From: an uncultured Lachnospiraceae bacterium
GTDB lineage: Bacteria > Bacillota > Clostridia > Lachnospirales > Lachnospiraceae
Assembly (NCBI GenBank): GCA_902775555.1
Contig: CACYMQ010000021.1
Coordinates: 1 to 37,332, forward strand
DNA: 37,332 nucleotides
Direction: 5' to 3'
The notes beneath the pieces were generated by a model. It worked only from the letters and a program-made list of their open reading frames with translations, was not told where the DNA came from and did not search any database. Made by a program: the position numbers and the translations under genes. Below are positions 1-37,332 of the stretch, piece by piece. Numbering within the stretch: position 1 is the first letter of the stretch; each line of letters opens with the position of its first letter.

Positions 1-85
1 AACAGAAAGCCTCCGTATCAGAAAGATCGAAATAGTAATATATGATGATCGGCGCTCCGTCCGATCTTTTATTTATATCATCCAT
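1..85 (-). CDS. 5' end of an unrecognised gene running off the left edge
   Basis: On the minus strand an AAGGAGG ribosome site lies five bases before an ATG (complement of 83-85), and the frame stays open for 28 codons to the window edge. The peptide begins MDDINKRSDGAPIIIYYYFD and continues LSDTEAFC. No signal peptide is present and the family cannot be named from so little. The start is supported by the ribosome site and by an extended -10 promoter about 55 bases upstream. It is divergent to the STAS gene. Confidence 0.55.
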   Translation of the reverse strand, partial: MDDINKRSDGAPIIIYYYFDLSDTEAFC

Positions 86-103
86 AGAGCCTCCTTGATA
101 TAG

Positions 104-169
104 ATCCCGTCCGACGATTTACTGACATCACTACGATATGATTATATCATAAAAACGGTCGGCAGGGAT
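104..169. promoter_or_regulatory. Inverted-repeat pair around the minus-strand promoter
   Basis: Bases 104-121 and the reverse complement of 152-169 match at 13 of 18 positions, sharing ATCCC, CCGAC and TTT blocks. Between them lies the minus-strand -10 box, ATTATA at 141-146 on the plus strand (TATAAT when read on the minus strand), with an upstream TGA that makes it an extended -10. A short dyad ATGAT-TAT-ATCAT (138-150) overlaps this box. The layout suggests control of the leftward gene by a dimeric regulator, which is inference only. Confidence 0.35.
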
Positions 170-240
170 CAGGGTATAAGAGGAATTCCATACTTTTGGT
201 TTGTTGCACTTCTGTTATCGGCCGGAAGTCAAAAAAATGT

Positions 241-269
241 TTGGTGAATAAGACATAATATGATACTAT
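241..269 (+). promoter_or_regulatory. Sigma-A-like promoter for the first STAS gene
   Basis: TTGGTG at 241-246 is followed after 17 bases by TACTAT at 264-269, with TGA immediately before the -10 (TGn extension). The distance to the ATG at 321 leaves an untranslated leader of about 45 bases. Confidence 0.55.
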
Positions 270-320
270 TATCATGAGTAGAAGTATGATTAGTTTTCCA
301 AGTCAGAAAGGCGAATCAAA

Positions 321-620
321 ATGCATTTTGAGGAAATTAATTCAGGTGATGGATTGCAACTCAATGTTCAGGGAAAGATCGATGCAACATCAGCCGGTGA
401 GTTTCAGAATTCTGTATTAAGGGCATTTATCAAATCTAAAAACATCGTGATCAATCTTGAACAGGTACCATATATGTCAAGTGCAGGGCTCCGTGCTCTG
501 GTATTGGGAACCAAAACAGCCCAGGCAAAGGGGGGCAGTTTGATCGTTATCAATGTACAACCGGCAGTTATGGAAGTATTCCGTTATTCGGGAATGAATA
601 AGATAGTGGAAATAAGATAA
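321..620 (+). CDS. STAS-domain protein, anti-sigma factor antagonist type
   Basis: A 99-residue protein that is a single STAS domain of the SpoIIAA/RsbV kind. In that family a Ser in the loop after the third strand is phosphorylated by an RsbW-type kinase, and the dephosphorylated form binds the kinase and frees a sigma factor or another target. The matching motif here is YMSSAGLRAL near residues 51-60. It has its own promoter at 241-269, and the ribosome site is weak (AGAAAGGCG). A second STAS gene and two SpoIIE-like phosphatases lie downstream past a decayed region, so it probably works in the same partner-switching circuit. The kinase partner is not in the window. Confidence 0.9.
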   Translation: MHFEEINSGDGLQLNVQGKIDATSAGEFQNSVLRAFIKSKNIVINLEQVPYMSSAGLRALVLGTKTAQAKGGSLIVINVQPAVMEVFRYSGMNKIVEIR

Positions 621-727
621 AGCGTTCGTGGAAAATAAGAAAAAAAGGTCAAAAAGAAAAATCGCAGGCTTTCGTTTCAGCCGGGGATTAGTTTATCACG
701 GGCAGGACGCAGAGCAGGAATACCCGC

Positions 728-1018
728 ATGAGAACGGAAGCAGGGGACAGGGAGCTGCAGATGCCCCGGTTTATGTATGGGGAATAGGGGAGAATATAGG
801 ATTTCCTGGGGTTGGACCATCATCATATCGTTGGCGTGGATGCTTCTGGTCTATCTGTCCTTTGTATTCTTCATATTTCAAAACGATAAAAAGAACTATG
901 GCTTGGGGATGGTCGTTTACTGCTTTCTGGTAATGATCATCCTTGTCATTATCTTCGTCTTCACCAATATCATGTGCTGGGTGAAAGAAGTAAATGAGAC
1001 GTCCTATTGGGTGATCAT
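728..1018 (+). pseudogene. Remnant of a small membrane protein, frame-broken and 3'-truncated
   Basis: From 777 the frame codes for two strongly hydrophobic segments (around 816-870 and 906-975) joined by a short polar loop, which looks like a real two-helix membrane protein. The upstream part is broken: a short reading beginning at 728 stops at the TAG after codon 19, so a frameshift is needed to join it. There is no ribosome site before 777. The 3' end runs into sequence that is the reverse complement of the ABC-permease remnant (from about 1010), so the gene seems cut there. The parent family is unknown to me. Confidence 0.35.
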
Positions 1019-1834
1019 GGGGGTTCTGTATTTTGTATCTTCAATATTTTCTTCCTTTACATGTTCACACAGGATATAGCAATCCAGACCGATCATGAAG
1101 ATGATCATACTGATGAAAAGTCCCATGACAACGGCAAGAACGGAACGCTTCTCCTTGGAAAGCTGACGGAACTGAAAAGCTGAGTAGAATCCCCGGAAAT
1201 GATGCTTATGGCGGGAAATCCCGGTTGCACGCTGTTCATTCCGGATCAGGGAAAGCGGCGTGCGGTTAAGCTTTTTACTGATCACAAGATAGTTTACCAG
1301 GATACTGATCACAGCAGGCATGAAGAATCCGTAAAGGATCAGAAATGCCGGGTAGCGAAGGGGCATCTCCGGAATGGAGTAGTAGTCATATGAGTCCTGC
1401 ATCTGAAAGGAGACTCCGAGTTTGCTGAAGCCGAGAAGAGTGCCGGCAGCGCTGCTTGCGATCCGGGGATTATTCTCATCTTCAAGGAAACGGGTAAGAC
1501 GGGTTACTCCGGGAAGGGAATTCCCCATCAGAAGCCGCTCCGCAGGAGAAAGGCTCTCTGACAGATAGGACTGAAATGATGGATCCGCTACCTGTTCCGG
1601 GGTGAACATCATGACGATCGTTGTCTGAAGGAAATGACACGGAAACGGATCGTTTCGGATGTCTATATCAGGCATAATGACAAACCGGCCTTCAGTACTT
1701 ATTCCTTGATATAAGCGGGTCCCTATGATATCATGAAACATGAAAACGATCATAAAAGGACGGATATCGGAAAAACCATGGAAATGTTGTGATTTAAAAC
1801 CTGCGAGGGCCGATGGAATGGAAGACAGCTGCAA
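1004..1834 (-). pseudogene. FtsX-type ABC transporter permease remnant
   Basis: The minus-strand frame carries a recognisable internal piece of a large FtsX/MacB-like permease. It includes a transmembrane helix (residues about 165-190), then the run NYLVISKKLNRTPLSLIRNE typical of the cytoplasmic loop after it, a QFRQLSKEKRS basic stretch and a second helix. Family members are 700-1100 residues with several such helices, but only about 200 residues of homologous sequence remain. The first 60 or so codons do not look like the family and have no ribosome site. The 3' end stops right where the family should continue into the large extracellular domain. No ATPase subunit is nearby. It is best read as a decayed internal fragment, not an expressed gene. 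Confidence 0.6.
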
Positions 1835-1850
1835 ATCTTGATCAGTCAGA

Positions 1851-1877
1851 AGCGCCCTTAGTGGCGCTTTTATTTAT
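1851..1877 (+). terminator. Rho-independent terminator-like hairpin
   Basis: AGCGCC (1851-1856) pairs with GGCGCT (1863-1868) across a six-base loop and is followed by TTTATTTAT. The stem is short. No intact gene precedes it on the plus strand, so it may be a relic of a lost gene or an attenuator ahead of the second STAS gene. Confidence 0.45.
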
Positions 1878-1963
1878 GCGTAAAAGCAGCTTCAGGCCAA
1901 ACGGAATATGCACAGATTGTCGAAGGGAAAAGGTGGATGTAGATTAAACGTATGGAGGTTATT

Positions 1964-2260
1964 ATGAAACACAGCCTTGGGAATGAAACACTGACAATTT
2001 ATCTGGAAGGCGAGGTAAACTCTGCCAATGCGGTAGATGTGGAGAAAGAGATCGGTCAGATCATCAGTCAGAACAGCTTCAAATCCCTCGTTCTTGATCT
2101 GGAGGATCTGACATATCTGTCATCCGCCGGGATCAGGATCGTGATCTGCCTGAAGCAGGACTATGGTGACGTATCAATGGTGAAGGCTTCGGAAGAGATA
2201 TATAGTATCTTTTATATGGTCGGACTCCATAAAATGATGAAGATTGATAAGCAGTCATAG
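1964..2260 (+). CDS. STAS-domain protein, anti-sigma factor antagonist type
   Basis: A 98-residue STAS domain with the phospho-acceptor loop YLSSAGIRIV. The start at 1964 is chosen because GGAGG (1954-1958) lies five bases before it. An in-frame ATG at 1952 would overlap this ribosome site and adds only four residues. The gene ends 16 bases before the first Cache/PP2C phosphatase, so the two are probably one operon. In the RsbV/SpoIIAA scheme the phosphatase would remove phosphate from this protein. The domain is clear; the pairing is inferred from position. Confidence 0.9.
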   Translation: MKHSLGNETLTIYLEGEVNSANAVDVEKEIGQIISQNSFKSLVLDLEDLTYLSSAGIRIVICLKQDYGDVSMVKASEEIYSIFYMVGLHKMMKIDKQS

Positions 2261-2276
2261 TTAAAGAGAGCGTAAG

Positions 2277-4166
2277 ATGGGAAAAACAGTTGCCAAGAAG
2301 GAAAAAAAGATAGGGAATATCATATACAAGAGACTTGTGGCCATTGTCCTTTTCGCCCTTGCCCTGGCGGCGGTGGCGGGCTATTTTGTGCAGGATTATT
2401 TCCAGAAGCGTCAGAGTTTTACCATTCTTCGCCAATACATTGAAGACGTCGATATGGAGATTGATCTGAACGGGGAGATGGAGGAGTATATCCGCGGAGA
2501 CTGGGGGATGAATAATGATTCCATAGAATCAAATTTTGACGCCTATCAAGATAATGACTTTCTGAAAAGACTGGTGAATCAGAATTCCGAATGGCTCACA
2601 GAGGTAACGATTGTCAATAATAAGGGCGTGGTAACACATTCTTCGAATCCCGATATGATCGGATATGATCTGCATGATAACGAATGCATGTCTGAGTTCT
2701 TATGCATTCTTGATGGCAAAGACTATTACGCCAGGGATTTTTATCCTGCTCTCTTCGAAGAGGATAATGATATTAATAGGGTATACGGCGCTATTTCCGT
2801 GGATGGTTTTGATGGCCTGGTTCTTTTTGGCTTTGACAGAGATACAATAAAGGCGCAGTTTGAAGGCGAATTATGGAACACCGTTACCTGCAAAAGGATC
2901 GGCGAGACCGGATATATGATCGCATGCAACCCGGAGGGGAAGATGGTCGGTATTACCGAGGCTGCGATCAGCGACAGGCTGCAGGAAGAAACTCCCTATA
3001 CCGGAGAGGTGGAGCTTCCTGAAACGGAGGATGAGATCAGTAAGCAGATCACGGAGTTTTATGGCGAGAAATGCTATGTATCTGCTGTCAAAAGAAAAGG
3101 CTATTATCTGATCGCTGCCTACCCGGTAAAGGATGCGAATTCACTCAGGAATAAGTATAATGCTCTGATGCTGATCACCCTCGTTGTTGTCCTTTCTGTT
3201 TTATTTGTTGTCCTGTATGTACTGATGAAAAAGCATGTGGTGCGTGAAGTAAGTGGCATCCACGGGACACTAAAGAAGATCACGGAGGGGGATCTGGATG
3301 AGAAAGCGGATTCAGAAGGATCCCTGGAATTTCACGACCTGTCCAATGGTATCAATGAAACGGTATCGAATCTGAAGGACCGCATACAGGCGGCGAAAGA
3401 GCAGATGGCAGCGGAGGGTGAAAAAGCCAGGCGGATCCAGGAAGCATCTGTTCCCCGGGTATTTCCCGTGAATGATAGCTTCGGACTCTATGCTTCCATG
3501 CATGCGGCCGAGGCAGTTGGCGGCGACTTTTATGATTTCTTTATGATCGATGCGGATAAGCTGGGGTTTGTCGTGGCAGATGTGTCCGGAAGAGGCATGC
3601 CGGCTGCGCTTTACATGATGCGTGCCAGGACGCTGATCAGGAGCTTTGCGGAGCAGGGGCTGCCGGTAGATGAGGTGGCTGAACAGGCCAACCGAAAGCT
3701 CTGCGAGGATGAATCCAAGGATATGTTCGTCACGGCTTGGATCGGGATCCTGGACCTTAAGACAGGTCTGCTGAATTACGTTCATGCCGGCCATACGCTG
3801 CCGGTTCTCGTGGGAAGGGAGACTTGCTTTGTAAAACAGATATGTAACCCGATCCTCGGAGGAGTAGAAACTGCAACATACGTTAAGCAGGAGATCCGGC
3901 TCCTTCCGGGTGACAGTATCTATCTTTACACCCGTGGGATCACAGAGGCACAGAATGCGGCCGGAGAAATGTATGGCGCTGACCGGCTGCTCACCCTGAT
4001 CAAGGGTGAGCAGGGCAAGCTGAAGAACGCGGATGTCAATGCCTTTTGTAAGGCCGGTTGTGAGCTGGTATATGAAAGGATCAGGGAGTTTATGGGAGAT
4101 GCACCCCAATCGGATGATATCACCATGATGTGGGTGACTTATACAGGGGGGCGAGGCTTAGGATGA
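2277..4166 (+). CDS. Membrane-bound Cache/HAMP/PP2C phosphatase (SpoIIE/RsbU-like), Arg in a metal motif
   Basis: A 629-residue membrane protein. TM1 is at about 20-42, an extracytoplasmic Cache-like sensor at about 45-295, TM2 at about 297-320, a HAMP region at about 320-375, and a PP2C/SpoIIE phosphatase domain from about 400 to the end. Metal-binding motifs are GGDFYDFF (D417), VADVSGRG (D435) and SDDITMMW (D613/D614). The motif that normally reads YTDG-TEA is YTRGITEA, with Arg553 replacing the Asp that coordinates metal in PP2C enzymes; the downstream paralogue keeps Asp. The enzyme may be weak, altered or regulatory. It follows the STAS gene by 16 bases and overlaps the next gene by four. 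Expected substrate is a phosphorylated STAS protein, with the signal sensed outside the cell. Confidence 0.9.
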   Translation: MGKTVAKKEKKIGNIIYKRLVAIVLFALALAAVAGYFVQDYFQKRQSFTILRQYIEDVDMEIDLNGEMEEYIRGDWGMNNDSIESNFDAYQDNDFLKRLVNQNSEWLTEVTIVNNKGVVTHSSNPDMIGYDLHDNECMSEFLCILDGKDYYARDFYPALFEEDNDINRVYGAISVDGFDGLVLFGFDRDTIKAQFEGELWNTVTCKRIGETGYMIACNPEGKMVGITEAAISDRLQEETPYTGEVELPETEDEISKQITEFYGEKCYVSAVKRKGYYLIAAYPVKDANSLRNKYNALMLITLVVVLSVLFVVLYVLMKKHVVREVSGIHGTLKKITEGDLDEKADSEGSLEFHDLSNGINETVSNLKDRIQAAKEQMAAEGEKARRIQEASVPRVFPVNDSFGLYASMHAAEAVGGDFYDFFMIDADKLGFVVADVSGRGMPAALYMMRARTLIRSFAEQGLPVDEVAEQANRKLCEDESKDMFVTAWIGILDLKTGLLNYVHAGHTLPVLVGRETCFVKQICNPILGGVETATYVKQEIRLLPGDSIYLYTRGITEAQNAAGEMYGADRLLTLIKGEQGKLKNADVNAFCKAGCELVYERIREFMGDAPQSDDITMMWVTYTGGRGLG

Positions 4167-6046
4167 AAAAGTATTATCAAAAGCACAAACTCGGGACCAT
4201 CACGCTGATCTGGCTGTTCGTCATCATGGAGATCTCCATTGTTGTTGTAACGACAGTGGGTATTTTGGTGCAGAATTATTATCAGCGGAGGCAGGCCTTT
4301 TCCATGATCAGTGATTATCTCTCCGAAAATACCAGGAGGATCGATCCCCATGAAAGGATCAATGAATACTTTATTGAATGGATGGATGAGATCGTTGATG
4401 TTGAGGGTGCTTCGAGAAAGAAAGAGTTTTGCGACAATGACAAGCTCCGGAGAATCGCTTTATCTAATCCGGAGAATTTTAATGAGGTCAGCTTCGTAGA
4501 CCGGGACGGGATCATCGCTTATTCCTCCAATCCGGAGTTGATCGGTACGGACATAAGAAAAAGTACACATCTGGCACCCTTTGCATGTATTCTGGAGGGT
4601 GAGGGTTCCTACTCGGATCCCTTTTCCGCCAGCCCCTTTACTGATTCGGTAAAGAAGGCGTATGTAGGCACGGCTTTCCGGGATAAAGACGGGTTTATGC
4701 TTTGGGGGATGGACGAAGAGATCTACCGGAGGTGGATCCTGTACAGGATCATAACCGTAACCGAGTATTCCAAGATCGGTATGACCGGATATATCATAAA
4801 TGTAGATCCGGAGAAGAAGATCAACTGCGTAACTCACCGTATGAAGGATGTCGTAGGGGAGACATTTACCGTGGACTCTGTGCTTCCGGAGGAAGAGGGA
4901 GCGGTTAAGGAAACGATCTGTCTGCTCTATGGAGAAAAGTGTTATGTGGGGGCGGTCAAGACGCGGGATTGCTATGTGATCGGAGCCTATCCGGTAGCTG
5001 AGGCGGAGCAGTTTCGGCAGCAGAACAATATCCTTTTTGCCGTTTTATTCGTTATTGTGCTGAGCGCCTTCTTCCTGGTGGTCTTCCTGATGCTGAGAAA
5101 GCACGTCATTAAAGGCGTGGAGCAGACCCATGCCTCGCTTAACCGCATAACCGGGGGGGATCTGGACGAAAAGGTGGATGTCAGAGGATCGGTTGAATTC
5201 TCGGAGCTGTCTTCCGGTATCAATGAGACAGTAGCCAGACTAAAGGATCTTATCCGGGAAGAGGATGAACGTGTTAAAAATGAACTTCTGAACGCAAAAT
5301 ACATTCAGGAGTCGGCTGTTCCCGGGCATTTCCCGCCGTATCCGGAGAATAAGGCATTTGGGCTTTTTGCCTCCATGAATGCAGCGCAGGATGTGGGTGG
5401 TGATTTCTATGACTTTTTTATGCTGAATGAGGATACTCTGGTCATCGTGATGGCAGATGTATGCGGGAAGGGACTGCCGGCGGCACTCTATATGATGCAC
5501 GCAAAAACACTGATCAAGAACTTCGCCGAGCGCGGACTTCCGGTAAACAAGGTGGCTGAGGAGGTCAATAACAAGCTTTGTGAGGACACCTCCAACGATG
5601 CGTTCATGTTTGTCACGGCATGGATCGGTTTCCTGGATATTCGCAGTGGTGTTATAAGCTATGTCCATGCAGGGCATACGTATCCGGTGCTTATCAGCAA
5701 TGAAGTATCCTTTGTTCAGAAGGAGATCGATATCGTGCTCGGGGGATTTAAGGGAACGCAGTATGAAAGACAGGAGATCAGGCTGCAGCCCGGTGACAGT
5801 ATCTATCTTTACACGGACGGAGTTACGGAAGCAAGGAATCCGGACGGAAAGCTGTATGGGGACAACAGACTGCTCGGTTTTATTTCGGATATGGCAGGTG
5901 ATCTGAATTCCGAAGACAGAAATGATTATTGCAGGGAAGCATGTGAGCGGATCCTTGTTGAGGTAAAAGACTTTGAATCGGATGCGGGACAGGCGGACGA
6001 TATCACGATGATGTGGATAAAGTACACCGGACCCGTAGCGGGATGA
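4163..6046 (+). CDS. Membrane-bound Cache/HAMP/PP2C phosphatase (SpoIIE/RsbU-like), complete motifs
   Basis: A tandem paralogue of the preceding gene with the same order: TM1, extracytoplasmic Cache-like domain, TM2, HAMP, PP2C/SpoIIE domain. All metal motifs look intact: GGDFYDFF, MADVCGKG, YTDGVTEA (D552 counted from this start) and ADDITMMW. The ATG at 4163 overlaps the upstream TGA in an ATGA junction, which points to translational coupling. A start at 4130 is possible but would overlap the upstream gene by 37 bases. The length is 627 residues. The sensor halves differ much more than the catalytic halves, so the pair may read different ligands and feed the same STAS proteins. Confidence 0.92.
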   Translation: MKKYYQKHKLGTITLIWLFVIMEISIVVVTTVGILVQNYYQRRQAFSMISDYLSENTRRIDPHERINEYFIEWMDEIVDVEGASRKKEFCDNDKLRRIALSNPENFNEVSFVDRDGIIAYSSNPELIGTDIRKSTHLAPFACILEGEGSYSDPFSASPFTDSVKKAYVGTAFRDKDGFMLWGMDEEIYRRWILYRIITVTEYSKIGMTGYIINVDPEKKINCVTHRMKDVVGETFTVDSVLPEEEGAVKETICLLYGEKCYVGAVKTRDCYVIGAYPVAEAEQFRQQNNILFAVLFVIVLSAFFLVVFLMLRKHVIKGVEQTHASLNRITGGDLDEKVDVRGSVEFSELSSGINETVARLKDLIREEDERVKNELLNAKYIQESAVPGHFPPYPENKAFGLFASMNAAQDVGGDFYDFFMLNEDTLVIVMADVCGKGLPAALYMMHAKTLIKNFAERGLPVNKVAEEVNNKLCEDTSNDAFMFVTAWIGFLDIRSGVISYVHAGHTYPVLISNEVSFVQKEIDIVLGGFKGTQYERQEIRLQPGDSIYLYTDGVTEARNPDGKLYGDNRLLGFISDMAGDLNSEDRNDYCREACERILVEVKDFESDAGQADDITMMWIKYTGPVAG

Positions 6047-6071
6047 AAAGAGGAAATGGGACCCCGGAAGA

Positions 6072-6106
6072 TTGTAAAGATTCTGTAAATGTCGTTTTGG
6101 TATAGT
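6072..6106 (+). promoter_or_regulatory. Promoter with TGTAAA direct repeats, copy 1
   Basis: Two TGTAAA boxes (6073-6078 and 6084-6089) lie 11 bp apart, one helical turn, and TATAGT (6101-6106) follows 11 bases after the second. No good -35 exists at the standard distance. This is the geometry of activator-dependent promoters bound by OmpR/PhoB-type regulators, and TTTACA on the other strand resembles Gram-positive Pho boxes. A nearly identical element lies at 9871-9905. Confidence 0.5.
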
Positions 6107-6149
6107 GTCCTTGAAGATAAGAAACAGATCAAAGAAAGGAAGAAAACCC

Positions 6150-9100
6150 ATGTTTAACGAAGCATTTCATACAAAAGAGGAATTTTTGGAAATCTGTAAA
6201 GGACAGGGGTGGGATGCACCTGAGGAACAGGAGTTTTTCGGACATTTCTTTGACTATGTCAGTGAATTGGATCGTGAAGGCAAGAGTGACCCGCTGGACC
6301 TGGATTCCATGGGAGTCAATCTGGCACAGCTGAACGGAAAGAACCAGACACAGCGGAATATCTTCATCAACAAGATGCGTGATGCATTCGGGAATACGGC
6401 ATATGTATTTCCGCAGGAGCTTAAGGACGGATTCAAGAAGGTGGAGTCTGTAGTCGTTATTAATACGGATCCGATGCAGAAAAAGCTCGAGGAGATGGAC
6501 AGAAAAAAGCAGGCCCTGATGGAGAAAAATGAAGAAGCAAGGAAGGCTTCCGAAGCTTTGCTCACCTATGTCGACGAAGCCTTGGAGAAGCTGGTCGGGG
6601 AATACGAAAAGATGAAGGCCGAGGAAGCAAAGAAGAAGGCTCCTGAGGAAGACGACGATGTAGATCCCGAACTTAAAGCTGCATATGACGCACAATATGT
6701 AACGATCAATTTCAACCTCGGTGCAAAAGGTGCTTACGCCAGCAAAGTAAGCCTTCAGGAATATCAGCAGAAACTGAAGCAGGCCGGGTGGACCTACCCG
6801 AAGGATCTGGCTGTATTTGAAGCCCTTTACAGATTGTCCGAGGTCCTGGATCATCCGAAGCTGGATAATCTTCTGCGTGATGCACTGAATGATTCAAACG
6901 CATTAAATGCAAATAAAAGAATGTCCTTCCTGTACGGTGATGTAACTCAGATACTCTCGCAGTTTGTGCTTACAGATAAGATCCCGTCCACATTAAGGAA
7001 CAAGATCACCGGCTGCTTTGATGAGCTTGATCAGGAGACCATCGATGCGAACTACTGGGATACTTTCCTTAAGACCCGTCCGAAAACATGGGAAGAGAAT
7101 GCGGCCATCGAGTGGCAGAAAGGTCAGGTAAAACCGGGACAGGAGATCATTTATGATTATACCCTCACAAGATTTGTAGAGAAGGCGAAGGATAACGGCT
7201 GGACTACAGAGCAGGATGTGAAATTCGTTACTGACATTTATAATTACAGAAAAGAAAACAAGTGGACTGAAAACCGGAGTATGGATAAGATCCTGATGGA
7301 TATCATCAACTATCCGGTCTGGGGCGGAGCCAATCGCGAAAGGGTCCTTCAGAATATGGAGGAAACCTTTGAACGGATGGAAAGCAGGAGATATTTCTAC
7401 AGCATTGACCGACTTCGGAAGGGTCAGAAGCCCTACATCACGGAGCTTAAGGAGTCCCTCGCAGGAATAAAGAGCCGGACAGATGCGTATTATGAGGAGC
7501 AGTACCTCGCGCATTTCGGAAAGGCTTACCAGAAGACAGAGGACGATCTGGAGAGGGACAGAAAGGCACGGGAAAAGGAAAGAAGCGTTTTTGTAGAGAA
7601 ATACAGGGACGCAGTTTGGGAGAACAGAAGAGTTTTTGATGTATCCTTCCGTCTTTCCGAAAAGGAATTCCTGAACATCGCAGAAGGCAATGGTTGGCTG
7701 GGAGCCTCCGGATTTGACCACCGGGATCTGAATGGTCTGATGGATCTGTACGATGTGACCAGAAATTCGGGGAATAAGCAGCTGCTGGGACTCCTGAACA
7801 AGATCCTTATTACAGAGGTTGACACGAAGGAGAAAAGAGATGCTTTGGTAAAGGATATCCTGGACACCGTATCCGGAGTTCTGGGTGAGGACACCATCTT
7901 CGGAGAAGACGAGAAGAAACTGACGCAGATCCGTGATGGTAAGGGATTCGTTTCCAATGTCAGTGAGAACGAGATCCGCAGTACACTTAAGAGTTATGAG
8001 AACACCCAAAACCGTGAGGAGAACCTGAATGAACTTGGCAAGATCGTTCTCAGGCAAGGTTGGGATGTGGAGGATCTGCCCTTTTTCGAATCCCTCTATG
8101 ATTTCCAGACAAAAAAAGTAAATGAGAAGGGTATCTCTCCCATTGACGAAGGACTTGAAGCGTTATTGAAGGGAAGGATCGGGTATTTCAACACCGCTAC
8201 AAAGAAAAATGAGCTTCTCCGTAAGTTTAAGGATGCTGTAGCGGAGTCTTCCCTGGACGAGGATGATAAGTTTGACCTTGGACAAACCATCGAAGAAAAG
8301 ATCCAGCAGGGGATCAAGGAGGAAAGAAAAGAAAGAGAAGAGAAAATCTTTGAGGACGCAAATATCGCCATAGAGCCGGATGTACTGGAAGAACCGAAGA
8401 AGTATTCTGCAGATGCAGAATTCCACAGTGAAGAGAATGCTGATAAGGATCCTGATAATGCTGAGCAGGATAAGGATCAGGAGCAGAAGAAGTATTCTGC
8501 AGATGCGGAATTCCGTAATGCAAAGAACCTCTACAAGGAGCGTGATCATGCTGAGAAGGCAAAGATCAGGAAACTGCTTGATGAAGCATATGTAGAAACA
8601 GAGATACTTCGGAATAAAGTTGCCGGTGAGCAGATCTTCAAGGAAGAGGAGCCGAAGGCTGAGATCCCGGCTGAGGGTGAGGCGAAGGTCGAAGAAGAAC
8701 CGAAGGCTGTTCCGCCTGTAGTGAATGTAAAGAAGGAAGAGCAGAAGGAAGAGCAGAAGGAAGAGGTTCAGAAGGCACCGGACGAGGAAGACAAGAAGGT
8801 ATCGGCAGAGGAAGATAAAAAGTCCGGGGCCGACAACCGCAGTATCCATCGGGCGTCCAATGACAACCTGATCTTAGACAGAGATAATCCCATCAATGAC
8901 AGGGAATCCTTCAAGGATGATAATGGAGGAAGACTTCCGTACAGAAAGAAGAATCGTCATTTCGTGGACCGGGATCTCTCTTCGGATCTCGGTATCAACA
9001 ATGAGGTTCAGGCTGGTCTGGAGAGAACAGAGGCTTACGTAAAGAACGTCTATGCTTTTAATTTCGCCAGGATCAGTCTCATGAAAGCCATCGATATAGA

Positions 9101-9854
9101 AAAAGAAAAGCTCGGACAGTTGAAGCAGAATTCCGTAGTGAAAGCGCTTAAGGTAAAAATGGACCTATGCAAGGATAAACTGAAGCTTAACCGCTATTCC
9201 ATGCGTGAAATGTACAATGAACTGAATGATATGAGCTCGATCGCTCAGAATACGAAGGGCTACGATGGTCTTAGAGCGCGGGTGATGGTTGCAGTATTCT
9301 CCGAGGCAGTAAGGCCTCTTATGGATGTCAGTGATGTAAACATCAGGCTGGACGCCAAAAACAGTGCAGAGGTTCCTGTTAAGGAGATTTACGAAGAAGT
9401 GAAAAATGCCATGATCGCATATGACATAGACAAGCCGATAAAAGGCTCTTCACATGATGCGTACGTTGCGCTGGAGAACAAGGCCAAGGCAAGATTCATC
9501 CTGAATGATACTCTGTCGAAGGCATGTGGAAAAAGCATCGCGACGAGCTTTACCGAATCGGGTCTGGTTGATTCGATTGTGGATATGGGAAGACCGAAAA
9601 AGGCGCATGAGAAAGCAACAGACCAGGTGGCCAAGGCTGTCCTTGAACAGGCCGGAGCAAAGGATGCAAATGCTGCAACCATCAAAAACCTTACATCCAT
9701 GATCAGGAATAAGGGCTTTGCAAGGCAGGTGGAAACACTGGAGAAGAGCAAGACATTCCAGGACAATTTTAAAAAGGAGAATGACTACCGGAAGCAGCAG
9801 AGAGATGCCGCAAATAAGCATATGAAGGCAAAGGCTCATGGCCCTCGTTTCTGA
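6150..9854 (+). CDS. 1234-residue cytoplasmic repeat protein of unknown function
   Basis: I do not recognise a family. The start at 6150 has AAAGGAAG seven bases upstream; an upstream in-frame GTG lies inside the promoter. There is no signal peptide or membrane helix. At least five diverged modules are visible, each centred on a Gly-Trp pair (Trp21, 214, 351, 516, 638). Each has a preceding helix and a following acidic/aromatic helix, for example GWDVEDLPFFESLYDF and GWTYPKDLAVFEALYRL. Residues about 720-940 are Glu/Lys-rich and probably disordered, with KKYSADAEF occurring twice (about 750 and 780). The last 280 residues are predicted helical and basic at the end. It is a lone transcript behind a special promoter; a scaffold or secreted-effector-like role would be a guess. 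Confidence 0.85.
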   Translation: MFNEAFHTKEEFLEICKGQGWDAPEEQEFFGHFFDYVSELDREGKSDPLDLDSMGVNLAQLNGKNQTQRNIFINKMRDAFGNTAYVFPQELKDGFKKVESVVVINTDPMQKKLEEMDRKKQALMEKNEEARKASEALLTYVDEALEKLVGEYEKMKAEEAKKKAPEEDDDVDPELKAAYDAQYVTINFNLGAKGAYASKVSLQEYQQKLKQAGWTYPKDLAVFEALYRLSEVLDHPKLDNLLRDALNDSNALNANKRMSFLYGDVTQILSQFVLTDKIPSTLRNKITGCFDELDQETIDANYWDTFLKTRPKTWEENAAIEWQKGQVKPGQEIIYDYTLTRFVEKAKDNGWTTEQDVKFVTDIYNYRKENKWTENRSMDKILMDIINYPVWGGANRERVLQNMEETFERMESRRYFYSIDRLRKGQKPYITELKESLAGIKSRTDAYYEEQYLAHFGKAYQKTEDDLERDRKAREKERSVFVEKYRDAVWENRRVFDVSFRLSEKEFLNIAEGNGWLGASGFDHRDLNGLMDLYDVTRNSGNKQLLGLLNKILITEVDTKEKRDALVKDILDTVSGVLGEDTIFGEDEKKLTQIRDGKGFVSNVSENEIRSTLKSYENTQNREENLNELGKIVLRQGWDVEDLPFFESLYDFQTKKVNEKGISPIDEGLEALLKGRIGYFNTATKKNELLRKFKDAVAESSLDEDDKFDLGQTIEEKIQQGIKEERKEREEKIFEDANIAIEPDVLEEPKKYSADAEFHSEENADKDPDNAEQDKDQEQKKYSADAEFRNAKNLYKERDHAEKAKIRKLLDEAYVETEILRNKVAGEQIFKEEEPKAEIPAEGEAKVEEEPKAVPPVVNVKKEEQKEEQKEEVQKAPDEEDKKVSAEEDKKSGADNRSIHRASNDNLILDRDNPINDRESFKDDNGGRLPYRKKNRHFVDRDLSSDLGINNEVQAGLERTEAYVKNVYAFNFARISLMKAIDIEKEKLGQLKQNSVVKALKVKMDLCKDKLKLNRYSMREMYNELNDMSSIAQNTKGYDGLRARVMVAVFSEAVRPLMDVSDVNIRLDAKNSAEVPVKEIYEEVKNAMIAYDIDKPIKGSSHDAYVALENKAKARFILNDTLSKACGKSIATSFTESGLVDSIVDMGRPKKAHEKATDQVAKAVLEQAGAKDANAATIKNLTSMIRNKGFARQVETLEKSKTFQDNFKKENDYRKQQRDAANKHMKAKAHGPRF

Positions 9855-9870
9855 TCAGAGATCTGCACGG

Positions 9871-9905
9871 TTGTAAAGAATCTGTAAATATCGATCCGTT
9901 ATACT
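9871..9905 (+). promoter_or_regulatory. Promoter with TGTAAA direct repeats, copy 2
   Basis: TTGTAAAGAATCTGTAAAT (9871-9889) repeats the element at 6072 with one base changed. TGTAAA boxes at 9872-9877 and 9883-9888 are again 11 bp apart, and TATACT (9900-9905) again follows 11 bases later. The conserved spacing argues that one regulator controls both transcripts. Confidence 0.55.
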
Positions 9906-9955
9906 ATCTCATATACATGAGAAACGACCGGAACAGATCACAGGAGGGAGACGAT

Positions 9956-10048
9956 ATGGATTGCATAATCGAATTGGGGATCAGTACTACATTTGTTTTT
10001 GCGGCTGCAGGAATCCTGATCTACAAAATAAAGAACCATTCAAAGTAA
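9956..10048 (+). CDS. 30-residue single-helix membrane protein
   Basis: A very short gene with strong signals: AGGAGGGAG a few bases before the ATG, the repeat-type promoter at 9871-9905 and a terminator 40 bases after the stop. The product begins MDCIIELGISTTFVFAAAGI and ends LIYKIKNHSK, so one membrane helix (about 8-23) is followed by a basic tail, predicted to face the cytoplasm. No family is recognised. Tiny membrane proteins of this form may modulate a transporter or kinase, or act as type I toxins. The shared promoter ties it to the 1234-residue protein, and the adjacent kinase gene has its own promoter. Confidence 0.7.
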   Translation: MDCIIELGISTTFVFAAAGILIYKIKNHSK

Positions 10049-10086
10049 TATTCTATCTAAAAAAAGATGTTCAACAGTTATGTAAG

Positions 10087-10114
10087 ACAACCCCGAATTT
10101 CGGGGTTGTTCTTG
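10087..10114 (+). terminator. Rho-independent terminator after the 30-residue gene
   Basis: ACAACCCCGAA pairs with TTCGGGGTTGT around a near-zero loop (about ten stable pairs), followed by TCTTGT. The T tract is short but the stem is strong. Confidence 0.75.
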
Positions 10115-10140
10115 TGTTCATCTGCGGATTTGTATATAAT
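10112..10140 (+). promoter_or_regulatory. Promoter for the histidine-kinase operon
   Basis: TTGTGT (10112-10117) is separated by 17 bases from TATAAT (10135-10140). The -35 box overlaps the tail of the preceding terminator, so a new transcript starts here. The leader to the ATG at 10270 is about 125 bases. Confidence 0.55.
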
Positions 10141-10148
10141 CAAATGAG

Positions 10149-10178
10149 GCCGGGCCAAAAGGTATTTTGCCCCCCGGC
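10149..10178 (+). other. Leader hairpin upstream of the kinase gene
   Basis: GCCGGG (10149-10154) pairs with CCCGGC (10173-10178), and AAAA/TTTT pairs inside, leaving GGTA as loop. No T tract follows, so it is not a terminator. It lies just after the transcription start of the kinase mRNA and may affect stability or translation. I recognise no riboswitch in the rest of the leader. Confidence 0.3.
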
Positions 10179-10269
10179 TGATGATACTTAGCACGCACAC
10201 TACATGCGCTATGTGCCGGTTGATCATTTTTGTTGTATCAGGTATCTGACCGGAGAGGGGTTAAAGACT

Positions 10270-12213
10270 ATGTTTAAACGCGTATTTAAGGGAAAGATTC
10301 CGGCCGTGATCATCGTCGGACTTCTTATTGCTGTGTTTGCATCGTTGGTTGCTCTGGGGGTCAGATTTTATTTGGGCCCGATGGGGAACGATGTGTACGA
10401 GTCCGTGTTCCTTGACGGAAAATACTCTGTAGATGGCGGAGAGTGGAAAACCATCAATAATTCTGAGCCCATCCGGGATACCTTTCATGAGATCCGGTTC
10501 CGGGGAACGCTTTCCGGGGGGGCAGTCGGATGCCATGTGATCAATATATCCACAAATAATGTGTGGTATACGCTGCAATTTACGGATGGACGGACCATGG
10601 TAGAGCATACCTACCGATCGCTGGAGGAGCACAGAGACAAGATCATTCAGGCTGGCGGAGGGGATATGCCCGAGGATATGATCCGGGACCTGGTCGATCC
10701 GCAAATCGAGGTTCTTCAGGAGCATTATCCCTATGAGGTGAAGCAGGCAACTCCGGGTTACAAGGTAAAACAGTTGTATTATGAAAGCTGGATGGAAGAA
10801 CTCGATGAAACGTATACGGAAGAGGACGGGGGATTTCTACTTACGGTATGGAATCCGTATCCCTCGGAAGAAGTGAGTTTTTCGGACTGTTTCCGGGTGT
10901 TTTACTGTTCGGAGAGTGAACAGCTTTTTGTGATCGCCTATACGAAACTGATCGGACCCTTCCTTTTTTTCTTTATCATCCTGCTCTTTGGTGTACTCTT
11001 CTTTCCGGTGGCCGGCTTTATTCAGGGAAGGATCGATTATAAATATATCACCTTCGGTGTCCTCTGTTTCTTCTGGAGCTTCTATATGTTCATCAGGAGC
11101 GCTGCCGGGTACCTTAACATCTGGATCAGTGATTCAGTCGTCTGCCTTGTGCTGGTGAAGATCTCGGAGTATCTCTTTATCATTGCGCTTTTGCTTTATC
11201 TTCGGTCCAACCTGAAGGAAGGAAGAGGGCGGGTCATCGCCGGGATACTGACACTTCTTTTCGCCATAGCCATAGTTGCAACAGGAATCCTGCAGATGAC
11301 GGGAACCGCGGATCTTATTGTTACCGGAGTCTGGATGAATTATCTGGCTGCGGCAGGCATCCTGTTCCTGATCCTGCTTCTGCTTGCAGAGGTAAAGATC
11401 GGAAGGAGTGCTCTCGCTTTTCTGATCTCCTGGGGGCCGCTTGCGCTTTCCATTCTGGTGGGCCTCGTGCTCAGCGCCTTCGACATTCCATCGCCGGGCA
11501 TGCTTATGTACGGTATCGCATTTACGATGATATACCAGATCATCCGTCTGATCGGTGACCTTCGGAGACAATACAGGGAGACCATTCGATATCAGCAGAT
11601 GCAGAAGGAACTGTATGAGGCGGAGGTGGCAGTTATGGTGAGTCAGATCCAGCCGCATTTCATGTACAATGCGCTGTCCTCCATCGCCATGCTCTGTAAG
11701 ATCAACCCGGACACGGCCTATGATGCCACCATTGCCTTCTCCGAATATCTCCGTGGGAATATGGACTCGCTGAAGCAGAAGGAACCGGTACCCTTTGAAA
11801 AGGAGCTTGAACACCTGAAGAAATATCTATTCATCGAAAAGCTCCGGTTTGGGAAGAAGCTGAACGTAGAATATGATATTCAGACCATGGATTTCGTGGT
11901 TCCGCAGCTCTCGGTACAGCCGTTGGTGGAGAACGCTGTGAAGCATGGCGTAGGGCAGAAGAAAAAGGGCGGAACCGTGAAGATCATGACGAAGGAGACC
12001 GGGGACGGGTACGAGATCGTGATCTCGGATGACGGCGTGGGCTTTGATGTAAATGCCCCGCGGAAAGAGGATGGCCGGTCCCATGTGGGAATGGACAATA
12101 CAAGAAGAAGACTGAAGGAAATGATCGGTGCTGAGGTCGTGATCGAGAGCACCGTCGGCGAGGGAACTACTGCAAGGGTGGTGATCCCCCGAAGGGAACC
12201 CATGTCATCCTGA
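10270..12213 (+). CDS. LytS/YesM-type membrane sensor histidine kinase
   Basis: A 647-residue kinase. TM1 is at about 8-30, an extracytoplasmic beta-rich domain at about 35-225, then seven closely spaced helices at about 233-430, the His_kinase (LytS-type) region with QIQPHFMYN (His463 as phospho-acceptor) and a HATPase_c domain with VENAVKHG and DDGVGFD boxes. The start at 10270 is chosen because it directly precedes TM1 and follows a GAGAGGGG stretch; an in-frame ATG at 10204 would add 22 residues with no ribosome site. The cognate regulator is the next gene. The last codons and the TGA stop come from the start of the tandem repeat at 12203, so the natural C-terminus may have been replaced. 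Confidence 0.92.
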   Translation: MFKRVFKGKIPAVIIVGLLIAVFASLVALGVRFYLGPMGNDVYESVFLDGKYSVDGGEWKTINNSEPIRDTFHEIRFRGTLSGGAVGCHVINISTNNVWYTLQFTDGRTMVEHTYRSLEEHRDKIIQAGGGDMPEDMIRDLVDPQIEVLQEHYPYEVKQATPGYKVKQLYYESWMEELDETYTEEDGGFLLTVWNPYPSEEVSFSDCFRVFYCSESEQLFVIAYTKLIGPFLFFFIILLFGVLFFPVAGFIQGRIDYKYITFGVLCFFWSFYMFIRSAAGYLNIWISDSVVCLVLVKISEYLFIIALLLYLRSNLKEGRGRVIAGILTLLFAIAIVATGILQMTGTADLIVTGVWMNYLAAAGILFLILLLLAEVKIGRSALAFLISWGPLALSILVGLVLSAFDIPSPGMLMYGIAFTMIYQIIRLIGDLRRQYRETIRYQQMQKELYEAEVAVMVSQIQPHFMYNALSSIAMLCKINPDTAYDATIAFSEYLRGNMDSLKQKEPVPFEKELEHLKKYLFIEKLRFGKKLNVEYDIQTMDFVVPQLSVQPLVENAVKHGVGQKKKGGTVKIMTKETGDGYEIVISDDGVGFDVNAPRKEDGRSHVGMDNTRRRLKEMIGAEVVIESTVGEGTTARVVIPRREPMSS

Positions 12214-12399
12214 GCGACCGAAGGGAGCGAAGGATCTTATCCCTGAACCGGGGAAAAGGAAATCGAATGAAATGTCATCCTGAGCTGCCGCAGGGAGCGA
12301 AGGATCTTATCCCCGAACCGGGGAAAAGGAAATCGAATGGAATGTCATCCTGAGCGACCGAAGGGAGCGAAGGATCTTATCCCCGAACCGGGGAAAAGA
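12203..12399 (+). repeat. 70-bp tandem repeat, nearly three copies, TGTCATCCTGAG family
   Basis: Copies begin at 12203, 12273 and 12343 with an exact 70-bp period; the third is cut at about 12398. Each holds TGTCATCCTGAGC, a GGGAGCGAAGGATCTTA end and a CCCCG-AAC-CGGGG hairpin followed by AAAAG (the first copy has CCCTG). The array fills the kinase-regulator gap. Copies differ at few positions, so expansion is recent. Related single units lie at 23080 and 35507. Confidence 0.9.
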
Positions 12400-12417
12400 A
12401 TTACGGAGGAAAAACAT

Positions 12418-13200
12418 ATGATCATCAGATGCTGCGATGACGAGGAACTCATGCTTCAGATGTTGGAAATGGCGGTAAGAGAAGCAAAACCGGATGCGGA
12501 GATCTGGTCCTATGATGACCAGGATGATCTTTTAGAGGATGCAAAGGATGAGGGCTGTGATATTGCCTTTCTGGATATCCATATGCGCGGGATGAACGGA
12601 GTGGAGCTGGCAAAACGTCTGAAGGAGATCAACCCGAAGATGAATATCATTTTCGTCACCGGTTTCAGTGAGTATACCGGGGATGCGATGAAGATGCACG
12701 CCAGCGGTTATATCATGAAGCCGGTCACAAAGGAAAAGGTGGCAGCGGAGCTGGAGGATCTCCGGTTCCCGATCGAACCGAAGAAGGGGGCGCTGCTTCG
12801 CGTACAATGCTTCGGCAATTTTGACGTTTTTACTCCGGATGGGGAGCATGTCCATTTCGACCGGAGCCGTTCCAAGGAGATCTTTGCATATCTGATCCAC
12901 CGCCATGGAAGCTCCTGCACCACAAAGGAGATCGCAGCGGCGCTCTTCGAGGATGAACCCTACGATGAGAAGCAGCAGAATTATATTCAACAGCTGATGT
13001 ATGCCATGATAAAGAGTCTGAAGAAGATCGGATTGGAGAAGGTCGTGAACCGGAGTTACAATGCCATTTCCGTCAATCCTGAAATGATCGACTGCGATTA
13101 CTGGCGTTTCAAGGAACTGGACGGCAGTGCAGTGAACTCCTATCAGAATGAATATATGAGTCAGTATTCCTGGGCGGAATTCTTCCTGGATGATTTCTAA
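12418..13200 (+). CDS. Response regulator with receiver and SARP-like winged-helix DNA-binding domain
   Basis: A 260-residue regulator. The receiver (about 1-115) has acidic pocket D7/D8, phospho-acceptor D53 in AFLDIHM, the Thr of IIFVTGFSEY and the Lys of YIMKPVT. Residues about 125-225 form a Trans_reg_C/SARP-like winged helix (LRVQCFGNFDVFTPDG opening), and the C-terminal tail is short compared with full SARP proteins carrying a BTAD domain. GGAGGA lies seven bases before the ATG at 12418. A longer frame from 12337 is only translated repeat sequence. Pairing with the LytS-like kinase is unusual because those kinases more often act with LytTR or AraC-type regulators. Confidence 0.9.
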   Translation: MIIRCCDDEELMLQMLEMAVREAKPDAEIWSYDDQDDLLEDAKDEGCDIAFLDIHMRGMNGVELAKRLKEINPKMNIIFVTGFSEYTGDAMKMHASGYIMKPVTKEKVAAELEDLRFPIEPKKGALLRVQCFGNFDVFTPDGEHVHFDRSRSKEIFAYLIHRHGSSCTTKEIAAALFEDEPYDEKQQNYIQQLMYAMIKSLKKIGLEKVVNRSYNAISVNPEMIDCDYWRFKELDGSAVNSYQNEYMSQYSWAEFFLDDF

Positions 13201-13290
13201 GATGAATGCCCCGGTTTCAAAGGAATTAAGCAATGCCGTTATGATCACATCGTGCGCAGTAAAGGTAAGGCGGTAAATGAGGACTACGAT

Positions 13291-14388
13291 ATGGGAGATG
13301 TGTTTGACATTCAGGAATATATGACCGGGGGCGTGGAGCGGATCGTGAAGGACGCCCTGCGGGCCACCCTTCATAATCCGCGGGAGAGTGCCTACATGGC
13401 CAGATTTGCTGTCGCAAGCAGAAAAGCTTCCCAAAAGAGATCTGCCATGGAGAAGAAGGGAGAGCACATACCTCCCTTTCTGATCGCCAGCATTACCAGC
13501 AGCTGTAATCTGCACTGTGAGGGCTGTTACTCAAGGCATAATCATGCAACGACGGACGAAGCGCCGGTCAGTCAGCTCACTGATCAGGAGTGGCAGAGGA
13601 TTTTTGAAGAAGCGGACGAGCTGGGAGTAAGCTTTATCCTTCTGGCAGGCGGGGAGCCGCTGCTTCGTCATAAGGTGATCGAAGCGGCAGGAGAGAAGAA
13701 GAATATCCTTTTCCCCGTATTTACCAATGGGACATACATGAATAAAAGGTATTATGAGCTTTTCGACCGGTGCAGGAACCTCGTTCCCATTATGAGTATC
13801 GAGGGCGGAAGACAGGTCACGGATACCAGAAGAGGGGCAGGTGTCTATGATAAGCTCATGGCGAATATGGATGAGCTTATGCAGAGGGGACTGATCTTCG
13901 GGGCATCTGTAACGGTCACCACGGAGAATTACCGGGAGGTTGTATCGGAGGACTTTATCGCAGGCCTGTCGGAAAAGGGATGTAAGGCGGTGATATTTGT
14001 AGAGTTCGTTCCCGTGACCGAGGAGAGCCGGGAACTTGCTCCGGGGGATAAGGAGAGAGAGTATTTCGATGCGAAAATGCAAGGTCTTCGGAAGACACAT
14101 CCGGAGATGGTCTTTGTTTCATTTCCGGGAGATGAAAAGAGCTCCGGAGGCTGTATTGCAGCGGGGAGAGGATTCTTTCACATAAGTTCCCGCGGAGCAG
14201 CGGAACCCTGTCCCTTTTCACCCTTTTCAGATACCAATATAAGGGAAACATCTCTTCGGGATGCGATAAGATCAAAACTGTTCCGGTCGATGATCGACGG
14301 CGGCCTGCTAAGTGATGATCATAAGGGCGGCTGTGTACTCTTTGAAAAGAGAGAAGAGATCCTTGAGTTGCAGAAAAACAGTGGATGA
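13291..14388 (+). CDS. Radical SAM protein with C-terminal SPASM-like cysteines
   Basis: A 365-residue radical SAM enzyme. The cluster motif CNLHCEGC gives Cys72, Cys76 and Cys79, followed by LLAGGEPLL (SAM-binding GGE) and a TIM-barrel-like pattern with FTNGTYM. The C-terminal part has further cysteines (GGCIAAG, EPCPFSPF, GGCVLFEK), like a SPASM or twitch extension holding an auxiliary cluster. The start at 13291 is preferred because TGAGG lies eight bases upstream; a GTG at 13252 lacks a ribosome site. No precursor peptide is visible nearby, so a peptide-maturation role cannot be argued. It lies 90 bases after the regulator and 13 before the carboxypeptidase. Confidence 0.85.
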   Translation: MGDVFDIQEYMTGGVERIVKDALRATLHNPRESAYMARFAVASRKASQKRSAMEKKGEHIPPFLIASITSSCNLHCEGCYSRHNHATTDEAPVSQLTDQEWQRIFEEADELGVSFILLAGGEPLLRHKVIEAAGEKKNILFPVFTNGTYMNKRYYELFDRCRNLVPIMSIEGGRQVTDTRRGAGVYDKLMANMDELMQRGLIFGASVTVTTENYREVVSEDFIAGLSEKGCKAVIFVEFVPVTEESRELAPGDKEREYFDAKMQGLRKTHPEMVFVSFPGDEKSSGGCIAAGRGFFHISSRGAAEPCPFSPFSDTNIRETSLRDAIRSKLFRSMIDGGLLSDDHKGGCVLFEKREEILELQKNSG

Positions 14389-14401
14389 TGCGGAGGGACT
14401 G

Positions 14402-15544
14402 ATGGAGAAAACTATGGGAGTGAGAATGGGTTTCAGGAAAAAAGCAGCCACCGCTGTTTCGGCAATGCTGGTGGTTGCTGCATTTTCCGGGTGTATAAAA
14501 TATGCGGAGAGTACGGAGGATCGTACGGACACTCAGGCTGTCGAAGAGAAGGGACGGTTCTCGGAAGGAGTAGATACGCCCATCGAGGTGACGGAGTATG
14601 AAAGTTTTAGTGGAACCGGTGCAGAGAGTTTTCTGAAGGAAGGAGACAAGATTGCCGTCATCTCTCCGTCAGCGCTTCCCTCCAGATCCCAGGTGGATGC
14701 CGTGATCAGCGGCCTGTCTGAATGGGGCTACATCCCGGTGGAGGGAAAGTATGTCTGCACGGAGGACCGTACACTGGACAACTGCAGGGAGGATCTGGAG
14801 TGGGCCCTTCGGGATCCGGAGATCAGGGGGATCTTCTCGGTCAGGGGCGGATATGCGTCCTGTGAGGTGATGGATGTGATGGACCGGAAGCTTATCTCGG
14901 AAGCCCGGAAACCCATCATCGGATACAGCGACATCACGGCATGTCATTCCGCCTGGACCCGGGCGGGGGTTCCTTCCATACATGCATCCATGAGTGCCGC
15001 ATTTACGGACCTTCCGAAGGAGTGCGCAGAGGTGGAAAGAAGACTGCTTCAGGGAGAGATACCGGCATATAAATGTGCGGGCAGTGAATATGACAGACAG
15101 GGGACCGCAGAGGGTGTTCTGGTGGGAGGAAATCTCACGATCATGATGACCGTTGCCAATACCGGATATGACTCTGTGAAGCTGGATCAGCCGTATATCC
15201 TGTTCCTGGAGGATGTGGAATGTGATTATCATCAGGTGCATTACGCCATGACGGTCCTTAAGAATAACGGGGTTCTGGACCATGCAGCAGGGATCGTTCT
15301 CGGAGAATGGATAGATACGGATCCGGAATCAGGTGATTATACGGGTGATTCCAGAGGAGGACGGTTCCGCTCGGTCTATGAGATGATCCACAGACAGTTT
15401 CTGAAGGATCTGGATATCCCCATCGCCTACGGGTTCCCCGGAGGACATGGGGAGAAAAACTATCCCCTGCTGATGGGAGAGAAGGTCCGGTTATCTGTAA
15501 CACAGGATGATTTTACGCTGGAATGGACGGATACGGATGACTAG
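14402..15544 (+). CDS. Lipoprotein LD-carboxypeptidase (peptidase S66)
   Basis: A 380-residue S66-family peptidase. Members cut the L,D bond of tetrapeptides in murein turnover; the related MccF cleaves microcin C. The catalytic set expected from LdcA is present: Ser176 in GYSDIT, Glu270 in FLEDVE and His349 in GGHGEKN. The N-terminus is a lipoprotein signal peptide (RKK, hydrophobic run, then FSGC with Cys31), so it should be anchored outside the membrane, whereas most LdcA proteins are cytoplasmic. GGAGG five bases before 14402 sets this start; an upstream start would bury the signal peptide. Co-transcription with the two-component pair and radical SAM gene suggests an envelope-response unit. 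Confidence 0.88.
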   Translation: MEKTMGVRMGFRKKAATAVSAMLVVAAFSGCIKYAESTEDRTDTQAVEEKGRFSEGVDTPIEVTEYESFSGTGAESFLKEGDKIAVISPSALPSRSQVDAVISGLSEWGYIPVEGKYVCTEDRTLDNCREDLEWALRDPEIRGIFSVRGGYASCEVMDVMDRKLISEARKPIIGYSDITACHSAWTRAGVPSIHASMSAAFTDLPKECAEVERRLLQGEIPAYKCAGSEYDRQGTAEGVLVGGNLTIMMTVANTGYDSVKLDQPYILFLEDVECDYHQVHYAMTVLKNNGVLDHAAGIVLGEWIDTDPESGDYTGDSRGGRFRSVYEMIHRQFLKDLDIPIAYGFPGGHGEKNYPLLMGEKVRLSVTQDDFTLEWTDTDD

Positions 15545-15597
15545 GATCACCGGATCATTGGGATCAACGGATCATCGGGATCACCGGATCACGGAAT
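15545..15597. repeat. Short GGATCA-type tandem minirepeat
   Basis: Six imperfect 7-10 bp units of the form GGATCAxCG follow one another directly after the carboxypeptidase stop. The tract sits in a 124-base gap, the rest of which shows no terminator or clear promoter. The irregular spacing suggests replication slippage. Confidence 0.7.
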
Positions 15598-15668
15598 CGG
15601 CATTTGGTAACATGAGGCTATACGGACCCGTATGACCTTCAGTATTTTCAACATATGGAGATGAATCT

Positions 15669-16445
15669 ATGGTACTTTATTATTCAGCCACGGGAAATAC
15701 GAAATTTATTGCAAAGCAGATCGCAAAGCGGCTTGGGGACGAGACGCTGGATCTGCTGGAGAGGATCCGGAAGGAAGATCATTCCGCGATACATTCGGAG
15801 AAACCCTTTGTGATCTGCTCTCCGGTATATGTATGTGAACCGCCGGTCTTTCTGGTGAAATACCTGAAGAAATTAAAACTTACCGGAAACCGTCAGATTT
15901 ACTTCATCTTTACCAGCGGAGGGTATGCGGGGATCAGTTCCACGATCATGAAGAATCTGGCCCGGCGGAAGAAAATGATCTACATGGGGCGGGCAGAGGT
16001 GAAGATGCCCAGAAACTATATCGCCGGAAAACTGTATGAAATGAATCCGCCGGAGGAAGCCAGGCGGCGGCTCAGGGAAGCGGTGAAAGAGATCCCGCGG
16101 ATCGCCTATCTGATCCGAATCGGTGCAAAGCTGCGGGGACGGTTTGTCTTCCAGTTTGAGAAGATCGTGACCTATCCCTTTGTTCCTGTGTGGACGAGGA
16201 TCATGCAGAGCGCAAAGCCCTTCCATACCACGGAGAAATGTATCGGCTGCGGGAAATGTGCCCGTCTTTGTCCGTTGAATAATATTGAAATGGCAGACCG
16301 GCGTCCGGTGTGGAAGAAGTCCTGTGCCCATTGTATGGCATGCATCGGGAACTGTCCCTTTGAAGCCATTGAGTATGGGAATATCACACAGGACAGGGAG
16401 AAATATAATATCAGCCATTATGTGAAGAAGGAATATCTTAGTTAA
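15669..16445 (+). CDS. Flavodoxin/ferredoxin fusion protein (EFR1-type)
   Basis: A 258-residue electron carrier. The N-terminus (VLYYSATGNTKFIAKQIA) is a flavodoxin-like FMN-phosphate loop, with the flavodoxin-like part to about 150. The C-terminus has two 4Fe-4S motifs, CIGCGKCARLCP and CAHCMACIGNCP. This matches the EFR1 family common in anaerobic Clostridia, whose redox partners are mostly unknown. It begins after a GGAG site at 15669. A redox role for the upstream radical SAM enzyme is possible, but it is only suggested by proximity. Confidence 0.9.
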   Translation: MVLYYSATGNTKFIAKQIAKRLGDETLDLLERIRKEDHSAIHSEKPFVICSPVYVCEPPVFLVKYLKKLKLTGNRQIYFIFTSGGYAGISSTIMKNLARRKKMIYMGRAEVKMPRNYIAGKLYEMNPPEEARRRLREAVKEIPRIAYLIRIGAKLRGRFVFQFEKIVTYPFVPVWTRIMQSAKPFHTTEKCIGCGKCARLCPLNNIEMADRRPVWKKSCAHCMACIGNCPFEAIEYGNITQDREKYNISHYVKKEYLS

Positions 16446-16485
16446 TGTGGGGACAGAACGCTTCTCAGCAAGAAAGGAGAAACCT

Positions 16486-17445
16486 ATGCGATTGAAACTG
16501 ATCACAAAAGACAACTCGAGGGATGTTGAGGATATGCTCCCGGATGTATTTACGGAAAGAGAAGATCTTCTCGGAGTGGCCTGCATAGATGAAACAGAGG
16601 AGGAAGATATCGTATTGGGGGCCTCGGTGGTTTTTCCGAATGAAGAGGAAGAGGTACTGGAGATCCAGTGGATGTACGTAGAACCGGAGCATCGCAGGAA
16701 GGGGGCAGGCTCCTGTATGCTGCGCGGGATCAGAGATATGGCGAAGGCTGCAGAACTGAGCCTTATTGATGTCTGCTTCTGGGGGGAGGATACCGAAGAA
16801 GAGGCGCCTGATACATGGTCCGTCGATCTTGCCATGGAAAATGACGACCGGTGGGATGGATCCGCGGACAGTCCGGAAATTGAGTATACCGAGGTGGGGA
16901 TACTGAAACAGTTTCTCCTGGATCAGGGATTCCTCACCAGGTCCGAATATCCGGTCTATTCCTTCCGGCTCTCGGATATGATCGATTCAGATTATGTCAG
17001 GGATCATCAGAAGAACAAAGATAACAAGGTCATGAAAGCCTATGAGGGAGTATCATGGGGGGATCTTCCGGCAAATATGAGAGAATCGGTAAGGGAGAAA
17101 GTGGTACAGGCAGGTTTTACCGACCTCACTTACCTTAGTTCCCCGGATATCAGTTTTGTCTGTGTCAAGGAAGGAGAGGTCGCAGGGTGCATTCTGGCAA
17201 CGGACGATCCGGCAGAACAAACCATCACGATCATGCTGTTCATCAATTTTACCCAGGACCCGGTCTGTTCCGCAAAGCTCATCGCTCTTGCCGGGGATCG
17301 GATACTGGGCAGGTATTCGGAGGATTACCGTGTATCATTTATCGCAATGAACGAGAATACCCTGAAACTTCTCAGTACGATACTGGATGGCGGGGACAGG
17401 GTACATCTCGATGGATATACGGTTCGGGGAATACTGGAAGCATAG
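16486..17445 (+). CDS. GNAT-family acetyltransferase, probably two-domain
   Basis: A 319-residue protein whose first 105 residues show the GNAT core: the strand IQWMYVEPEHRRKGAGS includes the acetyl-CoA loop (R-x-x-G-x-G-S). The second half (from about 175) may be a diverged second GNAT copy, as it has a strand-turn pattern but no clear acetyl-CoA loop. AAAGGAG before 16486 supports this start over a GTG at 16447. The substrate is unknown. The next gene follows after 12 bases. Confidence 0.78.
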   Translation: MRLKLITKDNSRDVEDMLPDVFTEREDLLGVACIDETEEEDIVLGASVVFPNEEEEVLEIQWMYVEPEHRRKGAGSCMLRGIRDMAKAAELSLIDVCFWGEDTEEEAPDTWSVDLAMENDDRWDGSADSPEIEYTEVGILKQFLLDQGFLTRSEYPVYSFRLSDMIDSDYVRDHQKNKDNKVMKAYEGVSWGDLPANMRESVREKVVQAGFTDLTYLSSPDISFVCVKEGEVAGCILATDDPAEQTITIMLFINFTQDPVCSAKLIALAGDRILGRYSEDYRVSFIAMNENTLKLLSTILDGGDRVHLDGYTVRGILEA

Positions 17446-17457
17446 GGAGGTGCGGTT

Positions 17458-19740
17458 ATGTCAGGATTTGATGAAAATGTCCGGGAATACAGAAAGAAGA
17501 AGCAGGATCTGATCAAAACCGAAAACAAGATGGAAATGGGTATAAAACGTACCGGTTTGCTTTCCAATGCTCCTGTGGAAAAGGAGAGAAAGAAGACAGA
17601 TTCCATAGATGCCTATAGGAAGATCCTTGCTGCCGATTTTGACACTGCAGAATGGATCGGTAAGGAGAAGTCCCTTCGAAAACACAGGAAGAATATAAAT
17701 TCGAATTACAAATCCCTGACCGGTCGTAAAACAGGACTCTCAGGCGATGAAAAGCTCCGGAGGAAGAAGGATTTTGAGCCCAGACGTGATCTTTCCCTGA
17801 AGGCTTCCGAGGCGCTGGGAGAATTCATCCGGGGGGCATCCGGTATGGACCCGGATCCTGAGGATGAGGGGCTGCTCAAAATGGCAGAGGAGATGGATCT
17901 GTCCCGGTTTGTATACGGAGGCGGATCCGGAGCGGCAGAGGATCTGAAAAACGATGAGGAATTTGTTTCGGGATTTGCGGAGCGGATGACGGCGCTTCAT
18001 CAGGCATCCCTGCTCTATAACAAGCTTATGCAGGGGAATATCGACAGCATGTCCCCCGCACTGCTGAGCAAGCTTTCGCAGATGAATGATATGCGGCAGG
18101 CGTACGAGGACCGGATCCGGATCATTTCTTCCCCATATTACGTGTCCTTGAGAGAAGTGGATTTTGATCAGAGCACGAAGGACAAACTGTGGACGGGTGA
18201 GGATGATGAAAAACGGAGTGAGAACCTGAAGGACTATGCGAAGTCCATGCTTCGCTGGCAGGAAAGCGGGAAGAAGCTTCTCTCCGTGAAGCAGGGAGCC
18301 GGGGAGGCTGCTCCGGCAGAGCAGGAAATCCATAATCAAAATGTTCTCATGGAAGGAAGAGTCTTCGTGAGCGATCAGGCCGTCGATAAGGTGATCGGTA
18401 AGATAAACGGGAAGACGAAAGAGGGCTTCGGGAAAATGGTCAACGGAGACCGTGACCAGGCCATGACCTATACCAGGGAGTGGGTATACCAGGATCTGAA
18501 AAAGAAAGCCGATCCGAAGAAGATGCTGCATGAAGTGGATCGGATGAAGGAACGGCTCAGAAAGGAGCTTGCGGAAGGGAATCCGGAGGAGACGAAAAGA
18601 AGGAGCATAACCAAGGTCGTGCAGCATCTTGAACGTGTGTCCAACGCCTTTGCCGCCAGGAAAATCTCTCCGGAGGCAATGCGGGTCTGGCTGGACCGGT
18701 GTCTTATGCACAAGCTGAATTATTCCGGAGAAATCTATCTGAACCTTGTCCACCAGGGAAAAACCAAGCTGGATGAGGAGAATTATTTCGATGAGGCAAA
18801 GAAGGTGATCGATCCGTATGTGCAGCAGATGAGCGGCGTGATCTTCGCCCAGTCCACGTTCCCGACAACCGGGGTTTATCAGAACAAGGCAGATCTCGCG
18901 GAGACGAAGGATCCTGCCATCCTGCGTTCGCGGCGCGGGTGCAAGAACGTTAAAGAACTGAGAATTAAAAAGCTGCATGAGTTTTCGGGTATGGGACATA
19001 TGTCGATCAATGACCAGGGGACTGACTTCATCCATATCAGCGGCAAGAATGCGGATTACAATGATATCACTGCCAGAGCATATGTGAGTGCAAAGCCGCA
19101 GTATAAGTCGCTTGTACTGCGCCTGTTCACGGAAACCGTAGCTGAATTCGAAAACAAGAATATGCGGGACGAGCTGTATTTTAAGATCTCCTCCGAAAAA
19201 AACAGGAGCAGGGGTTTTGCGGCAGACGATCTCACGATCTATCTGGGATCAAATGTTTCCATGGAAGAGAGAAAGCAGCTCCTGGACAAGTTTTACGAGA
19301 AGTGCAGTAAGGTGAGCACCGAAAAAGGAGAAAGTATCCTGGACGGAGACAATATGGTCATTGCAGGCTCCAAGTACAAGGACGGGATCGCTCTTGCGGG
19401 AGAACCGGATATCGCCACCCTGCTCAACCTGACATTCGCCAATGCCGATAAGAGATTCTTTTCAACCTTCAGCGATAGGGGAAGATTGGAAAAGATGCGG
19501 AATATGTCCTCTGACCAGATCAAGGAAAAGTACTCCTTCAATACATTTGTGGTAGCCATGCTTGTTCAGAGCACATTTGTTGCCGGGAAACGTCTCAAAA
19601 AGAAGCTTACGGATGAGATCGATGTCAATGATCCGAAGGTAAGGGAAGAGATAAAGAAGATATTCCGCGAGCTCTGTTTCCTGAACGGGATCAATCCGGA
19701 AAATATGGCGGATATCGACAATACGTCAGCCCTTGGCTGA
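17458..19740 (+). CDS. 760-residue protein of unknown function, faint HopA1-like region
   Basis: GGGAGGTG precedes the ATG at 17458. The N-terminal 330 residues are charged and helical with no signal peptide. Residues about 520-690 show motifs in the order seen in HopA1-type domains: AYVSAKPQ, a FKI strand, ADDLTIYLG (588 on), GIALAGEPD (643 on) and a FSTFSDRG segment. HopA1 was named from a plant-pathogen effector and related domains occur in class V lanthipeptide loci; whether this protein is truly homologous needs profile comparison. It lies 12 bases after the GNAT gene and 32 before the WYL regulator, forming one likely operon. No secretion signal or toxin-immunity pair is seen. Confidence 0.8.
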   Translation: MSGFDENVREYRKKKQDLIKTENKMEMGIKRTGLLSNAPVEKERKKTDSIDAYRKILAADFDTAEWIGKEKSLRKHRKNINSNYKSLTGRKTGLSGDEKLRRKKDFEPRRDLSLKASEALGEFIRGASGMDPDPEDEGLLKMAEEMDLSRFVYGGGSGAAEDLKNDEEFVSGFAERMTALHQASLLYNKLMQGNIDSMSPALLSKLSQMNDMRQAYEDRIRIISSPYYVSLREVDFDQSTKDKLWTGEDDEKRSENLKDYAKSMLRWQESGKKLLSVKQGAGEAAPAEQEIHNQNVLMEGRVFVSDQAVDKVIGKINGKTKEGFGKMVNGDRDQAMTYTREWVYQDLKKKADPKKMLHEVDRMKERLRKELAEGNPEETKRRSITKVVQHLERVSNAFAARKISPEAMRVWLDRCLMHKLNYSGEIYLNLVHQGKTKLDEENYFDEAKKVIDPYVQQMSGVIFAQSTFPTTGVYQNKADLAETKDPAILRSRRGCKNVKELRIKKLHEFSGMGHMSINDQGTDFIHISGKNADYNDITARAYVSAKPQYKSLVLRLFTETVAEFENKNMRDELYFKISSEKNRSRGFAADDLTIYLGSNVSMEERKQLLDKFYEKCSKVSTEKGESILDGDNMVIAGSKYKDGIALAGEPDIATLLNLTFANADKRFFSTFSDRGRLEKMRNMSSDQIKEKYSFNTFVVAMLVQSTFVAGKRLKKKLTDEIDVNDPKVREEIKKIFRELCFLNGINPENMADIDNTSALG

Positions 19741-19772
19741 TCCGGCTGAAAAAGAGATGAGGAGGGACGGTT

Positions 19773-20774
19773 GTGGGCAGAGGAAATAACCAGAAACTGA
19801 AACTGCTGTATCTTGCGAAGATCCTCCGGGAGGAAACGGACGATGAGCATTATCTCACGATGCCGGAGATCGTGTCGAAGCTGCACAGCTATGGAGTGGA
19901 CGCTAACCGGAAGAGCATTTATGATGATATTGAACAGCTGAATTCCTTTGGGATCGAGATCCTGTCGGAACGTATCGGACCGAGGACCTACTATCACGCG
20001 GGTGCCAGGGAGTTCGAAGTGGCGGAGCTGAAATTTCTGGTGGATGCGATCCAGTCCTCCAAATTCATCACCGTCCGTAAGACCAGGGAACTGATCGACA
20101 AACTGAAAGGCCTTAGCAGCCGTCATGCGGCCAAATATCTGGCCAGATCCGTCTTCGTGGCAGGACGAGTCAAGAATATGGATGAAAGTATTTACTATTC
20201 CATCGACGCGGTCCATTCCGCCATGAATGAGGGAGTGATGCTTCAGTTCCGGTATTTTCACTGGAATCTGCGGAAAGAGAAGGAATACCGGCATGAGGGG
20301 AGAACTTACCGGATCAGCCCCTGGGGACTGTGCTGGGATGATGAGAATTATTATATGATCGGCTATGACGGGGATGCCGGGAAGATCAAGTATTATCGTG
20401 TGGACAAGATGACGGATATCCGTTTGCTGGATGAAAAGAGGAAGGGATATTCCGAGTTTCAAAAGCAGGATAAGAGCCTTTACACCAGAAAACGGTTCCG
20501 TATGTTTGACGGTAAGGAGCAGGTGGTCACCTTAAAATGCAGGAACGCCCTGGCGAATGTAATGGTCGATCAGTTTGGGAAAGAGATCCGGATGGTACCG
20601 GCAGACGAGGAGCATTTTACCGTAAATGTGGACGTGGCTGTCAGCAATCAGTTTTACGGCTGGGTGCTCGCGCTGGGCGGGGATGCGGTCATTGAGAAGC
20701 CGGTAGAGGTGAAGGAGGAGATGGAGAAGCTCCTGAGAGGATATCTCGCCCGGACGGAAGAAAAAGAAAAATAA
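19773..20774 (+). CDS. HTH-WYL transcriptional regulator
   Basis: A 333-residue regulator: winged HTH at about 1-75 (PEIVSKLHSYGVDANRKSIY), and a WYL domain at about 145-230 with RTYRISPWGLCWDDENYYMI and a following DKMTDI segment. A C-terminal WCX-like region completes the usual length. It starts at GTG 19773 with GGAGGG six bases upstream. WYL domains are thought to sense nucleic acids or nucleotide ligands in DNA-damage and defence settings. It probably controls neighbours, and the 760-residue protein directly upstream is the obvious candidate. Confidence 0.9.
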   Translation: MGRGNNQKLKLLYLAKILREETDDEHYLTMPEIVSKLHSYGVDANRKSIYDDIEQLNSFGIEILSERIGPRTYYHAGAREFEVAELKFLVDAIQSSKFITVRKTRELIDKLKGLSSRHAAKYLARSVFVAGRVKNMDESIYYSIDAVHSAMNEGVMLQFRYFHWNLRKEKEYRHEGRTYRISPWGLCWDDENYYMIGYDGDAGKIKYYRVDKMTDIRLLDEKRKGYSEFQKQDKSLYTRKRFRMFDGKEQVVTLKCRNALANVMVDQFGKEIRMVPADEEHFTVNVDVAVSNQFYGWVLALGGDAVIEKPVEVKEEMEKLLRGYLARTEEKEK

Positions 20775-20789
20775 CAGGAGGGAAATGTT

Positions 20790-21131
20790 ATGCCGTTTAT
20801 CAATTCAAAAGTAACCGTTAAGATCAGTGATGAAAAGAAGGACAGTATCAAAGCGAAGCTGGCGCAGGCCGCACAGCTGATCGGAAAGCCCGAGAGCTAT
20901 CTTATGGTGGGCTTCGAGGATGAATACTGCCTCTATTTTGCAGGAGAAAAGCTGGAGAAGGGCGCATTTGTATCCGTGGATCTTCTCGGCTCACCGGATT
21001 CCGCCGCTTTCGAACGCATGACTGCGAAGATCTGCGAGATCTATGCAGAAGAACTCGGGATCCCCGGGAACCATATCTATGTAGAATATCAGACCACGAG
21101 AGACTGGGGATGGAACGGAAGAAACTTCTGA
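20790..21131 (+). CDS. MIF-family tautomerase
   Basis: A 113-residue protein matching the macrophage migration inhibitory factor family, which form trimers with phenylpyruvate/dopachrome tautomerase activity. The catalytic Pro2 is exposed after Met removal (MPFINSKVTV). The family segment GKPESYLMVGFE and the C-terminal DWGWNGRNF are present, and the length equals animal MIF (about 115). CAGGAGGG precedes the ATG and the gap to the WYL gene is 15 bases. There is no signal peptide, so release by lysis or a non-classical route would be required for a host effect. Confidence 0.88.
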   Translation: MPFINSKVTVKISDEKKDSIKAKLAQAAQLIGKPESYLMVGFEDEYCLYFAGEKLEKGAFVSVDLLGSPDSAAFERMTAKICEIYAEELGIPGNHIYVEYQTTRDWGWNGRNF

Positions 21132-21184
21132 TCCGGCAGGCATGGAAGAGACCTGCGGAGGAAGAGTGTCAGGGAGGATAGGAA

Positions 21185-21760
21185 ATGCATGTTGATATAG
21201 ACAGGATCCGTGAGGATGCAAGGCTGGTCTTCGATGAGATCCGTGAGAAAGCAAAGCTTCGGGAAGGTAGTCTTTTTCTGGTGGGCTGTTCCTCCAGTGA
21301 AATGATCGGTAACCGGATGGGAACCTCGGCAGACGGAGAGACGGATGCAGTGGTGGATGCGGTATATGAGGTGATCCGTGAAGGAGTTTCAGGATGCGGG
21401 GCGGATCTTCTGGTACAGTGCTGTGAACATCTGAACCGGGCGATTGTACTGGAACGAAACGTGATGGAAAGATTCGGGTTCGAACAGGTGAATGTGATCC
21501 CGCAGATCCACGCAGGCGGCGCATTTGCCGTGAAGCATTACGGGAGCCTTATGGATCCGGTGGTGGTGGAAAGCGTCTGTCAGCGGGCGGATGCAGGAAT
21601 GGACATCGGGGGAGTGATGATAGGAATGCATATCCATCCGGTGGTGGTTCCACTCAGGCTGGAGCATAAGAAGATCGGCGAGGCGATCGTACTTGCAGCC
21701 CGTCACCGGCCGAAGTATGTAGGGGGAGAAAGAGCGGTTTATGATCCGGAACTGGCATAG
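21185..21760 (+). CDS. UPF0340/TIGR01440 family protein (DUF436, YwlG-like)
   Basis: A 191-residue cytoplasmic protein with the features of this conserved Firmicutes family: the SSSEMIGNRMGT loop, an LLVQCCEHLNRA segment and a GGAFAVKHY segment near residue 112. Length is as usual. The biochemical role is not established. AGGGAGGATAGGAA precedes the ATG. It ends 84 bases before tyrS, which has its own promoter. Confidence 0.87.
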   Translation: MHVDIDRIREDARLVFDEIREKAKLREGSLFLVGCSSSEMIGNRMGTSADGETDAVVDAVYEVIREGVSGCGADLLVQCCEHLNRAIVLERNVMERFGFEQVNVIPQIHAGGAFAVKHYGSLMDPVVVESVCQRADAGMDIGGVMIGMHIHPVVVPLRLEHKKIGEAIVLAARHRPKYVGGERAVYDPELA

Positions 21761-21775
21761 AACGACTTTTTTCTC

Positions 21776-21804
21776 TTCAAAAAAAGACAGGGATATGTTA
21801 CAAT
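21776..21804 (+). promoter_or_regulatory. Promoter of tyrS
   Basis: TTCAAA (21776-21781), 17 bases, TACAAT (21799-21804) with an upstream TGT giving a TGn-extended -10. The leader to the ATG is only about 35 bases, so there is no room for the T-box often found before Firmicutes tRNA-synthetase genes. Confidence 0.6.
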
Positions 21805-21844
21805 CATTCGCTAGAGAATCAAAAGACAAAGGAGCAACAGGGAA

Positions 21845-23074
21845 ATGGGAGTTTATGAGGAACTGGTCGAGCGCGGGCTGATCGCGCAGACGACAGATGA
21901 GGACAAGATCCGCGAGCTGGTAAACAGCGGGAAGGCGGTTTTCTATATCGGATTTGATCCGACGGCAGATTCGCTGCACGTGGGACATTTCATGGCAATG
22001 TGCCTGATGAAACGTCTGCAGATGGCAGGCAATACCCCTATCGCACTGGTGGGCGGCGGAACTGCCATGATCGGCGATCCTACGGGACGCACCGATATGC
22101 GGACCATGATGACGACGGAGATCATCGATCATAACTGTGAATGCTTCAAGAAGCAGATGAGCCGTTTCATCGAGTTCGGCGAAGGCAAAGCCATGATGGT
22201 GAACAATGCCGACTGGCTGAGAGATCTGAATTATATCGAATTCATCCGCGACATCGGTTCCATGTTCAAGGTAAATAATATGCTGAGGGCAGAGTGCTAT
22301 AAGCAGAGGCTTGCCAGTGAGGACGGTCTGTCCTTCCTGGAGTTCAACTATATGCTCATGCAGAGCTACGATTTCCTGAAGCTGTATGAGGAGTATGGAT
22401 GCAATCTCGAGTTCGGCGGGGATGATCAGTGGTCCAACATGCTCGGAGGACGCGAGCTGATCCGCAGAAAGCTCGGGAAGGAAGACGCGCAGGCGATGAC
22501 CATCACCCTGCTTCTGAATTCGGAAGGCAAGAAGATGGGTAAGACTGCGAACGGAGCGGTATGGCTGGATCCGGAGAAGACGACGCCGTACGAGTTCTAT
22601 CAGTATTGGAGAAATGTGGATGACTCGGATGTCATCAACTGTATCAAGATGCTGACCTTCCTTCCGCTGGATGAGATCCATGCCATGGAAAGCTGGGAAG
22701 GTGCGGAGCTGAATAAGGCAAAGGAGATCCTGGCTTATCAGCTGACCGAACTGGTGCATGGAGAGGAAGAAGCGAAGAAGGCGGAGACCGCCGCAAAGTC
22801 CATCTTCGGAGGCGGCGGAACGGAAAATATGCCGGAGACTGCTCTGACGGATGAAGATTTCCGGGAAGACGGGACCGTCGATCTGATCGGCATCCTGGTG
22901 AAAGCCGGGCTTGTTGGAACACGCGGGGAAGGACGCCGGGCCATAGAGCAAAACGGCGTTGCCGTAAACGGAGAGAAGGTTACGGATGTGAAGGCGGCCT
23001 ACACAAAGGACGACTTTTCACAGGAATTCGTGGTCAGAAGAGGAAAGAAGAATTTCCGCAAGATCGTAATGTAG
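21845..23074 (+). CDS. tyrS: Tyrosyl-tRNA synthetase
   Basis: A 409-residue class I synthetase that charges tRNA-Tyr. The HIGH signature is HVGH within [11 protein letters not shown], the tyrosine pocket includes GFDPTADS and GGDDQWSN, and the KMSKS loop is KMGKT. A C-terminal S4 RNA-binding domain (about 345-409) has the [11 protein letters not shown] segment. The length is standard for TyrRS. The start at 21845 has only GGGAA nearby, but the N-terminus [19 protein letters not shown] aligns with family starts. A dispersed repeat follows the stop. Confidence 0.97.
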
Positions 23075-23079
23075 TCAGG

Positions 23080-23153
23080 ACCATTCTGAGCGGTACAGTG
23101 TCATTCTGAGCGAAGCAGTACAGTGTCATTCTGAGCGAAGCGAAGAATCTTAG
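23080..23153 (+). repeat. Dispersed TGTCATTCTGAGCGAAG repeat, three partial units
   Basis: Three truncated units lie between tyrS and the next gene: CATTCTGAGCG at 23082, TCATTCTGAGCGAAG at 23101 and the complete TCATTCTGAGCGAAGCGAAGAATCTTAG at 23126. It ends 20 bases before the downstream ATG. It is the TTC version of the repeat whose TCC version lies at 12203 and 35507. Confidence 0.85.
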
Positions 23154-23172
23154 TTTTACGGGGGAACATCGG

Positions 23173-24327
23173 ATGCTTGAGAGTCTGAAAGAGGATGTAA
23201 TAAAGAAGATCAACCAGATCCGCGGGATCGAGGAGGAACCGGAGGAGGAGCCCATTCCGGATTTTGTTCTGGATCAGAATATGGGGAAATGTTATGTTCT
23301 GCTCATCGACAAGAAGGGTGAGGATCTGATCGCGTTCAAGAAACTGTGCGACCGGGTCGGCTGTATCACTACGGTATCACATACCGGTATGGCATGCATG
23401 GAACGGGTGCTGAAGGATAAGTATGATCTGATCTTCATAGCAAAGGATCTTCCTTTGATGGACGGGATCCAGACCCTTCGGAATCTGAGATCCACCAAGG
23501 AGAGCAAGTGCCATGACTCCAGGGTATATGCGCTTCTTGCACCGGAAGATCCGGCCACGGAGGAGGAAATGGTTAAGGAGGGCTTCAAGGGCGTGCTTCG
23601 CGTGCCTGTGGATGAAGCGCTGTTTTGTAAGATCCTGATGGATAATGTCAGTCCGAAGACGCTGCCGCAGGATCCCCGCCTGATCAGTCAGATCGAGGAA
23701 AAGGCGAAAGCCGCATATGCACTGCAGCCCTGCGGTATCACATTTACCGAAGGCCTGAAGGCCAGTGATGGAGATATGGAGCTGTACCGGCAGGAGCTGA
23801 ATAAGTTCTGTGATATGTATGAGGAGTATCGCGGAAAACTTTCGCTGGCGCTTTTTGCCAAGGACGTGGATGCCTATATGAACGGGACCAGGGAGGTCCG
23901 GGAGAAGGCCAAACTGATCGGGGCCAGATATCTGGCGGATCTTTTTGATGATCATGTCAATATGAGCAAGGATGACAGCCTGGATGTGGCGGAAGCGATC
24001 TGGGGGAAAGCCCTGATCGCCTGGGAAAGGGTGGTCCATGGGATCGCCATGTATCTGGGCAGAAATATCGAGCTTGTGGCAACCCAGTCCGGGAAGCTTC
24101 GGACGAACGGGATCCGGCTTCATTGGGCGGATGTACGGTCTATGGCCGAGGATATCCTGGATCTTCTGAATGAGAACGAGATCGAGGATGCGGTAGCCAG
24201 CATGGACCGGCTGATGATCTATGATATGTCCGAAACCTCCAGGCTGAAGCTGCTGAAGCCCAGCCGGGCTTTGGACAGGGGAGAGATCCAGGAGGCGAAA
24301 GAGGCGCTTCAGATCATGCTTTCCTGA
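23173..24327 (+). CDS. Pseudo-receiver plus HPt-like protein lacking both phospho-sites
   Basis: A 384-residue protein. After an acidic leader (about 1-35), residues about 38-155 have the receiver pattern, but at the phospho-acceptor the normal Asp is Ala90 (IFIAKDLPLMDG; D92 is shifted). Residues about 185-285 resemble an HPt four-helix bundle (FTEGLKASDGDMELYRQEL), yet Arg occupies the position of the active His before KAKLIGA. The remaining 100 residues are helical and unrecognised. Both changes suggest a non-phosphorylated protein-binding module. The ATG at 23173 is preceded by GGGGGAAC and the dispersed repeat. A hairpin terminator follows. Confidence 0.75.
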   Translation: MLESLKEDVIKKINQIRGIEEEPEEEPIPDFVLDQNMGKCYVLLIDKKGEDLIAFKKLCDRVGCITTVSHTGMACMERVLKDKYDLIFIAKDLPLMDGIQTLRNLRSTKESKCHDSRVYALLAPEDPATEEEMVKEGFKGVLRVPVDEALFCKILMDNVSPKTLPQDPRLISQIEEKAKAAYALQPCGITFTEGLKASDGDMELYRQELNKFCDMYEEYRGKLSLALFAKDVDAYMNGTREVREKAKLIGARYLADLFDDHVNMSKDDSLDVAEAIWGKALIAWERVVHGIAMYLGRNIELVATQSGKLRTNGIRLHWADVRSMAEDILDLLNENEIEDAVASMDRLMIYDMSETSRLKLLKPSRALDRGEIQEAKEALQIMLS

Positions 24328-24360
24328 TCGAAGGGACAAACTATACGGAATGCGATGTAA

Positions 24361-24398
24361 AAGAGACCTGCCTGTCTTCGGGCAGATCTCTTTTTTTG
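24361..24398. terminator. Bidirectional terminator between convergent genes
   Basis: AGAGA-C-CTGCC pairs with GGCAG-A-TCTCT, with TGTCTTC in the loop and seven Ts on the plus strand. AAAA on the left gives a short T run for the minus strand. It serves the pseudo-receiver gene and probably the convergent XRE gene. Confidence 0.85.
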
Positions 24399-24415
24399 GT
24401 GCAGTCCCGCAGCGC

Positions 24416-24970
24416 CTAGGGGGTGCTGCCGTTTTCTTTTCCGGGCTTTTCCTTTTTCGGGACGGGTTTCTCTGCATTCGGACCGCTTTCGGATCCCTCC
24501 TTTGTATTCTTCCCATAGGTACTTCCGGGTTCGGCTACAAGGGAACTGCTTTCCTTCTTCAACATTGCCAGGGCTTCTTCTCCGGTGTAGGTGTGCAGGA
24601 CGGTAGGGCGTGTCCGTGTATTTCTCTTTTTCTTTCCTTCCGGACGGGCGGTTCCCGGGGAATGCTTCATTTCCGAGATCCCTTCCATATCCTGTTCCAG
24701 TGTCAGTTTCTTCTTCGTGTACTTTCGAAATGCCTCCTGTTCATCCAGATACTCCTGTGGCAGGCAGTGGCGGATATAATCCATAAGGTCTACACCATAA
24801 ATATAGGACAGGATCGCCAGCTGCTCCGGGGACGGCCGCGCCCTGCCGGTCTCGAGATTGCTGTAGGTCTGTCTGGATACATGAAGGACCAGCGCCATTT
24901 CCTTCTGAAGAAGATTGTTGGATTCCCGGAGGCTGCGAAGCAGGTCTCCCCAGAAAATGATCGGATACAT
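24416..24970 (-). CDS. XRE-family helix-turn-helix protein with disordered tail
   Basis: A 184-residue protein. Residues about 8-63 form a Cro/CI-type HTH (LRESNNLLQKEMALVLHVSR followed by QTYSNLETGRARPSPEQL). Residues 64-115 are helical. From 115 the chain is Lys/Glu/Pro/Gly/Ser-rich and probably unstructured. GGAGG stands seven bases before the ATG. It is divergent to thyA across 205 bases and may act on that region. Its own target is unknown. Confidence 0.85.
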   Translation of the reverse strand: MYPIIFWGDLLRSLRESNNLLQKEMALVLHVSRQTYSNLETGRARPSPEQLAILSYIYGVDLMDYIRHCLPQEYLDEQEAFRKYTKKKLTLEQDMEGISEMKHSPGTARPEGKKKRNTRTRPTVLHTYTGEEALAMLKKESSSLVAEPGSTYGKNTKEGSESGPNAEKPVPKKEKPGKENGSTP

Positions 24971-25002
24971 AGTTTTTCCTCCTTTTTTTCGTGATTAAAT
25001 AG

Positions 25003-25032
25003 TTCGCATAGTTACGAAAAATATGATACTAT
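25003..25032 (+). promoter_or_regulatory. Candidate thyA-folA promoter with overlapping dyad
   Basis: TTCGCA (25003-25008), 18 bases, TACTAT (25027-25032), with TGA before the -10 as an extended element. TTCG and CGAA flank the segment 25003-25018, a possible dyad for the divergent XRE regulator. The leader would be about 140 bases; I see no riboswitch in it. Confidence 0.4.
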
Positions 25033-25175
25033 ATCTAGCGGGGCAAAGATTCTTTTCGGTCCCGTCACCCTTTTTACACGTCCCGGGAAAGAAATAAAGG
25101 TTTATTCTGTCCCCGGACGATCCTTCGGCCGTAATAAGTGCCGTTTGGGACGCAAAATGAGAAGAGGAGCAGAAA

Positions 25176-26006
25176 ATGAGCAAAGCAGATACCCTTTTTA
25201 TAGAAATGTGCCGTGATATCATCGAGCATGGTTACAGCACGGAAGGAGAAAAAGTCCGGCCCAAATGGGAGGACGGTTCCTATGCATATACCATAAAGCG
25301 CTTCGGCGTGGTCAACCGGTATGATCTGTCGGAGGAGTTCCCGGCCATCACACTCCGTAAGACGTATATCAAGTCTGCCATCGATGAAGTACTCTGGATC
25401 TGGCAGAAGAAGTCCAATAACGTGCACGACCTTTCCAGCCATATTTGGGATGAATGGGCGGATGAGACAGGATCCATCGGTAAGGCATACGGCTATCAGA
25501 TGGGTGTGAAGCATCACTATAAGGAGGGGGATTTCGACCAGGTGGACCGGGTGCTCTATGACCTGAAGGCGAATCCCTACAGCCGGAGGATCATGACGAA
25601 TATGTATGTTCATCAGGATCTGTCCGAGATGAACCTGTATCCCTGCGCTTACAGTATGACCTTTAATGTGACGGGAGACCGGCTGAACGCGGTCCTGAAT
25701 CAGAGGTCCCAGGATGTGCTGGCGGCAAATAACTGGAATGTGGTGCAGTACAGTGCGCTGCTTATGATGATCGCCCAGGTGACCGGTTTCAGGCCGGGTG
25801 AACTGGTGCATGTGATCGCAGACGCACACATTTACGACCGGCATATCCCTATCGTGGAGGAACTGATCCGGCGGCCGGTCTTCCCCGCACCGAAGGTGAC
25901 ACTGAATCCGGATGTCAGGGATTTCTATGCATTTACACCGGATGATTTTGTGATCGAAAACTATGAGACGGGGCCACAGGTCAAAAATATCCCCATCGCA
26001 GTATAG
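25176..26006 (+). CDS. thyA: Thymidylate synthase, phi3T/B. subtilis ThyA-like branch
   Basis: A 276-residue enzyme making dTMP from dUMP with methylene-tetrahydrofolate. The catalytic Cys lies in NLYPCAYSM and the phosphate/uracil contacts in QRSQDVLAANNWNVVQYS. Here Ala follows the catalytic Cys, where E. coli-type ThyA has His. The ordering LWIWQKKSNNV, GSIGKAYGYQ and NPYSRRIMT resembles the phage phi3T/B. subtilis ThyA branch, which also lacks that His. AGAGGAGC precedes the ATG. folA starts 24 bases after the stop. Confidence 0.95.
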   Translation: MSKADTLFIEMCRDIIEHGYSTEGEKVRPKWEDGSYAYTIKRFGVVNRYDLSEEFPAITLRKTYIKSAIDEVLWIWQKKSNNVHDLSSHIWDEWADETGSIGKAYGYQMGVKHHYKEGDFDQVDRVLYDLKANPYSRRIMTNMYVHQDLSEMNLYPCAYSMTFNVTGDRLNAVLNQRSQDVLAANNWNVVQYSALLMMIAQVTGFRPGELVHVIADAHIYDRHIPIVEELIRRPVFPAPKVTLNPDVRDFYAFTPDDFVIENYETGPQVKNIPIAV

Positions 26007-26030
26007 TTCCGTAAATAAGGGAGGACAGAA

Positions 26031-26543
26031 ATGATCGCGATCGCGGCAGTAGACAGGAACTGGGCCATAGGGCTGAAGGATCAGCTTCTGGTGAAGATCC
26101 CCAGTGATATGAAGAATTTCAGAAAACATACCCTGAACCATGTGGTGGTCCTGGGAAGAAAGACTCTGGCAGGATTCCCCAACGGGATGCCGCTTGCACA
26201 GCGGACAAATGTGATCCTCAGCAGAAGACCGGATTTCACGGTCCGCGGTGGCATCATCGTGCATGATGAAGAGGAGCTCTTCCGGGAGCTGGAGAAATAT
26301 GATAAGGACGAGATCTATGTCATAGGGGGAGGCAGTGTATACGAGATGCTGGTTCCCTATTGTGATAAGGCGATCATCACGAAGATCGACTACAGTTATG
26401 AGGCGGATACCTACTTCCCGAACCTGGAGAAACTGCCGGATTGGGTGCTGGAGGAAGAAGGGGAAGAGGAAACCTGCTTTTCCATTGAATACTGTTACCA
26501 GACTTATGTAAACAAGAATCCCAGACCCTTTCCGGGAAGTTGA
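26031..26543 (+). CDS. folA: Dihydrofolate reductase
   Basis: A 170-residue enzyme that regenerates tetrahydrofolate from the dihydrofolate produced by ThyA. Visible motifs are AAVDRNWAIG, the substrate-acid Asp in PSDMKNFRKHT, the NADPH loop VVVLGRKTLAGFP and YVIGGGSVYEML. The usual LPW is LLV. The thyA-folA order with a 24-base gap is the classical folate pair. GGGAGGAC precedes the ATG. No terminator is seen before the next promoter. Confidence 0.96.
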   Translation: MIAIAAVDRNWAIGLKDQLLVKIPSDMKNFRKHTLNHVVVLGRKTLAGFPNGMPLAQRTNVILSRRPDFTVRGGIIVHDEEELFRELEKYDKDEIYVIGGGSVYEMLVPYCDKAIITKIDYSYEADTYFPNLEKLPDWVLEEEGEEETCFSIEYCYQTYVNKNPRPFPGS

Positions 26544-26575
26544 CATAATGCCGATACATTTTCGGAAGAAAACTG

Positions 26576-26604
26576 TTTAATTTAACCGGCAGGTATGGTA
26601 TAAT
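26576..26604 (+). promoter_or_regulatory. Promoter of the YbjQ-TPR-coiled-coil operon
   Basis: TTTAAT (26576-26581), 17 bases, TATAAT (26599-26604), with TGG upstream of the -10 as TGn extension. The leader to the ATG at 26681 is about 70 bases. Confidence 0.65.
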
Positions 26605-26680
26605 TTACGAGTGTACGTGTATCGTGCAGGAGAAGGGCGAAGCGGCAATGCTTCAGCCGGACAGGAGGGGTAGAAAAATA

Positions 26681-27778
26681 ATGGCAGACTTGATGTTAAC
26701 GACGGGGGACAGCTTCGAGGGGTATGAGATCAAGGAGTACCTCGGGATCGTAGCCGGAGAGGCAATCCTGGGTTCCAACTTTATCAAGGGACTTACAGCA
26801 AGTATGACAAACATGTCCGAACAGGACATGGCAAAAGTGGAAAAAGCCAGAGAGGACGCGGAAAATCGTCTGATCAAGGCGGCAAAGAAGAAAAAAGCAG
26901 ATGCCATTCTCGGGGTTCAGGCGGTTTATACGACCTTTGAGGGTGGTTCTTTTGGTGCTATCATCACCGGAACTGCCGTATCGCTTCAGGAGATACCGAA
27001 GATCGACAACCGGATCTCCAAGGATCTCGTGGTCATGAATTACTATGAGCGCCTGGTGCCGCGCGCGGTACGTGTGACATTGGACGGTGACAGGGACGAT
27101 ATCCGGATGAAGGTGCTGTTCTTTAATTACAACAAGGATGACATCCAGGCCATCCGCGCAAATGTGGAGCTGACGAATGTTTATGACGAACGCCTGGTGA
27201 TCAAGGATGTGGATTTCGTATTCGAGAAGGGAAATGTATCCCAGATCGAGTCCGGTTATGTACCGGCACAGATCTCCGCAAATGATGTGATGCTTCTTAA
27301 GGAGGCAAAGGTCATCATCAGTAAGTATGCAACACCCCGTGCGATCTATGCATGCAATGACACGCCGGTCAATGTTTCCATGTCGGCACACCGTCTGGAA
27401 TCCCTGAAGGCAAAGCGTGGTATCGATGCGGTTGAGAAGTATATGACGGACGGCATGATCTGGACCTGTAACTGCGGTCATGTAAATGAAGCCGGAACCG
27501 ATGAGTGTATCGTCTGCGGGCGTAAGCATGATGATATTAAGATCAGTACATCCTTCAATTATGAGGAAATGATCGACAAGATGCGTGAGAAGGAATATGT
27601 CATGGAGATCAAGGATGTCTTGATGGATTACATTTCCCAGGGCGCGATCGATGTGAAGTATCGTCTGCAGCTGCTTGAGATCATGGAGTCCGGACTTCAG
27701 TATGAGAAGACCAGAGGCAACATGAAGGATACCGTGATCGAGAAAGTAGAGAAGGTCTTCGAGGAAGAGGATCATTAG
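26681..27778 (+). CDS. YbjQ-domain protein with C-terminal zinc ribbon
   Basis: A 365-residue protein. Residues about 1-105 are a YbjQ (UPF0145, heavy-metal-binding) domain with YLGIVAGEAILGSNFIKGL and ADAILGVQAVY. A middle region of about 150 residues is unrecognised. Residues about 260-280 are a four-cysteine zinc ribbon (C-x-C, C-x2-C: WTCNCG and CIVCG), and the last 80 are helical. YbjQ proteins alone are about 105 residues, so this is an extended architecture. AGGAGGGG precedes 26681. It heads an operon with the TPR and coiled-coil genes, so it may be a soluble pentamer-forming scaffold of that assembly, which is inference. Confidence 0.85.
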   Translation: MADLMLTTGDSFEGYEIKEYLGIVAGEAILGSNFIKGLTASMTNMSEQDMAKVEKAREDAENRLIKAAKKKKADAILGVQAVYTTFEGGSFGAIITGTAVSLQEIPKIDNRISKDLVVMNYYERLVPRAVRVTLDGDRDDIRMKVLFFNYNKDDIQAIRANVELTNVYDERLVIKDVDFVFEKGNVSQIESGYVPAQISANDVMLLKEAKVIISKYATPRAIYACNDTPVNVSMSAHRLESLKAKRGIDAVEKYMTDGMIWTCNCGHVNEAGTDECIVCGRKHDDIKISTSFNYEEMIDKMREKEYVMEIKDVLMDYISQGAIDVKYRLQLLEIMESGLQYEKTRGNMKDTVIEKVEKVFEEEDH

Positions 27779-27802
27779 ATAGGATTAAAGAGGTGAATCA
27801 TT

Positions 27803-29791
27803 TTGAGCTCCGGACTCAGCATGACAAGTGTAAATAAAATAAAAGAGCTGGCTGAAGCAAAGGAATACAGCCTGGCTGTGGAGATCCTGGATTCCCAGGA
27901 CCTTGAAAAGTCGCTGAATCCCCAGTTTCTCCGGATCTGCGGAGAGGTTTATGAAAATGTGGGAAGAGCTGCCGATGCGCGGAACATGTATGTAAAAGCG
28001 CACACCATGGGACCGGCTTCCAACCGGATCCTGTTCTCCCTTATCACATTTTATCTGAAACAGGGATACTTCGAGCTGGCTGAACAGTATGTGGAGCAGT
28101 ACCGGTATAACGCCCGGGGGGCTGCGCAGGAGCTGAAGAATATCGACTATGTGGTAAAGAAGGCCAAGGGTGCGGAACCGGATGAACTGGAGTCCTTCCT
28201 GGAACCCTACTACAGCCACAATATGGATGAAGAGTGGAGTTTTGAACTGTTCCTTCTTCACAGACTGCAGGGTAAGGATACGGAAATGCTGGCTGCCGAT
28301 TATATGGCAACCTTCCGGAGACGGGCCGGCAGGGATGTGATGCAGGAGGTTCTGGACGGGCAGGTGGAACCGGAGGAGCTCTTCTACGTATATGCAGAGC
28401 ATCCGGTACCGGATCAGGATCCCGCGGAAGAAGAGATCCGTGAACTGGAACGTGAGCAGCTGAAGAAGGATTATCTTCGGATGCATCCGGAATCAGGGAA
28501 GGATGATGAGACACTGGAGGATTCCGGTGAGAAGGAAGAGGGCGCAGCGGAGATCATAGATACTCCCGATACGGAGCAGAAATTTAAATCCTTCCTGAAG
28601 AGGACATTCCGAAAGAAAGCCAAGGACGAACCGGAGGCTGAAGCTGAGAATGCGGATGGAGCATCCGGACAGGCAGAAGCGGATTCCGGGGAGAATCAGG
28701 AGGCAGAGGAAACCGATAAGACCGGATCCGAAGAGGAATCCGTGACGGAGACGCCGGAACCGGCCCCGACAGATACAGGGTACACCGGTGAAAAGCCCGA
28801 AGCTTCGGAAACTCCCGATGAGGTTAAGCAGGAAAAAGAAGCAGAGCCGAAGGAAGAAAACGACCGGTTGAAGGGCTTTGTATCAAGATTCTCCGATCGG
28901 GGCAGGAATAAGAACGAGATGCAGGAGATCGAAGCGGATCCGATGCAGGATGTGTTCAGTGTTGATTTCGATGACGGATTTGCAGCCGAATCAGACAGCA
29001 TATCCGATCTTGCGGAGACCGAGAATGAAGCATATCAGAATCCGTTTGATCTGATCAATGCCTACAAGATCGACAGAAAAGAGAAGGAAGAGATCCGGGA
29101 GACCTACGGAAATGTTCCCAAGGATCTGAAGGATACCTTTGATGCCGTGAAGAAGGCTGCCGAAGAGCCGGTAGTAGAGCCGGTAGTAGAAGAGAAAGAA
29201 GAACCGATCCCGTGGGAGGAGCCGGAGAAGGAGGAGACCTTCGAACCGGAGCCGATCGTGGAAGAGGAACCGATAGAAGAACCGATAGAAGAACCGGAAG
29301 AAGAACCGGAAGAGGAACCGATCCCGTGGGAGGAGCCGGAGAAGGAGGAAACCTTCGAACCGGAACCGATCGTGGAGGAGGAACCGGAAGAGGAACCGAT
29401 AGAAGAACCGGAAGAGGAACCGATCCCGTGGGAGGAGCCGGAGAAGGAGGAGACCTTCGAACCGGAACCAATCGTGGAAGAGGAACCGGAAGAGGAACCG
29501 GAAGAGGAACCGATAGAAGAACCGGAAGAGGAACCGATCCCGTGGGAGGAGCCGGAGAAGGAGGAGACCTTCGAACCGGAACCGATCGTGGAAGAGGAAC
29601 CGATAGAAGAACCGGAAGAGATCAGGCCGGAGCAGCCTGAACCGGTGGAAAAGGAAGCAGAACCGAAGAAATCTGCATTTGATGTATTGGTGGAGAAAGA
29701 AAGCGAAAAGCTGGATGAGGGATTACTGGAAGAGGAAAGGCTTCAGAAAGAAGCGGAGGAGCTTCTGGCATCTCTGGGGATTAAACTGTAA
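27803..29791 (+). CDS. TPR protein with Glu/Pro repeat region
   Basis: A 662-residue protein from a TTG start, chosen because AAAGAGGTG lies seven bases upstream; an ATG at 27821 is the alternative. Residues about 8-215 are TPR-like helices (paired helices such as YENVGRAADARNMYVKAHTM). Residues about 240-465 are acidic and probably disordered. Residues 468-600 hold four copies of a 23-residue motif beginning PIPWEEPEKEETFEPEPIVE, separated by varying EEEP/IEEP units. The end LLASLGIKL is a conserved-looking peptide after a charged helix. The acidic tail faces the Lys/Ala-rich coiled-coil protein encoded 20 bases downstream, suggesting partners. There is no signal peptide. Confidence 0.82.
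   Translation: MSSGLSMTSVNKIKELAEAKEYSLAVEILDSQDLEKSLNPQFLRICGEVYENVGRAADARNMYVKAHTMGPASNRILFSLITFYLKQGYFELAEQYVEQYRYNARGAAQELKNIDYVVKKAKGAEPDELESFLEPYYSHNMDEEWSFELFLLHRLQGKDTEMLAADYMATFRRRAGRDVMQEVLDGQVEPEELFYVYAEHPVPDQDPAEEEIRELEREQLKKDYLRMHPESGKDDETLEDSGEKEEGAAEIIDTPDTEQKFKSFLKRTFRKKAKDEPEAEAENADGASGQAEADSGENQEAEETDKTGSEEESVTETPEPAPTDTGYTGEKPEASETPDEVKQEKEAEPKEENDRLKGFVSRFSDRGRNKNEMQEIEADPMQDVFSVDFDDGFAAESDSISDLAETENEAYQNPFDLINAYKIDRKEKEEIRETYGNVPKDLKDTFDAVKKAAEEPVVEPVVEEKEEPIPWEEPEKEETFEPEPIVEEEPIEEPIEEPEEEPEEEPIPWEEPEKEETFEPEPIVEEEPEEEPIEEPEEEPIPWEEPEKEETFEPEPIVEEEPEEEPEEEPIEEPEEEPIPWEEPEKEETFEPEPIVEEEPIEEPEEIRPEQPEPVEKEAEPKKSAFDVLVEKESEKLDEGLLEEERLQKEAEELLASLGIKL
29204..29602 (+). repeat. 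In-frame coding repeats, four copies of 69 bp
   Basis: The 69-bp unit CCGATCCCGTGGGAGGAGCC... starts at 29204, 29318, 29420 and 29534. The intervals of 114, 102 and 114 bases are all multiples of three and are filled by 12-base EEEP/IEEP units. Copies are almost identical at DNA level, so recent expansion or gene conversion is likely, and copy number may vary between strains. Confidence 0.95.
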
Positions 29792-29811
29792 CGGAGAAGG
29801 AGGAAACGGTA

Positions 29812-32800
29812 GTGGCTATTGACCAAAGAGAAGCTCTCATAGCTGCGGTTCGTGCGCAGGTTGAGAAGGAAAAGGCGGAAAAGGCAGCCAAGCTGAAGAA
29901 GGAACAGGAAGCACGTGCGTTCCAGAAGGGTACGGCAAAAAAGGATGAAGCAGGCGGAAAGCCGAAGTACAAAACTCTGACTCCGGAAGAACTCGCAAAG
30001 ATCGAAGAAAGAAAGAGGAGAAAGAGAGCAGAGGAACTTGGTATTCCTTATGAACCGGAAGATGCAGCTCCGGCAGAGGATACAGCTTCCAAGGCAGAAG
30101 AGCCTGCGGATGATGAGGTTGGTGAGACCGAAGTGCTGACCAGTGATAAGCTGGGAGGTCTTGGCGGACTCGGAGGAGGCCTTGGCGGACTCGGCGGCGG
30201 ACTCGGAGCAGTTTCCGCGGATTCCAAGCAGGGCGGACTCGGTGGAATTCCCACCGGCGGACTCGGACTGAAGCTGCAGCCTGAAAAGACGGACGGCAAG
30301 GACGATAAGGTCAAGGTCGTTAGCGGAAAGAGTGAGGCAAAAGGCAAGGAAACAGCAAAGTTCTCAGCCGACGGAACCAAGGTTGTCAACGGAAGCGATG
30401 CTAAGTGGGAGAAAGGTGCGTCCAAAACCAAAACCGTGGAAATGGACAGCATTCTGCCTACAAACAGAAAAACACCGACCAATGATGTCGACAGCATGTA
30501 TGATATCGACGATGATGACGATACCGGATTTGATGCTCAGCTGAAGGCGGTTGCCGACAAGGCTCCTGCACCGGAAGAGAAGAAGGAAGAAGAGGCTGAG
30601 AAGAAGGAAGAGCATCACGCGGATGAAAAGAAGGATAAGCCAAAGAAGAAGGCTACCAGCGGCATAGACGAACAGCAGAGAAGGATCGCGGAAGCCCGCG
30701 AGAAGGCAGCGGCCAGAAAGAAGGCAGAGGAAGCTGCCAAGCATGCGGAGGAAGACGCAAAGAGGAAGGCTGAGGAAGAGATCAAGCGTAAGGCCGAGGA
30801 AGATGCCCGCAAGAAGGCGGAAGAAGAAAAGAAGCGTCTGGAAGAAGCCCGGATCCGTGCGGAAGAAGAAAAGAAGAAGAGAGCCGCAGAAGCAGCAAAG
30901 AAGAAGGCTGAGGAAGAGGCAAAGAGAAAGGCTCTGGAGGAAGAGAGAAAGAAAGCAGCTGAGGAAGCAAGAAAGAAGAAGGCCAAGGAAGCAAAGGAAG
31001 CTGCAAGAGAAAAGGCAAAGAAGGAGCTTGAGGATGCACGCCGGCAGATCGAAGAAGCCAAGCGTATCATCGCATCCGTTGAAGGCATCGATAAGGAAGA
31101 AGCACTTCTGGATGAGAAAGACCGGAAAGCCGAGGAAGAGAAGAAGAAGGCTCTTGATGCTGTCAGCGCTGAACTGAAGCAGGCTGAGGCTGATAAGGAA
31201 ACGGCTGTTCAGGAAGCGAAGAAGGCTGTGGAGGCTGCCAAGGCTGAAAAGGCGGCTGCCGTAGAGAAGGCTGCAGTTGCGGTCAAGGAGGCAGAAGCCG
31301 GCGTTCAGGCAGCAGTGGAAGCTGCGAAGAAGAAGGCAGAGGAAGATAAGGAAAAACTGCTTGCCGATATCTCACTCCGCAATACTAAGGCAGAAGAAGC
31401 TAAGAAGGCCGCTGAAGAGGCTGAGAAGAAAGCCATCGAAGATGCGGAAAAGAAGCTGGCTGAAGACAAGGCAAAAGTCGATGCAGAGACAGAAGCCAGG
31501 AAGAAAGAGGCGGCTGAGAAGAAGGCGGCTGAATGTGCCGAGCTGACGAAAGCACGGGATGAGGCTGACAAGGCGGTGGAGGCTGCAAATCAGAAGGTGG
31601 ATGCTGCGAAGGCGGCAGCGGCTAAGGCGGCTGAGAAGATCGCAGAAGCTACAAAGCTGCTTGAGGAAGCCAGGAAGGAAGAGGCCACAGCAAAGGCGGC
31701 TGAAAAGAATGCCGAGGCTGAGGCTGTCAATCTGAAGAAGGCAGCGGGAGATGCGGCAGCAAAGATCGCTGTAGTAGAGAAGAAGTATCAGGATGCTGAG
31801 GCTAAGGCTGTGGCTGAGGCCGAGACGAAGAAGAAGGCCCTGGAAGAGGCTGCAAAGAAGGATGCGGCAGATAAGAAGCGCCGTGCTTCGGAAGCGGCAG
31901 CCAAGGCAGCAGCTGAAGAAGAGAAGAATAAGAAAGAGGACGAGGCTAAAAAGAAAGAGATCGAAGCCTCTGTTGCAAAAGCCGAAGGTGAAGCAAAGGC
32001 AAAGGTCGTTGCTGCAAAGGCACTTGTGGATAAGGCAGGAAAGGATGCCGATGCCAAGGTAGCGGAAGCTGAGAAGGCAGTTGCAAAGGCAGAGAAGGAT
32101 GCGGACGCGAAGATCGCAGCGGCTAAGAAGAAGAAGGATGAGGAGAAGTCCAGACAGAGAAATCTGGAGATGACCCGCCTGAAAGAGAAGGAAGCTGCGC
32201 TTCAGAGGATCGAGGAAAACAAGCACAAGGTCGAGGACGCACGAAAGATCCTCGCAAATGCTTCCAAGATCGAGGAAGAAGCGAAGAAGCGCGTCGAAGA
32301 AGTCGAGAATATGGACTTCGACATTTCCCAGCCCGCAGAGGAAGGAACTCTTCCGCTTGCAGCATACTATCTGGAGAAATACCTTGGTATCGACAATGCG
32401 GCTGATGAGATCGTGGCATCCTTCAATGAGATCGTAGCACATCCTGAGAAATCACGTAATATCGTGATCCTGGGACGTTACGGCTTCGGCTCGGTGTGCG
32501 TAGGTGAGGATTTTGCGCGTAGTTACTTTGACATCGGGCTCAGCAAGTCCAAAGTGATCGCTAAGATCCGTGCACAGGGCCTGAATAAACTGGCAGATGA
32601 TAAACTGGAAGCAAATATGGCTAAGCTGGCCGGCGGATGCCTTGTGGTTGAGAATGCCGGACTGATCAAGCCGGAACGTCTGAAGAAGATCGTTGAACTC
32701 GGAAAGCAGGAATGCTTTGATTACGGCATTGCCCTTACGGGAGAGATCGATTCCATAGCGAAGATCTTCGCTGACTGCAAGTCTGTAGTGCCGGAATTCA

Positions 32801-33054
32801 ATCACCTGATCCAGCTGGATGAGATCACAAATGATGAGATGTTCAATGTCGCTTTTGGCTACATCCTGCAGAGAGGATATACGGGAATCGAGAATATCGA
32901 GGCGAAACTCCGGAATCTGTTCCTTGCAATGGAGACCGGTAACCTGGATCGGCTTCTCAAGTCGGTAGATGACGCGATCGAGCGTTGTGATGAGCGTGAG
33001 AAGAAAGCGGGCGGTGAGGCAAAGAAGACCCTTGTCGCAGATGATTTCCAGTAA
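29812..33054 (+). CDS. Long coiled-coil protein with degenerate AAA-like C-terminal domain
   Basis: A 1080-residue protein from GTG 29812 (AAGGAGG upstream). Residues 1-110 are charged helices, 114-155 a Gly/Leu-rich stretch (GGLGGLGGGLGG), and 255-830 an unbroken Ala/Lys/Glu coiled coil similar in composition to TolA. Residues about 843-1070 form a globular domain like AAA/CbxX-type ATPases. Its P-loop reads GRYGFGSV (888-895), with Ser instead of Lys and Val instead of Ser/Thr, and Walker B is LVVENAG with Glu-Asn instead of Asp-Glu, so ATP hydrolysis is unlikely. It lies 20 bases after the TPR gene and a terminator follows. A filament or spacer linking to the MreB-like protein is inference. 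Confidence 0.85.
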   Translation: MAIDQREALIAAVRAQVEKEKAEKAAKLKKEQEARAFQKGTAKKDEAGGKPKYKTLTPEELAKIEERKRRKRAEELGIPYEPEDAAPAEDTASKAEEPADDEVGETEVLTSDKLGGLGGLGGGLGGLGGGLGAVSADSKQGGLGGIPTGGLGLKLQPEKTDGKDDKVKVVSGKSEAKGKETAKFSADGTKVVNGSDAKWEKGASKTKTVEMDSILPTNRKTPTNDVDSMYDIDDDDDTGFDAQLKAVADKAPAPEEKKEEEAEKKEEHHADEKKDKPKKKATSGIDEQQRRIAEAREKAAARKKAEEAAKHAEEDAKRKAEEEIKRKAEEDARKKAEEEKKRLEEARIRAEEEKKKRAAEAAKKKAEEEAKRKALEEERKKAAEEARKKKAKEAKEAAREKAKKELEDARRQIEEAKRIIASVEGIDKEEALLDEKDRKAEEEKKKALDAVSAELKQAEADKETAVQEAKKAVEAAKAEKAAAVEKAAVAVKEAEAGVQAAVEAAKKKAEEDKEKLLADISLRNTKAEEAKKAAEEAEKKAIEDAEKKLAEDKAKVDAETEARKKEAAEKKAAECAELTKARDEADKAVEAANQKVDAAKAAAAKAAEKIAEATKLLEEARKEEATAKAAEKNAEAEAVNLKKAAGDAAAKIAVVEKKYQDAEAKAVAEAETKKKALEEAAKKDAADKKRRASEAAAKAAAEEEKNKKEDEAKKKEIEASVAKAEGEAKAKVVAAKALVDKAGKDADAKVAEAEKAVAKAEKDADAKIAAAKKKKDEEKSRQRNLEMTRLKEKEAALQRIEENKHKVEDARKILANASKIEEEAKKRVEEVENMDFDISQPAEEGTLPLAAYYLEKYLGIDNAADEIVASFNEIVAHPEKSRNIVILGRYGFGSVCVGEDFARSYFDIGLSKSKVIAKIRAQGLNKLADDKLEANMAKLAGGCLVVENAGLIKPERLKKIVELGKQECFDYGIALTGEIDSIAKIFADCKSVVPEFNHLIQLDEITNDEMFNVAFGYILQRGYTGIENIEAKLRNLFLAMETGNLDRLLKSVDDAIERCDEREKKAGGEAKKTLVADDFQ

Positions 33055-33072
33055 CCCGGCGGTAGGTGCTCC

Positions 33073-33114
33073 AATTCACTCCGATGCTGCTTTTGCGTCG
33101 GAGTGAATTTTTCA
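33073..33114 (+). terminator. Rho-independent terminator after the coiled-coil gene
   Basis: AATTCACTCCGA (33073-33084) and TCGGAGTGAATT (33098-33109) pair perfectly over 12 bases with a 13-base loop and end in a T run. The downstream MreB-like gene therefore needs read-through or its own promoter, which I cannot identify in the 80 bases between. Confidence 0.88.
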
Positions 33115-33190
33115 TGCAGTGACAGCTGCAAAGATGGAGAGGAGTCTGCAAAGGAGTGCGGAAAGACTTTTCGACGGAAGGATAGAAGAT

Positions 33191-34198
33191 ATGTATCGAA
33201 TTGACATGGGGATCGATCTGGGAACCTCAAATGTATGTATCTACATGAGAGATAAGGGGATCGTGATCAACCAGCCTGCGGTTGTGGCTTATCAGCCAAA
33301 GGAAAAAAAGATCATAGCGGTAGGCTCCAAAGCCAAGCGTATGATGGGTAAGACACCGGAGGGGATCGATGTGGAGACGCCTCTGTCCGGTGGCGTCATT
33401 TCCAATTACACGCTGGCGGAACGGATGATCAAGGCATTTGTAAAGAATGCCCTGAAGAAGAGGAAGATCTGGGGCCGTCCCAATATCTGTGTGTGTACGC
33501 CGGCGGGTATCACCGAGGTGGAGAGGCGTGCCGTGGAGGATGCGGTAGTCCGCACGGGTGCAAAGCAGGTTTTCGTTCTGGAGTCCTCCATAGCAGCTGC
33601 CATCGGAACCGGAGTGGATATCATGGAGACGGTGGGGCATATGGTGGTGGATATCGGCGGAGGTACCACGGATGTGGCTGTGGTCTCTGCGGGAAATATC
33701 GCAACGGGAACCAGCATCAAATGCGCAGGCCTTGCATATACGGAAGCTCTCAGCAGATACATCAAGAGAAAATACAATGTGGAACTGGGTGAGCTTTCTG
33801 CGGAGGATGCCAAGCTTGAGGTAGGTTCCGTAATGAAGCGGAAGCAGGACCTGGCATATGAGGTGAAGGGAAAGCATATCCTTAGCGGACTTCCGGTCCG
33901 GCTGGAGATCACCGCGAATGAAACCGTGGAGGCTTTCGAAGAACCTACACGTCAGATCCTTGCAGCCATCACCGGGATCCTGGAAACAGCGCCTCCGGAA
34001 CTGGTATCCGATGTGTCGAAGGAAGGGATCCTGCTTTCCGGCGGAGGCAGTCAGATCTACGGAATGTCACGACTCATCCAGGAGAAAACCGGTATCCGCG
34101 TGACCCCCAGTGACGAGCCTGAAAATGTGGTTGCGGCAGGGGCCGGGATGGCAGGAGAATACATCATGATCCAGGATGAAGAAAAAAGGGAAAAGTAA
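33191..34198 (+). CDS. MreB/Mbl-family actin homologue
   Basis: A 335-residue actin-like ATPase from the MreB family, which polymerises under the membrane and guides cell-wall synthesis. Phosphate-1 is MGIDLGTSNVCIYM, phosphate-2 VVDIGGGTTDVAVV, and the adenosine motif ILLSGGGSQIYGM. The start at 33191 has AAGGATAGAAG upstream; a start at 33119 would lie against the terminator and adds a non-conserved tail. No mreCD or min genes follow, unlike the classical mre locus, so this is a separately placed paralogue (Mbl/MreBH-like), perhaps dedicated to the TPR/coiled-coil assembly. The thl promoter begins at the base after its stop. Confidence 0.9.
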   Translation: MYRIDMGIDLGTSNVCIYMRDKGIVINQPAVVAYQPKEKKIIAVGSKAKRMMGKTPEGIDVETPLSGGVISNYTLAERMIKAFVKNALKKRKIWGRPNICVCTPAGITEVERRAVEDAVVRTGAKQVFVLESSIAAAIGTGVDIMETVGHMVVDIGGGTTDVAVVSAGNIATGTSIKCAGLAYTEALSRYIKRKYNVELGELSAEDAKLEVGSVMKRKQDLAYEVKGKHILSGLPVRLEITANETVEAFEEPTRQILAAITGILETAPPELVSDVSKEGILLSGGGSQIYGMSRLIQEKTGIRVTPSDEPENVVAAGAGMAGEYIMIQDEEKREK

Positions 34199-34227
34199 TT
34201 GCTAGAGCATTACATTTATGTTACAAT
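34199..34227 (+). promoter_or_regulatory. Promoter of the butyrate-pathway operon
   Basis: TTGCTA (34199-34204), 17 bases, TACAAT (34222-34227) with TGT before it as TGn extension. A leader of about 70 bases contains the hairpin ACCGAC/GTCGGT at 34251-34268, which has no T tract. Confidence 0.7.
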
Positions 34228-34303
34228 AATATGGCTTAATTTTAGGCGCGACCGACATTTTCGTCGGTGAAATATATAAACAAATGAAATGGAGGATTTA
34301 TTT

Positions 34304-35500
34304 ATGGCAAAGAAGGTTGTCCTGGCAGGTGCCTGCCGTACAGCAATCGGAACAATGGGCGGATCTCTTTCTACGACACCGGCTGCGGAGCTGGGCGCTA
34401 TCGTGATCAAGGAGGCTCTGAACAGAGCAGGAGTTCCTGCAGAGCAGGTTGATCATGTATACATGGGCTGCGTAATCCAGGCCGGACAGGGCCAGAACGT
34501 AGCGCGTCAGGCTTCCCTCAAGGCAGGTCTTCCCATCGAGACACCGGCGGTAACCGTAAATGTTGTCTGCGGTTCCGGACTGAACTGCGTAAATATGGCA
34601 GCACAGATGATCCAGGCAGGAGATGCGGATATCGTAGTAGCAGGCGGTATGGAGAACATGTCTATGGCACCGTATGCGATCCCTCAGGGACGTTACGGAT
34701 ACAGAATGACATGGCCGACCCAGAGCCAGGGCGCTCTTGTAGATACCATGGTCAAGGATGCTCTCTGGGATGCATTCAATGACTATCACATGATCACTAC
34801 TGCAGACAATGTTGCCGAGCAGTGGGGTCTGACACGTGAGGAGCTGGATGAGTTCGCTGCACGCAGCCAGCAGAAGGCATGCGCGGCAAGAGCAAACGGT
34901 GAGTTCAAGCGTGAGATCGTTCCGGTAGAAGTTAAGAAGAAGAAAGAGACGGTTCTTTTTGATACAGACGAGGGCCCGCGTGAAGGCGTTACAACAGAGA
35001 GCCTTTCCCGTCTTCGTCCCATCAACAAGGATGGCTTTGTTACCGCAGGTAACGCTTCCGGTATCAACGACGGCGCAGCAGCGATCGTTGTTATGTCCGA
35101 GGAGAAGGCAAAGGAGCTGGGTGTTAAGCCCATGGCTACCTTCGTGGCAGGTGCGCTTGCAGGTGTAGATCCTTCCATCATGGGTGTAGGTCCGGTTGCA
35201 GCAACCAAGAAGGCTATGGCCAAGGTTGATTATAAGATCGAGGACTTCGATGTGATCGAGGCAAATGAAGCATTTGCAGCTCAGTCCGTAGCAGTCGGCA
35301 AGGATCTTGGAATTGATGTTGAGAAGCAGCTGAATCCGCGTGGTGGTGCCATTGCACTCGGCCATCCGGTAGGAGCTTCCGGAGCACGTATCCTTGTTAC
35401 ACTGCTTCATGAGATGGAAGATAAGGACCTGAAGAAGGGGCTTGCAACTCTTTGCATCGGCGGTGGTATGGGTTGTGCAACCATCGTAGAGAGAGACTAG
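34304..35500 (+). CDS. thl: Acetyl-CoA acetyltransferase (thiolase)
   Basis: A 398-residue thiolase condensing two acetyl-CoA to acetoacetyl-CoA, the first step of butyrate formation. The acyl Cys is in [13 protein letters not shown], the catalytic His in [11 protein letters not shown] and the second Cys in [11 protein letters not shown]. The start at 34304 has GGAGG (34291-34295) eight bases before it. crt and hbd follow in the same direction; bcd and etfBA are expected beyond the window. Synonymous codon choice looks like that of a highly expressed gene. Confidence 0.97.
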
Positions 35501-35506
35501 TAGTAT

Positions 35507-35578
35507 CGTCATCCTGAGGAGCCGGGAGAGGACAGGAATCATGTCATCCTGAGGAGCCGAAGGCGACGAAGGATCTTA
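35507..35578 (+). repeat. Dispersed GTCATCCTGAGGAGCCG repeat, two units
   Basis: A truncated unit at 35507 and a longer unit at 35543 ending GACGAAGGATCTTA fill most of the thl-crt gap. The last unit ends 17 bases before the crt ATG, and the ribosome site AAAAGGAG starts directly after it. Confidence 0.85.
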
Positions 35579-35594
35579 AAAAAAGGAGAAGAAA

Positions 35595-36389
35595 ATGGCA
35601 TTTGTAACATATAAGGAGAAAGGCTACGTAGCAATTGTTACCATTAACCGTCCGAAGGCATTGAACGCACTGAACAGCCAGGTACTTGATGCTCTGGAGC
35701 AGGTTTTCTCCATCATTGATACGGACAAGATCCGTGCGGTAGTGCTTACAGGTTCCGGAACAAAGTCCTTTGTAGCCGGTGCCGATATCGGAGAGATGTC
35801 ATCCCTGACACAGAAGCAGGGTGAAGCCTTCGGTAAGAAGGGAAATGATGTTTTCCGTATGATCGAAACCTTCCCGGTCCCCGTGATCGCGGCTGTGAAC
35901 GGATTTGCTCTCGGCGGAGGAAATGAGCTGGCGATGAGCTGTGATATCCGCATTTGTTCCGAGAATGCGATCTTCGGTCAGCCGGAGGTTGGTCTTGGTA
36001 TCACACCGGGATTCGGCGGTACACAGCGTCTGGCACGTCTGGTAGGTGCAGGGATCGCAAAGCAGCTGATCTATACCGCAAAGAATATCAAGGCGGATGA
36101 AGCATATCGGATCGGCCTCGTAAATGCGGTTTATCCGCAGGAGCAGCTGATGGATGAGGCTATGAAGCTGGCTGAGACCATCGCAGCTCAGGCACCTATT
36201 GCAGTTCGTAACTGCAAGCAGGCGATCAATGAAGGCCTGGATGAGGAAGATATGGATAAGGCGATCAAGGTGGAGGAGCGTCTCTTCGGATACTGCTTCG
36301 AGACGGAGGATCAGCTTTCCGCTATGGCTAACTTCCTTGAGAAGGATAAAGAGAAGAAGCTGAAGGTTGTTCCCTTCAGTAACAAGTAA
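35595..36389 (+). CDS. crt: Crotonase (3-hydroxybutyryl-CoA dehydratase)
   Basis: A 264-residue enoyl-CoA hydratase-family enzyme dehydrating 3-hydroxybutyryl-CoA to crotonyl-CoA. The CoA oxyanion loop is FVAGADIGEM, the catalytic Glu pair lies in GGGNELAMSCD and FGQPEVGLGI, and GFGGTQRLARLVG follows. Length is standard. AAAAGGAGAAGAAA precedes the ATG. Its place between thl and hbd fits the butyrate operon order of Lachnospiraceae. Confidence 0.96.
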   Translation: MAFVTYKEKGYVAIVTINRPKALNALNSQVLDALEQVFSIIDTDKIRAVVLTGSGTKSFVAGADIGEMSSLTQKQGEAFGKKGNDVFRMIETFPVPVIAAVNGFALGGGNELAMSCDIRICSENAIFGQPEVGLGITPGFGGTQRLARLVGAGIAKQLIYTAKNIKADEAYRIGLVNAVYPQEQLMDEAMKLAETIAAQAPIAVRNCKQAINEGLDEEDMDKAIKVEERLFGYCFETEDQLSAMANFLEKDKEKKLKVVPFSNK

Positions 36390-36401
36390 TTTAAGATCCA
36401 A

Positions 36402-36458
36402 ACGCCTGAAGTCATAAATCATTTTCGGCTGCGAAATATGATTTATGACTTTGTGGCG
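36402..36458 (+). other. Strong intercistronic hairpin between crt and hbd
   Basis: AAGTCATAAATCAT (36409-36422) is the exact reverse complement of 36438-36451. TTTCG/CGAAA extends the stem inward past a small bulge, and CGCC/GGCG flanks it outside. No T run follows, so it more likely sets mRNA processing or 3' stability than termination. TATAAT at 36465-36470 with a weak TTTATG box 17 bases upstream could be an internal promoter for hbd. Confidence 0.7.
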
Positions 36459-36538
36459 CAAAGATATAATGATATTTATTATCATGTATGAACAGGTACG
36501 AAAGGTACCAAGAATATAAAAAGCAGGAGGATGCACGT

Positions 36539-37332
36539 ATGGTAGTAGGTGTTGTTGGCGCAGGAACCATGGGTTCCGGTATTGCACAGGCATTCGCAAT
36601 GACAGACGGTTATGAGGTTCGTCTTTGCGACATCAAGCAGGAGTTCGCAGATGGCGGTAAGGCCAAGATCGAGAAGAACATGAAATTCCTGGTTGGTAAA
36701 GAGAAGATCACACAGGAGAAGGCAGATGAGGTACTCGGTAAGGTTAAGACCGGTCTCAAGGATATCTGCTCGGACTGTGATCTTGTCATCGAGGTTTGCC
36801 CCGAGGTTATGGCTATTAAGAAGGATACATTTAAGGAACTGCAGGGTATCGTACCGGCAGGCTGCATCTTTGCATCCAACACATCCTCTCTTTCCATCAC
36901 CGAGATCGGTGCAGGACTTGATCGTCCGCTGATCGGTATGCATTTCTTTAACCCGGCTGATCGTATGAAACTGGTAGAAGTGATCGCCGGCGGAAATACT
37001 CCCGATGATCTTGTAGAGACCATTAAGAAGATCGCTACGGATATCGGAAAGACACCGGTTCAGGTTGCAGAGGCTCCGGGCTTCGTTGTAAACCGCATCC
37101 TGATCCCGATGATCAATGAAGCTGTAGGTATCTATGCAGAAGGCATTGCTTCCGTAGAGGATATCGACACCGCTATGATGCTGGGTGCTTCTCATCCGAT
37201 GGGACCCCTTGCACTGGGTGATCTGGTAGGTCTGGATATCGTTCTTGCCATCATGGAGGTTCTTCAGGCAGAGACAGGCGATTCCAAGTATCGTCCGCAT
37301 CCGCTGCTCCGCAAGATGGTTCGTGCAGGCAA
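36539..37332 (+). CDS. hbd: 3-hydroxybutyryl-CoA dehydrogenase, 3' end outside window
   Basis: The first 264 codons of an NAD(P)H-dependent dehydrogenase reducing acetoacetyl-CoA to 3-hydroxybutyryl-CoA. The dinucleotide fold starts MVVGVVGAGTMGSGIAQAF, the catalytic region contains SNTSSLSITEI and GMHFFNPADRMKLVE, and the C-terminal domain has GFVVNRILIPMINEA. Only about 20 residues are missing against the usual 280-290. AGGAGG stands eight bases before the ATG at 36539. Confidence 0.96.
   Translation, partial: MVVGVVGAGTMGSGIAQAFAMTDGYEVRLCDIKQEFADGGKAKIEKNMKFLVGKEKITQEKADEVLGKVKTGLKDICSDCDLVIEVCPEVMAIKKDTFKELQGIVPAGCIFASNTSSLSITEIGAGLDRPLIGMHFFNPADRMKLVEVIAGGNTPDDLVETIKKIATDIGKTPVQVAEAPGFVVNRILIPMINEAVGIYAEGIASVEDIDTAMMLGASHPMGPLALGDLVGLDIVLAIMEVLQAETGDSKYRPHPLLRKMVRAG

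Follow-up and report, generated by a model that had tools for sequence, protein, structure and literature searches.

The YbjQ, TPR, long helix/AAA-like and MreB-like genes described here form a conserved cassette in Lachnospiraceae, and their linkage is strongly supported. They lie on the forward strand of the window, by which we mean the whole 37,332-nucleotide stretch of DNA analysed, from an uncultured Lachnospiraceae bacterium. The order YbjQ–TPR–long helix/AAA-like–MreB-like recurs in seven genera (g1, g27, g70, g204, g231, g259 and g278), two of which have genes inserted into it, and at 57 named loci. It is thus not unique to one strain; such uniqueness is what an earlier note on this DNA had said would refute its reading. 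We tentatively propose that the products of the four genes function together as a cytoskeletal scaffold of the MreB family, a reading to which we give slightly less than even weight.

Organization of the locus

Open reading frames for all four genes are present where the earlier note had placed them, all on the + strand. The YbjQ gene (26681-27778, likely start ATG 26681) encodes a 365 aa protein. It is followed by the gene for a 662 aa TPR protein (27803-29791), comprising an N-terminal domain (residues 1-232) and an acidic tail (233-662), and by that for the 1080 aa long helix/AAA-like protein (29812-33054), the intergenic gaps being 24 bases (27779-27802) and 20 bases (29792-29811), as previously described. 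The MreB-like protein ("MRE2", 335 aa) is encoded downstream in the same direction (33191-34198, likely start ATG 33191). Both starts were assigned by eye from the sequence. The single promoter that the earlier note assigns to the first three genes is inferred, as an extended -10 element (TG-n-TATAAT; TGGTATAAT, 26596-26604, + strand), read from the sequence, is visible upstream of the YbjQ gene but a consensus scan that required a -35 match listed nothing at this site. The gap between the AAA-like and MreB-like genes holds a terminator-like hairpin and T-run (33074-33114, + strand, -23.4 kcal/mol), and a hairpin of -9 kcal/mol or below was found between these genes at 33 of the 57 related loci, a count made without a shuffled control.

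Conservation of the gene order

The 57 named loci, all from Lachnospiraceae, are those in which the AAA-like ORF is long or is cut by the contig start (6 of 57); at the remaining 23 of the 80 loci kept, the ORF is complete at 370-446 aa and no MreB-like gene adjoins it. Among the named loci, the AAA-like and MreB-like genes were adjacent in every case (57 intact, 0 broken). The YbjQ–TPR junction was intact at 44 loci and broken at none, with 2 at contig edges, and the TPR–AAA-like junction was intact at 45 and broken at 1, with 11 at contig edges. On the downstream side, the MreB-like–thiolase junction was intact at 23 loci and broken at 28 of 51, with 6 at contig edges. On the upstream side, dfrA and YbjQ were adjacent at 44 of 44 loci; as this junction is as intact as the cassette, conserved order alone is no proof of function.

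The four genes could be neighbours only, with the MreB-like protein the product of an independent morphogenetic gene and the upstream three a separate unit located by chance in a slowly evolving stretch of the chromosome. The hairpin terminator would separate two such units, and at most loci the block is flanked by thyA-dfrA and thiolase-crotonase, with the dfrA junction never broken. We nevertheless consider this explanation somewhat unlikely, as the AAA-like–MreB-like junction has held throughout while the MreB-like–thiolase junction has often been lost. The unit also persists in a new context. Genus G512 has TPR, AAA-like and MreB-like genes in an uninterrupted row, YbjQ 3.7 kb away and different flanking genes, with no thyA, dfrA or thiolase match in the 19.5 kb fetched; in G380 the cassette is kept with inserted genes. 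YbjQ is the looser cassette member in the two basal genera. Furthermore, 20 cassette-free genomes gave best matches that belong to the ordinary Mbl clade, with no member of the MreB-like clade among them.

Only 18 of 37 genomes from the genus of the window showed the long-form AAA-like gene. A contig end cuts the TPR ORF at 14 of the 19 further loci read and the long-helix ORF at 2. Because these ORFs run into contig ends, most of the missing genes are assembly breaks, and we do not believe that they represent real loss.

The TPR and long helix/AAA-like proteins

Elsewhere in the Lachnospiraceae, a single ORF holds both the TPR and the AAA-like domain at 18 of 18 distant loci fetched, drawn from 74 such genomes. 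A profile of the TPR N-terminal domain gave exactly one match in each of the 25 genomes searched, and in the 18 this was always the fused ORF. Since a single chain in these relatives holds both conserved domains of genes two and three, the cassette genes are, on sequence grounds, the separated halves of a family protein, and the link between the two is firmer than the earlier note could have known. The five fused proteins read whole have acidic or proline-rich linkers. TPR matches of the window protein fall under the curated cut-offs, and those of the fused orthologue L264 are above the cut-off; a Pfam scan of four fused members matched no curated whole-protein family. L264 also gave two weak PADLOC matches in its P-loop region.

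The tail of the cassette TPR protein (residues 233-662) has a net charge of -119 and contains Glu/Pro-rich repeats of the IPWEEPEKEETFEPEPIVEEE type at residues ~467-600 (29201-29602, + strand, from the translation), in line with its earlier description as an acidic Glu/Pro repeat tail. The long helix protein opens with a segment, DQREALIAAVRAQVEKE... (29812-30066, + strand), that stays strongly conserved when the window is compared with 19 loci and is a candidate docking segment. Further along is a charged Ala/Lys/Glu helical shaft (residues 285-835; 30664-32316, + strand), in which 53% of residues are charged and the net charge is +4; the whole protein is acidic, with a pI of 5.7. The two long chains had been described as oppositely charged, which these values do not bear out, and given net charges of +4 and -119 we reject charge pairing between them. 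The same protein had been called a 1080-residue coiled coil. Its length is correct, but a canonical coiled coil is not supported, as 3.5-residue hydrophobic periodicity did not rise above shuffles in three segments (fractions 0.97, 0.65 and 0.33). What does stand out is a charge repeat of 8 residues together with a period of 3.6, and the shaft is a charge-rich, helix-like stretch without a heptad signal.

The C-terminal AAA-like domain (32317-33051, + strand) was modeled with a pLDDT of 90. The best PDB match to this model in Foldseek was CbbX (3zuh, E 1.9e-10), a distant match given TM-scores of ~0.55, and CbbX/CbxX-type AAA+ proteins (3zuh, 3syl, 3syk) appear to be its closest structural neighbors. 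Unlike these proteins, with which it shares 15-17% identity, the domain has no Pfam AAA match and has lost the P-loop Lys and Thr, its sequence reading GRYGFGSV (32473-32496) rather than GxxxxGK[ST]. A predicted CbbX-type fold lacking both residues is consistent with the "dead" AAA-like domain proposed previously. None of 23 cassette or short-form rows has the P-loop Lys, versus 14 of 18 fused proteins.

The cassette might alternatively be a protein-quality or assembly module derived from a chaperone-like TPR–AAA protein, with other clients and with the MreB-like protein as a client or bystander. In the wider family the fused protein is single-copy and joins TPR and AAA-like domains in one chain, a CbbX-like fold is predicted for the cassette version, and, unlike the cassette, the fused protein had no YbjQ-profile or MreB-profile match around it at the 18 loci (14-18 kb fetched). 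The nearest MreB-family match seen was ~15 kb off, in G361. With no such match in the spans fetched, the fused protein could originally have served in something other than a cytoskeleton. We still regard this alternative as quite unlikely, since the absence of the P-loop lysine from every cassette row compared makes ATP-driven remodelling unlikely and every split form seen on a contig that continues was accompanied by the MreB-like gene.

The MreB-like protein and the missing mreB

The MreB-like protein matches PF06723 (MreB/Mbl) along its whole length (E 1.1e-110, residues 28-349 of a longer ORF) and PDB MreB entries with E ~1e-79, bearing out the earlier assignment of a downstream MreB-family gene on the + strand. 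We reject its identification as an ordinary Mbl, which the earlier note had held would count against its proposal, because a separate ordinary Mbl is encoded in the same genomes and the cassette protein forms its own clade in our trees. As in MreB and Mbl, the Asp and Thr residues of the nucleotide site are retained in this clade (56-59 of 59 rows) and the membrane-loop position is hydrophobic (59 of 59, by alignment to Caulobacter MreB). Unlike MreB and Mbl, members of the clade often lack the catalytic Glu, E140 of Caulobacter MreB (PMC4051119). The equivalent residue is Ser132 in the window protein, and 31 of 59 clade rows have a residue other than Glu there; Glu is kept in the other 28, versus 45 of 45 Mbl rows. 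The gene context differs as well. At all loci seen the MreB-like gene sits with the three cassette genes and not with mreCD, as for MreB, or with flagellar rod-type (flhO/flhP-type) genes, as for Mbl; the ordinary Mbl gene and mreCD occupy other loci, where the neighbors were named by eye.

Of the 8 cassette genomes inspected, all 8 have mreC and none has mreB next to it. A strong mreB match was missing from 9 of 9 genomes with the full cassette YbjQ protein versus 48 of 191 others, and from 8 of 8 versus 37 of 160 when genomes of at least 90% completeness were compared. The chance of this pattern would be 7.7e-6 if genomes were independent, which they are not. These counts favor an mreB replacement, in which the MreB-like protein is the functional MreB of the Rod system and the other three proteins are new cofactors. 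Constraining the MreB-like clade to group with MreB gave trees that could not be rejected (p-AU 0.74 and 0.49), one of which outscored the free tree by 10 log units. Set against this, mreB loss occurs without the cassette too, the ordinary Mbl is still encoded, and the signature residues of the clade lean to Mbl (306 versus 100), in a test that is blunt, as true mreB rows scored 78 versus 84. On balance we consider replacement unlikely.

The quick tree also leans to Mbl for the origin of the clade, but is not the best tree, given the better score of the MreB-constrained one. A second tree left out four long, divergent mreB rows (L313, L315, L316 and L317), and a third left out all family mreB rows and 18 near copies. 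The clade may be either a displaced MreB or a copy of Mbl, and the trees do not separate the two. The data further suggest more than one loss or degradation of mreB within the Lachnospiraceae, with mreC retained in the genomes checked, so that what replaces mreB becomes a testable question.

A possible scaffold and its relation to known systems

Gene linkage partly supports the scaffold or cytoskeletal reading of the earlier note; its charge-pairing argument falls away, and the proposed tie between the YbjQ, TPR and AAA-like proteins and the MreB-like protein comes from gene neighborhood. In a scaffold of this kind, the TPR and AAA-like halves may still work together. The AAA-like domain would sit at the tip of a helical arm (551 residues, ~80 nm long as a single extended helix) and would bind partners or form rings without turning over ATP. 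An adaptor role would fall to the acidic TPR protein, and the YbjQ/zinc-ribbon protein would be a hub or assembly factor. The whole would be anchored on filaments that the MreB-like protein forms at the membrane, and in this lineage that protein may replace the missing mreB, or alter its role, in cell shape or wall growth. Taken furthest, the cassette would encode a new cytoskeleton, built from a pseudo-AAA domain on an 80-nm arm and a hydrolysis-impaired actin, both having lost catalysis, with a TPR adaptor and a YbjQ/zinc-ribbon hub; it would have arisen from the split of the family-wide TPR–AAA protein and a recruited MreB/Mbl duplicate, with mreB lost from mreBCD. We consider this full version improbable.

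MamA is a TPR partner in the magnetosome scaffold. In the same scaffold, the actin homologue MamK works with the acidic-repeat linker protein MamJ (PMC2818848), and the cassette likewise encodes an actin homologue and an acidic-repeat protein. The MreB-like protein itself differs from MamK, scoring 68.7 bits against a cut-off of 400 for NF040964. Crescentin is a coiled-coil-rich bacterial shape protein. The Ccrp proteins of Helicobacter, bacteria that also have MreB, are described as coiled-coil-rich long helical cytoskeletal proteins (PMC2776988). The cassette resembles these systems in having a long helical protein beside an MreB-family actin. Unlike Ccrp and crescentin, its helical protein lacks a heptad signal, has an AAA-like domain and is encoded next to the actin gene.

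In agreement with the earlier note, which knew of no named system with these four parts, our searches of the literature on MreB/Mbl, YbjQ and the Lachnospiraceae cytoskeleton turned up no description of one. PADLOC models gave no match to the four window proteins at E 0.01, on which basis we reject an anti-phage defence system. If the scaffold reading is true, MreB-family filaments gain dedicated partners in a group of bacteria abundant in the gut and rumen, and the family tree could be used to order three events: the gene split, the disappearance of ATPase residues and the recruitment of an actin.

The YbjQ/zinc-ribbon protein

The first protein of the cassette was confirmed as an extended YbjQ protein with a zinc ribbon. 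Its YbjQ domain matches PF01906 (E 1.7e-17) and the PDB entries 1y2i and 1vr4. Small single-domain YbjQ proteins are ~105 aa; this one adds a beta-rich region, the zinc ribbon and helices to reach its 365 aa. The C-x-C...C-x2-C motif (C263, C265, C276 and C279; 27467-27517, + strand) is invariant in a 25-row alignment and occurs without exception in the 44 YbjQ proteins checked. The structure model (pLDDT 77) matched nothing but YbjQ-type entries in the PDB at E < 0.001. Strong full-length relatives of the cassette protein occur in 9 of 200 family genomes, and YbjQ/zinc-ribbon relatives outside the cassette context are found in G554 and G543.

Identification and conservation of a four-gene cassette

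Four genes lie on one strand of the window, flanked by dfrA on one side and a thiolase gene on the other. The first (26681-27778) encodes a YbjQ/zinc-ribbon protein and the second (27803-29791) a TPR protein whose acidic tail carries Glu/Pro repeats. The product of the third (29812-33054) has 1080 residues, with a long, charged helical shaft followed by an AAA-like domain at the C-terminus; the fourth (33191-34198) encodes a member of the MreB family. The first three are separated by 24 and 20 bases, as the earlier note gave them, and an extended -10 element is found upstream of the YbjQ/zinc-ribbon gene. The intergene between the AAA-like and MreB-like genes contains a hairpin and T-run (-23.4 kcal/mol). 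The identities of thyA, dfrA, thiolase and crotonase were assigned by eye from translations. A small HTH-like regulator, also named by eye, is divergent to thyA (minus strand, 24416-24970); in named loci this pair is adjacent in 40, broken in 3 and at an edge in 1.

A scan of named genomes with the AAA-like domain as query gave 108 loci, of which 80 were retained. The cassette type accounts for 57 of them (L143-L199; the AAA-like ORF is cut by the contig start in 6); the other 23 have a short paralogue, which is an ORF of 370-446 aa with an MreB-like neighbour in 0/23. Genome titles in the scan include Eubacterium ruminantium ATCC 17233, strains AC2029, AC2031, NE2001, LC2019 and YSB2008, and numerous rumen and gut assemblies. 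Adjacency of the AAA-like and MreB-like genes is unbroken in 57/57 cassette loci. YbjQ–TPR adjacency is intact in 44 of these, broken in 0 and at edges in 2, and TPR–AAA-like adjacency is intact in 45, at edges in 11 and broken only in L188, where an additional ORF was called between the two genes. The MreB-like and thiolase genes are neighbours in 23 loci but not in 28; of the latter, 27 have the thiolase at a greater distance and 1 lacks it. As dfrA–YbjQ adjacency is likewise 44/44, order kept inside cassette loci is only partial evidence. Within the same genus YbjQ and TPR are present in 33 of 37 genomes, the other four being 73-85% complete. Assignment of the four genes to one module is well supported by linkage. 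Among loci L124-L142, contigs stop inside the TPR ORF in 14/19 and inside the long-helix ORF in 2, and annotation pipelines may therefore under-report the cassette.

Strong full-length matches to the YbjQ protein occurred in 9 genomes (8 genera) among 200 family genomes representing 199 genera. The cassette is present in seven of these genera; in the eighth (G429) the contig stops directly past YbjQ. A class-wide sample of 391 genomes returned two such matches, both from Lachnospiraceae. Weaker full-length relatives that keep the zinc motif were found in G554 and G543 (L373:7293-8378 and L374:7016-8137; 163 and 140 bits), with no cassette in their surroundings. Genomes of two more distant genera are informative on linkage. 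In G380 (L254) an amidohydrolase-like gene, named by eye, separates dfrA from YbjQ, and a rhomboid gene lies between YbjQ and TPR. In G512 (L372) the latter position holds FGGY kinase, HAD and rhomboid genes; TPR, AAA-like and MreB-like genes are still contiguous, and thyA, dfrA and thiolase were not found within its 19.5 kb. The rhomboid membrane protein of these two basal cassettes matches Pfam at E 6e-33 (L254:14084-15100) and 3e-31 (L372:11289-12308), and may have been a fifth member of the ancestral set.

The TPR and AAA-like proteins as halves of a single chain

An AAA-like alignment search of the order matched 77/392 genomes, 74 of them distant, and the distant matches fall mostly in ORFs of 650-1500 residues. 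The TPR N-terminal profile matched the same ORF as the AAA-like domain in 18/18 distant loci, fetched out of the 74 genomes. Whole-genome searches with this profile gave exactly one match per genome (25/25), which in the 18 fetched-locus genomes is the AAA-like-bearing ORF. G061, G109 and G129 each have their single TPR match in an ORF of 973-2474 residues, and gave no AAA-like match in the search of the order's genomes. Since both domains occur in one ORF elsewhere, the second and third cassette genes are separated halves of that protein. Because its distribution is narrow, the split form is probably the derived state. The single-chain relatives are the best evidence that the TPR and AAA-like proteins may act jointly. 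Most genomes of the genus also carry a short AAA-like paralogue of about 370-450 aa (L052:6356-7627, G000 contig 35); those of L052 and L053 carry Lys/Pro/Glu repeats and have a histidyl-tRNA-synthetase-like gene, named by eye, downstream.

The earlier description of oppositely charged chains and a coiled coil is not supported. The helical stretch, 551 residues long, has a net charge of +4, and the two chains therefore do not carry opposite charges; strong charge is confined to the TPR tail (-119). A periodicity test of this stretch gave no heptad signal. The charge instead repeats every 8 residues, most clearly in one basal relative, where autocorrelation reaches 0.645 at lag 8. Such a pattern fits one long charged helix, or an unusual bundle, better than a conventional coiled coil. 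The modeled AAA-like domain (pLDDT 90) best matches CbbX (E 1.9e-10, TM about 0.55). Read from alignments, the P-loop lysine is kept in 14/18 fused proteins and in 0/23 cassette or short-form rows.

Origin of the MreB-like protein

The MreB-like proteins are monophyletic in two quick trees (20/20 rows, SH-aLRT 92 and 100) and in a careful 60-row tree (16/16 rows, 100/100). Nearly all rows of the clade keep the nucleotide-site residues. The position of E140, the catalytic glutamate of Caulobacter MreB (PMC4051119), is Ser in the window protein, and is Glu in 28/59 clade rows versus 45/45 Mbl rows. Lachnospiraceae MreB encoded beside mreC (L303-L312, L314) has Lys at this position in 11/11 rows scored and a phosphate-loop Asp to Asn change in 7/11; judged from these residues, the family's mreBCD-encoded MreB is degenerate too.

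Cassette genomes retain an ordinary Mbl. We found mreC in 15/15 genomes searched, 10 of them with cassette genes, and no adjoining mreB in the mreC neighbourhood of eight cassette genomes inspected. Scored by an mreB profile with our own cut-off of 1e-91, mreB is missing from 9/9 full-YbjQ genomes versus 48/191 others, and at completeness of at least 90% from 8/8 versus 37/160, counts in which genomes are non-independent and 16 score near the cut-off. Given the 48/191 genomes lacking both the cassette YbjQ protein and a strong mreB, mreB loss looks frequent in the family.

Signature residues of the MreB-like proteins lean to Mbl (306 versus 100), although the test is blunt, since control mreB rows gave 78 versus 84. 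In AU tests, trees that join the clade to MreB gave p 0.74 and 0.49 and were not rejected; one of these constrained trees scored 10 log units over the free tree. With these two lines of evidence both origins still stand: the protein may be a copied Mbl or may be a displaced MreB.

A proposed filament-attached scaffold

We favour a model in which the cassette is a scaffold attached to MreB-family filaments. The actin (MreB-like) filament would sit at the membrane, the long helical arm would bear a non-hydrolysing AAA-like head, the TPR protein with its acidic tail would serve as adaptor and the YbjQ/zinc-ribbon protein as hub. We infer the contacts with actin and the cellular role. The nearest working analogy, with no homology claimed, is MamK with MamJ (PMC2818848). 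The main results against a scaffold are the terminator-like hairpin before the MreB-like gene, the negative MreB-profile search of the 18 fetched fused-protein loci and the looser hold on YbjQ in basal genera.

Elsewhere in the window, two large ORFs (6105-9854 and 17458-19740; 1249 and 760 aa) gave no family above cut-off in a Pfam scan. Positions 1952-6046, with domains named by eye from translations, encode a small STAS-like protein and then two tandem proteins resembling sensor domain–SpoIIE-type phosphatase fusions.
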